Positions 1-64,000 of a DNA stretch of 64,000 bases are shown one piece after another. The position numbers were made by a program, and so were the translations under genes. Source of the DNA: Sinomonas sp. R1AF57 (GTDB taxonomy: Bacteria; Actinomycetota; Actinomycetes; Actinomycetales; Micrococcaceae); NCBI RefSeq assembly GCF_002224485.1, contig NZ_CP022463.1, forward strand, positions 2,310,990 through 2,374,989. The letters run 5' to 3'. Position 1 is the first letter of the stretch, and each line of letters opens with the position of its first letter. Under the pieces are notes generated by a model. It was not told the DNA's origin and made no database searches. It saw only the letters and a program-made list of their open reading frames with translations.

Positions 1-7
1 GCCCTCC

Positions 8-649
8 TCAGCGGAGGCCGCGGGCCACGCGCGGGAGGCCCAGACGCTTCTTCGCGGCGCCCCGCCGGGGGTCGCGGTGGGCGAGCTTCTCCCTCAGGAG
101 CGTGCGGCCCCGGTGGATGCGGCTGCGGACCGTGCCGAGCTTGACGCCGAGCGCGTCCGCCACCTCGTCGTAGGACAGGCCCTCGAGGTCGCACAGCACG
201 ACCGCGGCGCGGAAGTCCGGTGGCAGCTCCTCGAGCGCCGCCTGCACGTCGAGGTCGAGGTTGTTCATCTCGAAGCTGCGCTCCGGGCCGGGCTCGCGCC
301 CCGGGAGCCGGGACTCGGCGTCGTCGGCGAGCGCGTCGAAGCGGATCCTGCCCTTGCGACGCGCCTGGTCGAGGAACAGGTTGGTCGTGATGCGGTGCAG
401 CCAGCCGTCGAGCGTGCCGGGCTTGAAGTTCTCGAGCGAGCGGAAGACTCGGACGAAGACCTCCTGGGTGAGGTCCTCGGCGTCGTGCTGGTTCCCCGTC
501 AGACGGTAGGCGAGTCGGTACACCTTCGCGGAGTGCTGGGTGACGACCTCTTCCCACGTGGGAGGAACCCACGCCTGCGCATCGGTCGTCTCGGACGGGT
601 AGTCGGTCGGGGACTGGGTGGCCGAAGCCGATCCAGCTGACACGTCCAC
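8..649 (-). CDS. sigE: ECF RNA polymerase sigma factor, SigE type
   Basis: Sigma factor of the extracytoplasmic-function group, directing RNA polymerase to stress promoters. About 213 residues. Region 2 is visible as [18 protein letters not shown] followed by [16 protein letters not shown], and region 4 ends in the helix-turn-helix [16 protein letters not shown]. The C-terminus is basic. The reading frame is open much further upstream, but family similarity begins near residue 30, so I place the start at the GTG at 649 (GTG 643 is the alternative). It is divergent from an O-methyltransferase, the same arrangement as Rv1220c-sigE in M. tuberculosis. An anti-sigma factor gene would be expected just left of the window and cannot be seen. 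Family assignment is firm; the exact start is inferred. Confidence 0.93.
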
Positions 650-835
650 GCACCTGCCTTCGCTCACTTCAGTGCGGCCCTGGCGTGCTGCGGAGGTCCC
701 GCGGGCCGGGCCGCTCGGACCACCAGTGTGCCAGCTTTGCCTGAGAGTTGCCTGTCCGTTCCGCCGCCAGCGAAGAATTCCCGCCCGCCCCCGGGCGATA
801 GGCTTGGAGGGCTCCCCGATCGAGAAAGCGTGGCC

Positions 836-1468
836 ATGAGCTCCGACAAGTCCTCCAGCTGGTCCTACGCCGAGGGCTTCCCGGTCGAGGACGCCGTGGT
901 GGCGCGGGCACGGGACAGGTCGTTCGAGCTCGGCATCTCGCCGGTCAGCCCCGGCGTCGCCTCGGTCCTGGCGGTGCTCGCGGCGACGTCGAAGGCGCAC
1001 GCCGCCGTGGAGATCGGCACCGGAGCCGGCGTGTCGGGCGTCAGCATCCTGCGCGGGCTGCCCCGCGAGGCCGTGCTGACGACCATCGAGCGCGACGCGG
1101 AGCACCTCAAGGCCGCGCGCGAGGCCTTCAGGGAGGCGGGCGTGGCCGCCAACCGCGTGCGGATGATCCCCGGTCGCGCGGGCGAAGTGCTTCCGCGCCT
1201 GACCGACGGCGCGTACGACCTGGTGTTCGTCGACGCCGACAAGCCCGCGACGGTCTCGTACGCCGAGCACGGCATCCGGCTCCTGAGGACAGGCGGGCTG
1301 CTGGTCGTGAACGACGCGCTCGACCGGGACCGCGTGTCCAACCCCGCCCACCGCGAGCCCACCACCGTCAGGCTCCGCGGCCTGCTCCGCGCGCTGAGGA
1401 CGGACGAGCGCGTCACGGTCTCGATCGTGCCGTCGGGAGACGGCCTCCTCCTGGCGGTCCGCCGCTGA
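836..1468 (+). CDS. SAM-dependent O-methyltransferase (catechol-type family)
   Basis: Class I methyltransferase of the Methyltransf_3 (caffeoyl-CoA/catechol O-methyltransferase-like) family, about 210 residues, cytosolic. The SAM-binding glycine motif is [12 protein letters not shown] near residues 60-72, and the acidic metal/SAM motif is LVFVDADKP near residue 130. The start is the ATG at 836, preceded by GAGAAAG. It is divergent from sigE, as is its relative Rv1220c in mycobacteria, which suggests a conserved functional pairing; the substrate is unknown. A strong hairpin follows the stop. Confidence 0.9.
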
Positions 1469-1470
1469 CA

Positions 1471-1508
1471 CAGCGAGGGCCGGCCCCGCAGGGGACCGGC
1501 CCTCGCTG
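1471..1508. terminator. bidirectional hairpin terminator
   Basis: Perfect 13-bp inverted repeat (CAGCGAGGGCCGG and its complement, 12-nt loop) lying between the convergent O-methyltransferase and DUF3117 genes. It is positioned to stop transcription from both sides. There is no T-run, which is usual in high-GC actinobacteria. Confidence 0.75.
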
Positions 1509-1524
1509 GAAGGCTGATGGGCGA

Positions 1525-1692
1525 CTACTCGGTCACTCCGACGAGGCACTCCTTGAGCTCGGCGGCCTCGTCCGCGTTGAGTTCCACGACCAGGCGTCCG
1601 CCGCCCTCGAGTGGCACGCGCATGATGAGGCTACGGCCCTCCTTGGTAACCTCCATCGGACCGTCTCCGGTACGCGGTTTCATGGCTGCCAT
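1525..1692 (-). CDS. DUF3117 family small protein
   Basis: Small conserved actinobacterial protein of 55 residues, [18 protein letters not shown] at its N-terminus and ending [13 protein letters not shown]. The start is the ATG at 1692, which has GGAGGG about 8 nt upstream; longer starts lack this site. The family is nearly universal in actinobacteria and occupies this same neighbourhood in mycobacteria (Rv1211). Its biochemical role is not established. It is convergent with the O-methyltransferase. Confidence 0.88.
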
Positions 1693-1815
1693 GCGCTCAT
1701 CCCTCCAGTTGGTCGTGTGCACTGTGTGCTGCTGACAACATTACCAGCCGGCGTACCCCGGGGTAGGACGCACCGGTACGGGCGTGCCGATCCTGGGACG
1801 GTCGGGGCGTCCGCG

Positions 1816-3057
1816 TCAGGGCGGCCAGTCCCCGCCCCCGGGCAGCTGCGACCAGACCCACAGCCACACCACCCACACGATCTCCAGGAGCACGAAGAAG
1901 GCCACGGTCACCCAGCGGTACGCGGCGGATCGCGAGAGCCCCGCCGCCGCGAGGGCGAGCGGGAACAGCGGCAGCATCATCCGGAACGTGCTCGTCTGGG
2001 GGTGCAGGACAGCGAGGAGGTACAGGATGTACGCCCCGGACCACAGCTGCATCTCGACCCCCAGCCGCCGCACAGGCGTGCTCGTGAGGCAGAGCGCGGC
2101 CACCGCGACGAGGACGACGGGCGCGATCACGCCGAGCACCGGGCCGAAGAGGAAGACGCCGGTGTCGAACCACGGCACGAACAGCTCGAGCGGGCCTCCC
2201 CGCCAGACCGTCTCGGTCTGGGTGTAGGCGGTCGGTTCGCCGGTGGCCGCCCAGGCGATGGCCGGCCACGCAAGCGCAGAAGCCCCGCTGACGACGGCGA
2301 GCCCCGCTACCCGGGCGAGCTCGCCCGCCGTCGTGCCCTCGGCGCGCCGGTTCCACCAGCGCACGGCGAACAGGCCCGCGACCATGAGCGCGAAGGGGAC
2401 GCCGACGGGGCGCGTCAGGCACATCGCAGCCACGACCGGCATCGCGGCGAGGTAGCGGCGCTCCACGACCCGCAGCAGCGCCCAGGCCAGGAGGGCGAGG
2501 CCGAGCGATTCAGCGTACGGGACCTGGAGGATGGCGGAGACCGGGAAGAAGGCCACGAAGGCCACGCCCCAGAGTGCGGTGCGGTGTTCGGCGCGGTGCC
2601 GGAAGAGCCGGTAGACGATGAGCGCCGCGGCAAGGCCCGCCGCGACGGCGACTGTCTGGGCGACGGCCTGCCACGGCAGCCCGCTCGCGGCGGAGAGCCC
2701 CTTCACGAGCAGCGGGAAGACGGGGTAGAACGCCCACGCGTTCTCCTGGACGGTGCCGGTCGCCGATCGGGGCAGCTCGGCTGGGTACCCGTTCTGGATG
2801 ATCCGTCCGTACCACTCGGAGTCCCAGATCTGCACGAAGCGCCAGTAGTCCGGCTGCGGTGGGAACCAGGGATTCACCCCCTGCTGCAGCGAGGCCGCGG
2901 AGAAGACCAGGAAGCCGACCACGCGGGACGCCGCGTACACGGCGAGGACCTGGAGCCACCAGGGCCAGCTTGCGAATCGTGAGGCCGCTGTGCGCACTGC
3001 TCCCCCGAGCGCCGCGTGCACCCGATACGGTGCCGGGGTCGCGTCCTGCTCAGTCAC
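1816..3057 (-). CDS. PIG-V-like mannosyltransferase family membrane protein
   Basis: Polytopic membrane protein of 413 residues related to the GPI mannosyltransferase PIG-V family (GT-C fold). It probably transfers mannose from a polyprenol-linked donor on the outer face of the membrane. The first membrane helix (WWLQVLAVYAASRVVGFLVF) precedes the acidic loop WDSEWYGRII and the motif ENAWAFYPVFPLL, both typical of the family; roughly ten hydrophobic segments follow. It starts with GTG at 3057, overlapping the end of the DivIVA-like gene by 8 bp (GTGACTGA), so the two are translationally coupled. The specific substrate is inferred only from family. Confidence 0.78.
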   Translation of the reverse strand: MTEQDATPAPYRVHAALGGAVRTAASRFASWPWWLQVLAVYAASRVVGFLVFSAASLQQGVNPWFPPQPDYWRFVQIWDSEWYGRIIQNGYPAELPRSATGTVQENAWAFYPVFPLLVKGLSAASGLPWQAVAQTVAVAAGLAAALIVYRLFRHRAEHRTALWGVAFVAFFPVSAILQVPYAESLGLALLAWALLRVVERRYLAAMPVVAAMCLTRPVGVPFALMVAGLFAVRWWNRRAEGTTAGELARVAGLAVVSGASALAWPAIAWAATGEPTAYTQTETVWRGGPLELFVPWFDTGVFLFGPVLGVIAPVVLVAVAALCLTSTPVRRLGVEMQLWSGAYILYLLAVLHPQTSTFRMMLPLFPLALAAAGLSRSAAYRWVTVAFFVLLEIVWVVWLWVWSQLPGGGDWPP

Positions 3058-3379
3058 GCGGCTCGCGGGATGAGTTCACCTGATTCGTGAGGGCCTCGAT
3101 GAGCGCCGCCTGGACGCTGATCCGGTCCCGCAGACGCTCGAGGACCTCGTCGACCTGGTCCATGCGGTAGCCGCGGAAGGCCAGGGAGAAGCGGACACGG
3201 TCGACATCCTCGGGCCGGGGATGCTCGGGAAGCAGGACGGGGGCCAGCGATGTGTCGGGCTCCTCCAGTCCCTCCAGCACGGCCGCGTCCGCTGAACGCC
3301 GGCCCGTCGCGACGCCGACGGCGAACCATGCGAGGCCCGCTGCCAGGACGATGGCGAGGAAGACGAGGAAGAAGCTCAC
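3050..3379 (-). CDS. membrane-anchored DivIVA-domain protein
   Basis: Protein of 109 residues: an N-terminal transmembrane helix (FFLVFLAIVLAAGLAWFAVG), a linker, then a DivIVA-type segment FSLAFRGYRMDQVDEVLERL with coiled-coil character to the end. The start is the GTG at 3379, overlapping the stop of the upstream LOG gene by 4 bp (GTGA). DivIVA domains bind curved membrane or act as scaffolds at poles and septa; here only a single short domain is present, so a cell-envelope scaffolding role is inferred. It is co-transcribed with the mannosyltransferase and the LOG-family gene. Confidence 0.8.
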   Translation of the reverse strand: MSFFLVFLAIVLAAGLAWFAVGVATGRRSADAAVLEGLEEPDTSLAPVLLPEHPRPEDVDRVRFSLAFRGYRMDQVDEVLERLRDRISVQAALIEALTNQVNSSREPRD

Positions 3380-4263
3380 TCGCCGTCCGCCGTCCCCGGC
3401 TGCTCCGGCCTGCCGTACCACCCAGTCTCGTCTGCGTCCGCCCACTCCTCCTCGGCGCTGCCGAACATGCCCCCGCGCCGCTCGTCCTCCTCGAAGCCGG
3501 CGAGCACGAGCTTCACAGCCTCCTCGGGAGTGTCCGCGACCCCGACAAGGTCCATGTCCCGCTCGGAGATCATGCCCTCGGACACCAGCGTCTGGCGGAG
3601 CCAGTCCAGGAGCGGACCCCAGAACCTGCTGCCCACGAGCACGATGGGGAACGACGTGACCTTGCCGGTCTGGACGAGGACCATCGCTTCGAAGAGCTCG
3701 TCGAGAGTGCCGAGGCCGCCGGGAAGCACGACGAACCCATGGGCGTACTTGACGAACATCGTCTTGCGCGCGAAGAAGTACCTGAAGTTGATGCCGAGGT
3801 CGACCCACGGGTTGAGGCCTGTCTCGAACGGCAGCTCGATGCCCAGGCCGACCGAGGTGCCCGAGCCCTCGACGGCGCCCCGGTTGGCGGCCTCCATCGA
3901 CCCGGGTCCTCCGCCCGTGATCACGGCCACCCCGCGCGAGGCGAGCAGCCGGCCGATCTCCACCCCCGTGTCGTAGTAGGGGCTCCCGGGGACGGTGCGC
4001 GCCGAGCCGAAGACGCTGACGGCGGGGCCGAGTTCGGCGAGCGCACCGAAGCCTTCCACGAACTCGCTCTGAATCCGCATCACGCGCCAGGGGTCGGTGT
4101 GGACGAACCTGCCGGCCCCGTGGGTGTCGAGAAGATGCTGGTCCGCAGTGCCCTGCTGCGTCTGCCGGCGGCGAAGTTCGATCGGCCCCTTGCGCCGCCA
4201 CGGGACGTGGCCGCCGGGCCTCGGCGCTTCGGCTTCGTCTGACGGCTGGGATTCAGTGCTCAT
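3376..4263 (-). CDS. TIGR00730/LOG family Rossmann-fold protein
   Basis: Member of the LOG (cytokinin riboside 5'-monophosphate phosphoribohydrolase) family, often mis-named lysine decarboxylase, 295 residues. The nucleotide-binding and catalytic motifs are clear: [14 protein letters not shown] near residue 125 and [12 protein letters not shown] near residue 190. The family hydrolyses nucleoside 5'-monophosphates to free base and ribose phosphate. It is the first gene of a three-gene overlapping cluster with the DivIVA-like and mannosyltransferase genes. A homologue (Rv1205) lies at the equivalent place in mycobacteria. Confidence 0.9.
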
Positions 4264-4353
4264 GCCTCAAGGCTAGTCTCGCTTCAATCACGATTGGGGC
4301 GTCGCCGTGCCCGGCTCGGAGTGCGATCCGATAATCTCCGTTACATTTTCCCT

Positions 4354-5109
<756 letters not shown>

Positions 5110-5174
5110 GCACCCACCTGCATCACCTCCGCTCGCACCTGGGCCTGCTGGCCCGTGAAGAAAGGAATGCTCGA

Positions 5175-6080
5175 ATGGCACTTCTCGGCAAGAAAAAGGC
5201 CGTGCTGACCGCCGCCACCGCGGCGCTCGCACTGGCCCTCTCCGCCTGTGGCGGCAGCTCCGGCGGGGGCGGAACCGGCGGCGGTTCCTCCGAGTCCGCC
5301 GCCCCCTACTCGGTGGCGAACAACGTCTCCCTCACGGGCAGCCCGACCTTCGACAAGATCAAGTCGGCTGGCAAGGTCGTCATCGGCGTCAAGCAGGACC
5401 AGCCCGGGCTCGGCTTCAAGGATGCCGCGACCGGCGAGTACAGCGGCTTCGACATCGAGATCGCGAACTGGATGGCCGCGTCCCTGGGCTACGGCAAGGA
5501 CAAGATCGAGTACAAGGCGATCCCGTCCGCGAACCGGGAGTCCGCCATCCAGAACGGCGACGTCAACTTCTACGTCGGCACGTACTCGATCACCGACAAG
5601 CGCAAGCAGCAGGTCGACTTCGCCGGGCCGTACTTCGTCACCGGTCAGGGCCTGCTCGTGAAGAAGGACAACTCGGCGATCAAGAGCGAGAAGGACCTCG
5701 CCGGCAAGAACGTCTGCTCGGCCACCGGCTCGACGCCGATCCAGAACATCAAGGCCAACTACACGCAGACCAAGACCACCGAGTTCGAGACCTACTCGCA
5801 GTGTGTTGAGGCGCTCAAGAACGGCCAGGTCGACGCCGTCACGACGGACCAGGCCATCCTCCTCGGCTACGCGGCCCAGGAGCCGGACGCCCTCAAGGTG
5901 GTCGGCCAGCCGTTCACCACGGAGAAGTACGGGATCGGCCTGCCGAAGGGCGACACCGCGCTGCGCAAGTTCTTCAACGACACGCTGACCAATGGCAAGG
6001 ACACGTGGCAGAAGATCTACGACTCGACCCTCGGCAAGTCCGGCACCAAGGTCGAGCAGCCCGCCGTCGAGAACTACTGA
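5175..6080 (+). CDS. gluB: glutamate-type ABC transporter substrate-binding lipoprotein
   Basis: Extracellular solute receptor (SBP_bac_3 family), 301 residues, attached as a lipoprotein: signal peptide ending in the lipobox LSAC, then a Gly/Ser-rich linker. The mature domain begins near residue 50 (FDKIKSAGKVVIGVKQDQPG) and carries the family motif GFDIEIANWMA. Preceded by GAAAGGAATG (ribosome site) and 65 bp after gluA. It delivers the ligand to the GluC-GluD permease. Confidence 0.92.
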   Translation: MALLGKKKAVLTAATAALALALSACGGSSGGGGTGGGSSESAAPYSVANNVSLTGSPTFDKIKSAGKVVIGVKQDQPGLGFKDAATGEYSGFDIEIANWMAASLGYGKDKIEYKAIPSANRESAIQNGDVNFYVGTYSITDKRKQQVDFAGPYFVTGQGLLVKKDNSAIKSEKDLAGKNVCSATGSTPIQNIKANYTQTKTTEFETYSQCVEALKNGQVDAVTTDQAILLGYAAQEPDALKVVGQPFTTEKYGIGLPKGDTALRKFFNDTLTNGKDTWQKIYDSTLGKSGTKVEQPAVENY

Positions 6081-6145
6081 CCGTTCGGTGGGCGGGGCTT
6101 CCGGGCCCCGCCCACCGCCGTTCCGGCTAGAAAGCGAAGGCTGCT

Positions 6146-6793
6146 GTGAGCACCCTCCTCGACAATCTCGACCTCTTCACCACCGGATTCAAGAACACGA
6201 TCATCCTGTTCGTCGTCTCCGGGATCTTCGCCCTCATCCTGGGGACGATCATCGGCGCCATGCGCGTCTCGCCCGTCCCAGCCATGAGGGCCTTCGGGAC
6301 CCTGTACGTCAACGTCGTGCGCAACACGCCGCTGACCCTCGTCCTGTTCTTCTTCGCCCTCGGGTACCCCAAGCTCGGGCTTCCAGAGATCGACTTCATG
6401 ACCGCGGCGACCATCGGCCTGAGCCTCTACACCGCGAGCTACGTGGCCGAGGTGCTCCGCTCCGGCATCAACACGGTGCCCGTCGGGCAGGCCGAAGCCG
6501 CCCGGGCGATCGGGCTGCCGTTCACGCAGACGCTGACCCTCGTGGTCCTGCCGCAGGCGTTCCGCTCGGTGCTCCCTCCGCTGTTCAGCGTGCTGATCGC
6601 CCTGCTGAAGAACACGACCGTGGCTGCCGGCTTCTCGGTGGCGGAGGCCGGCGCCATCCGTGCCAACCTCTCAGAGCGTGGCTACCCGGCCATGGAGGGC
6701 CTGCTCTGGGTGGCCCTGTTCTTCGTGATCCTCGTCCTGATCCTCGCGCAGCTCCAGCGCTACTTCGAGAACAAGTGGAGGGTTGCCCGATGA
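6146..6793 (+). CDS. gluC: glutamate-type ABC transporter permease
   Basis: Inner-membrane permease of the HisM family, 215 residues with about five hydrophobic helices. The cytoplasmic coupling loop GQAEAARAIGLPF contains the EAA-type motif. It begins with GTG at 6146 after an AAAGCGAAGG ribosome site. Its stop overlaps the start of gluD by 4 bp (ATGA), consistent with equal production of the two permease subunits. Confidence 0.92.
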   Translation: MSTLLDNLDLFTTGFKNTIILFVVSGIFALILGTIIGAMRVSPVPAMRAFGTLYVNVVRNTPLTLVLFFFALGYPKLGLPEIDFMTAATIGLSLYTASYVAEVLRSGINTVPVGQAEAARAIGLPFTQTLTLVVLPQAFRSVLPPLFSVLIALLKNTTVAAGFSVAEAGAIRANLSERGYPAMEGLLWVALFFVILVLILAQLQRYFENKWRVAR

Positions 6794-7665
6794 CCTCTGT
6801 CCTCTATGACGCGCCCGGGCGGAGGGCCCGTTCCCGACACCTCGTCCTGGGGATCGTCTCGACTCTGGTGATCCTCGCGATCATCGCATTCATCATCTGG
6901 CGCTTCGCGGAGACCGGGCAGTTCACCGAGGCGAAGTGGAAGATCTTCACCTTCCCCCTCGTGCAGCAGACCCTCCTGCAGGCCGCCGGCGCGACGCTGT
7001 CGGCCTTCGGCGTGGCCGCGGTCGGAAGCCTCGTGCTCGGCATGGTCCTCGCCATCGGCCGGCTCTCGGACCACAAGGCGGTCTCAGCCCCGTTCCACTG
7101 GTTCACTGAGCTCTTCCGCGCGATCCCGGTCCTCATCCTCATGATGATGATCTACTACGGGCTCCCGCCGCTGGGGGTCAACGGGATCACCCCGTTCACC
7201 GCCGTTGTCGTGGCCCTCATCCTCTACAACGGCTCGGTGCTCGCCGAGGTGTTCCGCGCGGGCATCGAGGCGCTCCCGAAGGGCCAGAGGGAGGCGGGCT
7301 TCGCCATCGGCATGCGCAAGTCGCAGGTCATGCAGAGCATCCTGCTCCCGCAGGCGGTGCGCTCGATGCTTCCGGTGATCATCTCCCAGCTCGTCGTGAC
7401 CCTCAAGGACACGGCGCTCGGCTTCATCGTGACGTACAACGAGATCCTGTTCCAGGCCAAGTACTTCGGCTCGCAGGCCCAGTACGGGTCCCCGATCGTC
7501 CCTGCTGCGATGGTCGCCGGCGCGCTCTACGTGGGCCTGTGCCTCATCCTGTCCGGCCTCGCGAAGTACGCCGAGAGCCGGCTCCGCAGGAGCCAGCGGG
7601 TCTCGGGGCCGAAGAAGGGCACCACGGCGATGGCCGCTGCCCAGCAGGCCTCGACGAACATCTGA
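6790..7665 (+). CDS. gluD: glutamate-type ABC transporter permease
   Basis: Second permease subunit, 291 residues. After a short basic N-terminus there is a membrane helix ([20 protein letters not shown]), then a HisM-type domain with the EAA loop [13 protein letters not shown]. The start is the ATG overlapping the gluC stop. The C-terminal tail is extended and hydrophilic, as in other actinobacterial GluD proteins. Last gene of the operon; a branched hairpin follows. Confidence 0.92.
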
Positions 7666-7694
7666 CCCATCCCCCCGTCTGGGGGTCACCTTCT

Positions 7695-7750
7695 GGGGGT
7701 CACCTCCGGATGGCCGGGAGTCCGCTCCCGACCAGCCGGAGGTGGCCCCC
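7695..7750. terminator. branched bidirectional terminator between gluD and dapE
   Basis: Fifteen-base arms (7695-7709 and 7736-7750, one G-T wobble) enclose a second 6-bp hairpin at 7715-7730. The motif CTGGGGGTCACC is tandemly duplicated just before it. The structure sits between the convergent gluD and dapE stops. Confidence 0.65.
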
Positions 7751-7772
7751 AGCCATCTGTCCGGACCGCTCC

Positions 7773-8912
7773 CTAGCCCGTCGCGAGCCAGGACTCGAGC
7801 GCGCGCAGGCACGCCCGCACCGCGTCGGCGGAGACACGCTCGTCGTCCTTGTGCGCGAGCAGCGCGTCCCCGGGCCCGAAGTTCACCGCCGGCACGCCGA
7901 GGTCGGAGAACCGCGCCACGTCCGTCCAGCCGTACTTCGGCTTCGGCTCCTGCCCCACCGCGGCGACGAACGCCGCGGCGGCGGGATGCGTGAGGCCGGG
8001 CCGCGCGCCGGATGCGCCGTCGGTGCGCACGACGTCGAACCCCTCCAGGAGCGCGCGCACGTGCGCCTCCGCCTCGTCGATGCTCTTGTCGGGCGCGAAG
8101 CGGTAGTTGACGGTGACAGTGCAGCGGTCCGGGATGACGTTCCCCGCCGTCCCCCCGGCGATCCCGACGGCGTTGAGGCTCTCCCGGTAGTCGAGCCCGT
8201 CCACCGTCACGGTCGCGGGCTCATAGGCCGCGAGCCGGGCGAGGATCGGCGCTGCCGCGTGGATCGCGTTCCTCCCCATCCAGGCCCGGGCGGAGTGGGC
8301 CGCCTCCCCCACGGTGGTGGCCTCGACCCGGAGGGTGCCGTTGCAGCCGCCCTCCACCGTGCCGTCCGTCGGCTCGAGCAGGATCGCGAAGTCTCCCGCC
8401 AGCAGCTCCGGGCTGTTGCGGGCCAGCCTGCCGAGGCCGCTCTTGGCGGCCTCCACCTCCTCGTGGTCATAGAAGACGAAGGTGACGTCCCGCGCGGGAG
8501 CCGGCGCGGCGGCGTCGTGCGCGTTGCGGGGGAACAGGCGCTCGGCGAGCGCGAGCTGGACGGCGACGCCGCCCTTCATGTCGGTCGCGCCCCGCCCCCA
8601 GAGCAGGCCCTCCCCCGGCACGCCGTCCCACGAGGACGGCACGGTGCCGCGGGCGCCCTCTGCCGAGGGCAGGGGAACCGTGTCGAGGTGGCCGGCGAGG
8701 ATCACGCGCTCGCTGCGTCCGAGGGCAGACCGGGCGACCACCGCGTCGCCGTCCCGCGTCACCTCGAGCGACGTCTGCGCGCGCAGCGCCGCCTCGACTG
8801 CGTCCGCGATCGCTGCCTCCTGGCCGGAGACGCTCGGGATGTCGAGCAGCGCGGCGGTGAGCAGGGCTACGTCCTGCGAGAGGTCAAGGGTCAGGGCTGC
8901 GGCGGAGGTCAC
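7773..8912 (-). CDS. dapE: succinyl-diaminopimelate desuccinylase
   Basis: Zinc-dependent M20-family hydrolase that releases succinate from N-succinyl-LL-diaminopimelate in lysine and peptidoglycan precursor synthesis, 379 residues. Metal-site motifs are visible: [24 protein letters not shown] and the C-terminal HKDDE. The GTG start at 8912 precedes [18 protein letters not shown]; the frame stays open upstream only because it shadows dapD. It is divergent from dapD by 51 bp, so both steps of the succinylase branch may be co-regulated. Confidence 0.93.
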
Positions 8913-8963
8913 CCGCCCAGCATAGTTCGAAGGGCCCTGCGCCCCGCCGATAGACTGGGGAGC
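8913..8963. promoter_or_regulatory. divergent dapE/dapD promoter spacer
   Basis: Only 51 bp separate the two divergent dap starts. It contains TAGACT about 10 nt before the dapD ribosome site and TATGCT on the opposite strand upstream of dapE, both acceptable -10 elements. No clear -35 hexamers or operator are visible, so promoter identity is tentative. Confidence 0.35.
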
Positions 8964-9986
8964 ATGACTGAGACCCCTGCCGCATCCCGCGCTGCCCACG
9001 GCTTCGGCCTCGCCACGATCCACACCTCTCCCGCCGCCGACGGCGCCGCGGGAGAGGCCACCGTCCTGGACGTCTGGTTCCCCGCGCCGACGCTGGGCGC
9101 GGCGACGGAGCACCTCTCCGACGACGCGATGGTGGACGCGGCCCCGGCCGAGCTCGTCGAGGCCGCCGAGAACGGCGACGACGCCGACCGCGGCACCCAG
9201 ACGAAGGTCGTCTTCGTCCAGATCGACCTCGACCAGGCCCCCGCGGACACCGCGGACGCGTACCTGCGCCTCCACCTCCTCTCGCACCGCCTCGTTCAGC
9301 CCAACACCGTCAACCTCGACGGCGTGTTCGGCAAGCTCCCCAACGTCGCCTGGACCAACTTCGGCCCCTGCCACCCGGTGGGCTTCGAGGCGACGCGCGC
9401 GAAGCTCCGCCGCCGCGGCGCCGTGACCGTCTACGGGGTGGACAAGTTCCCGCGCATGGTCGACTACGTCGTCCCCGCGGGCGTGCGGATCGCCGACGCC
9501 GACCGCGTGCGCCTCGGCGCACACCTCGCCGAGGGCACCACCGTGATGCACGAGGGCTTCGTGAACTTCAACGCCGGCACGCTCGGCGCCTCGATGGTCG
9601 AGGGCCGCATCTCGGCGGGCGTGGTCGTCGGCGACGGTACCGACGTGGGCGGCGGCGCGTCGATCATGGGCACCCTTTCGGGCGGCGGCAAGGAGCGGAT
9701 CGCCCTCGGCGAGCGCGTCCTGCTGGGCGCGAACTCCGGCGTGGGCATCTCTATCGGCGACGACTCGGTGGTCGAGGCTGGGCTGTACGTCACCGCCGGC
9801 ACCCGGGTGCGCATCAGCGGCTTCAAGGACGCCTTCGGCGAGAACGCCGAGAAGGTCGTCAAGGCGATCGAGCTCTCCGGCCAGCCGAACCTGCTGTTCC
9901 GCCGCAACTCCACGAACGGCCAGGTCGAGGTGCTGCCCCGCAGCGGCCAGACCGTGGAGCTCAACGAGGCGCTGCACGCCAACTGA
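8964..9986 (+). CDS. dapD: tetrahydrodipicolinate N-succinyltransferase
   Basis: Trimeric left-handed beta-helix acyltransferase that succinylates tetrahydrodipicolinate using succinyl-CoA, 340 residues, of the actinobacterial DapD type. The C-terminal half shows hexapeptide-repeat character ([32 protein letters not shown]). The start is ATG 8964 after TGGGGAGC. With dapE (divergent neighbour) and dapC (about 14965-16155) the window holds three successive enzymes of the succinylase pathway. Confidence 0.94.
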
Positions 9987-10004
9987 CGCTCCCGCGGCCA
10001 CGCT

Positions 10005-10046
10005 CACGACGCCGCCCACTCGCCACGGCGGGCACGCGGCGTCGTG
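10005..10046. terminator. hairpin terminator after dapD
   Basis: Perfect 11-bp inverted repeat (CACGACGCCGC and its complement) with a 20-nt loop, beginning 19 bp after the dapD stop. Confidence 0.5.
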
Positions 10047-10143
10047 CGCGGGGTCGACACACGCGGGCGCCCGCGTCCCGCCCGGCCCTGCCCGGCCGGC
10101 AGCCTGACCCCGACCCCGATCCCGACCTCAAGGAGCACCCCGG

Positions 10144-10992
10144 ATGGCCCTCGCCCGCAGAGTGCGGCGCGCCCTCACCGTCCTCGTCGCGCTCGCCCTC
10201 GTCGGAGTGGGCGTGTACATCGCGGCGGTGGTGTTCAACAGGAGCGATACACCGGTCGTCGAGGGCTGCACCGCCCTCCTCGGGGAGGCGAAGCAGTCTC
10301 TCGCGACAGACCAGGCGGCCAACGCGTCACTGATCTCGGCGATCGCCGTCCGCCGCGGACTGCCGCCGCGAGCGGCGACGATCGCGCTCGCGACGGCCAT
10401 GCAGGAGTCCAAGCTCCGCAACATCAACTACGGCGACGGCGCCGGGCCCGACTCCCTGGGCCTGTTCCAGCAGCGGCCCTCGCAGGGGTGGGGCACCGAG
10501 GCGCAGGTCATGGACGCGGTGTACTCGACGAACGCGTTCTACGACGGTCTCGTGAAGATCCCCGGCTACGAGACGCTGCCCATCACAGATGCCGCGCAGA
10601 AGGTCCAGCGATCAGGGTTCCCGCAGGCCTACGCCCAGCACGAGGATCTGGGTCGGGCCTTCGCCTCCGCGCTGACCGGGAACTCCCAGGCCTCCCTCAC
10701 GTGCACCCTGCGCAAGCCCGACGCCCCGGGCGACCCCAAGACCCTGCGCTCCGAGCTCACCGTGGCGTACGGCGCCGTGGAGGCGAGCACCGCCGGCCGC
10801 TCCGTGAGCATCCCTGCCGACGGCACCCGCGCCTGGTCCATCGCGCAGTGGGCGGTCGCGAACGCGAAGGAGCTCGCGGTGGTCCGGGTCGACGTCGCGG
10901 GGCACTCGTGGATCCGCGACGGAAACCGCGGCTGGACCGAGTCCGCCGCGCCGGACGGCGTCGTGACCGTCCAGCTGGCCGAGGCTCCCTAG
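10144..10992 (+). CDS. secreted or membrane-anchored lysozyme-like protein of unknown role
   Basis: Protein of 282 residues with an N-terminal signal anchor (ALTVLVALALVGVGVYIAAV). The central segment ATAMQESKLRNINYGDG followed by SLGLFQQRPSQGWGT resembles the catalytic-Glu and structural core of lysozyme-like transglycosylases, suggesting action on peptidoglycan outside the membrane. Related actinobacterial proteins are usually left as hypothetical. Preceded by AAGGAG and separated from dapD by a hairpin. Catalytic activity is inferred from the motif only. Confidence 0.7.
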   Translation: MALARRVRRALTVLVALALVGVGVYIAAVVFNRSDTPVVEGCTALLGEAKQSLATDQAANASLISAIAVRRGLPPRAATIALATAMQESKLRNINYGDGAGPDSLGLFQQRPSQGWGTEAQVMDAVYSTNAFYDGLVKIPGYETLPITDAAQKVQRSGFPQAYAQHEDLGRAFASALTGNSQASLTCTLRKPDAPGDPKTLRSELTVAYGAVEASTAGRSVSIPADGTRAWSIAQWAVANAKELAVVRVDVAGHSWIRDGNRGWTESAAPDGVVTVQLAEAP

Positions 10993-11002
10993 CCGGCGCC
11001 GC

Positions 11003-11614
11003 TCAGACGAGGAGCTCGATCACGGGCCGCAGGTAGCTGCGGAAGATCTCCTTGTCCTCGAGGAGGGACTCGCTCATGATCAGCTTGTCCGCGTCCACGA
11101 GCCACGCCCTGTCCTCCGCGAGCGGCAGCTCGATGATGGTCAGCGCGAAGCTCCGGCCGCCGTTGCCGACCTCGAGCTGCCGCTCCTCCACCAGCTCCCG
11201 CAGCACGTCCAAGTCCCCGCGCTCCTCGCGCTTCTTCTCGAGCTGCTCGTACTCGCTCCGCCGCTCGCGCGCCCACGTGAGGGCCGTGCCGAAGTGCGCC
11301 TGCAGCGACCGCTGGAGCGCAGGGGCCGAGCGGAACGCGCTGAAACCCGGGGGGACGAGCTCGGGGCTCATCTCGGGGTGGTTCTGGATCAGCTGGGCCC
11401 ACCAGGCCTCCCATTCGCGGCGCAGCGCCGGGATGCCGCCCACATGCTGGGTGATCTGCTGGTGGTCGCTCTCGCGGATCTTCGGATGCGCCGGGGCCAC
11501 CGGCGGCATGCCCGCGCCGTTGAGCCCTGCACAGTCCTTGAGGTAGAGCGCCAGGAGCATCGGCCCGGACGTGTCCGTGGTAATCCGCCAGCCGGGTCCT
11601 CCAGTGTGGTGCAT
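11003..11614 (-). CDS. conserved hypothetical protein
   Basis: Soluble protein of 203 residues that I do not recognise. It is rich in charged helices (WARERRSEYEQLEKKREERG) and Trp residues, with no signal peptide or membrane segment. The ATG at 11614 is supported by AAGGAG 9 nt upstream. It is convergent with the lysozyme-like gene (stops 10 bp apart) and lies downstream of the tetR gene, possibly in the same transcript. Confidence 0.7.
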   Translation of the reverse strand: MHHTGGPGWRITTDTSGPMLLALYLKDCAGLNGAGMPPVAPAHPKIRESDHQQITQHVGGIPALRREWEAWWAQLIQNHPEMSPELVPPGFSAFRSAPALQRSLQAHFGTALTWARERRSEYEQLEKKREERGDLDVLRELVEERQLEVGNGGRSFALTIIELPLAEDRAWLVDADKLIMSESLLEDKEIFRSYLRPVIELLV

Positions 11615-11642
11615 GAGTCATAGCTCCTTGCCGTCTGCCTTC

Positions 11643-12278
11643 TCAGTGTATTCCCGCGGAGGCACCCGAGAGCCGGGGCGCCGCCGCCGCGAGGCTGGCG
11701 ACCTGCGCCCGCACCACGGCGACGCACAGCGCCGCGTCGAGCCAGCGGCCCTGGAGCAGGGCGTGCAGGCCCAGCCCCTCGACAGTGGCCAGGAGGCGCT
11801 CTGCCTCGACGACGAGCTCCTCGTCGGGAAGCTCCGGCCGCAGCGACCGCACCGCAGCCCCCAGCGCGGCGGCCAGGCTCCGGTGGCCGCGCTCGGCGGT
11901 CGCTGCGAGTTCGGGGCGTGTCCTCGCCGCTAGCTTGAACTCGCTCCACACGCAGAGGTCGACGGCGCGCTCCTCGTCGAGCGGGAGCAGCTGGCACAGC
12001 TGTGCCACCAGGCCCTCCTCGCCCGGGTGTCCCGAGCCGCGGCCGAGGGCCGAGGCGTCGAGGACGCGGGTGAGGACCGAGTCGACCACATCGCCGAAGG
12101 CACAGACGAGCAGGTCCGAGGACGTGGCGAAGTAGTGCCGGACCGATCCGACGACGAGGCCCGCCTCCCCCGCCACCTCCCGCAGGGACACCCGTGCGAG
12201 CCCGTCCGCCACGACGATCCGCTTGACGGCATCCACGACCTCGCGGCGGCGCTCGGCCGCGTCAACTCTCCTGGGCAC
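11643..12278 (-). CDS. TetR-family transcriptional regulator
   Basis: One-component regulator of 211 residues. The N-terminal TetR helix-turn-helix is clear: REVVDAVKRIVVADGLARVS then LREVAGEAGLVVGSVRHYF. The C-terminal ligand domain is helical and of the BetI-like type. Starts with GTG at 12278 after GAGGGGGA. It is divergent from galE, and a 12-bp palindrome in the spacer is a candidate operator, so it may control itself and galE; the ligand is unknown. Confidence 0.88.
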   Translation of the reverse strand: MPRRVDAAERRREVVDAVKRIVVADGLARVSLREVAGEAGLVVGSVRHYFATSSDLLVCAFGDVVDSVLTRVLDASALGRGSGHPGEEGLVAQLCQLLPLDEERAVDLCVWSEFKLAARTRPELAATAERGHRSLAAALGAAVRSLRPELPDEELVVEAERLLATVEGLGLHALLQGRWLDAALCVAVVRAQVASLAAAAPRLSGASAGIH

Positions 12279-12290
12279 TCCCCCTCTTTA

Positions 12291-12302
12291 GCACACCTGT
12301 GC
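12291..12302. promoter_or_regulatory. candidate TetR operator
   Basis: Perfect palindrome GCACACCTGTGC in the tetR-galE divergent spacer, 13 bp upstream of the tetR start. Position and symmetry suit a TetR-family operator, though TetR sites are often longer; assignment is inference. Confidence 0.35.
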
Positions 12303-12368
12303 CCCAACGGCCCGTCACAGCTTCACCTGCCGCGCGCCGCCGTGTGTGGGATCGATAGGATGAAGGCC

Positions 12369-13385
12369 ATGCGCATCCTCGTCACCGGTGGCACCGGCTA
12401 CATCGGCTCACACACGGTCCTGACCCTCCTCGAGGCCGGCCACGACGTCGTCGTGGTGGACAACCTGTCCAACTCCAGCGAGGAGGCACTCCGCCGCGTC
12501 GCCGAACTCGCCGCCCGCCAGGCCGCCTTCGTCCGGGCCGACATCACCGACGAGGCCGCCCTCGACGCCGCCTTCGCCGAGCACACCCCTGAAGCCGTCA
12601 TCCACTTCGCCGGCCTCAAGGCCGTCGGCGAGTCCGCCGCCATCCCCCTGGACTACTACTTCAACAACGTCGCCGGCACCATCGCCCTCCTGCGCACCAT
12701 GGAACGCCACGGCGTGCGCACCATCGTCTTCTCCTCCTCCGCCACCGTCTACGGAGACCGCAACCCCATCCCGTACGTGGAGACCATGGACATCGGCGCC
12801 ATGAACCCCTACGGGCGCACCAAGGAGCACATCGAGGACATCCTCACCGACCTCGGCGCCGCCGACCCCGCCTGGCGCATCGCCCTGCTGCGCTACTTCA
12901 ACCCGGTCGGGGCGCACCCCTCCGGCCGCATCGGCGAAGACCCCCAGGGCATCCCGAACAACCTCGTCCCCTTCATCGCCCAGGTCGCCGTGGGCCGGCG
13001 CGAGAAGCTCATGGTCTTCGGCGGCGACTACGACACTCCCGACGGGACCTGCCAGCGCGACTTCATCCACGTCGTCGACCTCGCCGAGGGCCATGCCGCA
13101 GCGCTGGACTACCTGGGCGACCACGACGGCGTGCACCGCTGGAACCTCGGCTCCGGCACCGGTACCAGCGTCCTGGAGATGCACCACGCCTTCGAGAAGG
13201 CCGTCGGCGAGCCCATCCCCTACGAGATCGCCCCCCGCCGCGCCGGCGACCTCCCCGCCTTCTGGGCCGACCCCACCGCCGCCCTGAACGACCTCGGCTG
13301 GTCCACCACCCGCACCATCGACCAGATGTGCCAGGACCACTGGCGCTGGCAGAAGAACAACCCCCACGGCTACCAGGACGCCTGA
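12369..13385 (+). CDS. galE: UDP-glucose 4-epimerase
   Basis: Extended short-chain dehydrogenase that interconverts UDP-glucose and UDP-galactose, 338 residues. NAD-binding GGTGYIGSH at residues 7-15, catalytic Ser/Tyr/Lys region FSSSATVYG and YGRTKEHIE, and the UDP-sugar loop near RDFIHVVDLAEGH are all present. ATG 12369 fits the family length; ATG 12360 is an in-frame alternative. It ends against citrate synthase with a long nested palindrome between the two stops. Confidence 0.95.
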   Translation: MRILVTGGTGYIGSHTVLTLLEAGHDVVVVDNLSNSSEEALRRVAELAARQAAFVRADITDEAALDAAFAEHTPEAVIHFAGLKAVGESAAIPLDYYFNNVAGTIALLRTMERHGVRTIVFSSSATVYGDRNPIPYVETMDIGAMNPYGRTKEHIEDILTDLGAADPAWRIALLRYFNPVGAHPSGRIGEDPQGIPNNLVPFIAQVAVGRREKLMVFGGDYDTPDGTCQRDFIHVVDLAEGHAAALDYLGDHDGVHRWNLGSGTGTSVLEMHHAFEKAVGEPIPYEIAPRRAGDLPAFWADPTAALNDLGWSTTRTIDQMCQDHWRWQKNNPHGYQDA

Positions 13386-13575
13386 CCCGCCCCGCCCACC
13401 GGTTTCGGGTACAGATCGCGACGCCGGAACGGCGTTCCGGGTACGCGGCGGTCCGGGTACGCGGTCCGGGAGCATACGACGACGGCCGGTGCCTTCCAAG
13501 CGGAAGGCACCGGCCGTCGTCGTACCCGAGAAGCCGAGATCCCGTGGGGATCTGTACCCGAAAGGGCGGGGCGGG

Positions 13576-13579
<4 letters not shown>
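13384..13579. repeat. nested intergenic palindrome between galE and gltA
   Basis: An inner perfect 23-bp stem (13475-13497 with 13502-13524, AAGC loop) lies inside outer arms (13383-13416 and 13552-13580). The outer arms match except for a 5-nt insertion ACCGG in the left one, and each includes the stop codon of its own gene (TGACCCGCCCCGCCC reads out of both galE and gltA). The motif CCGGGTACGCGG is also repeated between them. It surely acts as a bidirectional terminator; the size and symmetry are unusual. Confidence 0.8.
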
Positions 13580-14859
<1,280 letters not shown>

Positions 14860-14964
14860 GGTTCCCCTTCAAGAGGTAGCTCGCAACGTTCCTAAGCTAC
14901 TCCCAGATCCCGGCAGGCACTAATCGATACCCCGCCTCGTGTGAGGTGCCGCACACTTGCTGGA

Positions 14965-16155
14965 CTAGCGCGCGGAGAGTCGTTCCACAGCAGCGTCGAT
15001 GCGCTCGTCGCTTCCCGTGAGGGCCACCCGGACGAAGCCCGAACCCGCTGCCCCGTAGAACACACCCGGCCCGACGACGATGCCCAGCTCCGCGAGGCGG
15101 CCGACGGTTGCCCAGGTGTCCTCACCGGCGGTGCACCACAGGTACAGGCCCGCCTCGGAGTGGGACAGGGTGAGGCCGAACGCCTCGAGCGCGGGCAGGA
15201 GCCGCTCGCGCCGCGCCCGGTAGAGGTCCTTCTGGGCGAGGACGTGCGCGTCGTCGCCGAGCGCCACCCGCATCGCTTCCTGCACAGGGAAGGGCATGAT
15301 CATGCCGGCGTGCTTGCGGCTGTTGACCAGGTTCGGCATCAGCTCCGGCGCTCCTGCGACGAAGGCCGCGCGGTACCCTGCCAGGTTCGACTGCTTGCTG
15401 AGCGAGTAGACGCTCAGCAGGCCAGTCAGGTCCCCTCCGCTCACGCGGGGATCGAGCACGGACGGGACGGCCTCGCCGCCGCGCTGCGCGTCCCAGGCCC
15501 CCCACCCGAGCTCGGCGTAGCACTCATCGGAGGCGACGACGGCGCCCACGGCCCGGGCGCGGTCGACGACGGCACGCAGCTCGTCAGCGCTCCGCACCGC
15601 ACCGGCCGGATTGGCCGGGGAGTTGACCCAGACGAGGCGGACGCGGGCGAGCGTGTCTGCGTCGAGCTCGTCGAGGCTGTCGGCCGCCACAGCCGTCGCC
15701 CCTGCGAGCCGCGCGCCGATGTCGTACGTCGGGTAGGCCACGGACGGCCGGACGACGACGTCGCCCTCGCCGAGGCCGAGCAGGAACGGGAGCCAGGCCA
15801 CGAGTTCCTTCGAGCCGACCGTCGGCATGACCGCCTGCTCGTCGAGCCCGGTGACGCCGCGCCGCCGCGCGAACCATTCGACGACCGCCTCGCGCAGCGC
15901 CAGCGTTCCGTGCACGGTCGGGTAGCCGGGCGCGTCGGCGGCGGCGCGCAGGGCCTCTTGGATGACCTCGGGCGTGGGGTCCACTGGTGTCCCGATGGAG
16001 AGGTTGACCGCCCCGCCGGGGTGCTGCGCCGCCGTGGCCGCATACGGCCGCATGGCCTCCCAGGGGTAGTCGGGGAGGTCCAGGCCGAAGCCGGAGGGAC
16101 GTCGGATCGAGGAGGCCGTTCGTGTCGCGCTGTCGGCGCCCGGCTCGTTCCGCAC
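14965..16155 (-). CDS. dapC: succinyldiaminopimelate transaminase
   Basis: PLP-dependent class I/II aminotransferase of 396 residues, forming N-succinyl-LL-diaminopimelate from the keto acid and glutamate. The DapC-type start FGLDLPDYPWEAMRPYAA, the PLP-phosphate region TVGSKELVAWLP, and the Schiff-base lysine segment YSLSKQSNLAGYRAAF are visible. GTG start at 16155 lies 2 bp after the ferredoxin stop; the fdxA-dapC pair is conserved in actinobacteria (Rv1177-Rv1178). Confidence 0.92.
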   Translation of the reverse strand: MRNEPGADSATRTASSIRRPSGFGLDLPDYPWEAMRPYAATAAQHPGGAVNLSIGTPVDPTPEVIQEALRAAADAPGYPTVHGTLALREAVVEWFARRRGVTGLDEQAVMPTVGSKELVAWLPFLLGLGEGDVVVRPSVAYPTYDIGARLAGATAVAADSLDELDADTLARVRLVWVNSPANPAGAVRSADELRAVVDRARAVGAVVASDECYAELGWGAWDAQRGGEAVPSVLDPRVSGGDLTGLLSVYSLSKQSNLAGYRAAFVAGAPELMPNLVNSRKHAGMIMPFPVQEAMRVALGDDAHVLAQKDLYRARRERLLPALEAFGLTLSHSEAGLYLWCTAGEDTWATVGRLAELGIVVGPGVFYGAAGSGFVRVALTGSDERIDAAVERLSAR

Positions 16156-16157
16156 GG

Positions 16158-16484
16158 TCAGTGGTCTTGGTTCTGCGGGGGAAGGGCCGCGACGAGCGGG
16201 TGGTCCTTGCCCGTGTTGCCGAGCTTGGCGGCGCCGCCCGGGGAGCCGAGGTCGTCGAAGAACTCGACGTTGGCCTTGTAGTAGTCACTCCACTCGTCGG
16301 GCACGTCGTCCTCGTAGTAGATGGCCTCGACGGGGCACACCGGCTCGCAGGCACCGCAGTCGACGCACTCGTCCGGGTGGATGTACAGGGACCGCTCGCC
16401 TTCGTAGATGCAGTCGACAGGACACTCCTCGACGCAGGCCTTGTCCTTCACATCCACGCACGGCTGCGCGATCACGTATGTCAC
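16158..16484 (-). CDS. fdxA: 7Fe ferredoxin
   Basis: Bacterial-type ferredoxin of 108 residues carrying a 3Fe-4S and a 4Fe-4S cluster. N-terminal Cys pattern in [17 protein letters not shown], then the full [12 protein letters not shown] cluster motif. The start is GTG 16484 with GAGAGGG upstream, giving MTYVIAQPC; the longer open frame is not needed. Upstream of dapC in one transcript; electron partners unknown. Confidence 0.93.
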
Positions 16485-16662
16485 GGTGCACCCTCTCTCT
16501 GTTCCGGCCGCACTGCTGGCGTCTTCCTGCGGCATGTCCGCGGCCGGTCGAGCCTATTATCCCCCGGCTCCCGCACGCCACTCCACCGGACACAGGCCGT
16601 AGCACTCGGCGCTCGGGCAGCGAGCGGGCCGCCGGCCGCTGAGGCCCTGCCTACGATGGAGC

Positions 16663-16899
16663 GTGCCCGAATCCCCCATCGACCTGCTTCGCTCGCTCCC
16701 AGCCGGCACACGCGTCGTCGTCCGCAGCAGGATCGAGGACGGCTTCACGGACGCCCTCGGCGATCTCGTGGACTGCGGCGAGGCGACGGTGACGGTCCGC
16801 ACCCGCCGGGGCGACGCCGTCGTGCGCCTGGCCGACGTCGTCGCGGCGAAGCCGGTGCCGCCTCCCCCGCCGCGGCGGGCGCCGCGGGAGAAGCCGTAG
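16663..16899 (+). CDS. stand-alone SH3-like (Rv0428c N-domain type) small protein
   Basis: Protein of 78 residues beginning with GTG at 16663. The sequence LPAGTRVVVRSRIEDGFTDA followed by VTVRTRRGDAVVRLADVVAA resembles the SH3-like domain found at the N-terminus of actinobacterial GNAT acetyltransferases such as Rv0428c. Here it is free-standing, ends in a proline run, and no acetyltransferase domain follows. The neighbourhood beside fdxA is where the full-length acetyltransferase gene occurs in relatives, so this could be a truncated or split version. Confidence 0.7.
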   Translation: MPESPIDLLRSLPAGTRVVVRSRIEDGFTDALGDLVDCGEATVTVRTRRGDAVVRLADVVAAKPVPPPPPRRAPREKP

Positions 16900-16983
16900 C
16901 GGGAAGCGTTGTGCAGAAGATCACAGTGCGGTAGGTTTAATCCATCGAATAGAAATATCGAGGTTGCGCCGGAGGTCCACGCC

Positions 16984-17517
16984 ATGTCGTTGCTCACTGC
17001 CCTGGGAAGGCTTGCGCCGTCCGGGCTCCCGCCGATGGTCTTCCAGGAGGCACGCTTCGACCGGGTGAGCGTGCGCGCGGCCGACGGCGCGCTCCGCCTC
17101 GATGTCGGTCTCGCGGCCCTGGATCTCGCGCCCTTCGGGGAGTTCCGGGCGACGGTGCGCTTCACGGCGGTCCTCGAGCGGCACCTCGCCTCGGGCGAGA
17201 CGGTGCAGCGGAGCGTCCCCTGCATCCAGACGGATTCGTCGCCATACCAGCGGGACAGGATGGGACACGCGAGCGCGGCCCTGGCCTTCGCGCCGACGCC
17301 CCTGCCCCGGCTCTGGGCGCGCATGGGGACGCAGGACGGATCCGGCGTCACGCTGGTCCACGCCTTCTGGTCGGACCTCATGATCATGGATCCGGCCCAT
17401 CGGCTGCTCCAGCGGATCCGCGGCGAGTGGAACCACTCCGCCGCGGTCCCCGGGACACGCACGACGGCGGCCGGCGGCTTCCGTGCAGGAGCCGCCGACC
17501 GCCGTCGGACGGGGTGA
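16984..17517 (+). CDS. hypothetical protein
   Basis: Protein of 177 residues, not recognised. ATG 16984 has GGAGG 9 nt upstream, and the leader (16920-16970) is unusually A/T rich for this genome, consistent with its own promoter. No signal peptide or membrane helix; a compact alpha/beta domain is likely (FDRVSVRAADGALRLDVGLA, VTLVHAFWSDLMIMDP). The last 20 codons coincide with a strong hairpin. The stop lies 1 bp from the convergent typA stop. Confidence 0.65.
   Translation: MSLLTALGRLAPSGLPPMVFQEARFDRVSVRAADGALRLDVGLAALDLAPFGEFRATVRFTAVLERHLASGETVQRSVPCIQTDSSPYQRDRMGHASAALAFAPTPLPRLWARMGTQDGSGVTLVHAFWSDLMIMDPAHRLLQRIRGEWNHSAAVPGTRTTAAGGFRAGAADRRRTG
17462..17507. terminator. hairpin within the 3' coding end before typA
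   Basis: Imperfect inverted repeat (CGACGGCGG..GGCGGCT and complements, about 16 pairs, loop GTGCA) embedded in the final codons of the upstream hypothetical gene. It sits beside the convergent typA stop and probably serves both genes because there is no intergenic room. Confidence 0.5.
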
Positions 17518-17518
17518 G

Positions 17519-19444
17519 TCAGGAACGCGAGCGGTTGCGCGCGGCCTTGAGTCGCTCGTTGGCGTCGAGGATCACCTTGCGGATGCGGATGTCCTCGGGA
17601 GTGATCTCCACGCACTCGTCCTCGCGGGCGAATTCGAGGGACTCCTCGAGCGTGAGCGTCCGCGGCGGGGTGAGCCCCTCGAAGTTGTCCGCGGTGGAGG
17701 AGCGCATGTTGGTGAGCTTCTTCTCCTTGGTGATGTTCACCTCCATGTCGTCGGCGCGCGAGTTCTCGCCGACGATCATGCCCTCGTACACCTCGGCCGT
17801 GGGCTGGATGAAGAAGGTGCCGCGCTCTTGGAGGTTGATCATCGCGAACGGGGTTGCGACGCCGGCGCGGTCCGCGACCAGCGAACCGTTCGTGCGGTAC
17901 TCGATGTCCCCGGCCCACGGCTCGTAGCCCTCGGAGATCGAGGAGGCGATGCCGGCGCCGCGGGTGTCCGTGAGGAACTTCGTGCGGAAGCCGATGAGGC
18001 CGCGGGAGGGGACGATGAACTCCATGCGGACCCAGCCCGTGCCGTGGTTGGCCATGTTGGTCATGCGCCCCTTGCGGGCCGCTAGGAGCTGCGTGACCGC
18101 GCCGAGGTACTCCTCGGGGACGTCGATCGTCATGTGCTCCATGGGCTCGAGGACCTGGCCGTCGACCTTCTTCGTCACGACCTGCGGCTTGCCGACCGTG
18201 AGCTCGAAGCCCTCGCGGCGCATCTGCTCGACGAGGATGGCCAGGGCGAGCTCGCCGCGGCCCTGGACCTCCCAGGCGTCCGGACGCTCAGTGGGCAGGA
18301 CGCGGATCGAGACGTTGCCGATCAGCTCCTTGTCGAGGCGGTCCTTGACCTGGCGTGCCGTCACCTTGGCGCCCTTGACGCGGCCGGCCAGCGGGGACGT
18401 GTTGATGCCGACCGTCATCGAGATCGCGGGGTCGTCGACCGTGATGAGCGGGAGCGGCTGGGGGTTGTCCGCGTCGGTGAGCGTCTCGCCGATGGTGATG
18501 TCCTCGATGCCGGCGACTGCGACGATCTCGCCGGGGCCGGCGGACTCGGCTGGGACCCGGTCGAGGGCACGTGTGGCGAGCAGCTCGGTGATCTTGACGG
18601 TCCTGATGGTCCCGTCGTGGCGGGCCCAGGCGACCTGCTGGCCCTTGCGGAGCGTGCCGTTGTAGATGCGCAGGAGCGCGAGGCGGCCGAGGAACGGCGA
18701 CGCGTCGAGGTTGGTCACGTGCGCCTGGAGGACACCCTCGGGGTCGTACGTGGGCGCCGGGATGTGCTTGAGGATGGTCGCGAAGAGCGGCTCGAGGTTG
18801 TCGTTGTCCGGGATCGAGCCGTCGGCCGGCTGCTCGAGCGAGGAGGCGCCGGCGCGGGCAGCGGCGTAGACCACCGGGACGTCGAGGACCTTGTCGAGGT
18901 CGAGGTCCGGGACCTCGTCCGCGAGGTCCGAGGCGAGGCCGAGGAGGAGGTCCATCGTCTCGTGGACAACCTCCTCGATGCGCGCATCGGGCCGGTCGGT
19001 CTTGTTCACCACGAGGATCACGGGCTTGTGCGCGGCGAGGGCCTTGCGGAGCACGAAGCGGGTCTGCGGCAGCGGGCCCTCCGAGGCGTCCACGAGCAGC
19101 ACGACGCCGTCGACCATGGACAGGCCCCGCTCGACCTCCCCGCCGAAGTCGGCGTGGCCGGGGGTGTCGATGACGTTGATCGTGATGCCGTCGGGCTCGC
19201 CGACCTCGGCCGCGGACGGACCGGCGTAGCGCACGGTCGTGTTCTTGGCGAGGATGGTGATGCCCTTCTCGCGCTCGAGGTCGCCTGAGTCCATCACGCG
19301 GTCCTCGACGTCGCCGTGGGCGGCGAAGGAGTTGGTCTGCCGGAGCATGGCGTCGACGAGGGTGGTCTTGCCGTGGTCGACGTGCGCCACGATGGCGACG
19401 TTGCGGAGATCGGTGCGAGAGGCGGTGGACACGGTTTCAGTCAT
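17519..19444 (-). CDS. typA: translational GTPase TypA/BipA
   Basis: Ribosome-binding GTPase of the EF-G-like TypA/BipA family, 641 residues, cytosolic. G1 AHVDHGKTT, G3 DTPGHADFGGE and G4 VVNKTDRPDA are present, followed by EF-G domains II, III and V and the BipA C-terminal domain (GTGWVRMEFIVPSRGLIGF). ATG 19444 (MTETVSTASRTDLRN) matches relatives; GTG 19459 is possible. The gene is divergent from an SGNH hydrolase. Confidence 0.95.
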   Translation of the reverse strand: MTETVSTASRTDLRNVAIVAHVDHGKTTLVDAMLRQTNSFAAHGDVEDRVMDSGDLEREKGITILAKNTTVRYAGPSAAEVGEPDGITINVIDTPGHADFGGEVERGLSMVDGVVLLVDASEGPLPQTRFVLRKALAAHKPVILVVNKTDRPDARIEEVVHETMDLLLGLASDLADEVPDLDLDKVLDVPVVYAAARAGASSLEQPADGSIPDNDNLEPLFATILKHIPAPTYDPEGVLQAHVTNLDASPFLGRLALLRIYNGTLRKGQQVAWARHDGTIRTVKITELLATRALDRVPAESAGPGEIVAVAGIEDITIGETLTDADNPQPLPLITVDDPAISMTVGINTSPLAGRVKGAKVTARQVKDRLDKELIGNVSIRVLPTERPDAWEVQGRGELALAILVEQMRREGFELTVGKPQVVTKKVDGQVLEPMEHMTIDVPEEYLGAVTQLLAARKGRMTNMANHGTGWVRMEFIVPSRGLIGFRTKFLTDTRGAGIASSISEGYEPWAGDIEYRTNGSLVADRAGVATPFAMINLQERGTFFIQPTAEVYEGMIVGENSRADDMEVNITKEKKLTNMRSSTADNFEGLTPPRTLTLEESLEFAREDECVEITPEDIRIRKVILDANERLKAARNRSRS

Positions 19445-19699
19445 GCGTGTGAGGCTCACTTCGGATGTGGGTCGCGGCGGTCCGCGTCCTCATGCGGCTC
19501 GGGGTGGCCCGGCCCGGAGGCACAGCGGAACAGACCCTCTTAAGGGCCAGCAACAGTATTTTACCCCTCCGGGAGCAAACGCCCTTCCGGCAGCTGGGAA
19601 GGGGCGCTGGGAAGACCGAGTGGCACCGGACGCCGCGACCCAGCATGATGGGACAACGGGCGTTCGCACCGCACCCGTTGTCACCGCACCGGAGGACCC

Positions 19700-20524
19700 A
19701 TGGGACCAGGCAGGCTTCGTGTCGCCACGGCAGCCCTCGCCGTCATGCTCGCCTCATCCGGCGCGCCCCTCTCCGACGTCGCCGCGCCTGCCGCCGCCTC
19801 GCCGTCGTCCGCCGCTGTGCCCTTCGCCACGCCCCCGCTCGTGCTCGCCCCGCGCACGACGTCGGCGCGTCGCCTCACGCCGCCGGCCCTCCTCCCGCTC
19901 GGGTCGCTGTACGCCGACCCTGCTACCGGCCGGCACGAGAGGATCCTCGGGAACCTGGCCCGGACGGCAGTCCTGATCGGCGATTCCCAGTCCGAGCCCA
20001 CTGACAGCTGGGTGCGGCGCGGCCTCGAGAAGGCCGGATACAGCGTCTACTTCGCGGGAAAGGGCGGAACGGGCTTCTCGGTCGGCACGGCCTCGGTGCA
20101 CGACTACGACGACGCCCTCCGCCTCGGCGACTGGCTCCTGCCCTACGGCGATCCCGGACTCGTGGTGGTCCAGGGCGGCGGCAACGACGCGACGCGCAGG
20201 TCCTCCGATGCGGCGATCACGAAGGGTGCCGTCGCGATCCTGGACGAGCTGCGCACCGCGTATCCCCACTCGAAGCGGCTCATGGTCGGGACACTGTCGA
20301 AGTCGGCTGCCGACGGCGGCGGCCGCCGCACCGAAGTCGACGCCCTCCTCGGGCGCATCGCGGCGCGCCTCGAGGTGCCCTTCGTCGGCTGCGGGGACTG
20401 GATCTCGCGCTACGGCCTCGCCGACGAGCTCGCCGACGGCGTCCACCTCAAGGCCTCCGGCATGGCCCGGCTGACGCCGATCTTCGCCGACTCGCTCGCC
20501 GCACAGGGACTCGCCCTCGACTGA
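19700..20524 (+). CDS. secreted SGNH/GDSL-type hydrolase
   Basis: Exported esterase-like protein of 274 residues with a signal peptide (VATAALAVMLASSGAPLSDVA). Block I is VLIGDSQSEPTD (GDSQ in place of GDSL), block III VVQGGGNDAT, and block V DGVHLKASG supplies the Asp-His pair, so the catalytic set Ser-Gly-Asn-His is complete. Likely acts on acyl groups of the envelope or extracellular substrates. GTGs upstream are possible but ATG 19700 starts a good signal peptide. Confidence 0.85.
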   Translation: MGPGRLRVATAALAVMLASSGAPLSDVAAPAAASPSSAAVPFATPPLVLAPRTTSARRLTPPALLPLGSLYADPATGRHERILGNLARTAVLIGDSQSEPTDSWVRRGLEKAGYSVYFAGKGGTGFSVGTASVHDYDDALRLGDWLLPYGDPGLVVVQGGGNDATRRSSDAAITKGAVAILDELRTAYPHSKRLMVGTLSKSAADGGGRRTEVDALLGRIAARLEVPFVGCGDWISRYGLADELADGVHLKASGMARLTPIFADSLAAQGLALD

Positions 20525-20531
20525 CGCGACA

Positions 20532-20562
20532 GGGGCCCGGGCGCGCACAGCGCCCGGGCCCC
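20532..20562. terminator. bidirectional hairpin terminator
   Basis: Perfect 13-bp stem GGGGCCCGGGCGC with loop GCACA between the convergent SGNH hydrolase and the peptide-transporter ATPase genes. Confidence 0.75.
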
Positions 20563-20579
20563 CGCGCGGTGCTGCCGCG

Positions 20580-22382
20580 TCAGGCGACCTCGGGGGGCAG
20601 GAGGAGCTTGCCCCCGGGGATCGCGTCCAGCAGGGCCCTCGTGTACTCCTGCTGGGGCGAGTCGAAGACAGAGTCGGTGGTGCCTGTCTCGACGAGCCTG
20701 CCCCGCTCCATGACGCACACGCTGTCCGCGATCTGGCGGACCACGGCGAGGTCATGGGTGATGAAGAGGTAAGTCAGTCCGAGGCGTTCCTGGAGGTCCG
20801 CCAGGAGATTGAGCACCTGCGCCTGGACGAGGACGTCGAGGGCGGAGACGGCCTCGTCGCAGATGATCACCTCGGGGTCGAGGGCCAGTGCGCGCGCGAT
20901 CGCGACGCGCTGGCGCTGTCCGCCCGAGAGCTCGTTCGGGTAGCGCTGCATCGCCGACTGCGGCAGCGCGACCTGGTCGAGCAGCTCGCGGACCTTGAGC
21001 TCCCTTGAGGCCCGGTCGCCGATCTTGTGCGTGCGCAGCGGCTCCTCGATGGTCCGGTAGATGTTGTACATCGGGTCGAGCGAGCCGTACGGGTCCTGGA
21101 AGATGGGCTGGACGCGCCGGCGGAAGGCGAACAGCTGCCTGCGGTCCAGCGTCGCCGTGTCGATTCCGTCGAACACGATCCGCCCCGAGGTCGGCTTCAG
21201 CAGCTGGAGCACCATCTGGGCCACCGTCGACTTGCCGGACCCGGACTCCCCCACGATCGCGGTCGTCGTGCCCCGCGGGACGCGGAAGCTCACATCGTCC
21301 ACCGCCGTGAAGTCGGTGCCGCGGCCGACCCCGGTGCGCAGCTTGAAGACCTTGGTCAGGTTCTCGACGATGAGCGCGTCGTCGGTCGGCACGGCAGCCT
21401 TGGCCGCGGGGACGACCTCGGACTCAACGGCCCCGACAGCCGTCGCCTCGGCCTTCTCGGCGGCGCGCTCCTTGGCCTCGTCTGAGGAGGTCAGGAGATC
21501 ACTCGCCTCGATCCCGGCTTCCTTGGCCACCTGGATGCGCCGCGATGCGAGCGAGGGCGCCTTGGCCACGAGCCGCTGGGTGTACGGGTGGAGCGGGTTC
21601 CGCAGGAGCTCGAGCGACGGGCCCGCCTCGACGACCCGCCCTTGGTACATGACCACGACCTTGTCCGCGCGCTCGGCTGCCAGGCCGAGGTCGTGGGTGA
21701 TGAGGAGCACCGAGGTGCCGAGCTCGGCCGTCATGGTCTGGAGGTGGTCGAGGATCTTGCGCTGGACCGTCACGTCGAGGGCCGACGTCGGCTCGTCCGC
21801 GATGAGCAGCTTAGGGGCGCACGCGAGCCCGATCGCGATGAGGGCACGCTGGCGCATGCCGCCGGAGAACTCGTGCGGGAACTGCTTCGCGCGGCGCTCG
21901 GCGTCCGGGAGACCGGCGTCGGCGAGGGCACGGGCGACGTCGGCGGGACCGTCGGGGCGGCCGTTCGCCTTGAGCGTCTCCCGCACCTGGTAGCCGATCT
22001 TCCAGACCGGGTTCAGGTTCGACATCGGGTCCTGCGGGACCATGCCGATCGTGTTGCCGCGCAGCTCGATCAGGCGCTTCTCGTGGGCGTGCGCCACGTC
22101 CTCGCCGTCGAGCAGGATCTGCCCGCCGGTGACCCGGCCGTTGTTCGGGAGGAGCCCGATGGCGGCCAGCGCGGTCGTGGACTTCCCCGAGCCGGACTCG
22201 CCCACGATGGCAAGGGTCTCGCCGGGCATGATCTTCAGGTGCGCGTCGCGGACGGCCTTGAAGTCGCCGCTGCCGGTGGTGAAGGTGATCTCGAGGTCGC
22301 GGATCTCGAGGATCGGGCGGCCGCCCGGCTCGCCCGCATCGGTGATCTCGGGCCCCGAGGGCGCTGTGGTCTTCTCGGTCAT
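20580..22382 (-). CDS. oligopeptide-type ABC transporter, fused dual ATPase (system 1)
   Basis: DppD-DppF fusion of 600 residues energising peptide import. Each half has its own set: N-half Walker A GESGSGKST, signature FSGGMRQR, Walker [14 protein letters not shown]-half [29 protein letters not shown]. The two are joined by an Ala/Glu-rich linker near residues 300-335. Its start overlaps the DppC-like permease stop by 4 bp. Last gene of system 1; a terminator follows. Confidence 0.92.
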   Translation of the reverse strand: MTEKTTAPSGPEITDAGEPGGRPILEIRDLEITFTTGSGDFKAVRDAHLKIMPGETLAIVGESGSGKSTTALAAIGLLPNNGRVTGGQILLDGEDVAHAHEKRLIELRGNTIGMVPQDPMSNLNPVWKIGYQVRETLKANGRPDGPADVARALADAGLPDAERRAKQFPHEFSGGMRQRALIAIGLACAPKLLIADEPTSALDVTVQRKILDHLQTMTAELGTSVLLITHDLGLAAERADKVVVMYQGRVVEAGPSLELLRNPLHPYTQRLVAKAPSLASRRIQVAKEAGIEASDLLTSSDEAKERAAEKAEATAVGAVESEVVPAAKAAVPTDDALIVENLTKVFKLRTGVGRGTDFTAVDDVSFRVPRGTTTAIVGESGSGKSTVAQMVLQLLKPTSGRIVFDGIDTATLDRRQLFAFRRRVQPIFQDPYGSLDPMYNIYRTIEEPLRTHKIGDRASRELKVRELLDQVALPQSAMQRYPNELSGGQRQRVAIARALALDPEVIICDEAVSALDVLVQAQVLNLLADLQERLGLTYLFITHDLAVVRQIADSVCVMERGRLVETGTTDSVFDSPQQEYTRALLDAIPGGKLLLPPEVA

Positions 22383-23329
22383 CGGGTCCTGCTCTTCGGG
22401 TCAAGGGCGTCGCGGACCGCGTCGCCGAGCATGATGAAGCTCAGGACGCACAGCGACAGCGCGATGGACGGGTAGATGAGGATCATCGGGTTCGTCCGGA
22501 TCGAGGTCTGGGCGGCGGCAATGTCGTGCCCCCAGGACATGACCGATTCGGGCAGGCCGATGCCGAGGAAGGACAGCGTTGCCTCGGTCACGATGAAGAC
22601 GCCGAGCTCGAGCGTCGCGAGGACGATCACCGGCGCGAGCGCGTTCGGCAGGACGTGCCGCAGGAGCGCCCCGCCGCGGGAGACGCCGAGGGAGCGTGCT
22701 GCCGTGACGAAGTCCGCGTTGCGGACCTCGATGACTGCGCCGCGCGTGATCCTCGCCATCTGGGGCCAGCCGAGCATGGCGATCACGAGCACCACCGTCC
22801 AGACGCTCTTGTTCGTGCGGAACAGCGGCAGCTGGGTGATGACGAGCGCGCCGAGGACGAGCGGGAGGGCGAAGAAGATATCGCCGAGGCGGGCGAGGAC
22901 GGCGTCGAGCCATCCGCCGTAGTAGCCCGCGAGCGCGCCGAACGTCACACCGATCACCAGGACGCACAGGACGGCGAGGATGCCGACCGTGAGCGAGGCC
23001 TGCGTCCCGTGGATGACCCGTGAGAACACGTCGCAGCCCTGGAAGGTGAACCCGAACGGGTGCCCGTCGCGCGGGCCCGCCTCGGAGTTCTCGAGGAGGC
23101 ACTCGCTGTTCGGGGGGACCTGGGTGAAGACGCCAGGGAAGAGGGCGATGAAGACCAGGGCGAGGATCATGATCGACGAGATGATGAACAGCGGCCGCCG
23201 CCTGAGCTTGCGCCAGGCGTCTGCCCACAGGCTCAGGGGCGCTTCCTCGACACGGAGCGTGTCGGTCGCGCCGAGCGTCTTCTCTTCGAAGGGGGCGACG
23301 TAGTGGCCCTCAGTGCGTTCAGGCTTCAT
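22379..23329 (-). CDS. oligopeptide-type ABC transporter permease, DppC type (system 1)
   Basis: Inner-membrane permease of 316 residues with the OppC N-terminal extension and helix (PLFIISSIMILALVFIALFP), then the BPD_transp_1 domain and EAA loop DFVTAARSLGVSRGGALL. It overlaps both neighbours (11 bp with the DppB gene, 4 bp with the ATPase gene), so the three are one operon. Confidence 0.92.
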   Translation of the reverse strand: MKPERTEGHYVAPFEEKTLGATDTLRVEEAPLSLWADAWRKLRRRPLFIISSIMILALVFIALFPGVFTQVPPNSECLLENSEAGPRDGHPFGFTFQGCDVFSRVIHGTQASLTVGILAVLCVLVIGVTFGALAGYYGGWLDAVLARLGDIFFALPLVLGALVITQLPLFRTNKSVWTVVLVIAMLGWPQMARITRGAVIEVRNADFVTAARSLGVSRGGALLRHVLPNALAPVIVLATLELGVFIVTEATLSFLGIGLPESVMSWGHDIAAAQTSIRTNPMILIYPSIALSLCVLSFIMLGDAVRDALDPKSRTR

Positions 23330-24248
23330 AGCGGATCCTCGGGTCGAGCCAGGCGTACAGGAGGTCGACGAGCAGGTTCGCGAGGACGAACACGAGCACG
23401 AGCACGCTCACGATCGCCACGACCGTGGGGCCCTCGCCGCGCAGCACTGCCTGGTAGAGCTTGTTGCCGACTCCGGGGACGTTGAAGATGCCCTCGGTCA
23501 CGATCGCGCCGCCCATGAGGCCGCCGAGGTTGGCGCCCAGGTAGGTCACGACGGGGATCATCGAGTTGCGCAGCACGTGTGCGAGGACGACGCGGGTGCG
23601 GGACAGTCCCTTGGCCGTCGCGGTGCGCACGTAGTCCGCGTTCATGTTCTCGATGACCGAGGCGCGGGTGAGGCGCAGGACGTACGCGAAGGAGACGAGT
23701 CCGAGCACGATCGCGGGAAGGATGAGGTTTCCCCAGTCGGCTTGGGATCCGACCGTGGGTCTGGCCCACCCCAAGTAGACGCCGAAGACGAGCTGGAACA
23801 CGAAGCCGAGCACGAACGTCGGGACCGCGATGACGACCAGGGACGCGACGAGGACGGTCGAGTCGAAGATGCCGCCCCGGCGGAGGCCGGCGAAGAGGCC
23901 GAACAGCACGCCGAAGACCGCCTGGATCGCCAGGGCTTCGACGGCGAGCATCGCCGTGACGGGGAAGATGCGGGCCAGCGTCGCCGCGATGGGCTGCTGG
24001 GTGAAGTCCACGCCGAGGTCCAGGGTGAACAGGTTCTTCAGGAAGATCCCGTACTGGACGATGAACGGCTGGTCGAGATGGTACTGGGCCCGGAGCGCGT
24101 CGATGACGCCCTGCGGCGGCTGCCGGTCGCCGAACAGCGCCGCAATGGGGTCTCCGGGGAGGGCGAAGACCATGAAGTAGACGAGCAGGGTTGTCCCGAT
24201 GAAGACGGGGATGACTTGGAGGAGTCGGCGGAGGATGTACCGGATCAC
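23319..24248 (-). CDS. oligopeptide-type ABC transporter permease, DppB type (system 1)
   Basis: Permease of 309 residues; first helix LLQVIPVFIGTTLLVYFMVF and EAA loop DYVRTATAKGLSRTRVVLAH are classic DppB. The start is GTG 24248, backed by AGGAGG 7 nt upstream; the longer open frame is not coding. It follows the receptor gene but is separated from it by a hairpin at 24315-24344. Confidence 0.92.
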   Translation of the reverse strand: MIRYILRRLLQVIPVFIGTTLLVYFMVFALPGDPIAALFGDRQPPQGVIDALRAQYHLDQPFIVQYGIFLKNLFTLDLGVDFTQQPIAATLARIFPVTAMLAVEALAIQAVFGVLFGLFAGLRRGGIFDSTVLVASLVVIAVPTFVLGFVFQLVFGVYLGWARPTVGSQADWGNLILPAIVLGLVSFAYVLRLTRASVIENMNADYVRTATAKGLSRTRVVLAHVLRNSMIPVVTYLGANLGGLMGGAIVTEGIFNVPGVGNKLYQAVLRGEGPTVVAIVSVLVLVFVLANLLVDLLYAWLDPRIRYEA

Positions 24249-24314
24249 GGTGTGCCTCCTGCGTCCCAGGTCGGAGGGACTCTCATGGGTGTTGCCTTCC
24301 GGTTGAAACAGAGG

Positions 24315-24344
24315 CCGAGGGCCCGGCACCCGCCGGGCCCTCGG
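24315..24344 (-). terminator. attenuator hairpin between receptor and permease genes
   Basis: Perfect 13-bp stem (CCGAGGGCCCGGC and complement, loop ACCC) located 27 bp past the receptor stop and 66 bp before the first permease start. Partial termination here would give more receptor than permease mRNA, a common arrangement in binding-protein-dependent operons. Confidence 0.65.
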
Positions 24345-24370
24345 TCAGTGGAGTGTCCGCTGTCGCGGTG

Positions 24371-26059
24371 CTACTTCGCCTGGATGTCGAAGTAGCGGAT
24401 CTGGCCGTTCCACCCGGTCTCGGCCTTGATCACGTTGTTGCTCCACACAATGGCGCGGTTCTGGTCCCAGAGTGGCAGACCCGGCAGGTCCTTGAACAGG
24501 ACTTCCTGCGCCTGGTTGAACTTGTCATTCGCTTCGTCCGTCGACTTCGCGGCGAGGCCGTCCTTGAGGAGCTTGTCGAACTCGGGGTTCGAGTACTTCT
24601 CGTAGTTCGACGACGCGCCGGTCGCCCAGACCGGGCCGAGGAAGTTGTAGAGCGACGGGTAGTCACCCTGCCAGCCGGCACGGGTCAGACCCGGGAGGCT
24701 CTGCGACTTGCGGACGTTGAGCAGCTCGGCGAACTTCGCGAACGGCTGGATCTCCGACTGGATGCCCAGGTTGTTCTTGAAGTTGTTCGCAACGGCGTCG
24801 ACCCATTCCTTGTTGCCACCGTCGGTGTTCGAGCCGATCAGGAGGGGCTTGGAGGCGTCGTACGGCTGGATCTTGTCGGCCTGGGCCCAGAGGTCCTTGG
24901 CCTTGGCCGGGTCGTACTTGAGGACCTCGCTGCCCGGGATGTCGGCCTTGAAGCCGTCGATGACGGGCGGGGCGAATGCCTTGGACGGGGTCCGGGTCCC
25001 GTTGAAGACGACCTTGGCGATCTCCTCGCGGTTGATCGCGTAGGAGAGGGCCTGACGGCGGAGCTTGCCGGCCTCGCCCTGGAAGTTCGGGTTGTAGCCC
25101 GGGATATTCAGGGTCGAGTTGCTCGCGACCGGCTTGGTCGCGTTCCGGTCCTGGAAGTCCGTGGTGTAGGTCTTGAGCGCGTTCGACGGGAGGACGTCCG
25201 TGACGTCAAGGTTGTCGGCCTGGAGGTCCGTGTAGGCCGGGCCCGGGTCGGTGTAGAACTTGAACGTGATGCCGCCGTTCTTGGCTTCACGCGGACCCTT
25301 GTAGTCGGCATTCTTGACCAGCGAGATGGACTGGTCGTGCACCCACGCCCCGGTGTCCTTCGCCATCTTGTACGGGCCGTTGCCGATCGGGTTCTCGCCG
25401 AACTTCTTGGGGTCCTTCAGCGCCTCGGAGGGCAGCGGGAAGAACGCCGAGTAGCCCAGGCGCAGGGACCAGTCGGCCTCGGGCTGGACGAGCTTGACCT
25501 TGATCGTCTGGTCGTCGGGGGCGCTGAGCCCGGACATGGTCTGCGCCTTGGGAGCCGGCGTCGAGGTGGTCTTGCCGTCCGCCCCGGTGCTCTTCGTGGT
25601 GGCGCTGACGTCCTCGTAGCCCTCGATGGACTCGAAGAAGAAGCTGTTGTTCTGGAGGTTCGTGGCGAGTGCCGCGAAGTTCCAGGAGTCCACGAAGGTC
25701 TTGGCCGTGATGGCCTCGCCGTTGGTGAACTTCTGGCCCTGCTTGACCTTGATGGTCCAGTTCTGCGAGTCAGAGGACTCGATGCTGTCGGCGAGGGCGT
25801 TGACGGGCTTGCCGTCCGCCGCGTACGTGCGGAGGCCTTCGAAGAGCATCTCGACGACGCGGCCGCCGTAGACCTCGTTCGTGTTGGCCGGCAGCAGCGG
25901 GTTCTGCGGCTCGTTGCTGTAGGCGGTGATCACCTTGTTCGGGTCGCCGCTCGACTGTGCACTGCCCCCAGAAGTGCCCCCGCCGCCGCTGCACGCGCTC
26001 AGCGCGAGGGCGAGAGCAGCCGCGGCCCCCAAGGCCTTGGACATGCGTGATAGACGCAT
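24371..26059 (-). CDS. peptide-binding lipoprotein, SBP_bac_5 family (system 1)
   Basis: Extracellular receptor of 562 residues for peptides or related solutes. Signal peptide with lipobox LSAC near residue 23 and a Gly/Ser linker. The mature domain has the family landmarks EPQNPLLPANTNEVYGGRVV and LSYAINREEIAKVVFNGTR. ATG 26059 has AGGAG 8 nt upstream. First gene of system 1. Confidence 0.92.
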   Translation of the reverse strand: MRLSRMSKALGAAAALALALSACSGGGGTSGGSAQSSGDPNKVITAYSNEPQNPLLPANTNEVYGGRVVEMLFEGLRTYAADGKPVNALADSIESSDSQNWTIKVKQGQKFTNGEAITAKTFVDSWNFAALATNLQNNSFFFESIEGYEDVSATTKSTGADGKTTSTPAPKAQTMSGLSAPDDQTIKVKLVQPEADWSLRLGYSAFFPLPSEALKDPKKFGENPIGNGPYKMAKDTGAWVHDQSISLVKNADYKGPREAKNGGITFKFYTDPGPAYTDLQADNLDVTDVLPSNALKTYTTDFQDRNATKPVASNSTLNIPGYNPNFQGEAGKLRRQALSYAINREEIAKVVFNGTRTPSKAFAPPVIDGFKADIPGSEVLKYDPAKAKDLWAQADKIQPYDASKPLLIGSNTDGGNKEWVDAVANNFKNNLGIQSEIQPFAKFAELLNVRKSQSLPGLTRAGWQGDYPSLYNFLGPVWATGASSNYEKYSNPEFDKLLKDGLAAKSTDEANDKFNQAQEVLFKDLPGLPLWDQNRAIVWSNNVIKAETGWNGQIRYFDIQAK

Positions 26060-26206
26060 CCCTCAAACTCCTAACGATCTCGGAAATGGACCCCGGCCTG
26101 ATGCGAGAGCCCGTGAGCCCGCCACACAGGTGACGTGATCCGACCCACATTCGTACAGCCTAGCCACATTCCCGAGAAGTGAAAGAATCCTTTGCCAAAC
26201 CGTGAT

Positions 26207-28033
26207 CTAGCCTGTGGATTCCGGGGCCCGTCCCGCGAGCAGCTCGCGCAGTTCCCTGCGTTCGCGCTGCCGCTCCGGATCCGGCAGCGGCACGGCCGCC
26301 AGGAGCCGCTGGGTGTAGGGCTCCCGGGGACTGCGGAGCACGGAGTCTCTTGGGCCCTGCTCGACGATCTGGCCGCCGCGCATTACGGCGATGTAGTCGG
26401 CGAGGATGTCGACCACCGCGAGGTCGTGGCTCACGAACAGGCATGCGAAGCCGTGCTCGCGCTGGAGCTGCGCGAAGAGGTCGATGACCTTGGCCTGGAC
26501 CGAGACGTCCAGCGCCGAGGTGGGCTCGTCAGCCACCATGAGCTTCGGCTCGAGTGCGAGCGCCCGCGCGATGCCCACGCGCTGCCTCTGGCCGCCGGAG
26601 AGCTCATGCGGGTAGCGGTTCCTGTACGAGCGCGGCAGCTCGACCTGGTCCAGGAGCGCCTCGACCCGCGCGTGGAGGCGTGCCCCCTTGGCCGTCCCCG
26701 AGAGCAGCAGGGGCTCACCGATCGACTCGCCGACCGGCATTCTGGGATTGAGCGAGGAGGACGGGTCCTGGAAGACCATCCCGATCGAGCGCCGCACCTC
26801 GCGCAGGCGGCGGGAGTTCCGCCGGAGGCCCGCGATCTCCTGGCCGACGACGGTGAGCGAACCCTCCGCCACGGCCAGCAGTCCCACCGCGGCGCGTCCG
26901 ACCGTGGTCTTGCCCGACCCGGACTCCCCCACCAGGCCCACCACTTCGCCGGGATGCACTGCGAGGTCGACCCCGTGCACGGCCCGGAAGGCCGCTCCGC
27001 GTCCCCGGCTCGGGTACTCGACGACGGCACTGCGCAGCTCGAGCACGGGCACCCCCCGGGTGGCCCGCCGGCCCAATGCTTCGGCGGGAGGCGGGGCGGC
27101 CTCGCGTTCGCGCGCTGAGAGCCCGCGCGGCTCGGCCTCCTCGAGGCCCACGCCCGCCGCGGCTGCGAGCGCAGCGGTGGGGTCCACGCCGTCGTCCGAG
27201 CGGCGGCCGCCCTGCCCCAGACGCGGGACCGCTTCCAGCAGCGCCTGGGTGTAGGCGTGCTGGGGGGAGCGGAAGACCCGGGCGGCCGTGCCGGTCTCGA
27301 CGATCCGGCCCGCGCGCATCACCGCGACGCGGTCGGCGAGGTCGGCGACCACGCCCATGTCGTGGGTGATGAGGAGGACCGCCGCGCCGAGGCTGTCCTT
27401 CAGGCTCCGCAGGAGGCTCAGGATCTCCGCCTGGACGGTGACGTCCAGGGCCGTGGTGGGCTCGTCGGCGATGAGCAGCTTCGGGCTGCACGAGAGCGAC
27501 TGGGCGATCAGGACGCGCTGCAGCTGTCCGCCGGAGAGCTGGTGGGGGTACGACCGGAAGATCCGTTCTGCCTCCCCCAGGCCCACCGTCTCGAGCAGGG
27601 CCAGGGCCTTCGCGCGGGCCTCGCGCGGCGGGAGGGGCGTGTGGAGCCGGACGGCCTCGACGATCTGGGCCCCCACTGTGCTGACGGGATTGAGCGCCGA
27701 CATGGGCTCCTGGAAGACCATCGCGATGTCCCTGCCCCGGGCCGCGCGCAGGCGCCTGCGGTCCGGGCCGAACAGCTCCTCTCCGGCGAGGCGGACGCTG
27801 CCCGAGACGCGGCTGTTGGGGGGAAGGAGCCCCAGCAGGGCCATCGAACTCGCCGACTTGCCGGACCCCGACTCGCCCACGATGGCGAGGACCTCGCCGG
27901 CGCGCACCTCGAAGTCGAGGCCTTGCGCTGCGGCCACCCAAGCGCGGTCGACGCCGAAGTCCACGCTCAGGCCGCGGACCTCGAGGACGGGCGCTGCCTC
28001 GCGGCCCGCCGCGTACCTGGGACGGTCCGTCAC
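26207..28033 (-). CDS. oligopeptide-type ABC transporter, fused dual ATPase (system 2)
   Basis: Second DppD-DppF fusion, 608 residues. N-half Walker A GESGSGKSA, signature LSGGQLQR, Walker B LLIADEPTTALD; C-half [29 protein letters not shown]. It serves the permeases and receptor at 28785-33175, but a plus-strand gene (28102-28743) intervenes. Only distantly similar to the system 1 ATPase, so the two systems are not a recent duplication. Confidence 0.9.
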   Translation of the reverse strand: MTDRPRYAAGREAAPVLEVRGLSVDFGVDRAWVAAAQGLDFEVRAGEVLAIVGESGSGKSASSMALLGLLPPNSRVSGSVRLAGEELFGPDRRRLRAARGRDIAMVFQEPMSALNPVSTVGAQIVEAVRLHTPLPPREARAKALALLETVGLGEAERIFRSYPHQLSGGQLQRVLIAQSLSCSPKLLIADEPTTALDVTVQAEILSLLRSLKDSLGAAVLLITHDMGVVADLADRVAVMRAGRIVETGTAARVFRSPQHAYTQALLEAVPRLGQGGRRSDDGVDPTAALAAAAGVGLEEAEPRGLSAREREAAPPPAEALGRRATRGVPVLELRSAVVEYPSRGRGAAFRAVHGVDLAVHPGEVVGLVGESGSGKTTVGRAAVGLLAVAEGSLTVVGQEIAGLRRNSRRLREVRRSIGMVFQDPSSSLNPRMPVGESIGEPLLLSGTAKGARLHARVEALLDQVELPRSYRNRYPHELSGGQRQRVGIARALALEPKLMVADEPTSALDVSVQAKVIDLFAQLQREHGFACLFVSHDLAVVDILADYIAVMRGGQIVEQGPRDSVLRSPREPYTQRLLAAVPLPDPERQRERRELRELLAGRAPESTG

Positions 28034-28101
28034 GGCCGTCCTCCTGTCCTCAGCGGCTTCGGGGTGTGGCGACGGCTCCCGCCGTCCTGTTTCATGGGGT
28101 C

Positions 28102-28743
28102 ATGACCGCGCTCAAGCCTGACGTCCTGGAGCACACGGGCCGCGTCGAGACCCTCGCCGCCCGCAGCAGCAGGGCTCTGGCCTGGCTGACGTGGGGCCTC
28201 GCCGCGACCGGTCTCGCACTGACGCTGTCCGCGGCGGGACTGGCCGGGGCCCGGTTCGCGGCGCCGTTCCTGCTGCTCGCCGCGGCCGGGTGGGTGCTTT
28301 TCTGGCGGCCTGCGGTGGTGGTGAGCGACGCCGGCGTCGAACTCCGCAACCCGCTGCGCAGCATCGGGGTTCCCTGGGACGCCCTGGCCCATGTGGACAC
28401 GAAGTACGCCCTGACGCTGGTGACCGGGTCCGGCCGCTTCACGGCCTGGGCGGCGCCCGCGCCGGGCATCTGGGGCGCCAGGCATGCGAGGCCCGAGCAC
28501 CTCGACGGGCTTCCCGAGAGCACGTACGGCCCCGCGCGGTCCATCCGGCCCGGCGACCTCGCCCACACCGACTCGGGACAGGCGGCCGCCGTCGTCCGCC
28601 GGCGCTGGGCCGAGGCGCTCGCCTCGGGCACCGCGCATGCCGGACGCGCGGAGCCCACCCCGGTCACCCGCCGCGTCGCGTGGGCCGAGACGGCGGTGAC
28701 GGCGGGGCTCGCCGTCGCGACCCTCCTCACCCCCGGGGCGTGA
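28102..28743 (+). CDS. membrane protein with bacterial PH-like domain
   Basis: Protein of 213 residues, opposite in strand to all its neighbours. Two N-terminal helices (ALAWLTWGLAATGLALTLSA, FLLLAAAGWVLFW) precede a segment AVVVSDAGVELRNPLRSIG and VPWDALAHVDTKYALTLVT that fits the bacterial PH-like (bPH_6) family; a third helix closes the C-terminus. ATG 28102 (MTALKPDVLEHTG) is the likely start. Function unknown; it interrupts the system 2 transporter cluster. Confidence 0.75.
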   Translation: MTALKPDVLEHTGRVETLAARSSRALAWLTWGLAATGLALTLSAAGLAGARFAAPFLLLAAAGWVLFWRPAVVVSDAGVELRNPLRSIGVPWDALAHVDTKYALTLVTGSGRFTAWAAPAPGIWGARHARPEHLDGLPESTYGPARSIRPGDLAHTDSGQAAAVVRRRWAEALASGTAHAGRAEPTPVTRRVAWAETAVTAGLAVATLLTPGA

Positions 28744-28784
28744 TCCGCGCACGACGGCGCCGGGCGCCCCTCCCGGGGGCGGCG

Positions 28785-29831
28785 TCACCGCCCGCTCCCG
28801 GGACCGGCGCGGAAAGGCCGCTGGCGCGGGTCGAAGGCGTCGCGCAGGCCGTCTCCGATGACGTTGATGCTCAGGCAGATCAGGACGATGAACGCGCCCG
28901 GCCACCAGAACAGCCACGGTCGCGTGGAGAACGCGTCCTGGTTCTGGGAGATGAGCAGGCCGAGGGAGGTGTCGGGCGCTTTGACGCCGACCCCGAGGTA
29001 GCTGAGCGCCGTCTCGAGCAGGATCGCTGAGCTCATGGTGAGCGTGACGTTCACGATCACGACGCCGATCGCGTTCGGCACGATGTGCCGGACGATGATG
29101 CGCATGCTCGACGCCCCGGACAGGCGGGCGGCGTCGACGAACTCGCGTTCACGCAGCGTCAGGAACTCCCCGCGCACGAGGCGGGCCAGGCCGACCCACA
29201 GCACGAGGCCGAGGAAGACGCCGAGCACCAGCACGCCGTGCTGCCCCGCGACGGCCCCGAACCAGGTGCCGTCGTCGCGGCGGCCGGCGACTGCGGACAG
29301 GACGGCAGCGAGCAGGAGGGCCGGGACGATGATCACGATGTCGGTCAGGCGCATGAGGACGGCGTCGGCCCAGCCGCGGAAGTACCCGGCCACGGCCCCG
29401 ACCACGACGCCGATGGCGCCGGCGATGAGCCCGATGACGAGCATGACAATGATGGACTGCTGGGCCCCGCGCATCGTCATCGCGAAGAGGTCACGGCCGA
29501 TCCGATCCTGGCCGAAGGGGTGCTCCCCCAGACGGAACGGGGCAAGCGAGAGGGTGGGTGCGCCGTCGTGGACCAGTGGTGCGATGTCCGTGTGGCCGTA
29601 CCTCCACCAGCCGGTGAAGGGCCCCCACCCCACCGACGTGAACGCGAGCGCGAGGATCGCGGCAAGGATGGAGACCCCGACGACCGCGCCGCCGTGCCGG
29701 AGGAACCGCTTCCGGACGATCTGGCCCTGGCTGAGGCCCTTCGGCCCGACGGGACCCTCACCGGGCGTCCTCTGACGGGCGAGGGCCTCCCCCTCGGCGA
29801 GCAGCTCACTCTGCTGGGTTGGCTGGGACAC
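28785..29831 (-). CDS. oligopeptide-type ABC transporter permease, OppC type (system 2)
   Basis: Permease of 348 residues with a long cytoplasmic N-terminus, first helix VVGVSILAAILALAFTSVGW, and EAA loop FVDAARLSGASSMRIIVRHI. Starts GTG 29831, one base after the OppB-like gene ends, so translation is coupled. Confidence 0.91.
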   Translation of the reverse strand: MSQPTQQSELLAEGEALARQRTPGEGPVGPKGLSQGQIVRKRFLRHGGAVVGVSILAAILALAFTSVGWGPFTGWWRYGHTDIAPLVHDGAPTLSLAPFRLGEHPFGQDRIGRDLFAMTMRGAQQSIIVMLVIGLIAGAIGVVVGAVAGYFRGWADAVLMRLTDIVIIVPALLLAAVLSAVAGRRDDGTWFGAVAGQHGVLVLGVFLGLVLWVGLARLVRGEFLTLREREFVDAARLSGASSMRIIVRHIVPNAIGVVIVNVTLTMSSAILLETALSYLGVGVKAPDTSLGLLISQNQDAFSTRPWLFWWPGAFIVLICLSINVIGDGLRDAFDPRQRPFRAGPGSGR

Positions 29832-29832
29832 G

Positions 29833-31371
29833 TCACCTCACCCGGATCCGCGGGTCGAGGGCCGAGTACGCGAGGTCGGCAAGGATGTTGAACACCATGG
29901 CCGTCGCCGCTGTGCAGATGAAGACGGCCATGACAGGGTTGGGGTCGACCCGGGTGACACCCTCGAGGAACATCACGCCCATTCCGCGCACCGAGAAGAC
30001 GGTCTCGGTGATGACGGCGCCCCCTATGAGGCCGCCGATGTCGAAGGCGACGACCGTGGTGATCGGAAGGAGCGCGTTGCGCAGCGCGTGGCGCAGGACG
30101 ATGTCGCGCTCCCCCACTCCCTTGGCGCGGGCGGTGCGGATGTAGTCCATGGTCATGACCTCGAGCATCGAGGACCGAGTGAAGCGCGCGTAGCCCGCCA
30201 GCGAGACGAGGACGAGCGCGATCGTGGGGAGGACCAGATGGGTGAAGGAGTCGATGCCCACCGTCCAGAAGTCTCCGCCGAGGTTGGGCGTCGATGCGCC
30301 GATGGTCGCGATCGGCCGGCCGCGCACGGTGCTGTCCGCGACATAGGAGGGCCACGCCTGCATGTAGCGGTCGAGGGCTGTCATCGCGGCCATCGCCAAC
30401 GCGGTGGCGACGGCGACGCGCATGTTCTGCCGCCGGTCGTAGCCCCCGGCGAGCCACCCGAGGCCAGCGCCGACGAGCACGGTCACGGCCCCGAGGACGA
30501 GGACCGTACCCGGCGTGGCGCCGTTGAGGGGCACCTGGATGGGGAAGTACACCGCGAGCCCGACCGCGACGGCCGCGAGCCCGGCCACGAGGGCCCTCCG
30601 GTTCCTCGGCCCGGCGGCCAGTCCCGCGGCAGCGAACGCGAACCCGGTGCCGGCCACGAGGAGGACGATGAGGCCCAATCCGGGGCGGGCGAACCACCGC
30701 GTAGCCGAGGCCAGGGCGAGCAGGCCCGCCGTGAGGACGAAGGCGGTGCCGCCCGCAGCGAGCCGACGCCGGGGCCGCCCACCGACCACTCCGCCCACGC
30801 TCAGGGCCGCCAGGGCGCCCAGGCCCGCGGACACCTGCCACGGGATCTCGGGATCGGCGAGGAAGTCGTTGAACCCGATCGCGCCGTACTCCTTGAGCAG
30901 CACCGCGACCCAGAAGATCGGCAGGGAGAAGAAGAGGAAGGCCATGAAGGTGACGCCGTAGTCCAGCGCGCTGTGCTGCCGCAGGGCCGTGACGACACCG
31001 AGTGCAACGCCGACGAGGATCGCGAGGACCGCCGCGGCCGTGACCAGGGTGAGCGTCTGGACCAGTGCGACGCCGAGCGCCTCGGTGACCGGCTGGCCCG
31101 CGACGTTCTTCCCCAGATCACATCCCCCGGCGATGGGAATGAGGCAGCGGGCCGCGCCGCCGAGCCACGTGAAGTAGCGCAGGGGAGCAGGGGTGCCGAG
31201 GTCCAGAAGCTCCGCGCGCGCGTCCATGAGCTGCCTGGCGTTGGGCGCCCCGCTCCCACGGAACTCCTCGAGGGGATCGCCCGAGAGCGCGGTCAGGTTG
31301 TAGACCACGAACGAGGCGCCGAGGAGGATCAGCGCGGCCGTGGCCAGCCGCCGCACAAGGTACGTCAGCAT
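29833..31371 (-). CDS. oligopeptide-type ABC transporter permease, enlarged OppB type (system 2)
   Basis: Permease of 512 residues against about 310 for ordinary OppB. The N-terminal part (ATAALILLGASFVVYNLTAL) and C-terminal part (DYIRTARAKGVGERDIVLRH, EAA loop) are normal. Between roughly residues 180 and 340 there is an insertion of five or so extra hydrophobic segments rich in Ala, Gly and Val. Similar long forms occur in other actinobacteria. Follows the receptor gene by 25 bp. Confidence 0.88.
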   Translation of the reverse strand: MLTYLVRRLATAALILLGASFVVYNLTALSGDPLEEFRGSGAPNARQLMDARAELLDLGTPAPLRYFTWLGGAARCLIPIAGGCDLGKNVAGQPVTEALGVALVQTLTLVTAAAVLAILVGVALGVVTALRQHSALDYGVTFMAFLFFSLPIFWVAVLLKEYGAIGFNDFLADPEIPWQVSAGLGALAALSVGGVVGGRPRRRLAAGGTAFVLTAGLLALASATRWFARPGLGLIVLLVAGTGFAFAAAGLAAGPRNRRALVAGLAAVAVGLAVYFPIQVPLNGATPGTVLVLGAVTVLVGAGLGWLAGGYDRRQNMRVAVATALAMAAMTALDRYMQAWPSYVADSTVRGRPIATIGASTPNLGGDFWTVGIDSFTHLVLPTIALVLVSLAGYARFTRSSMLEVMTMDYIRTARAKGVGERDIVLRHALRNALLPITTVVAFDIGGLIGGAVITETVFSVRGMGVMFLEGVTRVDPNPVMAVFICTAATAMVFNILADLAYSALDPRIRVR

Positions 31372-31396
31372 GGCGGCGTGGTGTCCTGGGCGTTCG

Positions 31397-33175
31397 CTAC
31401 TTGACCGACCACTCCCAGAAGTTCCACCACACGCCGGTCTTCATCGGGTTGTACGCCACTCCGTCGACCTTGTCGCTGTAGGCCTGGACTCCGGGGGTCT
31501 GGAACAGCGGCAGGCCGTAGGAGGAGTCCCAGACGATCTTGTCTAGCTTCGTCATGATCTCGTTCTGCTTGCCCTTGTCCGTGGTCGCGATCAGCTCGTC
31601 CATGAGCTTGTCGGCTTCCTCGTTCGAGAACTTGTTGTAGTTCAGGTCGTTGCCCGACTTGAAGATCGCCGGTACGCCTTGGACGCCCACCCCCGGGTTG
31701 GACCAGGCGAAGATGCTCGCATCGTAGGTGCCCTTGCCCAGCGCCTTGCTCCAGTCCGAGCGGCCGAGCCCACCGTCCACGATCTTGAAGCCAGCCTTCT
31801 CGGCGGACTCCTTGATGAGCGTGAACATGTCTACGCGGTTCGGGTTGTCCTTGTTGTACATGATGCGGATCTCGGGCTGCTTGCCGGCGAGGAGCTGCTT
31901 GGCCTTGTCGAGGTCGACCTTGTCGAACGCGGACGAGCCGTTGTCCTTGACGGAGTTCGCGTAGGCCGTCTGGGCCGGGACGAAGAACTGGGAGTCGAGC
32001 GGCTTGGCCTCGGGGTCGAGCTTCTTGACGATCTTGTCCACAATGTCCTGGCGCGGGACCGCGAGGAGGAACGCCGTCCGGACGTCCTTGTCGGCAAACG
32101 GGCCGGAGAAGTTGAGGTCGAGGTGCTCGTAGGCGAGCTGCTTGTCCTGGAGGACTGTGGCCCCGGGCACGCTCTTGAGCTGGTCGATCGTGTCCGCAGA
32201 GGCCTGCGGGGCGATGATGTCCGCCTCCCCGTTCTTCAGGGCCTGGACCTGCGCCGGCGCAGAGCCGATGTAGCGGACCACGATGGAATCGGCGTTCGGG
32301 GTCGGGCCCCAGGCATAGTCCCTGTTGCGGATGAGCGTCATGGACTGGTCGGGGACAATCTCCTTGACGATGTACGGCCCGTTGGAGAGGAACAGCGAGG
32401 TGTCCGCGGGCAGCGTCTTCGTGTCGAAGCCGGTGTTGTAGAAGTCCGCCGCCTTCTTGAGCGTCTCGTTCGCGGGCTGCGGCTTGGCCGGGTCGCCCTT
32501 CTTCATGCCCCTCATGAGGTCGGTGAGGGCCTTGGCGTCGGGCAGCCCCGCCTTCTTCGCGATCACGTGGGCGGGCACGTCGATGGCTGGGCCGCCGAGC
32601 GCGATCTCCCAGTCGGCGAAGGGCTTGGTGTACTTCAAGGTCAGGGTCCGGTCGTTGTCGGAGATCGTGGGGACCTCCGTGGCGTTGAGCCCGGTCGGGT
32701 CACCCGCGAACGAGAAGTAGCTCGTGCCGGTCTTCGCGGAGGGGTTCGCGTCGGAGTAGTAGGCGGAGAAGGCGGCCCACTGGAGGAAGAGGTCATGGGC
32801 GGTGACGGGGGTGCCGTCCGACCACTTGACGCCGTCGTTCACGGTGTACTTGACGGTCAGTGGGTCGTCGGAGACCTTCTCCATCTTGCCGAACTTCTCG
32901 TTGCGCACCACATTGAGCTTGTTGTCGATGTAGTAGAAGCCCGAGTGCGTCGGATAGCTGACCTTGGAGTTGATCTCGGCATTGCCGGTCGCGGTGTTCG
33001 GGTTGAAGGAGTTGAAGGCGTTGACCTCGACCACAGTGATCTTGCCGCCCTGCTTGGCGCTCGCCTGTCCTGTGGACGCTCCCGGGGCGGGGCTGTTCTG
33101 GGTCGCGCACGCGCCGAGTGAGAGTACCGCCAGTACGGCAATGCCTACAGCCCTGGAGATACGCCCACGCCGCAT
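31397..33175 (-). CDS. peptide-binding lipoprotein, SBP_bac_5 family (system 2)
   Basis: Receptor of 592 residues. Signal peptide VGIAVLAVLSLGAC ends in a lipobox; the ATG at 33175 (MRRGRISRAVG) has GAAGGAG upstream and is preferred to longer starts. Mature landmarks: VEVNAFNSFNPNTATGN and VKYTVNDGVKWSDGTPVTAH. First gene of system 2, transcribed toward the permeases. Confidence 0.91.
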   Translation of the reverse strand: MRRGRISRAVGIAVLAVLSLGACATQNSPAPGASTGQASAKQGGKITVVEVNAFNSFNPNTATGNAEINSKVSYPTHSGFYYIDNKLNVVRNEKFGKMEKVSDDPLTVKYTVNDGVKWSDGTPVTAHDLFLQWAAFSAYYSDANPSAKTGTSYFSFAGDPTGLNATEVPTISDNDRTLTLKYTKPFADWEIALGGPAIDVPAHVIAKKAGLPDAKALTDLMRGMKKGDPAKPQPANETLKKAADFYNTGFDTKTLPADTSLFLSNGPYIVKEIVPDQSMTLIRNRDYAWGPTPNADSIVVRYIGSAPAQVQALKNGEADIIAPQASADTIDQLKSVPGATVLQDKQLAYEHLDLNFSGPFADKDVRTAFLLAVPRQDIVDKIVKKLDPEAKPLDSQFFVPAQTAYANSVKDNGSSAFDKVDLDKAKQLLAGKQPEIRIMYNKDNPNRVDMFTLIKESAEKAGFKIVDGGLGRSDWSKALGKGTYDASIFAWSNPGVGVQGVPAIFKSGNDLNYNKFSNEEADKLMDELIATTDKGKQNEIMTKLDKIVWDSSYGLPLFQTPGVQAYSDKVDGVAYNPMKTGVWWNFWEWSVK

Positions 33176-33305
33176 TCCGACTCCTTCTTCATCGACACCC
33201 ACGTGCCACACAGCCTAGACGTGACCCTCGTCGCGACCTCGGCGGAGGTTACTCTTCGGGTCCTGTCGTTATGAACCTGCAATCTATCGCGCCGCGCGGG
33301 GACGG

Positions 33306-35702
33306 TCAGCCCTCCCCGAGCACCCAGTCCCGGATGCCTTCCGGGTCCTCCCCGAACTCCCTCGTGTACGCGCGGACGCGGACCAGCTCGTCCTCGTACC
33401 GCTGCCGCAGGGCGGCGTGCTTGGCCGCAAGCCCGGGGACCCTGTCGATCACGTCGATGGCGAGGTGGAAGCGGTCGATCCGGTTGAGCATCGCCATGTC
33501 GAACGGGGTCGTCGTCGTGCCCTCCTCGACGTAGCCGCGCACGTGCAGGTTCCCGTGGTTGGCCCGGCGGTAGGTGAGCCGATGGATGAGCCACGGATAG
33601 CCGTGGTACGCGAACACCACCGGCTTGTCGGTGGTGAAGAGGGCGTCGAACTCGCGGTCCGGGAGGCCGTGGGGGTGCTCCCGCTCGTCCTGGAGGCGCA
33701 TGAGGTCGACGGCGTTCACCAGGCGGATCTTGAGCCCGGGCAGGTCCCGGCGCAGCATCTGCGCCGCGGCGACGGCCTCCGCTGTCGGGACGTCTCCGGC
33801 GCAGCCCAGCACGACGTCGGGCTCCTCCCCCTCGACCTCGCTCCCGGCGAAGTCCCAGATCCCGATGCCGCGGGCACAGTGAAGCTGCGCCTCCTCGGGC
33901 CCCAGCCACTGCAGCGACGCCGCCTTCCCCGCCACGACCACGTTGACGTAGTCACGGCTGCGCAGGCAGTGGTCCATCGTGGACACAAGGGTGTTCGCAT
34001 CCACGGGAAGGTAGACCCGGATCACGTCCGCCTTCTTGTTGACCACGTGGTCGATGAATCCCGGGTCCTGGTGCGAGAAGCCGTTGTGGTCCTGCTGCCA
34101 CACGTGGCTCGAGAGCAGGTACGTGAGGGAGGCGACCGGCAGGCGCCAGGGCAGCTCCCGGTGCACCTTGAGCCACTTCGCGTGCTGGTTGAACATCGAG
34201 TCCACGATGTGCACGAACGCCTCGTACGAGTTCAGGACCCCGTGCCGCCCCGTGAGGAGATAGCCCTCGAGCCAGCCCTGGCACAGGTGCTCGCTCAGCA
34301 CCTCCATGACGCGTCCCGCCCGGGAAAGGTGCTCGTCGACGCCCTCGATGCGCTCCTGCCACACCTTGTCCGTCGCCTCGAACACCGCCTGGAGGCGGTT
34401 GGACGCCGTCTCGTCCGGGCCGAAGAGCCGGAAGTTCGTCGGATTGGCCCGGATCACCTCGCGCATCCACTCGCCGAGGTTGTGCATCGCCCCGGCACGC
34501 ACGACGCCGGGCGCCTCCGCCGGGATCATGTGCGCCTCGGGGTCGGGGAGCCGCAGGTCGTTGAGCAGGCGCCCCCCGTTTGCGAAGGGCGTGGCACTCA
34601 TGCGGCGGTCACCGCGCGGGGCGAGGCTGCCCAGCTCGGGCGAGCGGGCGCCGTCGTGCGTGAAGAGCTCCTCCGGCCGGTAGGAGCGCAGCCACTGCTC
34701 GAGCTGGGCGAGATGCTCGGGGTTCTCGTGGATGCCGCTGAGGGGGACCTGGTGTGCGCGCCAGGTGCCCTCGACCGGCTTGCCGTCCACGACCGCCGGG
34801 CCTGTCCAGCCCTTCGGGGAGCGGAACACGATGAGCGGCCAGGACGCGGCCGGCTCGTCGGCAGGCCGCTCCCCCGCCGAGCGTGCGTGCTCCTGGATGG
34901 CGCGGATCTCGTCGAGGCTGTCATCGAGCGCGGCGGCGAAGTCGCGGTGTGCGCCGTCGTGGTCCTGCGGGTCGTCGACGGTGACGAACCGCGGCGCCCA
35001 TCCGAGGCCCTCCAGGTAGGAGCGCAGCTGCGACTCCGGGCGCCGGGCCAGGACCGTGGGGTTGGCGATCTTGTAGCCGTTGAGGTGGAGGATCGGCAGG
35101 ACGGCGCCGTCGCGGGCGGCATCGAGGAAGGCGGTCGACTGCCAGCTGCCGGCCAGGGGGCCGGTCTCGGCCTCGCCGTCTCCCACGACGCACGCGACCA
35201 CGAGGTCCGGGTTGTCGAAGGCAGCGCCGAAGGCGTGCGCGAGCGAGTAGCCGAGCTCCCCGCCCTCGCTGATCGAGCCGGGCGTCTCCGGGGCCGCGTG
35301 GCTCGGGATGCCGCCAGGGTACGAGAACTGGCGGAAGAGCTCCCGGAGGCTGTCCTCGTCGTCTCCGAAGCGCGTGTAGATCTCCGAGTAGGTGCCCTCG
35401 AGGTAGGCATTGGCCACGTTTGCGGGGCCGCCGTGTCCGGGCCCCGTCACGAACAGCATCGCCTGGTCACGGGCGATGATGGCACGGTTGAGGTGGGCGT
35501 AGATGAAGTTCAGGCCTGTGGTGGTGCCCCAGTGGCCGAGGAGGCGCTTCTTGACGTCCGCGGACTCGAGGGGCCTCCTCAGCAGCGGGTTGTCGCGGAG
35601 GTAGATCTGGCCGACGGAGAGATAATTCGCCGCCCGCCACCAGCGCTCGAGATCCTCCATCCCCTGCTCGGTGAGGTGCGTGGTTGGCTCTGTCGTCGTC
35701 AC
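33306..35702 (-). CDS. xfp: xylulose-5-phosphate/fructose-6-phosphate phosphoketolase
   Basis: Thiamine-diphosphate enzyme that cleaves xylulose 5-phosphate (and possibly fructose 6-phosphate) to acetyl phosphate, 798 residues, the usual family length. ThDP/substrate motifs [24 protein letters not shown], the pyrophosphate-binding [14 protein letters not shown], and [13 protein letters not shown] are intact. The start is the GTG at 35702, with GGAAGGGCGG 10 nt upstream. Stands alone: no acetate kinase or phosphotransacetylase neighbour. Alternative product names depend on substrate preference, which sequence cannot tell. Confidence 0.95.
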
Positions 35703-35889
35703 GTGAGGGGTACCGCCCTTCCGCATCGGCTGCCGCGCGGACACAGCTGGATCTACGCGGCCGGTCGCTGCCCAGCCTAGCCCGGCGAGGTTGCGGGGCC
35801 CTTGAGGCGAATGGCCCTGGAGTGACGTCGGGGAGAACACCTCGTGCGCGCCGGCGTCCGTCCAGGCCAGGCGGGCTTAGAATCTCAGC

Positions 35890-36711
35890 GTGACGGACTC
35901 CCTCGTGGACCACTACGCCGGCTCGGGCGACCTCACTTCTGCGATTGCGGCGGCGCTGGATGCTGCTGGCATCGAGCGGGAGGGCATTGCGACGACGGTC
36001 CTCGCCCCGGTCGACGAGTTCCACATCCGCGGCCGGACCGCGACGCTCGAGATGGCCCGCGCACTGCGGGTGGACGCCACGTCACGGGTGCTCGACATCG
36101 GCAGTGGGCTGGGCGGCCCTGCCCGGACCATCGCCGAGGCCACGGGCGCCCACGTGACAGGGGTCGACCCCACGCCCGCCTTCTCCGCTGCGGCTGCCGA
36201 CCTCTCGGCGTGGACCGGCCTGGGCGGGAAGACGGCCTTCCTCGTGGGGGACGCCACGGCCTTGGACTTCCCGGATGCCCACTTCGACGCGGCGCTCACC
36301 GTGCACGTGGGCATGAATGTCGCCGACAAGCCGGCCATGTACCGCTAGGCGCGCCGGGTCCTGGCACCGGGGGCCCGATTCGTCGTGTACGACGTCCTGC
36401 AGGGGCCCGGAGACGAGGTCCACTACCCGGTTCCATGGGCCCGGGACAGTGCGACCAGCTTCCTCGCCTCCCCTGACGAAATGGCGGCATTCCTCGGCGG
36501 CGCCGGGTTCACCATCGTCGGCCAGGCCGACTCTTCGGCCGAGAGCCTCGCATGGTTCGAGACGATGGCCGCGCGCCTTGCGGAGTCGGGTGGGCCCCCG
36601 GTGACGTTCGCGACCTTCCTCGGCAGCGACTTCGGGGACATGACGCGCAATCAGGTCGCGAACCTGCGCGAGGAGCGGATCCGGACCGTTACCTTCGTCT
36701 GCGAGGCGTGA
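35890..36711 (+). pseudogene. SAM-dependent methyltransferase interrupted by an amber codon
   Basis: Class I methyltransferase, 273 codons if read through. The SAM motif VLDIGSGLGGPARTIAEATG and the later DFPDAHFDAALTVHVGMN are normal. Codon 153 is TAG at 36346-36348 (MYR-stop-ARRVLAPG) where relatives usually have Glu or Arg; a GAG to TAG change explains it. The same frame then continues without fault to 36711 (RRVLAPGARFVVYDVLQGPG and on). Starts with GTG 35890. As written the gene yields a 152-residue fragment lacking the C-terminal half; a base-calling error is the alternative. Confidence 0.8.
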
Positions 36712-36726
36712 CGGCCCTGCTCCCGG

Positions 36727-36750
36727 CTAGACGTTGAAGCGGAACTCGAC
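36727..36750 (-). pseudogene. displaced native 3' end of ychF
   Basis: Read on the minus strand this 24-bp piece encodes VEFRFNV and a TAG stop, the canonical C-terminus of bacterial YchF. The rest of ychF lies 13.3 kb away at 49977-51089, where the same frame reads VEFR and then departs. It is therefore the portion of ychF cut off by integration of the element and marks the left chromosomal junction. Confidence 0.92.
36740..36750. other. attL core of the integrative element
   Basis: Eleven-base CGGAACTCGAC, identical to 50011-50021. To its left is chromosomal sequence (end of ychF), to its right element sequence leading to the integrase 45 bp further on. Confidence 0.9.
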
Positions 36751-36795
36751 AGAGTTGCCTAGCTGCGCAACCTGCTGCGGCGTAGCCTTGACGGT

Positions 36796-38145
36796 ATGAC
36801 CACCGCAGCAATCTACCTCCGCCAGTCCCTCGACGCCGCCGGCGACGAGCTAGCCGTCCAGCGCCAGCGCGACGACTGCCGCGCTCTGGCGACGGCCCGG
36901 GGCTGGAGCGTCGTCGAGGAGTACAAGGACAACTCGATCAGCGCCTCAGACCGACGCAAGAAGCGGCCCGACTACGACCGCATGGTCGCCGACTACGAGG
37001 CCGGACGCTTCCAGGCGATCGTGTGCTGGGATCTGGACCGCCTCACGCGCCAGCCGCGCCAGCTGGAGGACTGGATCGACCTCGCCGAGACGCGCGGCCT
37101 CCTGCTGGTCACGGCCAACGGCGAGGCCGACCTCACGACTGACGGCGGGCGCATGTACGCCCGAATCAAGGCAGCGGTCGCCCGAGGCGAGGTTGAGCGG
37201 AAGGCCGCGCGCCAGCGGGCAGCGGCACGGCAGCGCGCCGAGGTAGGACGGCCACCGCTCGGGGTACGCCTCACGGGCTACACGCCGAAGGGCGAGCTCG
37301 TCGCGGCTGAGGCTGACCTCGTGAGGGTGCTCTTCGAGCGGTTCGCCGCTGGCGACTCGCTGCGCGCGCTCGCGGCGTGGGCCCAGCAGCAGGGCGTACC
37401 TACCCGCCACGGCGCGCCCTGGAACCCGTCGACGGTCCGCACCCTCCTCACGAACCCTCGCTACGCCGGGCGCGCGATCTACCGGGGGCAGCAGACCGGC
37501 CGAGCCGGGGGCTGGACGCCCATCGTGAGTGAGGACCTGTTCACCATCGTCCAGGTGAAGCTGAGCGACCCGCGCCGCCGAACGCATGAGGGCACCGACC
37601 GGAAGCACCTAGGCTCAGGGCTGTACCTGTGCGGCGTCTGCGGCGACGCCCTCACGTCATGGACCGGTGGCCGGTACCGCTGCCCAGCTGGCCACCTGAC
37701 GCGCGCCCAGCGCCACATCGACCTCTACGTCGCCGGCGTCGCGGTGGAGTTCCTCAGCGACCCCGACCGGGTAGCCGAGCTTCGGGCTCGCCTGACCGCG
37801 CCGACGAGCGAGAACCGTGAGGCCGCCGAGCAGGTGCGCGTGCTGAGGGAGCGCCTCACGCGGATCGCTGACGAGTACGACTCGGGGCTGATCGACGGTC
37901 ACCGCTTCAGGGTCGCCACCGACCGCGCTCAGGCTGAGCTCGTCACGGCCGAGGCCGCACTGGCGCGAGCGGCGAACCCCGCTGCGGCCGTGCTCCGCGC
38001 GTCTGACCCTGTCGCCTACCTCACCGAGTCGTCGCTCATGATCCGTCGCGGGGTGATCGGTCTGCTGTTCACGGTGAGGGTCCACCCCGCGCCGCGCGGG
38101 CGTAGGGGCTTCGACCCTGAGACGGTCACCTTCGACTGGAGCTGA
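36796..38145 (+). CDS. large serine recombinase (integrase)
   Basis: Site-specific integrase of 449 residues. The N-terminal resolvase domain has the catalytic serine in AIYLRQSLDAAGDELAVQRQ and the arginines of the active site in WDLDRLTRQPRQLEDW. A recombinase domain follows (LTNPRYAGRAIYRGQQTG). A zinc ribbon with CGVCGDALTSWTGGRYRC is next, and a coiled-coil stretch lies near residues 340-400. It starts with ATG 45 bp inside attL, the usual place for this enzyme class. Transcription could be helped by read-through from the plus-strand methyltransferase locus. Its deduced attB is the 3' end of ychF. Confidence 0.95.
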   Translation: MTTAAIYLRQSLDAAGDELAVQRQRDDCRALATARGWSVVEEYKDNSISASDRRKKRPDYDRMVADYEAGRFQAIVCWDLDRLTRQPRQLEDWIDLAETRGLLLVTANGEADLTTDGGRMYARIKAAVARGEVERKAARQRAAARQRAEVGRPPLGVRLTGYTPKGELVAAEADLVRVLFERFAAGDSLRALAAWAQQQGVPTRHGAPWNPSTVRTLLTNPRYAGRAIYRGQQTGRAGGWTPIVSEDLFTIVQVKLSDPRRRTHEGTDRKHLGSGLYLCGVCGDALTSWTGGRYRCPAGHLTRAQRHIDLYVAGVAVEFLSDPDRVAELRARLTAPTSENREAAEQVRVLRERLTRIADEYDSGLIDGHRFRVATDRAQAELVTAEAALARAANPAAAVLRASDPVAYLTESSLMIRRGVIGLLFTVRVHPAPRGRRGFDPETVTFDWS

Positions 38146-38180
38146 GGCCGCGCGCGCCTGGAGCTGAGGCCGCGCGCACC
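38137..38180. repeat. 22-bp tandem repeat spanning the integrase stop
   Basis: Two copies of TGGAGCTGAGGCCGCGCGC plus three bases (38137-38158 and 38159-38180), one mismatch. The first copy contains the last two codons and stop of the integrase. Confidence 0.85.
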
Positions 38181-38378
38181 TGGAGGGCGGCTGCCGTCTC
38201 CTCAGCAGGCCCAGCGCGCTCCCCCGGCTACACCCGTACCCGCAGCCCCACCCCCGCGAGCCCGGCGGAGATCTGAGATCGCCTGCTCGGCGCTTTCGCC
38301 GACGCCTCACCCCCGGCTCCGGCCTCGCTGAGCGAGTCCGAACGCCTCAGGGCAGCTACTAGCGACAGCACGCTAACC

Positions 38379-38415
38379 GAGAGTATAACTCTCACGTCAG
38401 GATGTTTGTCCTGAC
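38379..38415. promoter_or_regulatory. double palindrome overlapping a candidate promoter
   Basis: Two inverted repeats 2 bp apart: GAGAGTATAACTCTC (38379-38393; 6-bp arms) and a 20-bp site with 7-bp arms GTCAGGA/TCCTGAC (38396-38415). The first contains TATAAC, an acceptable -10 hexamer, 57 bp before the first gene of the small plus-strand operon. This is the likely control region of that operon; the binding protein is not identified. The rest of the 300-bp spacer from the integrase stop (38146-38378) holds only the end of the tandem repeat and no gene. Confidence 0.6.
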
Positions 38416-38444
38416 ATAGGCAACTGAATCTGGAGCTGATCCCC

Positions 38445-38849
38445 GTGACCACGTATCTGCAGAACATCACGATCTACGAGCCCTCCACTGGCGCCCTTCG
38501 CACCGCCGCAGGCGTCCGCCGGGCCGACACCGTCCATCGCATCAAGGAGCTCGGTGGCGATCACGAGGAATTTCTCGTCGACGTCGTGAAGGGCGAGCCT
38601 GAGCGCCGTGCCCCCTGGACCTCGAAGAGCGGCAACACCGTCGTCGTGTTCCAGCCTCAGCGTGAGGACCCCCGCAACGAGTGGGAGCCGGAGCCTGGGG
38701 CGGTGGGCGGCGCCACGACCGCGAACACGAAGCGCTTCCGCTGCACCGAATGCGGCCGCGAGTCGAACGCGGGCGGGCTGGCGCTCCACCACAAGGCGTC
38801 CGGCCACTCGGGCTCCGTCCCCGTCGTCGCCGCTGAGGCTGAGGCGTGA
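38445..38849 (+). CDS. element protein with C-terminal Cys2-His2 zinc-finger motif
   Basis: Unrecognised protein of 134 residues. GTG start at 38445 follows GGAG. The first 95 residues resemble no family I know. The C-terminus has RFRCTECGRESNAGGLALHH then KASGH, a Cys-x2-Cys and His pair that should bind zinc and possibly nucleic acid. First gene of a tightly packed plus-strand operon behind the double palindrome, so it may be an autoregulator or accessory DNA-binding protein; that is inference. Confidence 0.7.
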   Translation: MTTYLQNITIYEPSTGALRTAAGVRRADTVHRIKELGGDHEEFLVDVVKGEPERRAPWTSKSGNTVVVFQPQREDPRNEWEPEPGAVGGATTANTKRFRCTECGRESNAGGLALHHKASGHSGSVPVVAAEAEA

Positions 38850-39124
38850 GCGGCGTGCCGCGCCTGAGCCGTATGGCGCGCCTCACGGTCACCGACCCGA
38901 CCGTGAGGCTGCCGCGTCGGCCTCGCCGCTCCCCTGAGCGCCACCCCGACGACACCGTCACGATCACTGTCGACGCCACCGTGATGCGGGTCGCTAAGCG
39001 CCTCGCGGGGGGCGACCTCGCCCGACTGATCATCCTGCACGACGGCGCTGTCGTCGTCGCCAACTCCCCCGAACACCGCAGGGCGCTGAGCGCCCGGCTC
39101 ACCCAGAGGACTGACCCATCATGA
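38846..39124 (+). CDS. small element protein, unknown
   Basis: Ninety-two residues from a GTG that overlaps the previous stop by 4 bp (GTGA). Basic N-terminus (LTVTDPTVRLPRRPRRSPER) then a short beta/alpha segment DDTVTITVDATVMRVAKRL and LARLIILHDGAVVVAN. No recognised family. Its size and position near the integrase make it a possible recombination directionality factor, without direct evidence. Confidence 0.6.
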   Translation: MSGVPRLSRMARLTVTDPTVRLPRRPRRSPERHPDDTVTITVDATVMRVAKRLAGGDLARLIILHDGAVVVANSPEHRRALSARLTQRTDPS

Positions 39125-39501
39125 CCACCCTCACGCTGACCCGCACGCAGGTTCGCTGCCTGAGGAGGCTCGCGCAGGCGGGCAAGGACGCCTGGAGCGC
39201 CGTCGAGGAGGCGAAGGACGCGGCCCGAGCCGCCCAGTCGAGGCTGGACAGCGGTGGCGACGCCTTCGCGGTCGCCCACTTCGACCGAGCGACCAAGGCG
39301 CTCACCACCTTCCAGGCGGTCGCGGACACGGCGGTGTTCGCGCTGTTCACGCTCACCGAGGACGACGACCTCAGGGCTCGCACGCTCATCGCCTCAGCGC
39401 GCACGGGCGACCTCCACGAGGCGCTCTACGACGGACGCCTGGAGCGGGCTGAGGGCGGCACGTACCGGCTCGCCCTCGAAGTGCTGGAGGCGGCGCGATG
39501 A
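39121..39501 (+). CDS. helical element protein, unknown
   Basis: Protein of 126 residues overlapping the previous stop by 4 bp. Mostly helical, with a likely coiled segment (QAGKDAWSAVEEAKDAARAA). No domain recognised. Translational coupling with both neighbours supports it being real. Confidence 0.65.
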   Translation: MTTLTLTRTQVRCLRRLAQAGKDAWSAVEEAKDAARAAQSRLDSGGDAFAVAHFDRATKALTTFQAVADTAVFALFTLTEDDDLRARTLIASARTGDLHEALYDGRLERAEGGTYRLALEVLEAAR

Positions 39502-39704
39502 GCGCGCGGTTCCGTCCAGGCCAGCTCATCGTCGTTGCGTACGGGGGCGGCAACGTGCTCATGGTGCGCGGCGTCGAGGAGCTATTCGGCAGCGAGGTGT
39601 ACGTACTCGTGAGCGCGGGCTGCGACGACGAGTTTCGCCGTCCGGTCGAGCTCATAGACCGCCGCTTCCAGATGGTGATCAGCGATGACATGTGGCCCAA
39701 CTGA
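39498..39704 (+). CDS. small element protein, unknown
   Basis: Sixty-eight residues, beta-rich (GQLIVVAYGGGNVLMVRGVE), overlapping the previous gene by 4 bp (ATGA). No family recognised. Its opening MSARFRPG resembles the MSARTIRKG opening of the next gene, so the two may be distant copies of one small barrel-type fold. Confidence 0.6.
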   Translation: MSARFRPGQLIVVAYGGGNVLMVRGVEELFGSEVYVLVSAGCDDEFRRPVELIDRRFQMVISDDMWPN

Positions 39705-39714
39705 GGGGCGGGGC

Positions 39715-39921
39715 GTGAGCGCCCGCACGATCCGGAAGGGCGACGTGTTCGCGGTCTACGGCGTCACGTACCTCGCTACGGGGGACGCCCGTGAGGCCTC
39801 ACGCGGGGGCACGGCGATAGCGGTGCTCGACGGCGACGGCGGGGGGCTGCTCTTCGTGCCTGAGCGGCTGACGGTCGATCGGGTGGCGCCTGAGGCTGAG
39901 GGTCGCGCGCCGCCCGCGTGA
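39715..39921 (+). CDS. small element protein, unknown
   Basis: Sixty-eight residues from a GTG at 39715, supported by GAGGGGCGGGG just upstream; the longer open frame into the previous gene is less likely. Beta-rich sequence RKGDVFAVYGVTYLATGDA. Its stop codon lies at the start of a 33-bp tandem repeat. Last gene of the plus-strand operon. Confidence 0.55.
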   Translation: MSARTIRKGDVFAVYGVTYLATGDAREASRGGTAIAVLDGDGGGLLFVPERLTVDRVAPEAEGRAPPA

Positions 39922-39984
39922 GGTGCCCGCTGGCGGTCCTCTGGCTCCGGCTGAGGTGCCCGCTGGCGGTCCTCTGGCTCCGGC
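39919..39984. repeat. 33-bp perfect tandem duplication
   Basis: Two identical 33-bp units (39919-39951, 39952-39984), each beginning TGAGGTGCCCGCTGGCGG. The first unit begins with the stop codon of the preceding gene, so the duplication leaves the protein unchanged. Confidence 0.9.
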
Positions 39985-40279
39985 TGAGGGCTCCGCGACG
40001 GCTGGAATCGCTTTGTCACATTCGTCGAGGAGGAGCCGGAGACGCCCTACTGACCGCTCCAGGCGTGGGCGTAGCATTGCCGCCGTGAGGAGGGGGGCTG
40101 CTGGTCGGGGTGACGTAGGCGGGTGGGCGCGGTGAGGCCGCCGATTCCCCCGGGATCAGGCTGAGCGGCTCCCCTCCCCCTCAGCGCCGAGGGCGGCGTG
40201 GGAACGAGCGAGTTCCCTCATCCAGCGTGTCTCGGTGGAAGCGTGACCGCGTCGCCCTCGGCACCCCTCCAGGCGTAGC
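39985..40279. other. noncoding spacer between convergent gene blocks
   Basis: Between the plus-strand small genes and the minus-strand block, about 430 bp in all carry no convincing gene. Apart from the 33-bp duplication and the terminator at 40280 there are only short G-rich or C-rich tracts and a minor repeat GGAAC..GTTCC at 40201-40216. Confidence 0.5.
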
Positions 40280-40311
40280 GAAGCCCCGGTCCACTGGAAA
40301 ACCGGGGCTTC
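40280..40311. terminator. bidirectional terminator of the element's convergent blocks
   Basis: Perfect 11-bp stem GAAGCCCCGGT with a 10-nt loop, located where the plus-strand and minus-strand transcription units of the element meet. Confidence 0.8.
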
Positions 40312-40354
40312 ACTCGTCCTACCGTCGCGGGGAGATGCACCGCTGGGTAGGGGC

Positions 40355-40510
40355 TCAGTCGGCGCGGCGCGGGTGGAAGCGCTCGAACAGAGCGCGCCCG
40401 GCGTCGATACCCTCCGACTCGTGCTCCTCGTCCTCACGCTCGGCGTCACCCTCACGCGGGCGGGGGTGCGTCTCGTAGTAGAGGGCGCGCCCCTCCTCGA
40501 CCCCGCTCAT
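40355..40510 (-). CDS. 51-residue element protein with an internal duplication
   Basis: Short gene whose ATG overlaps the stop of the upstream 82-residue gene (ATGA). Two copies of one motif are visible: EGRALYYETHPRPRE near the N-terminus and AGRALFERFHPRRAD at the C-terminus, separated by an acidic stretch (DAEREDEEHESEG). Unknown function. Last gene before the bidirectional terminator. Confidence 0.6.
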   Translation of the reverse strand: MSGVEEGRALYYETHPRPREGDAEREDEEHESEGIDAGRALFERFHPRRAD

Positions 40511-40755
40511 GCGAAGTTCACCTGAGCGTTGAGCTCGGACACGAGCGCGTTCGCCGCGTTCAGCTCGGCCTGCGCGCGGTTCACGGCGTCGGCCTGCGTG
40601 TCGACGGTGGCCTGCGTCGGGGTGGTGCCGGCGATGAAGGCAGCCCGGAGCGTCGAGCGAAGGCTGTCCTTCGCGGTCTGCAGTGTGGTGGCTGCCGTAG
40701 CGGCCCACGCTGCCGCTCGGCCAGCAGCAGCGGTGAGGGTGGCCTTGTCTTCCAT
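40507..40755 (-). CDS. Ala-rich helical element protein, unknown
   Basis: Eighty-two residues, starting ATG 40755 after AGAGAGGAACC. Nearly all helix-forming (LTAAAGRAAAWAATAATTLQ, VNRAQAELNAANALVSEL), probably a coiled coil. No family recognised. Lies 15 bp below the 347-residue gene in the same transcript. Confidence 0.6.
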   Translation of the reverse strand: MEDKATLTAAAGRAAAWAATAATTLQTAKDSLRSTLRAAFIAGTTPTQATVDTQADAVNRAQAELNAANALVSELNAQVNFA

Positions 40756-40770
40756 GGTTTGGGTTCCTCT

Positions 40771-41814
40771 CTAGCGATTGACGAAGGGGACTGTGTGGCG
40801 GAAGGCCGGTCGGCCCTGCGCCCGCTCAGGCGGCAGCGGCGGTGCCCCGGCGCTCAGGTAGCCGGTCACGTCCTCCAGGCGGTGGAGCCAGCGGATACCG
40901 GCCTCAGCGTCACGGGGGCTGAGGGCGTTCCCCTCGGTGGTGAAGTTCGCCTGCTCGTAGGCGGTGGTCAGCTGCTCGATGCTGGGCAGCCACGGCGTGG
41001 CCCGGCTGACGATGAGCGCGAGCGCCCGGGCCTGATCGGCGACGCTGCCCGACGGCAGAGGGGCGAGCCACGTGAGGGCATCGAGCACCGGCTCGCCGGG
41101 GCGGGTCAGCCAGCCCCTCAGGGCGTGCTGCTCCTTGGACAGCCGGCCGAGGTCATGCGGCCAGCGCCCCTGCGCCACCCGGCGGTCGAGCCATGCCCGC
41201 TCACGGTCGATGAAGTCGGCCACCTGACCGGCGACGAGGTACATACGCTGACCGTGGTCGGTGCCCCGTGAGGTGCACGCCGCGCGCACCAGCGCCCGCT
41301 GGACGGCCCGAATGGCCGAGTAGCGAGCGGTGAGGGCGTCAGCGTCGCGCAGCAGCTGAGCGGCGGCGGGGTCATGCAGGGCCGAGTCGGCGTTGAGTAC
41401 CCGCAGCGCGGTGGCGCGCTCACGCACGGCGGCGACGGTCTCGTCCAGGTGAGGGCGCAGCCAGCCCAGCCCGGCGTCAGCGCCGTGCTCCAGGGCGGCG
41501 GCCTGCCGCGCCTTCGCGTCAGCGAGGAACTGGCCGGCCATCTGAAGCGACTGCGCCAGATCGTACCCGGCGTGCTCCCCCTCACGCACCCGGCGCGGCA
41601 GGTCGAGCGGGAAGGGCTGGCCGGCCGAGGCCGCAGCGCGCAGCTCAGCCTGAGGGTCGAGTGGGGCCGGGGGCGGCGTCTCGCGAAGCGCCCTCATCCA
41701 TTCCACAGCGATGGCGACGTCGCGTGAGGCAGCGTCGTACCCGGGCACGTGCGAGTAGGCGGCTGCCGTGAGGTCGGCGGTCGGCACCGCGAAGTCGAGG
41801 GGTGTGGCGGTCAT
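40771..41814 (-). CDS. hypothetical element protein, 347 residues
   Basis: Largely helical cytosolic protein, not recognised. No catalytic motif stands out; segments such as WLRPHLDETVAAVRERATAL and LVRAACTSRGTDHGQRMYLV suggest a helical bundle. Start overlaps the stop of the upstream 68-residue gene by 4 bp. One of the larger unknowns in the element and therefore a candidate for its accessory function. Confidence 0.7.
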   Translation of the reverse strand: MTATPLDFAVPTADLTAAAYSHVPGYDAASRDVAIAVEWMRALRETPPPAPLDPQAELRAAASAGQPFPLDLPRRVREGEHAGYDLAQSLQMAGQFLADAKARQAAALEHGADAGLGWLRPHLDETVAAVRERATALRVLNADSALHDPAAAQLLRDADALTARYSAIRAVQRALVRAACTSRGTDHGQRMYLVAGQVADFIDRERAWLDRRVAQGRWPHDLGRLSKEQHALRGWLTRPGEPVLDALTWLAPLPSGSVADQARALALIVSRATPWLPSIEQLTTAYEQANFTTEGNALSPRDAEAGIRWLHRLEDVTGYLSAGAPPLPPERAQGRPAFRHTVPFVNR

Positions 41815-42017
41815 GAGCGTGTTCCTTCCGTGAACAGCAGCGCGGCGATCCGGTCGAGCTGCTCGGGGCTGAGGCGAACCTCGGCCAGCGTGTGGGTCAG
41901 GAACTGCTCGATCTTCGCCGCTGCGAGCGCGGCGCGGGCATCGGCCTCAGCCTCAGGGTCATGGCGGCGAACCGCCACGCCGACGAGCGACCTTGCCTTC
42001 GCGACTTCGGTGGACAC
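41811..42017 (-). CDS. small element protein, paralogue of the 99-residue gene at 49177-49476
   Basis: Sixty-eight residues from GTG 42017 with AGGAAGGGAG upstream. The sequence VAKARSLVGVAVRRHDPEAE then AAKIEQFLTHTLAEVRLSPE and DRIAALL parallels RARSVVAVASMKHPP, AEAKIARFVKQVVAEAPPLT and DRIAALM in the other gene. This short helical family is frequent in actinobacterial phages and mobile elements; function unknown. First gene after the hairpin at 42122-42157. Confidence 0.75.
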   Translation of the reverse strand: MSTEVAKARSLVGVAVRRHDPEAEADARAALAAAKIEQFLTHTLAEVRLSPEQLDRIAALLFTEGTRS

Positions 42018-42121
42018 CGAGGGCTCCCTTCCTCCGATGGAAACGAGAGCAAGGCTACCGCTTAGACCCGAGGTGGGGGTAATCGCGTCAGGCGCCAGCG
42101 GCGCGGGTAAGCATGGGGTGT

Positions 42122-42157
42122 GGTGCGTCTCGGCTTCCCCCCAAGCCGGGGCGCACC
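42122..42157 (-). terminator. hairpin separating two minus-strand blocks
   Basis: Inverted repeat of about 15 bp with two G-T wobbles (GGTGCGTCTCGGCTT paired with AAGCCGGGGCGCACC, six-C loop), downstream of the 154-residue gene and upstream of the 68-residue gene. Probably ends the upper minus-strand transcript. Confidence 0.5.
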
Positions 42158-42254
42158 CGTCTGAGGCTCAGCGTGGGAGTCGTGCTCAGCCTCGGCAGGT
42201 CTCCTGCCTGCGAGCTGGCAGCACCAAGCGGATACGGGCGTACCCTCCGACGCC

Positions 42255-42719
42255 TCAGCGGCGCTCAGCGCGGCGACGGACGACCCGGGCGCGGGCCTCG
42301 GCCAGCCGGTCGGCGAAGGGGATCGCGTCCTTCTGCGCCTTCAGGTCGGCGATGCGCTGGACGAGCTCTTCGCGGCGGCGGCTCAGCGCGGGAACCTCAC
42401 GCGGCAGGGCCCGGCTCAGGGCGGTCATGACTAGGCGATAGTCCTCACGGGCGTCCGTGAGGGGGTTGGGGTCGGACGCGTCATCGCCGGGCGTGAGGGG
42501 GAGGTCCGCCACGGGGGCAAGCCTCACCGCGCTGCCGAGCCGGCGAGCGTCGTCGGCCCGGGCGCGGGCCTTCTGCGCCCTGACCCTGCGCTTCCGCTGG
42601 CGCTCCAGGCTGGCCTCCTTGTTGGCGCGGGCACACAGATCATCGACCGGCTCGCCGCGACGGCGGTGGCGGTCATACGCGGCGGGCGTACCGCAAGGGG
42701 CTAGCCTTCGCTCGCTCAT
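42255..42719 (-). CDS. basic element protein with CGTxAAYxRHxRRGEPVD motif
   Basis: Protein of 154 residues. Its N-terminal segment APCGTPAAYDRHRRRGEPVD and the following CARANKE form a motif seen repeatedly in small proteins of actinophages and integrated elements. The middle is basic and the C-terminus is a coiled coil (VPALSRRREELVQRIADLKA). DNA binding is likely from charge, but no function is established. ATG 42719 has GAGGAAGGTG upstream. Confidence 0.7.
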   Translation of the reverse strand: MSERRLAPCGTPAAYDRHRRRGEPVDDLCARANKEASLERQRKRRVRAQKARARADDARRLGSAVRLAPVADLPLTPGDDASDPNPLTDAREDYRLVMTALSRALPREVPALSRRREELVQRIADLKAQKDAIPFADRLAEARARVVRRRAERR

Positions 42720-43347
42720 CGGTGCTCACCTTCCTCGATCAGGGCCTGCATTCAAAGCCTAGGCCGGTAGGCGTATCGGGGGGTTGAAGTCTGGACTTGC
42801 GCGGATCCGCTAAGCCCGGAAGGCGGGCAGCTCATCGGGGGGCCGGGGGCTACGGGGGGTAGGGTGACCCGGCTTCGCTGCGCCTTCGCCGCGCCCGCCA
42901 TCGGCCTTCGCCGTTGCCCCGTCGTTCGGTTCCTCGTTCACTCGGCTCATCGTTCGTTCGCGCGCTCGTATCGTTCGGTTCGTCGGTTCGTTCGGCTTCG
43001 CCTCAGCCGCGCGACCTTCGGTATAGGCCTCGTGCCTCCAGGTCTTCAGCCGCTCAGCCTCACCCCGAGCCGCCCGATACCCGGCTCAGCCTGCCCCGCT
43101 CAGCCTTGGCGCCGCGACGTGAGCCCGGCGTCGAGGTGGTGGCTTCGAGGTGGTGCGACTGAGCCTGGAGCGACTGCGACTGAGCGACTGAGCCTGGAGC
43201 AGTGAGCACCTGGAGCAGTGAGCACCTGGAGCAGTGAGCGACTGAGGCTGAGCGCTGAGCGGCTGAAGGCTGAGCGCCTTGGGCTGAGCGACTGAGCCTG
43301 AGCCTGAGCAGCCACGGTCAGCCACCCCCTGCCCTCCGGGTAGACCC
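42720..43347. other. repeat-rich noncoding region of the element
   Basis: A 628-bp stretch without a convincing gene. It contains a cluster of CGTTCG-type repeats at 42922-42997 (TCGTTCGGTTC occurs at 42922 and 42971). It also has three tandem copies of CCTGGAGCAGTGAGCA at 43193-43240 (last base of the third copy changed), embedded in CTGAGC-rich sequence that runs from about 43155 to 43310. The left end should hold the promoter of the 154-residue gene. Confidence 0.7.
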
Positions 43348-43671
43348 TCACTCACCCACCCCCTCACCCCGGCTGCCGCACCCGGGGTAGCCGCCACGAG
43401 GTACCCGGGGCGGCTCGTCCAGAACCCGGCCGATAGCGTCGATCAGGGCGAGGGCGTTAGCCCGAGTGAGGGTCAGCCTCACGACGTCGTTGACCGTGAC
43501 CGCTACACCCCCGGCGGGCTCACCTATCCCCCGGGGCGGCACGATTGCTGCCCGGATCGCGCCTACCTCGGCTGCCGTGATGCGTCCATACTCATGAGGG
43601 GCGGTCACATGCACATTCCTAAGCGGTTTCGTCCACGCCCGGGCCGGATCGTCTCGGAACACCCGGCTCAC
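43348..43671 (-). CDS. hypothetical element protein, 107 residues
   Basis: Unrecognised small protein. It overlaps the upstream gene by 4 bp (ATGA). A central segment GGVAVTVNDVVRLTLTRANA suggests a beta-strand then helix; the C-terminus is Gly-rich. Last gene of the block 43348-45701. Confidence 0.6.
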   Translation of the reverse strand: MSRVFRDDPARAWTKPLRNVHVTAPHEYGRITAAEVGAIRAAIVPPRGIGEPAGGVAVTVNDVVRLTLTRANALALIDAIGRVLDEPPRVPRGGYPGCGSRGEGVGE

Positions 43672-44213
43672 CGCGTGCCGTCCTCTGGTGCTACCTCGTC
43701 GGTCTCCGGCCTGACCTCCTCGGTCAGCCTCAGCTGGTACGGACGGTTCGGGGGTGGGCAGTGAGGCACTCGCTGGCCGAGGTCGCCGCTCAGGTCAAGG
43801 CCACCGCTGCCGTGAGCGTGGAGGCCACCGCAGTAGGGGCACCGAACCGTCAGCAGCCAGTGCGACTCGTGGCGGCTTCGCCGTGCCGCCCGGAGGACGG
43901 GGGCGGTGGGCGCGTACTGGGGAAGGCCGGCACCCGGCGTGTCCTCGGGCCTGAGGGAGCCAGGCCACCACAGCCCCTCCCGCCACTCGATCCACCCTAG
44001 GGCCTCTGCTCGGTCGATCATTGCCTCAGCCGGCACCTGTACGACCACTGAGCGGGGGCGACGAGCGACCGGCCTGAGGCTGGCGGTGGAGCGACCGCCT
44101 CCGTGGCCACGGGCGTAGTGGAACACCGCCTCCCACACGGCGTGGGCTCCGAGCGCCGTCTGGTACTCCCATGCGTGGGCGCGGGCAGCGCCCTCCGCGA
44201 TCTCAGCCTTCAT
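43668..44213 (-). CDS. hypothetical element protein with CPYCGG zinc-knuckle motif
   Basis: Protein of 181 residues starting at ATG 44213, which has a perfect GAGGAGG site 7 nt upstream; the longer open frame is rejected. It contains VRCPYCGGLHAHGSGG and a later HCPPP, a likely zinc-binding cluster, after WIEWREGLWW. Overlaps the GIY-YIG gene by 11 bp. No family recognised. Confidence 0.65.
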   Translation of the reverse strand: MKAEIAEGAARAHAWEYQTALGAHAVWEAVFHYARGHGGGRSTASLRPVARRPRSVVVQVPAEAMIDRAEALGWIEWREGLWWPGSLRPEDTPGAGLPQYAPTAPVLRAARRSRHESHWLLTVRCPYCGGLHAHGSGGLDLSGDLGQRVPHCPPPNRPYQLRLTEEVRPETDEVAPEDGTR

Positions 44214-45123
44214 GGTGGTCCTCCTCGGGGGTTGGGTTGTGTAGGCGTGATTCGCGAGCCTGCGGAGACTCTGCCGAGCGTGAGGGGGACTTCTGGCAGA
44301 ACTCACAGCCGGGCTTCCGGATGCCGCGATTGGTATGCCACCGGGTGTGGCGTCCGCGCTCCAGGGCCTCGTCTACGCGCGCGCGGAATTCAGGATCAGC
44401 CCACTGTGCCTTCGCGGATTCGCTGATCCGCGCCCGATACTCAGGGGCGGTCCAATTGGCCTTCGATGCCTCGCTGAGCCGCGCCCGCACCGCAGGGTCT
44501 GCCATCTGGGCCCTCGCGGCTTCTCGCATCCGCGCGCGGTGCTCGGGGTCAGTCCACAAGGCCTTCGATGCCTCACTGATCCGTGCCCGGTACTCAGGGG
44601 CGGTCCAATTGGCCCTCGCGGCTTCGCTCTGCCGTGCTCTCGCCTCGGGGTCGGCCCACATGGCCTTTGAGGCCTCGCTGACTCGCTCGCGGGACTCAGG
44701 GCGGCTCATTGCCTCCCCGATCGCCTTTGTGAGCTTCTCCTTCGCCTCGGGGTCGGCCCACATGGCCTTGGCGCGGGCGCTTCGCCGTGCCCGCTCTACG
44801 GCGGTCACCTCACGCGTCGTGCTCCGCGCCACCGTGTTCAGATTCACGTCCGGGTACTCGGCGCGTGACCGCGCTATCCACTCGGCCTCAGCGTCATCCA
44901 TCGACGCGCCCTCGGGCACCTCGTGAAGGGTGACTGCGACTACTGACTCGATACCCGCCTCGCGCATCCAGGTGTGGACGGGCTGCGTGGATCCGGCGCG
45001 GGCCGTCCCCCGGTGGCCGCTCAGCCGCCCTGCGATACCCGCCTTGCTCTGCCCGACGTAGCGGATCACGCCGTCGCCACCGTGCAGGCCGTAGATCACT
45101 CCAGGGCCAAGCCGCCCGCTCAC
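44203..45123 (-). CDS. GIY-YIG endonuclease-like protein with eight 17-residue repeats
   Basis: Protein of 306 residues. Residues 1-105 form a GIY-YIG nuclease domain: GVIYGLHGGDGVIRYVGQS, the Arg in LSGHRG, the catalytic-type Glu in DAEAEWI, and the closing Asn in VNLN. Residues 117-252 are eight in-register copies of a 17-residue unit of the form ASKAxWADPExRARxSE, resembling NUMOD-type DNA-binding helices of homing endonucleases. A CEFCQKS motif near residue 273 may bind zinc. GTG 45123 overlaps the previous stop (GTGA). Could be a homing-type nuclease, an anti-phage nuclease, or a factor for element mobility. Confidence 0.85.
   Translation of the reverse strand: MSGRLGPGVIYGLHGGDGVIRYVGQSKAGIAGRLSGHRGTARAGSTQPVHTWMREAGIESVVAVTLHEVPEGASMDDAEAEWIARSRAEYPDVNLNTVARSTTREVTAVERARRSARAKAMWADPEAKEKLTKAIGEAMSRPESRERVSEASKAMWADPEARARQSEAARANWTAPEYRARISEASKALWTDPEHRARMREAARAQMADPAVRARLSEASKANWTAPEYRARISESAKAQWADPEFRARVDEALERGRHTRWHTNRGIRKPGCEFCQKSPSRSAESPQARESRLHNPTPEEDHHEG
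44368..44775 (-). repeat. eight 51-bp coding repeats
   Basis: The DNA that encodes the eight 17-residue units of the GIY-YIG protein; 408 bp with no spacer. Units 4 and 7 (AARANWTAPEYRARISE and ASKANWTAPEYRARISE) are nearly identical, which points to recent expansion or recombination within the array. Confidence 0.85.
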
Positions 45124-45701
45124 TTCGACGCCCCCTTCTTGGTCAGGATCCAGCGCTCCCCGTCGTCGTCCCACTCGATCCAGCCCTCGGCTTCGGCGTG
45201 CCGGATGCCTGGCGCCATGAAGCGGTCGCTGAGCCCGGCGCCAGCGAGGGCGCGCCGGTAGCACTCGTCATCATCGGTAAAGTCCGGCCCCGGGTGCTGG
45301 GCCTCGGCGTGAGCCCTGGCTGCGGCGAGGACGGCGCGTCCGGCCTCTGGGGCCCACTTCTCCTGGGCCTGGGCTCGGGTCAGGCCTTCACGCTCGGCGC
45401 GCTGTTCCCACTTGGGGCGACGCCGAAGCCAGCGGGCCCGGTAGCGGCGCGCCATATCCTCCGTGTCGCTGTCCTCAGTGTCCACGGACGGGTCAATCAC
45501 CGCTCCCGTGAAGCCGACACCAGCCTCGACTGCCGAGCACACCCGCCCGTCAATGGGGGACACAACGGCGGGGTGGATGCTATGGCCCATCTGGATCCAG
45601 CCGGCGATGTCCCGCCACTCGTCCTTATCCGGCCGCGCGGGCTCATGAGCGAACAGGGCGCGCCAGCCGGGCGCGGCGGGGGTGAACTTCTCAATGGACA
45701 T
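45120..45701 (-). CDS. hypothetical element protein, 193 residues
   Basis: Not recognised. ATG 45701 follows AGAAGGAG. N-terminal half has FTPAAPGWRALFAHEPARPD and VSPIDGRVCSAVEAGVGFTG, typical of accessory proteins carried by actinobacterial elements; C-terminal half is charged and ends in WIEWDDDGERWILTKKG, similar in style to WIEWREGLWW in the 181-residue protein. First gene downstream of the candidate origin. Confidence 0.65.
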   Translation of the reverse strand: MSIEKFTPAAPGWRALFAHEPARPDKDEWRDIAGWIQMGHSIHPAVVSPIDGRVCSAVEAGVGFTGAVIDPSVDTEDSDTEDMARRYRARWLRRRPKWEQRAEREGLTRAQAQEKWAPEAGRAVLAAARAHAEAQHPGPDFTDDDECYRRALAGAGLSDRFMAPGIRHAEAEGWIEWDDDGERWILTKKGASK

Positions 45702-45747
45702 GGTGCTCTCCTTCTACGGGTTGGCTGGGGTGTACTGGCTGCACGGG

Positions 45748-46074
45748 GGTACCCTCCGGGGTTCGGGGTACCTGAGTGGGGGTACCGCCCCAGTTCCCGA
45801 CATCTGCTCGGGGGTACCCGGGGTACCGGGGGTACCGAGGGGGTGGGGCAGGTGCAACACCCTCACGCCCGCCCATATAAATAGATAGATAGAATTGTTG
45901 ATTTTCTAACGCGCGAGCTGAGGCGCGCTGAGGGCGTGGGGGTACCCGACCGGTACCCCAGGTACCCCCGATACTTCCCGAGGCCTGCTCGGTTCTTGGG
46001 CGGGTACCCCCCATCAGGTGTTTCGGGTACCCCCCGCCGCATCCCGAGGCCTGCTCGGTTTTGGGGCGGGTACC
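45748..46074. other. candidate replication origin: twelve GGTACC iterons around an AT-rich tract
   Basis: GGTACC starts at 45748, 45767, 45781, 45813, 45822, 45831, then an AT-rich tract at 45874-45910 with ATAGATAGATAG, then GGTACC at 45941, 45952, 45961, 46003, 46026, 46069. Most copies are extended to GGGTACCC. Two near-identical 33/34-bp direct repeats beginning CCCGAGGCCTGCTCGGTT (45977, 46043) lie on the right, with a degenerate copy at about 45797. The cluster occupies the gap immediately downstream of the primase-polymerase gene. Iterons on both sides of an AT-rich unwinding region next to a primase-helicase gene is the layout of satellite-type origins. No gene fits in this 384-bp gap (45702-46085). 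Confidence 0.75.
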
Positions 46075-46085
46075 CTCTGACCCCC

Positions 46086-48467
46086 TCATGCCTTCCCTCC
46101 TTGCCTGCTCGGCTCCGGCTTCGGCTTCGAGGGCCCAAGCAGCCAGCGATTGACCTCGTCGACCTGCTTCTCGATGACCCACTCCTCGTCCTTGGCGAGC
46201 TGCGTCGCCTCGGATCGGAACTCGTCGAAGTGCCTCAGCGCGTGGTAGACGCACCTGTTCGTGCACCCCGCGTCTCGGGTGTGCTTCTGCCGGGGGTTGG
46301 GCTTGTCGGTGTCGGGCTCGCTGTTGGCGTGGTCATGCACAACCTTCCAGATCGCCCTCGCGGCCTTCTCCACCTTCCCGCGCCGATATGCGGCCTCCCC
46401 CTCCTTCCGGACCGCGTCCTCCCGGCCTCGGGCGAGGGTCAGCTTTGCCGCCTCATCCGCCAGCACCCTCAGGCACTCCGCCTGGACCCCCATCGAGCCG
46501 CGCACCAGCACCTCGGCAATGTCCCACCACTGGTCCTTGATCGCCGTGTCCCCGTGGAGCAGCGCCAGCGCCGTGGCAACCTTCAGCTGCGTGAGCAGGC
46601 GGTGGCCCTCCAGGGACCCGGCGTCCTCGCTCAGCAGCCCCGCTCGGCTCGCTCGGAGGTGCTCAGCGCGCACCTCCCTCTTGATGTGCTCGGGGTAGTC
46701 GATCTCCGCCGGCCACTCATCGGGGTCCGCCCAGTCGAGCGATCCGGGCCACTCGGGCGGCTCGTCGGGGATAGTGGGGTCCTGCGCGCTCACCCACAGC
46801 AGCCGCTGAGGCGTTCCCGCGTCAGCGTCGCGCAGTAGCGCGGCGGCTCGCGTCGGCTGGACCCCGAGCAGCAGCACCAGTCGGTAGGCACCGCCCGGTA
46901 CGTGACGCCTCCGCTCCTGGTCTGCGTTGGCGGAGCCGAGCGCGCCGCCGCTGAGCGCCGTGCGGAGGACGGGCCACAGGGTCGAGCCGCTTCGGCTGCC
47001 CACTGCCGCGATCTGGTCCACCTCGTCGGCGATCATGATCCGCCGGGGGTCTTCGACGAGCACCTTGCGGCCGGTCTTCCTCAGTCCCCCCTGAGGGGTG
47101 GCCACGGTCTCATCCTGGAGGAAGCTCTCCGCAATGCCCTCACCTGAGCCGATGACCCGCTCGATCTCCTGCTGCTCGTCGTAGCCGAGGGGCCCAATCC
47201 CCGCCAGCTCCCGTGACGCTGCCAGCATCGAGGACTTCCCGCGCCCGGCTCGCCCCACAATGGCGACTCCGAGGTTCAGGGGGGCTGGGGCGCCGATGAC
47301 TGCGGGCAGCACCACGCCCGGGGGTACCTCAGCCAGCACCCGCGCGAGCACGTAGCACAGCATCGCCGGGGCGCTGAGGGTACGCGAGTGGGCGGCCTGG
47401 CGGATGTGCTGGAGCGTCGGGGTGGCCCACAGGTCCTCCTGATCTGCGTCGGCGAAGTCCTCTGCCGCTGTGGAGCAGCCGCAGCCCTGCTCCTCCTCGG
47501 GGCTCGGGCTGCCCACTACGCCCCCGACCGCACCTGCCACCATTCGCTGGAACTCGCCGTTGTCGCGCCGGTCCCCGTTGAGTGAGGCCGTGAACATCGC
47601 CTCCAGCGTGCCCAGCGCCGTCGGTACCCCCGGGTGACCCTTCTCACCGAGCCTGACCAGCGCCATCGTGCGCGCCAGTGCGACGCCGTGCCGCGAGCCC
47701 GCGCTCGCCTCGCTGTTGAGCCGCAGCTCGGCCTTCTCGAGCTCAGCCTCCACGGCACGGCACGGTTCGCCGTCGGGCAGTGCCCGTAGCCACTCGCCCA
47801 CTGCCGGGGTGTCCAGGTCAGCCTTGACAGTGCGGTCGTCAGCCGGGCCACGGTCCAGCTCAGCCGTCCACGCCTCAGGCAGGGTGGGCAGGTCTGCAAC
47901 AGCGGGCGGGCCGCACGGCTCACCCTCAGCGTTGTACCACTGGTACTCGCGCTCGGTGTCCGGGTGTACTGACGGCCACACGACCGCGTACCGATGGCCG
48001 TGGTGGATGGTCTCAACACAGCCGCCGCTGAGCTCGCCGGCCCACTGCCTGCCAGCCGGTACCCGATAGAAGCGGATGCCGCTCACGCCTGGACCACGTG
48101 ACGACGAGCGGAAGGTAGGTGGCAGCGCCCCGAGCCGCGCCTCAGCCGCGCTCAGGGTGTCCGCGCCGGACTTCTTGCCGTACTCGTCCACGTCGAGGCC
48201 GAGCACGGTATCCGGCATCCGCAGCGCGATGTTTCTGCGACCGGCACGGCTCCAGGTGGCGACCGTCTCGTCGTCCGGGTATGCGCCGCTGTAGCCGGTG
48301 TACCCCGAGGGCGGCGCGCTCTTCTTGCCGTAGGGGAGCGTGAGCGTCCCCGCCCAGCCGAGCGCCCGGTAGTCGAGGGCGGCGTCAGCATAGGGGCTGG
48401 TCTTAGTGCCTTGCAGGTGACGCTGCTGGGGGTTCTCGCGCCCATTCGCCGCTTCCTTGTGCGTCAT
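46086..48467 (-). CDS. bifunctional primase-polymerase / helicase-like replication protein
   Basis: Replication protein of 793 residues. N-terminal prim-pol domain (about residues 20-210): ALDYRALGWAGTLTLPYGKK, the metal-binding LGLDVDEYG, SSSRGPGVSGIRFYRV, and YAVVWPSVHP. C-terminal ATPase domain: Walker A VGRAGRGKSS near residue 400, Walker B RIMIADEVDQ near 480. A charged tail follows (KPNPRQKHTRDAGC). This is the type of Rep used by prim-pol class integrative elements of actinobacteria. ATG 48467 overlaps the zincin stop (ATGA). The GGTACC cluster just after its stop is its likely target. Confidence 0.9.
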   Translation of the reverse strand: MTHKEAANGRENPQQRHLQGTKTSPYADAALDYRALGWAGTLTLPYGKKSAPPSGYTGYSGAYPDDETVATWSRAGRRNIALRMPDTVLGLDVDEYGKKSGADTLSAAEARLGALPPTFRSSSRGPGVSGIRFYRVPAGRQWAGELSGGCVETIHHGHRYAVVWPSVHPDTEREYQWYNAEGEPCGPPAVADLPTLPEAWTAELDRGPADDRTVKADLDTPAVGEWLRALPDGEPCRAVEAELEKAELRLNSEASAGSRHGVALARTMALVRLGEKGHPGVPTALGTLEAMFTASLNGDRRDNGEFQRMVAGAVGGVVGSPSPEEEQGCGCSTAAEDFADADQEDLWATPTLQHIRQAAHSRTLSAPAMLCYVLARVLAEVPPGVVLPAVIGAPAPLNLGVAIVGRAGRGKSSMLAASRELAGIGPLGYDEQQEIERVIGSGEGIAESFLQDETVATPQGGLRKTGRKVLVEDPRRIMIADEVDQIAAVGSRSGSTLWPVLRTALSGGALGSANADQERRRHVPGGAYRLVLLLGVQPTRAAALLRDADAGTPQRLLWVSAQDPTIPDEPPEWPGSLDWADPDEWPAEIDYPEHIKREVRAEHLRASRAGLLSEDAGSLEGHRLLTQLKVATALALLHGDTAIKDQWWDIAEVLVRGSMGVQAECLRVLADEAAKLTLARGREDAVRKEGEAAYRRGKVEKAARAIWKVVHDHANSEPDTDKPNPRQKHTRDAGCTNRCVYHALRHFDEFRSEATQLAKDEEWVIEKQVDEVNRWLLGPSKPKPEPSRQGGKA

Positions 48468-49180
48468 GCCTTCACCGCCTTCAGCTCGTCGTCGTCCTTG
48501 TCGAGGTAGTAGAGGAGCGACATAGCGACGTCGTTATCGAAGGCGATTGCCAAGAAGTGAACGTAGATTCCGACGAACAGGTAGCCATGGCCCCGGCCTC
48601 TCGCCCCAGGGTGCGCCCAGTGCGCCAACTCGTGGAGGATAAGCCTCCGGCTGAGCTCGTCAGGGTTGAAGTGTATTGACCCATCACTGTCGTGATACCG
48701 CCCCACAAACGGGAAGTCGTCCTGCGTCATGTCGAACACCAGCGTGGGGCGGTCCGGCTTCGCCAACAGGTATGGGAGGTACGACTGGGCCAGCACGCCG
48801 GCGATGAATCCGGGCGTCCGATCACGCGTGAACGCAGCATTGAGGCGTGGATGCTGCTCAGCCCACACATCCTCAGCGAGGTAGAGGTGGCGGGTGGTTC
48901 GCCGAGCTGCCTCGACGTCAGCATTATGCTCAGCTATGGCCTCTTCCAGGGCCCAGTTACGCTCGGGCTCCGACTCGGCTTCCCTGAGCCACTCCTCTTC
49001 CGCCAGCCTGTAGGCGCCGCCCGACAGATCTGGCGTCTGGCCAGTGACCGACCCCCTCTCAGCCCTCCGAGCTACCCTTGTAGCTGAGGGGTCGACTGAG
49101 CGGTCGTCATTTCCTTCCTTGGTGGAGCCTCGGGACACCGTCCCCGGGGCTCCTCCCCTGTCCGGGGGCGGCTTCTTCAT
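48464..49180 (-). CDS. HELAHW zinc metallopeptidase-like protein
   Basis: Protein of 238 residues. The disordered, charged N-terminus (about 50 residues) is followed by a helical part and then SRRLILHELAHWAHPG, an HExxH zinc site, with GRGHGYLFVGIYVHF downstream offering further His ligands. No signal peptide, so cytosolic. ATG 49180 overlaps the preceding stop by 4 bp. Function unknown. ImmA/IrrE-type peptidases use a similar HExxH to inactivate repressors of mobile elements, a possible but unproven role here. Confidence 0.75.
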   Translation of the reverse strand: MKKPPPDRGGAPGTVSRGSTKEGNDDRSVDPSATRVARRAERGSVTGQTPDLSGGAYRLAEEEWLREAESEPERNWALEEAIAEHNADVEAARRTTRHLYLAEDVWAEQHPRLNAAFTRDRTPGFIAGVLAQSYLPYLLAKPDRPTLVFDMTQDDFPFVGRYHDSDGSIHFNPDELSRRLILHELAHWAHPGARGRGHGYLFVGIYVHFLAIAFDNDVAMSLLYYLDKDDDELKAVKA

Positions 49181-49476
49181 CGCGCCTCACCGCCGTCCTT
49201 CGGGGCGAGCATCAGGGCAGCGATGCGGTCGGCGGCCTCAGGCGTCAGCGGTGGCGCCTCAGCGACGACCTGCTTCACGAATCGGGCAATCTTCGCCTCG
49301 GCCAGGAAGCGGCGGGCCTCCTCGACCTCCTCCGGCGAGTATCCGGCCTTCTTCGGAGGGTGCTTCATCGAGGCAACGGCGACTACTGAGCGCGCGCGGC
49401 TGACCTCGGGGTCGTACGGCGTGAGGCGGGAGATACGGTTGAACGGGTTCGCGTGACCAGCTCGGGGTTCGGACAT
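49177..49476 (-). CDS. small element protein, paralogue of the gene at 41811-42017
   Basis: Ninety-nine residues from ATG 49476, preceded by GGAAGG; GTG 49488 is an alternative. Contains RARSVVAVASMKHPP, ARRFLAEAKIARFVKQVV and AAPPLTPE-like AEAPPLTPEAADRIAALM, the same order of motifs as the 68-residue gene. Member of a short family common in actinobacterial mobile DNA. First gene of the replication operon. Confidence 0.75.
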   Translation of the reverse strand: MSEPRAGHANPFNRISRLTPYDPEVSRARSVVAVASMKHPPKKAGYSPEEVEEARRFLAEAKIARFVKQVVAEAPPLTPEAADRIAALMLAPKDGGEAR

Positions 49477-50010
49477 GAGGGACAACACCTTCCGGTGATC
49501 GTCCCCTCTATGACCAGGTGCACGTTTTTCCGAATTTACGCGAGGGGGTGGACTATCGGGGTTCTCCTACGCACCGTCACCCGCCACTCTCGTAGTTGGC
49601 GGGCCGCATGAGCTTCCCGTAGCCGGTATGTGATTCTGCGTACAACCTAACCCTACTCTGCCGAAAGCAGAAGTAGGGCGGTATTGTCTATCTGGCTAAA
49701 ACATCGCATCGGTTCCGGCGCTCCGCCTTCACCCTCAGCCGCTCCGCGCATCGTGCGTCAGCGTCGCTCAGCGTTCGCCTGCGTCTCGAACAGCCGACCC
49801 CCGATAAGGGCGTAGCCGGGGCGACCTGGAGCGAGGCCCTGAGGGCTCCCCTCACGCTGGACCCCCTGGAGCCCGAGGGCGAACAGCGGCGGAACGGTGG
49901 ACAGCGGTGCACCGGGGTTCCAGGCTGCGCCTGAGGGCCCGGCCCGCGCTGAGCCCTACAGCCGAGCGCTGCCGAGCTATTTGGCCTTGCCGCCTGAGGT
50001 TGTGTTGTGA
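49477..50010. other. noncoding right end of the element
   Basis: About 500 bp with no convincing gene upstream of the replication operon. It includes an A/T-richer patch (CGTTTTTCCGAATTTACG, 49523-49540) that may hold the operon promoter and a hairpin at 49651-49678. Only the last 34 bp (49977-50010) are coding, supplying the new C-terminus of ychF. Confidence 0.6.
49651..49678. terminator. hairpin near the element's right end
   Basis: CCCTACTCTGC paired with GCAGAAGTAGGG, 11 pairs with one bulged A and a CGAAA loop. It lies outside any gene and could insulate the replication operon from ychF-side transcription or be a structured RNA; the role is unclear. Confidence 0.5.
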
Positions 50011-51089
50011 CGGAACTCGACCACGTCGCCGTCGGCCATGACATAGTCCTTGCCCTCGATGCGGACCTTGCCGCGGGACTTGGCCTCGGCCATGGAGCCG
50101 GCCTCGACCAGGTCCTCGAAGTGGACCACCTCGGCCTTGATGAAGCCGCGCTGGAAGTCGGTGTGGATGACACCTGCGGCCTGCGGCGCCGTGTCTCCGC
50201 GGTGGATGGTCCAGGCGCGCGTTTCCTTGGGGCCGGCCGTGAGGTAGGTCTGGAGGCCGAGGGTGTGGAAGCCGACGCGCGCGAGCTGGTCGAGGCCAGA
50301 TTCCTCCTGGCCGTTCATCTCGAGCATCTCACGGGCTTCCTCCTCGGAGAGCTCCACGAGGTCGGACTCGAGCTTGGCGTCGAGGAAGATCGCGTCGGCG
50401 GGGGCCACGAGAGCGCGCAGCTCCTCCTGCTTCTCGGGGCTCGTGAGGATGCCCTCGTCGGCGTTGAAGACGTAGATGAACGGCTTGGCCGTGAGGAGGT
50501 TGAGCTCCCTGAGGTGGTCCATGTCGAGCTTGTCGGATGCGATGGACGAGAAGATGGTGTCCCCGCGCTCGAGGACCTTCTTCGCGGCCTCGATCGCGGC
50601 GAGCTCCGCGGCGTCGCGCTTCTTGATCTTGACTTCCTTCTCGACGCGCGGAAGGGCCTTCTCGATGGTCTGGAGGTCGGCGAGGATCAGCTCGGTGTTG
50701 ATGGTCTCCATGTCGGAGCGCGGGTCCACCTTGCCGTCGACGTGCACCACGTCTGGGTCGTCGAAGACCCGGATGACCTGGGCGATGGCCTGGGCCTCGC
50801 GGATGTTCGCGAGGAACTGGTTGCCGAGCCCCTCGCCCTCGGAGGCGCCCTTGACGATTCCGGCGATGTCCACGAAGGAGACGGTGGCGGGGAGGATGCG
50901 CGCGCTGCCGAAAATCTCGGCGAGCTTGTCCAGACGGGGGTCGGGGAGGCTCACCACGCCGACGTTCGGCTCGATGGTGGCGAACGGGTAGTTCGCCGCA
51001 AGGACCTGGTTGCGGGTCAGCGCGTTGAAGAGCGTCGACTTGCCGACGTTGGGGAGACCGACGATTCCGATAGTGAGAGCCACGGTCAT
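49977..51089 (-). CDS. ychF: redox-/ATP-regulated GTPase-family ATPase YchF with an element-encoded C-terminus
   Basis: Obg-family P-loop protein of 370 residues binding the ribosome: G1 GLPNVGKSTLFNALT, G3 DIAGIVKGASEGEG, G4-type motif YVFNADEG (Asn-x-x-Glu type, ATP-preferring), and a C-terminal TGS domain. The end is abnormal: after DGDVVEFR it reads HNTTSGGKAK instead of FNV, because integration replaced the final 3 residues with 10 encoded by the element. The native length would be 363. The frame is intact, so the protein is probably functional. Confidence 0.95.
   Translation of the reverse strand: MTVALTIGIVGLPNVGKSTLFNALTRNQVLAANYPFATIEPNVGVVSLPDPRLDKLAEIFGSARILPATVSFVDIAGIVKGASEGEGLGNQFLANIREAQAIAQVIRVFDDPDVVHVDGKVDPRSDMETINTELILADLQTIEKALPRVEKEVKIKKRDAAELAAIEAAKKVLERGDTIFSSIASDKLDMDHLRELNLLTAKPFIYVFNADEGILTSPEKQEELRALVAPADAIFLDAKLESDLVELSEEEAREMLEMNGQEESGLDQLARVGFHTLGLQTYLTAGPKETRAWTIHRGDTAPQAAGVIHTDFQRGFIKAEVVHFEDLVEAGSMAEAKSRGKVRIEGKDYVMADGDVVEFRHNTTSGGKAK
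50011..50021. other. attR core of the integrative element
   Basis: CGGAACTCGAC, identical to the attL core. Chromosomal ychF lies to the right. The attP deduced by joining element ends has AGGTTGTG about 6 bp left of the core and CGCAACCT 15 bp right of it, an imperfect inverted pair that could be the integrase half-sites. Confidence 0.9.
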
Positions 51090-51147
51090 CCATCATACCG
51101 GCGCGGATCCGGCCAGAAATGTCGGTGGCCCGTGCGAGTGTGGGCGC

Positions 51148-52470
51148 ATGGACGGAACGCAGACTCTCGTGGTGGTTCTTGTGGCGCTGCTCGCTCTCCT
51201 TGTGGGGTGGGTGGCCGGCGCCGTGTGGGCGCGGAGGCGCGCAGCGCACGACGGCGGGGACCTCCCCGCGCTGCAGTCCCGCCTCTCGTCGGTGGAGGCC
51301 CAGCTCGCGGCCGCGAGCGCCGAACGCGACCTGCTCGCGCGCCAGAACGCCGCCCTGACGTCACTGGACGAGCAGGAGAACACGGTGCTCCACGCGCTGG
51401 CCCCGGTGGCCGAGAAGCTCGGCGCCGTCCAGCGCGCCGTGGCCCTGCTCGAGCGCGACCGCGTCGAGCAGTTCGGTCAGCTCGCGCAGCAGCTGCAGGA
51501 GGCGCGGAACTCCGATGCGGCAATCCTGCAGTCGGCCCATGCCCTCACCGCGGCGCTGGCCAACAACGCCTCTCGCGGCACGTGGGGCGAGGTCCAGCTG
51601 CGTCGTGTCGTCGAGGCCGCCGGGATGCTCGACCGGGTCGACTTCGCGGAGCAGGTCGCGACGTCCGGGGAGGCGGGTGCTGTCCGTCCCGACCTCGTCG
51701 TGTCGCTGCCGGGCGGCAAGCAGATCGTCGTCGATGCCAAGGTCCCGCTGGGTGCGTACCTGAGGGCGCAGGAGCACGCCCAGGATGCGAGCCCTGCGGG
51801 GATCGCGGCACGGGAGAAGCACCTCGCGGAGCACGCCAAGGCCCTGCGCGCGCACGTGGACGTGCTGGGGAGCAAGAAGTACTGGGAAGCGGTCGGCGCG
51901 AGCCCCGAGCTGGTCGTGTGCTTCCTGCCGGCGGAGTCCTTCCTCGCGGAGGCGCTGCGCGCAGACGCGGGCCTCCTCGATTACGCGTTCACCCGGAACG
52001 TCGCGCTGGCCTCCCCTGCCACGCTCATGGCCCTGCTCAAGGGCGTTGCTTTCGGGTGGCGGCAGGAGCTCCTCACCGAGAACGCCCGCGAGCTGTTCGA
52101 CCTGTCCCAGCAGCTGTACGGCCGGCTGAGCACGATGGGCGGCCACGTCGCGCGGCTCGGCGCGTCGCTCAAGGGGTCGGTCGAGCGGTACAACGCGTTC
52201 ATCGGCGCGCTGGAGTCGCGTGTGCTGCCCACGGCCCGGCGCATCAGCGCCCTGGACCTCGGTGCCCGCGAGACGCTTCCGGAGCTGCCCCCGGTCGAGA
52301 CGACGCCCCGCGTGCTCAGCGCGAGCGAGCTCCTGGACGAGCAGATGTGGCGGGACAACGGGATCGCTCCGCTGCCCGGGACGCTGGGAGGTGGCTCGGT
52401 CGATCTGGGCGACGACTCCCGAGATGCGCGCGACGGCCAGCACGGGGCAGGCCACCGGCACTCGGCCTGA
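51148..52470 (+). CDS. rmuC: DNA recombination protein RmuC homologue
   Basis: Membrane-anchored nuclease-fold protein of 440 residues that limits DNA inversions at repeats. N-terminal helix TLVVVLVALLALLVGWVAGA, long coiled coil (residues 40-140), then the RmuC core GTWGEVQLRRVVEAAGML, IVVDAKVPLGAYL and ELVVCFLPAESFLAEAL. ATG 51148 is preferred. Divergent from ychF (58 bp). Confidence 0.92.
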   Translation: MDGTQTLVVVLVALLALLVGWVAGAVWARRRAAHDGGDLPALQSRLSSVEAQLAAASAERDLLARQNAALTSLDEQENTVLHALAPVAEKLGAVQRAVALLERDRVEQFGQLAQQLQEARNSDAAILQSAHALTAALANNASRGTWGEVQLRRVVEAAGMLDRVDFAEQVATSGEAGAVRPDLVVSLPGGKQIVVDAKVPLGAYLRAQEHAQDASPAGIAAREKHLAEHAKALRAHVDVLGSKKYWEAVGASPELVVCFLPAESFLAEALRADAGLLDYAFTRNVALASPATLMALLKGVAFGWRQELLTENARELFDLSQQLYGRLSTMGGHVARLGASLKGSVERYNAFIGALESRVLPTARRISALDLGARETLPELPPVETTPRVLSASELLDEQMWRDNGIAPLPGTLGGGSVDLGDDSRDARDGQHGAGHRHSA

Positions 52471-52726
52471 TCGGCCTGATCGGCGCCAGGGTCGCTCGGG
52501 GTAGACCGACGCTGCCCGCTCGGCGCTGCTCGGCGCGCGAGCCGGCAACGCGCGGAGACCGCTCGACGCGGCGCTGCGGTGCGGCAGCCGTGCCTGGCCA
52601 GACGCCGGGCACCGCCGCCTCGGGCCGGCAACGCCGAGGCCAGGTGCCGCGCCGGGGCCAGGTGCCGCGGCGGCGAGAAGGGCTGTGGCCCCAACAATCA
52701 CGCGTTGAGAAGGCACCTAGCATCGA

Positions 52727-52787
52727 GAAGTGCCGTTCTGCGGGAGAAGTGGCCCTTTCGTGCACTTCTCGCACAGAACGGCACTTC
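52727..52787. repeat. long inverted repeat, REP-like
   Basis: Twenty-five-base arms (52727-52751 and 52763-52787) with 23 matches, loop of 11 nt. The arms contain AAGTGCCGTTCTG twice in opposite orientation. Looks like a dispersed palindromic element or strong terminator after rmuC. Confidence 0.75.
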
Positions 52788-52840
52788 CTGGCACGGGCGA
52801 CGCCCCTAGGGTGACCCCGTCACGGGCCACACCCCCTACG

Positions 52841-52935
52841 GGTGACCTCGGCACCACACCCGGTGACCTCGACGCCACACCCGGTGACCTCGACGCCACA
52901 CCCGGTGACCTCGACGCCACACGGGGTGACCTCGG
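52841..52935. repeat. 21-bp tandem repeat, four and a half copies
   Basis: Units start at 52841, 52862, 52883, 52904 and 52925 (partial); consensus GGTGACCTCGACGCCACACC plus one base. Noncoding, just downstream of ispH. Confidence 0.9.
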
Positions 52936-52947
52936 CTGGGGTAGGCC

Positions 52948-54033
52948 TCAGCTCTGGGGGCGCTGACCTCTGCCGCCGAGGCCCCGGCTCGAGTCGCCGG
53001 CTTCCTTGAGCGTGCTGCGAAGCTCCTTGGGCAGGGAGAAGAGGATGTCCTCTTCAGCGGTCACGACCTCCTCGACGGTGCCGAAGCCGTAGTCGGCGGC
53101 GAGCCTGAGGACGTCCTGGACCAGGACCTCGGGCACGGACGCGCCGGAGGTCACGCCGATGGTCGAGACGCCCTCGAACCATGACTCGTCCACCTCGTTC
53201 GCGAAGTCCACCCGGTACGCGGCCTTGGCACCGTACTCGAGCGCAACCTCGACGAGACGCACGGAATTCGAGGAGTTCGCGGACCCCACGACGATCACCA
53301 GATCAGCCTGCGGCGCGATCTTCTTGATAGCGGCCTGCCGGTTGGAGGTCGCGTAGCAGATGTCGTCGCTGGGCGGGTCCTGCAGGTTCGGGAAGCGCTC
53401 CCGGAGGCGCCGGACGGTCTCCATCGTCTCGTCGACGGACAGCGTGGTCTGGGAGAGCCAGATGAGCTTGTCGGGGTCGCGGACCTGGATGGTGTCGGCT
53501 TCCTCCGGCGAGTTGACGATCTGGGTGTGGTCCGGGGCCTCGCCGTACGTCCCCTCGACCTCCTCGTGGCCGACGTGGCCGATGAGCAGGATCTCGTAGT
53601 CGCCCTTCGCGAAGCGGACGGCCTCGCGGTGCACCTTCGTCACCAGGGGGCACGTTGCATCGATGGTGCGGAGGCCGCGGTCGGCCGCCGACTGGACCAC
53701 GGCCGGGCTCACTCCATGGGCGGAGAACACGACCAGGGCACCTTCCGGCACCTCGTCGGTCTCTTCGACGAAGACCGCCCCGCGCTCCTCGAGGGTCTCC
53801 ACGACGTGCCGGTTGTGGACGATCTGCTTGCGCACGTAGACCGGGGCACCATAGTGCTCCAACGCCTTCTCGACGGCGATGACGGCCCGGTCGACCCCGG
53901 CGCAGTAGCCGCGGGGCGCGGCGAGCAGGACCTTCTTCTCACCCTCGACCGGAGCCACGGCAGCCACGTCCTCGGGCGAGCGGCGGCGCCGCGGGACCGT
54001 GGGCATAGACAAGGCAACGGGGGTTGAGGTCAT
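52948..54033 (-). CDS. ispH: 4-hydroxy-3-methylbut-2-enyl diphosphate reductase
   Basis: Iron-sulfur enzyme of the last step of the MEP isoprenoid pathway, 361 residues. The three cluster cysteines lie in [26 protein letters not shown] and [11 protein letters not shown]; the substrate motif [10 protein letters not shown] is present. An N-terminal extension of about 30 residues (poly-Arg) and a hydrophilic C-terminus are lineage features. ATG 54033. Confidence 0.95.
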
Positions 54034-54060
54034 GCCACTATGCTACCGGCGCCGGTCCGG

Positions 54061-54894
54061 CTACTGCGGCGCCGGACGCCTCCGCTGACGCGCTCCTAGC
54101 ACCAGGCCCACGACCAGGAAGACCGCGCCGACGGCGGCAACACCGACGATCCACGGCCCGAACGCGTCCGCCAGGAGCTGCCCTGCGCGCTGGGCGAACA
54201 CGCCGGCCACGCTTCCCTGGGAGCCCTGTGAGCCGGCCACCGAGGCCATGAGGAAGGTTCCGGCGCCGAGGAGCCCTGCCACCACGAGGAGGCCGCCGCC
54301 GGCCCAGGCGAGGGCGGTTCCGCGCCGACGCGCGAAGAGCAGGCCGAGCAGGAGCGCGAGCACGGCGCCGGCCGACAGCGGCAGGGCCAGGGCGGCCGCG
54401 TCCTGCGCGAAGGTGAGCGCTGCGCGCTGCTGAGCGTTTCCGACGGGCACCGTGATGCTCGGCGCATCCGAGAAGCCGACACCGAGGCCGGCGCCGAGGC
54501 GGTCCAGGACGACGTCGGCCAGGGGCCGGAGCTCGAGGGTGAAGGCTGACGTCGAAGCGGTGGCGGGACTGAAGTTCAGCCTGTGGCTCTCCCGGAGGGT
54601 CGACTCCCACGCGGAAGGGAAGGCCGGGTCGGACGTCAGTCCCTCGAGGGTCTTCTCGGCGAGCTCGGTGGCCGCGGGCCTCAGCGGAGCGGGCACTCCC
54701 GAGGCCGAGACCGCCGTCGCTGTCAACGACTTGCCCAGCGCTGCCTGGAAGTCAGCGTCCCGGTTCAACGGGGCCAGGAGCCGCACGAAGCCGTCCTCGT
54801 TCACGACGTTCCGCTCGATCCAGAGCGACGGCACGGCAGCCGCGGTAAGGACGACGGCGAGCAGCACGGAGAGGGCAGAGAGCACAGTACGCAT
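54061..54894 (-). CDS. membrane protein of unknown function
   Basis: Protein of 277 residues with an N-terminal helix (VLSALSVLLAVVLTAAAVPS), a long extracytoplasmic domain (residues 30-165), then three membrane helices in the C-terminal third. No recognised domain. A gene of this type beside xseA is common in Micrococcaceae. Divergent from xseA and upstream of ispH by 27 bp, so it may share the ispH transcript. Confidence 0.75.
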   Translation of the reverse strand: MRTVLSALSVLLAVVLTAAAVPSLWIERNVVNEDGFVRLLAPLNRDADFQAALGKSLTATAVSASGVPAPLRPAATELAEKTLEGLTSDPAFPSAWESTLRESHRLNFSPATASTSAFTLELRPLADVVLDRLGAGLGVGFSDAPSITVPVGNAQQRAALTFAQDAAALALPLSAGAVLALLLGLLFARRRGTALAWAGGGLLVVAGLLGAGTFLMASVAGSQGSQGSVAGVFAQRAGQLLADAFGPWIVGVAAVGAVFLVVGLVLGARQRRRPAPQ

Positions 54895-54989
54895 GGACTT
54901 CCCGGGGTCGGCAACGCGCCCATCCTATCGGCGGCGCCTAACGGGTTCCGCATGCGAGGACTGTCGGTGCCGCGTGATACTGGTTGGCT

Positions 54990-56348
54990 ATGGTGGCAGG
55001 GATGGAAGAACCGGACCTCTCGACGCTGCCCGCGCGGGCCGCGGACACGACGCCGGAGAACCCGTGGCCCCTGCACGTGCTCTCCCGCAAGCTCAAGGAG
55101 CACATCGAGCGTTCGCCGCAGGTGTGGATCGAGGGCCAGGTGATCGAGCTGAACCGCAGGGGCCAGACGGCGTACCTGACACTCCGCGACGTCGACGCGG
55201 AGATCTCGCTCCCCGCGTCCGCATGGGGGACGGTGATGGCGAGGCTACGCGAACCGATCGAGCGCGGTTCCCGTGTGGTGGCCCTCGTCAAGCCCGAAAT
55301 GTGGCTCAAGACGGGCCGGCTCACCATGGCCGTGCGCGACATGCGCCCGGTGGGCCTCGGAGACCTGCTGGCGCGCATCGAGCGGCTGCGGCAGGCACTC
55401 GGGTCGGAGGGGCTCTTCGCCGACCACCGCAAGAGGCCCCTCCCGATGCTCCCCCACCGCATCGGCCTCATTACGGGCCGGGACTCTGACGCCAAGAAGG
55501 ACGTGCTGCGCAATGCGGCGCTGCGCTGGCCGGCCGTCCAGTTCGAGATCCGTGAGGTCGCGGTCCAGGGCGCAAGCGCCGTCTCGGAGGTCCTCGGCGC
55601 GCTCCGCGAACTCGACGGCCTGGCAGAGGTGGACGTCATCGTCATCGCCCGCGGCGGCGGCTCCCTCGAGGACCTCCTGCCCTTCAGCAACGAATCTCTC
55701 GTGCGGGCCGTCGCGGAAGCGGTGACCCCGGTCGTCAGCGCGATCGGGCACGAGGCCGACCGGCCGATCCTGGACGACGTCGCCGACCTGCGCGCCTCGA
55801 CGCCCACGGACGCCGCGAAGCGCATCGTCCCGGACGTGACCGAAGAGCTGGCTCGGGTGCGGCAATGCCGAGAGCGGTTCGAGCGGCAGGTCAGGCTCCT
55901 GGTGGAGCGGGAGTCCGACCGGCTCGCCTCGATACGCAGCCGCCCGGCGCTCTCGTGCCCCGACACCATGGTCGAGGGCCGGCACGACGAGCTCCAGCGC
56001 CTCCGGGGCCGCTCGCTCGCCGCGGTGAGTACCGCCGTCGCACGCGCGTCCGACGGCGTGGCGCACCTTCGTGCCCAGATGCGTGCCCTCTCGCCGCAGC
56101 AGACGCTCGACCGCGGGTACGCCGTCGTGCAGCTCGCCGCGGGCGTGCCGGGAACCGAGGCTCACCCCGGAGCAGTGGTCTTCGATCCGGACCAGGCGCC
56201 CGCGGGCACCGCCCTGCGGCTCCGGCTTGCCCGGGGCGAACTCGCGGCACGCTCCGAGGGCGCACAGCCCGCTGCCGCCTCCGGTCCCCCGCACCCGAAC
56301 GCCACCCTGTCGTCGACCAACCACGAGGAGGACCCCCGCGATGGCTGA
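54990..56348 (+). CDS. xseA: exodeoxyribonuclease VII large subunit
   Basis: Catalytic subunit of ExoVII, 452 residues. OB-fold N-terminus ([20 protein letters not shown]), then the conserved catalytic region [20 protein letters not shown] and [20 protein letters not shown], with [20 protein letters not shown]. Start is ATG 54990 or 55002; neither has a clear ribosome site. Overlaps xseB by 8 bp. Confidence 0.94.
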
Positions 56349-56607
56349 AGCATCCGGACCACAGCAGAACGGCTCGTCGCCGGCGGGCTCGGCCCGCGCG
56401 GCGGAGGGGCTCGACAGCCTGTCCTATGAGGAGGCCCGCGAGCAGCTCGTCGCCGTAGTATCCCGGCTCGAGGCCGGCGGGGTGAGCCTCGAGGAGTCGT
56501 TGGCGCTGTGGGAACGCGGTGAGGCGCTCGCCAATCGCTGTGAGGAATGGCTCGAGGGAGCGCGACGCCGCCTCGACGCCGCACGCCGCCCGCCAGAGGA
56601 AGGCTGA
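56341..56607 (+). CDS. xseB: exodeoxyribonuclease VII small subunit
   Basis: Eighty-eight residues; the core is [20 protein letters not shown] followed by [20 protein letters not shown], matching XseB. It binds several copies per XseA and is needed for activity. Begins within the xseA stop (ATGGCTGA), so synthesis is coupled. A 21-bp repeat array starts 5 bp after the stop. Confidence 0.94.
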
Positions 56608-56611
56608 CCCA

Positions 56612-56674
56612 CAGTCCGGCACAGGGGCCACGCAGTCCGGCACAGGGGCCACGCAGTCCGGCACGGGGGCCACG
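56612..56674. repeat. 21-bp tandem repeat, three copies
   Basis: Units CAGTCCGGCACAGGGGCCAC plus G at 56612, 56633 and 56654; the third has one substitution. It fills the space between xseB and the convergent membrane-protein gene. Confidence 0.92.
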
Positions 56675-56712
56675 CACTCGGCGCGCGGCGGCCTCGAGGC
56701 CGGTAGAGGGAC

Positions 56713-58380
56713 CTATCCCTCCAGCCGGAGCGCCTCTACTCTTTCCCCGGGCCCCACGAGGACAAGCGCCCTGCGGGAGCGGATCCCTTCGAGGGCCCTT
56801 GCCACGGCCTCGGCGCTCGGCCCCTCAGGCTGCGCGTGGGGCTCCTGGTCCCTGGGCAGCCCGTTGCCGCTGCGCCAGACCGTGACGGTGGCCCCGGTCG
56901 CCTCGGTGATGGCGCGCGAGAACGGCTCGGGGTCAAGCGCGGTGACCAGGATCGCCTTGCCGATCGACGGCCTCGCGGCGTGGGCGGGGAACTCTGCGCG
57001 GTCGTGCCGCCACACCGCGTAGTGATAGCTCGCCGCGAGCGCGGTGGCGACCAGGATGCCGAGTGGAACCCTGATGTCGGCGATCAGGGCCAGTCCGCCG
57101 CCCCCGGCGAGCCATGACCGGAAGACCTGGAAGCCGATCACCAGCAAGGTGACGAGGGCAGCGACGGCGCTCACGCCGAAGACGACCACGAGGTAGATGC
57201 GCCGTCCAGGCGGCTGGCCCGCCAGCGGTTCGGAGAGCACGTGGGTGGGCTTCCAGACGAGCCACCAGACCAGCCCGCCGACGGCCAGCGACGCGAATCC
57301 TCCCAGCAGGAGCGCACGGGCGCCGGTGCCGGCCAGCGGTGCGCTCACCAGGGAGAGGAGGGCATTGATGATCACGCCGACGCCCGACGCGGCGCCGACG
57401 AGGGCAATGCCAGCGGTCACGAGCCGGGCGGCCTGCCGGGCGGAGACGGAGCGGGCGGCGACGAGCGGGCGGTGGTAGGCCCAGACGAGCCACCCGATGG
57501 TCCCGGCTGCCAGCGCCGCCGGCAGCGGATCCAGCAGGGACAGCACCGGAGCGGCCGCCTCGTCACGGTCGAACAGGAGCCGGAGGACGACGAAGAGCGC
57601 CGTTCCAGCACCACTCAGGGCCGCGACGCCCGCCGCGAAGATGCCGACGAGGACGAGGACCACGTCGCTGAAGTCCGTGCGGAGCCTGCGCCCGCCCTCG
57701 ACGATCCAGTGCCAGAGCCACACCAGGGCCCCGCCCGCTGCCCAGACCGCCGCAGCCAGCACCCCGCCCCACCACGTCCTGCTCTCGCCCTGTCCGGCGA
57801 GAACTGCCACCTGGTCGCCCGAGAGGGCCTGGACTGCTGCCCTGAGGAGCCGCGTGAGCGCGGTTCCGGCCATGGCCGCACCGAGCGTGAGGCCGAAGCC
57901 CCCGCCGACGACGGCGGGCACGTCCGCGAGCAGGAGGGGGCCCTTCTCCCTGCTCCGCCACATCCACCGATGCCACGTCAGCACGCCCGCCCACACCACA
58001 GCGGTGGCCAGGAGGCCGTTCCAGCCCTCGGTCCGCCCCTCGACGAGCCCCGCCAGGAGCGCGAGGAGCTGGGTCGACGCCACGACCAGCGCGACGCTGT
58101 ACAGGCCTGCGACGTACAGGTCCCAGGCCGTTGAGCGCCGCTCCTCGGGGTCCGCGAGGCGCCTCCAGACGAACCACCACAGCAGCGCCGCGAGCGGCGC
58201 ACCGATCACCGTGAAGGCGAGCGACTGCGCGAGTCCTGCTGTGCCATCCCCGGCAAGGACCTGCCCCGACGGGAGGACCCGGGTGAGCAGACCGCTGAGT
58301 CCGCTCGCGGCGATCACCACGAGGGCAAAGAGGAGCACGTAGAGGATGAGCCGCCGGACGGCAGGAAGGGCGGAGCTCAT
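56713..58380 (-). CDS. large membrane protein, DUF5671 type
   Basis: Protein of 555 residues with some twelve hydrophobic helices arranged in similar blocks; WWFVWRRLADPEERRS, LVWLWHWIVEGGRRL, WLVWAYHRP and WWLVWKPTH recur at intervals, as in DUF5671 repeats. The last 90 residues are soluble. Function unknown. ATG 58380 overlaps the stop of the upstream small gene by 4 bp. Confidence 0.8.
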   Translation of the reverse strand: MSSALPAVRRLILYVLLFALVVIAASGLSGLLTRVLPSGQVLAGDGTAGLAQSLAFTVIGAPLAALLWWFVWRRLADPEERRSTAWDLYVAGLYSVALVVASTQLLALLAGLVEGRTEGWNGLLATAVVWAGVLTWHRWMWRSREKGPLLLADVPAVVGGGFGLTLGAAMAGTALTRLLRAAVQALSGDQVAVLAGQGESRTWWGGVLAAAVWAAGGALVWLWHWIVEGGRRLRTDFSDVVLVLVGIFAAGVAALSGAGTALFVVLRLLFDRDEAAAPVLSLLDPLPAALAAGTIGWLVWAYHRPLVAARSVSARQAARLVTAGIALVGAASGVGVIINALLSLVSAPLAGTGARALLLGGFASLAVGGLVWWLVWKPTHVLSEPLAGQPPGRRIYLVVVFGVSAVAALVTLLVIGFQVFRSWLAGGGGLALIADIRVPLGILVATALAASYHYAVWRHDRAEFPAHAARPSIGKAILVTALDPEPFSRAITEATGATVTVWRSGNGLPRDQEPHAQPEGPSAEAVARALEGIRSRRALVLVGPGERVEALRLEG

Positions 58381-58889
58381 GGTGCGACACTCTTCATGAG
58401 CGGCGGGCAGACCGCGATCATCGGCGGCGCCGACACGATCGCCCACTGGTTGTTCGCCTTGACGAGCTGGAAGTCACCCGGCGTCGAGTAGTCGGAGGGG
58501 CCGAACGGTCCTCCCTGCGCCGTCTGGACGAGCGCCACCCGTACCGTGGCCGTCGATTCGCGCTCGGTGGTCGAGCGCAATTCCACGCGCACGTTCTCCA
58601 GGAACTGGGGGCTCTGCTGATAGCTGCCGGGATAGGAGGCGCACTGCTTCCGGGCATCGTCCGAGAGCGTGGACAGGGCCGTTGCCGTATCGCCGGCGAG
58701 GTAGGCCTCTGCATACTTCTGCACGACCCCGGCGGGCGTGGACGGGTCGACCGGCGGCGGTGCACCCCGGGAGAGGATGAGGGCCACCGAGGCCACGACG
58801 AGCACTCCGATGAGCGAGAGGACCACCGCGAGAACACGCCCGGGACCCCGCGTCCGCGTGGAACCTCCTGCCGCGCTGCTGTCCGTCAT
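58377..58889 (-). CDS. membrane-anchored hypothetical protein
   Basis: About 170 residues: short basic N-terminus, one transmembrane helix (VLAVVLSLIGVLVVASVALI) and an external domain of the Mce-associated/NTF2-like style (AEAYLAGDTATALSTLSDDA, NNQWAIVSAPP). ATG 58889 chosen; GTG 58910 possible. Co-transcribed with the DUF5671-type protein. Confidence 0.7.
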   Translation of the reverse strand: MTDSSAAGGSTRTRGPGRVLAVVLSLIGVLVVASVALILSRGAPPPVDPSTPAGVVQKYAEAYLAGDTATALSTLSDDARKQCASYPGSYQQSPQFLENVRVELRSTTERESTATVRVALVQTAQGGPFGPSDYSTPGDFQLVKANNQWAIVSAPPMIAVCPPLMKSVAP

Positions 58890-58949
58890 GGCGACAGTCT
58901 GCGGCGTCACGGACCGCGCGGACAGGGCACTACGTCCCCGAGAGCGGGC

Positions 58950-59801
58950 TCAGCTGGCGAGGACGCGTGCCCGCTCCCGCTCCAGGCTGTACGAGGGCTC
59001 CGGCCAGTCCGGCGTGATGCTCTTGAACGCGCCGATGAGGAGCTCGAGGACGGCGATGCGCGCGTACCACTTCCGGTCGGCCGGGACGACGTGCCATGGA
59101 GCCCACGGCGTGGAGGTCATGTCGATCGCCTTCTGGTACGCGTCCATGTAGGCACCCCAGTGCTGGCGCTCGTCGACGTCGCCGGGGTTGTACTTCCAGC
59201 GCTTGACCGGGTCCTCGAGCCGGGCAAGGAGCCGACGCTTCTGCTCCTCCTTGGAAATGTGCAGCATGACCTTCACGATGGTCGTCCCGCGCGCGGCGAC
59301 GCCCTGCTCGAAGTCCCGGATCTCGCGGTACCGCCGCTGGATCGTGGCTTCGTCCGCCCAGCCGTGGACCCGATGGATCAGGACTTCCTCGTAGTGCGAG
59401 CGGTCGAAGACGCCGAGCATCCCGGGCCCCGGCAGCTCGCGCTCGACCCTCCAGAGGAAGTCGTGCTGCTTCTCCTCGTCGGTGGGCGCCTTGAACGCCT
59501 TCAGGTGGACTCCCTGGACGTCCACGCCGCCCACGACGTGGCTGACGATCCCGCCCTTGCCGGCGGTGTCCATGGCCTGGAGGATCAGCAGGACCGACGG
59601 GGCATCGCCGTCGCGTCCCGCGGCGTACAGCCGCTCCTGGTACTCAGCGAGCACGATGTCCCGCCGGGCGAGGTGGACCTTGCCCTCGGCCTTGTCGCCC
59701 GAGAAGCCGGGGGTGGCGGCCGGGTCGACGTCGCCCAGATGGAAGTTCCTGCCGACACGGAGCAGGTCGCCGACATCCTTGGCGAAGCCCTTGGATCCCA
59801 T
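58950..59801 (-). CDS. polyphosphate kinase 2 family protein
   Basis: Polyphosphate:nucleotide phosphotransferase of the PPK2 family, 283 residues, single-domain. Walker A LQAMDTAGKGG, lid region VHGWADEATIQRRYREIRDF and Walker B-type GVFDRSHYEEVLIHRV are present. It transfers phosphate from polyphosphate to nucleoside mono- or diphosphates; the class cannot be fixed by eye. ATG 59801 has GAAGGAAGG upstream. Confidence 0.92.
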   Translation of the reverse strand: MGSKGFAKDVGDLLRVGRNFHLGDVDPAATPGFSGDKAEGKVHLARRDIVLAEYQERLYAAGRDGDAPSVLLILQAMDTAGKGGIVSHVVGGVDVQGVHLKAFKAPTDEEKQHDFLWRVERELPGPGMLGVFDRSHYEEVLIHRVHGWADEATIQRRYREIRDFEQGVAARGTTIVKVMLHISKEEQKRRLLARLEDPVKRWKYNPGDVDERQHWGAYMDAYQKAIDMTSTPWAPWHVVPADRKWYARIAVLELLIGAFKSITPDWPEPSYSLERERARVLAS

Positions 59802-59834
59802 CACGCCTTCCTTCCCCGCACCGAGCGGCCTTCC

Positions 59835-61055
59835 TCAGTTGCCCTTGTACCTGCCGAGGAAGTCTGCCATACGGGTGATGGCCTCTTCGATGTCCGCCAC
59901 GGCGGGGAGGGTCACCATGCGGAAGTGGTCCGGCGCGGTCCAGTTGAACGCGCGGCCGTGGGAGACGAGGATCTTCTGCTCGCGCAGGAGGTCGAGGACG
60001 AACTTCTCGTCGTCCCGGATCGGATACACCTCCGGGTCGAGCCGCGGGAACAGGTACAGGGCGCCTTTGGCCTGCTTCGTGGAGACGCCGGGAATGGCAT
60101 TGAGCATCTCGTACGCCTTGTTGCGCTGCTCGAGCAGGCGGCCTCCGGGGAGGATGAGGTCGTTGATGCTCTGGTAGCCGCCGAGCGCGGTCTGGATGGC
60201 GTGCTGCGCGGGAACGTTCGCGCACAGGCGCATGTTCGCGAGCAGGTTGATGCCCTCGAGGTAGTCCGCGGCGTCCTTCTTGGGGCCCGAGATCGCCATC
60301 CACCCCGCCCGGTAGCCGCACACGCGGTACGCCTTGGACAGGCCCGAGAAGGTCAGGCACAGCACGTCCTCGCCGGTGAAGGCGGCCAGGTTCGTGTGGG
60401 TTGCGCCGTCGTAGAGGATCTTCTCGTAGATCTCGTCCGCGAAGATGATGAGCCCGTGCTTCTCGGCGAGCTCGACGATGCGGCGCAGCGTCGCATCCGA
60501 GTACAGGGCGCCGGTCGGGTTGTTCGGGTTGATCACGACGATGCCCTTGGTGCGGGGGCTGATCTTCGCTTCGAGGTCCTCGAGGTCGGGCTCCCAGTCC
60601 TGCTCCTCGTCGCAGAGGTAGTGGACAGCGCGTCCCCCGGCGAGGGAGACCGACGCCGTCCACAGGGGGTAGTCCGGGGTCGGCACGAGGATCTCGTCGC
60701 CCTGCTCGAGGAGGGCCATGAGGGACATCGTGATCAGCTCCGACACCCCGTTGCCGAGGTAGATGTCGTCGACGTGGATGTTCTGGATTCCCCGGGTCTG
60801 GTAGTACTGCGAGACCGCCGTGCGTGCCGAGAAGATGCCGCGGGAGTCGCTGTAGCCCTGTGCGTGCGGCAGGTGGCGGATCATGTCGACGAGGATCGCG
60901 TCCGGGGCCTCGAAGCCGAACGGCGCCGGGTTCCCGATGTTCAGCTTGAGGATCCTGTGGCCCTCTGCCTCCATCTGCTGGGCAGCCTCCAGAATTGGCC
61001 CCCTGATGTCGTAGAGCACGTTGTGGAGCTTGGTCGACTGCAGAAACTGGGCCAT
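59835..61055 (-). CDS. alanine-type aminotransferase (AlaA-like)
   Basis: PLP-dependent class I aminotransferase of 406 residues, close to AlaA/glutamate-pyruvate aminotransferase: KLHNVLYDIRGPILEAAQQM at the N-terminus, NPNNPTGALYS, and the Schiff-base lysine in TFSGLSKAYRVCGYRAGW. Probably interconverts alanine and pyruvate. Stands 33 bp upstream of ppk2. Confidence 0.9.
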   Translation of the reverse strand: MAQFLQSTKLHNVLYDIRGPILEAAQQMEAEGHRILKLNIGNPAPFGFEAPDAILVDMIRHLPHAQGYSDSRGIFSARTAVSQYYQTRGIQNIHVDDIYLGNGVSELITMSLMALLEQGDEILVPTPDYPLWTASVSLAGGRAVHYLCDEEQDWEPDLEDLEAKISPRTKGIVVINPNNPTGALYSDATLRRIVELAEKHGLIIFADEIYEKILYDGATHTNLAAFTGEDVLCLTFSGLSKAYRVCGYRAGWMAISGPKKDAADYLEGINLLANMRLCANVPAQHAIQTALGGYQSINDLILPGGRLLEQRNKAYEMLNAIPGVSTKQAKGALYLFPRLDPEVYPIRDDEKFVLDLLREQKILVSHGRAFNWTAPDHFRMVTLPAVADIEEAITRMADFLGRYKGN

Positions 61056-61131
61056 TGTCCAAATATGCCACAGGGTGCGAGCCGCGCCCTGCGACGCTGC
61101 TCACACCCTGCTGCCCCTGCGGATGGGCGGG

Positions 61132-62079
61132 TCAGGAGGCGAGGCCCTTGTCCTTCAGCCATGCCTTCGCGGCGTCGGCAGGGCTCTGCTTCTGCGCTCC
61201 GCCCACGGCGCGGTTGAGGTTCATGAGGTCCTGCGTCGTGAGCTTCTCCGAGACGGCGTTGAGTGCGTTCTTCGCGGCGTCGGACATCGATGCGTTCCTG
61301 ACGAGCGGCACCACCTGCTGCGCGATGAAGTTGTTCTTCGGATCGTCGAGCACCACGAGGTCGTTGTCCGCGATCGCGGGCGTGGTCGTGTAGATGTCCG
61401 CGACCTGGACCTGGTCGGACAGGAGTGCCCTGACGGTCAGCGGGCCGCCGCCGTCGCTGAACGGCTCGAGCTTCTTCGGCACGCAGCTGTACTTGTCCTT
61501 GAGTCCCGGCAGGCCGTACGCGCGCTCGGCGAACGTCGCGGGGGCGCCGAGCGTGAGCTCCGAGCAGACCTTGGCCATGTCCTCGATGCTCTTGAGCTGG
61601 TACTTGGCGGCCGTGGCGCGGGTGACGACCATCGCGTCCTTGTCCTCGGCCTTGGCGGCGTTGAGGACAGCGAGGCCCTCGGGCAGCTTGCCGGGGAGCG
61701 CCTTGGCGATGTCCTCCGCGGTGATCTGGGTGGCGCTCTTGTCCACGTAGAGGAGGAGGTTGCCCGTGTAGTCCGGCACGACGTCGACCGAGCCGTCCTG
61801 GACCGCCTTGAAGTAGACCTCGCGGGCGCCGATGTTCGGCTTGGTCGTGGCCTGGACACCTGCGGCGTTGAGGGCGCCGGCGTAGACCTCGGCGAGGATC
61901 TGGCTCTCGGTGAAGTCGGCCGACCCGATCACGAGGGCGTTGCCGGACCCTCCGCTCGCACCGCCGGACTGGGTCGACAGCGGGTTGGAGGAGGCACCGC
62001 AGGCGGAGAGCGTGATCGCCAGCGCGGCGCTCGCCGCGAGCGCCGCGAGGGCGCTGCGGCGGGTGGGAGACTTCATCAT
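61132..62079 (-). CDS. glycine betaine/choline-type binding lipoprotein
   Basis: Osmoprotectant receptor of the OpuAC/ProX family, 315 residues. Signal peptide with lipobox LSAC near residue 26; mature domain begins NALVIGSADFTESQILAEVY, and DVVPDYTGNLLLYVDK forms part of the ligand site. ATG 62079 overlaps the permease stop by 4 bp. Last gene of the osmoprotectant operon. Confidence 0.9.
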   Translation of the reverse strand: MMKSPTRRSALAALAASAALAITLSACGASSNPLSTQSGGASGGSGNALVIGSADFTESQILAEVYAGALNAAGVQATTKPNIGAREVYFKAVQDGSVDVVPDYTGNLLLYVDKSATQITAEDIAKALPGKLPEGLAVLNAAKAEDKDAMVVTRATAAKYQLKSIEDMAKVCSELTLGAPATFAERAYGLPGLKDKYSCVPKKLEPFSDGGGPLTVRALLSDQVQVADIYTTTPAIADNDLVVLDDPKNNFIAQQVVPLVRNASMSDAAKNALNAVSEKLTTQDLMNLNRAVGGAQKQSPADAAKAWLKDKGLAS

Positions 62080-62828
62080 CGTGTTCCTTCCTCTTCGGCG
62101 GCCACGGGAGGCGCGGCTGCTGCGAGCGTGGCGCGCGACGCCGGGCTGGCGCCGCGCGGGAGGGGTTCGCCCGGGCGGTGCCGGGCTGACAGGGCGCGAT
62201 GGAGCGCCCCGAGGGCGAGGTCGACTGCCACCGCAAGCACGGAGACGAGCGCGGATCCGGCGAGCATGCGCGGGTAGTCGGAGAGGGCGAGCCCGTCGAA
62301 GATGTACCGGCCGAGGCCGCCCAGGTTGATGTAGGCGACGATCGTGGCGGTCGCGACGACCTGGAGGACGGCGGCGCGCAGGCCGCCGAAGATGACCGGC
62401 AGGGCGAGCGGGAGCTCGACCCCGAAGAGGATCTGGTCCTCCCGCATGCCCTGGGCGCGGGCGGCGTCGACGACGGCGCGGTCGACGGCGGCGATGCCGG
62501 CCGAGGCGCCCGCCAGGAGCGGTGGCACGGCGAGGACGACGAGCGCCCAGATGGGCGGCATGAGCCCGGCCCCCGCGAGCAGCACGAACAGCACGAGCAG
62601 GCCCAGGGACGGAATGGCGCGGAGCGCGCCGGCCCCGGCGACCACGGCGACCCGTCCCCTGCCCGTGTGCCCCACCCAGGCCCCTGCCGGAAGGGCGATG
62701 GCAGCGGCGATGCCGACGGCCAGGAGCGTGTAGAGGAGATGCTCCCCCACCCGCGCCGGGATCCCGGTGTCGCCCGCCCAGTGGGAGGGGTCCGGGAGCC
62801 ACGCCCACGTGGCCTCGAGCAGGCTCAT
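62076..62828 (-). CDS. osmoprotectant ABC transporter permease (OpuCB/CD type)
   Basis: Permease of 250 residues. Helix LLYTLLAVGIAAAIALPAG, the coupling loop VVDAARAQGMREDQILFGVE and VVATATIVAYINLGGLGRYI are typical of OpuCB/ProW-like subunits. ATG 62828 overlaps the next permease stop. The C-terminal tail (about 45 residues) is hydrophilic and Pro/Ala rich. Confidence 0.9.
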   Translation of the reverse strand: MSLLEATWAWLPDPSHWAGDTGIPARVGEHLLYTLLAVGIAAAIALPAGAWVGHTGRGRVAVVAGAGALRAIPSLGLLVLFVLLAGAGLMPPIWALVVLAVPPLLAGASAGIAAVDRAVVDAARAQGMREDQILFGVELPLALPVIFGGLRAAVLQVVATATIVAYINLGGLGRYIFDGLALSDYPRMLAGSALVSVLAVAVDLALGALHRALSARHRPGEPLPRGASPASRATLAAAAPPVAAEEEGTR

Positions 62829-63472
62829 CCGCGCACCGCCGCTGCCCGGTCCCACGGCGCGAGGAGGCGCCCGAGGAGGACCAGGACCAGGTCGAGCGCG
62901 AGCGCGAGGGCGAGGATGGCGATCAGTCCCACGGCGATCTCCTCGGGGAAGTCCCGCTGGAGGCCCTCCGTGAACAGGATGCCGAGATTCGGCATCCCCA
63001 CGAGCGCGGCCACGGACACGAGCGAGACGTTGCTCACCGACACGGCACGCAGTCCCGCGACGAGCACCGGCAGCGACAGGGGCAGGTCGACGCGGAGGTA
63101 CCGGCTGAGGGGGGTGTGCCCGAGCGCGACGGCCACGTCGCTGAACTGGCCGGCCACGGAGTCCAGGGCGTCGAGGGCCGTGCGCACCAGGAGGGCCACG
63201 GCGTAGACGGTGAGGGCCACGATCACGTTCAGGGGGTCCAGGATCCGGGTCCCGAGGACGACCGGCAGGATGATGAAAAGTGCCAGCGACGGGACGGTGT
63301 ACAGCACCGAGCTCGCGGCGAGCACGACGGCGCGTCCCCGCCTCCGCGCCGCCACGAACCGCGCGAGCGGGAGGGCGACCACGAGGCCGGCCACGAGCGG
63401 CACCACCGCGAGCAGGAGATGCTGCCCCGCCAAGGACAGGATCCGGTCGGCGTTGGCGAACGCCCACTCCAT
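62825..63472 (-). CDS. osmoprotectant ABC transporter permease (OpuCB/CD type)
   Basis: Second permease, 215 residues: helices HLLLAVVPLVAGLVVALPLA and SSVLYTVPSLALFIILPVVL, then VSNVSLVSVAALVGMPNLGI. ATG 63472 shares its last base with the ATPase stop (TGATG). Pairs with the downstream permease to form the channel. Confidence 0.9.
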   Translation of the reverse strand: MEWAFANADRILSLAGQHLLLAVVPLVAGLVVALPLARFVAARRRGRAVVLAASSVLYTVPSLALFIILPVVLGTRILDPLNVIVALTVYAVALLVRTALDALDSVAGQFSDVAVALGHTPLSRYLRVDLPLSLPVLVAGLRAVSVSNVSLVSVAALVGMPNLGILFTEGLQRDFPEEIAVGLIAILALALALDLVLVLLGRLLAPWDRAAAVRG

Positions 63473-64000
63473 CAGGCCTCCCCCGGACTCTCGCCGGCGA
63501 GCGCCGGGGAGGCGGCGCGGGCGGCCGCGAGCACTGCCTCCGGGGCCACCGTCCCCACGAGCCTGCCGGCGGCGTCGACCACCACGCCGCGCCCGGAGGG
63601 CGAGGACAGCGCGGCGTCGAGCGCCGTGCGCAGGCTGTCCCCTTCCCTGTGCAGCGAGCCGCCCGTCACGAGCACCCCCGGCCGGGCCGGGTCGGCCCAC
63701 CCGAGCGGGTGCCCGCCGTCGTCCGTCACGACGGCCCACTCGGCAGGCCGCGCGGCCTCGAGACGCGCGGCGGTGACCGACTCGCCTCGCTCGGTCTCGA
63801 GGCCGGCGTCCGGGAAGAAGCCGAGGTGCCTGAACCCGCGGTCACGGCCGATGAACGAGGCCACGAAGTCGTCGGCCGGCTCGCGCAGGAGCGCCTCGGG
63901 CGTGGCGTACTGGGCGAGCCGGCCGCCCTGGGCGAAGACGGCGATCCGGTCGCCGAGCATGACCGCCTCGTCGATGTCATGGGTCACGAACAGGATGGTC
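63472..64000 (-). CDS. osmoprotectant ABC transporter ATPase, partial
   Basis: C-terminal 175 or so residues of the ATP-binding subunit; the gene runs off the right edge. The switch histidine region ILFVTHDIDEAVMLGDRIAV is present, followed by ATPEALLREPADDFVASFIG as in OpuCA/ProV. A short C-terminal CBS-like regulatory segment (LSSPSGRGVVVDAAGRLVG) follows. Walker A and signature motifs lie outside the window. Head of the four-gene operon. Confidence 0.88.
   Translation of the reverse strand, partial: TILFVTHDIDEAVMLGDRIAVFAQGGRLAQYATPEALLREPADDFVASFIGRDRGFRHLGFFPDAGLETERGESVTAARLEAARPAEWAVVTDDGGHPLGWADPARPGVLVTGGSLHREGDSLRTALDAALSSPSGRGVVVDAAGRLVGTVAPEAVLAAARAASPALAGESPGEA

Follow-up and report, generated by a model that had tools for sequence, protein, structure and literature searches.

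What does a dense array of one short word do when it lies directly behind the gene for a replication protein? This question is raised by the window analyzed here, a 64,000-nucleotide stretch from Sinomonas sp. R1AF57, in which twelve copies of GGTACC occur within 327 bp (45748-46074), six on either side of an AT-rich tract and next to the gene of a primase-polymerase/helicase, hereafter Rep. A preliminary description of this DNA regarded the array as a candidate replication origin. The comparisons described below support that proposal, and very probably a 13.3-kb integrative element starts its replication at this array, which would be bound by the C-terminus of Rep and act bidirectionally with two helicase rings.

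The copies start at 45748, 45767, 45781, 45813, 45822 and 45831 in the left half, and at 45941, 45952, 45961, 46003, 46026 and 46069 in the right half, exactly the six-plus-six arrangement reported earlier. When the 384-bp segment was subjected to dinucleotide-preserving shuffling (n=2000), GGTACC appeared 0.72 times on average and 5 times at most, compared with the actual 12. In the whole 64 kb, 26 copies are present versus 7.4 expected by shuffling, that is, about one per 8.6 kb in this DNA rather than the one per 4 kb assumed in the preliminary description. The copies are unevenly distributed along the segment. Within the inner triplets (45813-45836, with 9-bp spacing, on the left and 45941-45966, with 9-11-bp spacing, on the right) the copies stand 9-11 bp apart, whereas the three outer copies on each side (45748-45786 and 46003-46074, the latter closest to the Rep stop codon) follow each other in looser steps of 14-43 bp. 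As the word is palindromic, the flanking bases alone reveal the orientation of the blocks; the right triplet is inverted relative to the left one, and the 22 nt at 45808-45829 and 45950-45971 are 95% complementary.

Between the triplets lies a 104-bp spacer (45837-45940), a candidate melting region, which contains the previously described AT-rich tract of 37 bp (45873-45909), with 22% GC the lowest-GC stretch of this length in the window. The final GGTACC ends at 46074 and the Rep stop codon occupies 46086-46088, and thus the cluster indeed adjoins the primase-polymerase/helicase gene. A strand of the spacer folds only modestly better than shuffled versions (z -2.06, with 5 of 200 shuffles equally good), and because of this a hairpin like that of the archaeal plasmid pRN1 is not favoured. 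An Rfam scan of the element returned no match. A promoter scan of 45500-46300 also returned nothing, a result that does not decide the matter, because 0.2 matches were expected by chance and the scan covers one promoter type only.

The additional repeats that had been taken as a second motif are present as well. Two copies of 45 nt agree at 87% of their positions, one at 45965-46009, in which a CCCGAGGCCTGCTCGG core is joined by an outer iteron, and the other at 46031-46075; a weaker third copy (60%) lies at 45784-45828. The core CCCGAGGCCTGCTCGG itself occurs twice, at 45977 and 46043, with one partial copy on the left, CTGCTCGG at 45804, and another at 46105 within the end of the rep gene. 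Elsewhere in the element, a second and irregular word cluster is found at 43052-43309, with three copies of GCTCAG followed by ten oppositely oriented copies of CTGAGC and no convincing gene seen around them, and a GIY-YIG-like ORF (E 0.017, under cut-off) with 51-bp internal repeats occupies 44401-44681.

Rep is encoded on the minus strand (46086-48467) and consists of 793 residues, with a Prim-Pol domain at residues 30-188 and a DUF3987-like P-loop helicase region. The Pfam matches are strong for Prim-Pol (E 3.3e-18) and under the curated cut-off for DUF3987 (E 4.2e-5), and the PHROG match is to a DNA polymerase/primase (E 3.1e-87). In an alignment of 40 members including the window protein, DUF3987 was matched in 28/40 and Prim-Pol in 21/40. 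The codons of the last 110 residues (46089-46418, minus strand) would encode the part of Rep that reads the iterons, a proposal derived from the relatives discussed below; by eye alone, this C-terminus was read as a winged helix. The array is situated between the 3' end of Rep and an ORF of 193 aa on the minus strand (45120-45701) with no Pfam match. The C-terminus of this ORF is weakly similar to that of Rep (local score 58, reached by 0/300 shuffles), and it was the only one among eight element ORFs compared with the Rep C-terminus to beat all 300 shuffles; it is possibly a second iteron-binding protein.

Rep and its array belong to a serine-integrase element of 13,271 bp (36740-50010), whose insertion site is the 3' end of ychF. 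The element is bounded by 11-bp direct repeats, CGGAACTCGAC, the left one at 36740-36750 representing the attachment core and the right one at 50011-50021 lying inside the 3' end of ychF (49977-51089, minus strand). The integrase, 449 aa with Resolvase and Recombinase domains in Pfam, is encoded on the plus strand at 36796-38145. At seven of eleven congener loci (L140-L146), the 11-bp core joins a 20-32-bp match of the left flank to the right flank, and these junctions look as an empty site should. Of the remaining four loci, L138 and L139 contain other elements, and no left match is present at the junction in L147 and L148. In one genome (G104) the long left-flank match picks up again about 0.1 kb away, and in several others 1-3 kb of other DNA intervenes. 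Read by eye, the end of ychF is replaced on insertion, with ...VEFRFNV-stop on the reverse strand of the left flank and ...VEFRHNTTSGGKAK-stop in the occupied copy.

The gene content was scanned in 18 element ORFs of at least 68 aa (Pfam E <= 0.05). No phage structural or lysis gene was found among them, and the only PHROG matches to 'head and packaging' were two with E 0.063 and 0.066. The same 18 ORFs gave no FtsK/SpoIIIE transfer protein and no Rep_3 or RepA_C initiator. Regulators of the Stl/Rpr or AlpA/MerR type were likewise not named among these ORFs, whose length limit lies above a possible AlpA size; weak PHROG matches were to an excisionase (E 0.045), a WhiB-like protein (E 0.0013) and a CsrA-like protein (E 0.054).

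The same ychF site is occupied by sister elements in two congeners; their integrases are 75% (L161) and 68% (L162) identical to that of the window, and the L161 element has several small genes in common with the window element. At E <= 1e-20, the window Rep has no counterpart in either genome. In L161 an AAA_25 ATPase takes the place of Rep, and in L162 there is a 563-aa ORF that is DnaB/RepA-like in a reading by eye only. Word clusters also lie behind these genes, CCTTACG six times at 6400-6530 of L161 and CGTGCCC nine times at 5330-5480 of L162. Because the sister elements carry other replication genes, each with its own word cluster, the replication module of elements at the ychF site seems to be exchangeable. 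A cluster of the GCTCAG/CTGAGC type seen at 43052-43309 of the window is absent from both sisters.

If the array is an origin, related Rep genes may be expected to be accompanied by comparable repeats. Relatives were picked by protein alone and not by iteron word. With the own genome counted each time, Rep relatives were present in 3/295 genomes of the family, 17/396 of the order and 26/394 of the class, as well as in 267/50,697 phage records and 5/72,556 plasmid records. The first set, for which 21 regions were taken from the phage and plasmid matches, started with 69 loci, from which L089 (a stop inside the matched frame, its CTAGGAC array uncounted) and L112 (no stop reached) were excluded; L077 and L108, each with one zone missing, were further left out of the zone comparison, so that 65 loci had both zones readable. 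A single-protein query retrieved nothing from the viral_contigs collection, and eight pattern matches in genome_contigs with no confirmed relative. The second set was obtained with an alignment of 13 relatives as the query and comprises 77 viral-contig loci and the best 80 of 100 genome-contig loci, that is, 157 loci minus 13 duplicates and 21 that were too short, leaving 123. In each locus, the most frequent 7-mer was counted in 350-bp windows, once for the 3' zone and once for an equal 5' zone, and the two maxima were compared.

Arrays of at least 6 copies were concentrated behind the gene. Among the helicase-matching loci of set 1, which include the window locus L090, they were found in the 3' zone in 24/41, in the 5' zone in 0/41 and within the gene in 3/41; for loci matching outside the helicase, mostly in Prim-Pol only, the corresponding values are 4/24, 0/24 and 2/24. 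In set 2, with the best 80 of 100 genome-contig loci included, they are 62/123, 0/123 and 6/123. The maximum of the locus fell in the 3' zone in 26/41, 8/24 and 70/123 loci, and in the 5' zone in 3/41, 4/24 and 1/123, respectively. The p-values for the 3' versus 5' comparison (Wilcoxon p 5e-7 for the helicase-matching loci; p 6e-4 for the other set-1 loci; p 4e-17 for set 2 with its best 80 of 100 genome-contig loci) are too optimistic, because the loci are partly related, some set-2 loci being close kin of set-1 loci or of each other, and only identical 60-bp downstream stretches were removed. Absence of conserved iterons near Rep homologues, named in the preliminary description as grounds for refutation, is thus not what was found. 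By the 7-mer measure, an array is missing in roughly half of the relatives (17/41 of the helicase-matching and 61/123 of the set-2 loci) and in 20/24 of the loci matching outside the helicase. In the phage records examined, the stretches behind the Rep genes are annotated with protein genes only.

The word itself is a poor guide to such loci. A pattern of three GGTACC at short distance was present in 19/100 family genomes (the own genome included), and a reversed control pattern in 48/100; in the own genome, five matches of the GGTACC pattern fall in the array and one elsewhere (G000:C1:154471-154512). As the control is the commoner of the two, GGTACC alone was rejected as a probe, and the position behind Rep is the useful criterion.

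Not only the position but also the internal plan is shared. In both sets together (67 + 123 = 190 loci), an array of at least 5 copies was found in 105/190 loci, and 88 of these 105 are bipartite, with a spacer of 60-170 bp (median 106.5). The majority orientation of the two blocks, which could be compared in 82 bipartite arrays with non-palindromic words, is opposite in 66, the same in 4 and tied in 12. In 76/88 bipartite arrays, the AT dip of the spacer lies no higher than the 5% level set by random windows from that locus. In 24/88, each side consists of exactly two direct copies outside and one inverted copy inside. The inner triplets and the 104-bp spacer of the window fit this plan. Within 30 spacers of set 1, CAGGTCA was observed in 10; in 100 resampled sets, the top 7-mer occurred in 4.9 spacers on average and in 8 at most. 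The window spacer lacks CAGGTCA and has the overlapping ACCTGC, which occurs in 13/30 spacers (maximum 11 in resampled sets); the data are only suggestive of CAGGTCA as a possible shared site within spacers.

The preliminary description suggested looking for the same iterons beside related Rep genes, and these do occur, although the word usually differs from GGTACC among the relatives. Triplets of GGTACC stand 12, 21, 29 and 163, 172, 181 bp after the stop codon in L253 (UBA1416), with one more copy 35 bp before the stop, and 11, 19, 25 and 160, 166, 180 bp after it in L256, a Propionibacterium MAG. An unusual 'GCTxRC' C-terminus of Rep is common to the window, L253 and L256. Two Nocardioides loci (L246 and L249) have the words CCGGTAC and GGGGTAC. 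The unusual C-terminus is also found, with no array, in L073/L248 and L251, and L247 scores only 3. By eye, many iteron words look like variants of GG(G/T)(G/T)(G/T)AC(A/C), including the window's GGGGTACC.

A joint change of iteron word and Rep C-terminus is seen in five Gordonia phages. The iterons of Hibiscus and Tarzan are CGTGGACA, and those of Jojo24, Reyja and Santhid are CCTGGAA. The five Rep proteins are 83-100% identical in each 60-column segment except the last; in the last one, corresponding to the last ~60 residues, phages with different iterons share 61-65% identity and those with the same iteron 92-100%. Moreover, the backbone of the Tarzan Rep is mostly closer to those of Santhid and Jojo24, and its C-terminus and iterons are of the Hibiscus type. 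The simplest reading of these sequences is that iteron word and Rep C-terminus were swapped as one. Three more phages with near-identical Reps share one common word.

The same association was found across 105 loci chosen for a helicase match and at least 5 copies, the Gordonia phages included. In Mantel tests, iteron similarity is correlated with similarity of the C-terminus (r 0.29, p 0.002) and less strongly with that of the helicase (r 0.15, p 0.002). The correlation with the C-terminus persists when the helicase is held constant (partial r 0.26, p 0.002), whereas that with the helicase falls to a partial r of 0.03 (p 0.21) once the C-terminus is held constant. A first test on 35 loci had given a weaker result (partial p 0.03). 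In the relatives, this co-change supports recognition of the iterons by the C-terminal domain of Rep.

From the recurrent inverted blocks, the spacer with its AT dip and the co-change of word and C-terminus, we therefore infer a bidirectional origin, of which the Sinomonas copy would presumably be an active example. Rep, combining Prim-Pol and helicase, would bind the GGTACC iterons via its C-terminal domain, and at each inverted block one helicase ring would be assembled, the two rings facing opposite ways. The AT-rich spacer would then melt, the two helicases would move apart, and the Prim-Pol domain would prime synthesis. Since the origin lies directly behind the gene of its own initiator, the two travel together.

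Other functions of the repeats have to be weighed against this. Iterons often control as well as initiate, and the array could be an operator or copy-control site through which Rep or another protein of the element regulates expression or incompatibility, with replication starting elsewhere. The loosely spaced outer copies would fit such an auxiliary role, as would the weak resemblance of the adjacent ORF (45120-45701) to the Rep C-terminus. However, the array is located 3' of Rep and not at its start, and an operator has no need of the AT-rich spacer and inverted blocks that recur in relatives, which renders this explanation unlikely. A role of the array in partition, as a centromere-like site, or in packaging is very unlikely: centromeres and packaging sites can be repeat arrays too, but no partition or terminase family was detected among the 18 element ORFs of at least 68 aa, and the array follows the initiator gene and its C-terminus in both phages and integrated loci. 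That a functionless, low-complexity G/C-rich stretch has merely grown by slippage is highly improbable. A short tandem run with a period of 9 at 45809-45841 is what slippage could leave behind, but the copies form two inverted, irregularly spaced groups spread across 327 bp, no local shuffle contained more than 5 copies, and relatives with other words have the same position and plan. An origin bound by the C-terminus of Rep thus remains the preferred reading of the array.

The layout itself is already known, from the origins of SaPIs and other PICIs. What appears to be new, as far as the literature was searched, is that actinobacterial Prim-Pol/DUF3987 replicons use it widely, with words that are specific to the locus, and that word and C-terminus change jointly; among top-ranked search results, which cover few subscription journals, no description of these actinobacterial arrays was recognised. 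These findings provide a rule by which the origins of many phages and mobile elements of actinobacteria may be located. In the Gordonia phages, word and Rep C-terminus differ together, a natural experiment that makes initiator-origin recognition directly testable. In addition, the recurrence of arrays beside these genes lends comparative support to the published prediction, given in the accessible part of PMC5862659, that DUF3987 proteins are replicative helicases. More tentatively, and with some doubt on our side, actinobacterial Prim-Pol/DUF3987 replicons might form one large class, in which the iteron 'address' and the Rep C-terminus as its 'reader' are passed on and vary together as one interchangeable cassette; phages, plasmids and small integrative elements that share a host would in this way escape, or make use of, one another's initiators.

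How the element relates to recognised classes depends on which features are considered. An integrase with a specific attachment site (the serine integrase and the 11-bp repeats in ychF) and the absence of phage structural and lysis genes among the 18 scanned ORFs are as in PICIs, but an initiator with DUF927 or Primase_Cterm/D5 is lacking. The integrase and the Prim-Pol, one of the alternatives to RepSA or RepAM, agree with AICEs, but the FtsK/SpoIIIE transfer protein was not seen among the 18 ORFs; nor is there, among the same ORFs, the Rep_3 or RepA_C initiator of Rep_3/RepA-type iteron plasmids. Membership of the PICIs or AICEs is not claimed, because in each case one defining feature was looked for and not found. 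The comparison with phage satellites made in the preliminary description consequently holds for the layout of the origin. Satellite status of the element is not supported, the helicase being of a DUF3987-like type, with no PICI regulator or packaging gene found among the 18 ORFs and no sign of dependence on a helper.

Among known systems, SCCmec Cch2/CCPol-MP, described in the accessible sections of PMC7581432, has a helicase whose binding sites are direct repeats immediately downstream of the helicase gene and which works with a primase. It differs in having three iterons only, separate primase subunits and another helicase family; according to the same source, replication of SCC in vivo is still undemonstrated. 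The archaeal plasmid pRN1, as far as PMC4234260 is accessible, resembles the present case in its Prim-Pol/helicase initiator (ORF904) and an essential origin region directly 3' of the gene, but that origin is a stem-loop of ~100 nt with no iteron blocks and the helicase belongs to SF3. The alignment of the relatives matches the ORF904 Prim-Pol structures weakly (E 0.028-0.058), behind a short P-loop match to 6c2u (2e-4). Prim-Pol AICEs, such as the SLP1 region SCO4617-SCO4618, are, in the part of PMC3218068 that is accessible, likewise actinobacterial integrative elements with a Prim-Pol replication gene. They differ by the FtsK/SpoIIIE transfer protein, not found among the 18 scanned ORFs here; that paper contains no instance of the word 'iterons' (count 0). 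The product of gene 54 in Gordonia phage Hibiscus is a Rep homologue, 36% identical over 84% of the query, and a two-block iteron array lies immediately 3' of its gene, but in a full phage and with another iteron word, and there the array overlaps the small annotated gene 55.

A close parallel is offered by the SaPI/PICI origins. As described in the accessible text of PMC6092414, these lie immediately 3' of the initiator gene, with two iteron sets flanking an AT-rich region, and recognition of the origin by the C-terminal part of the SaPI Rep is reported there and in the corresponding portion of PMC7581432. The window array is likewise directly 3' of its initiator gene, with two iteron sets (6+6 GGTACC) around an AT-rich tract. 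The differences lie in the initiators, which in the accessible parts of PMC6092414 and PMC7581432 contain DUF927 or Primase_Cterm/D5, whereas the window Rep has Prim-Pol and a sub-threshold DUF3987 only, and in the hosts and carriers, here mainly actinobacteria, with phages, prophages, a plasmid and small integrated elements in place of a single satellite family. By analogy, the best reading is that the window origin works like the origins of SaPIs and PICIs.
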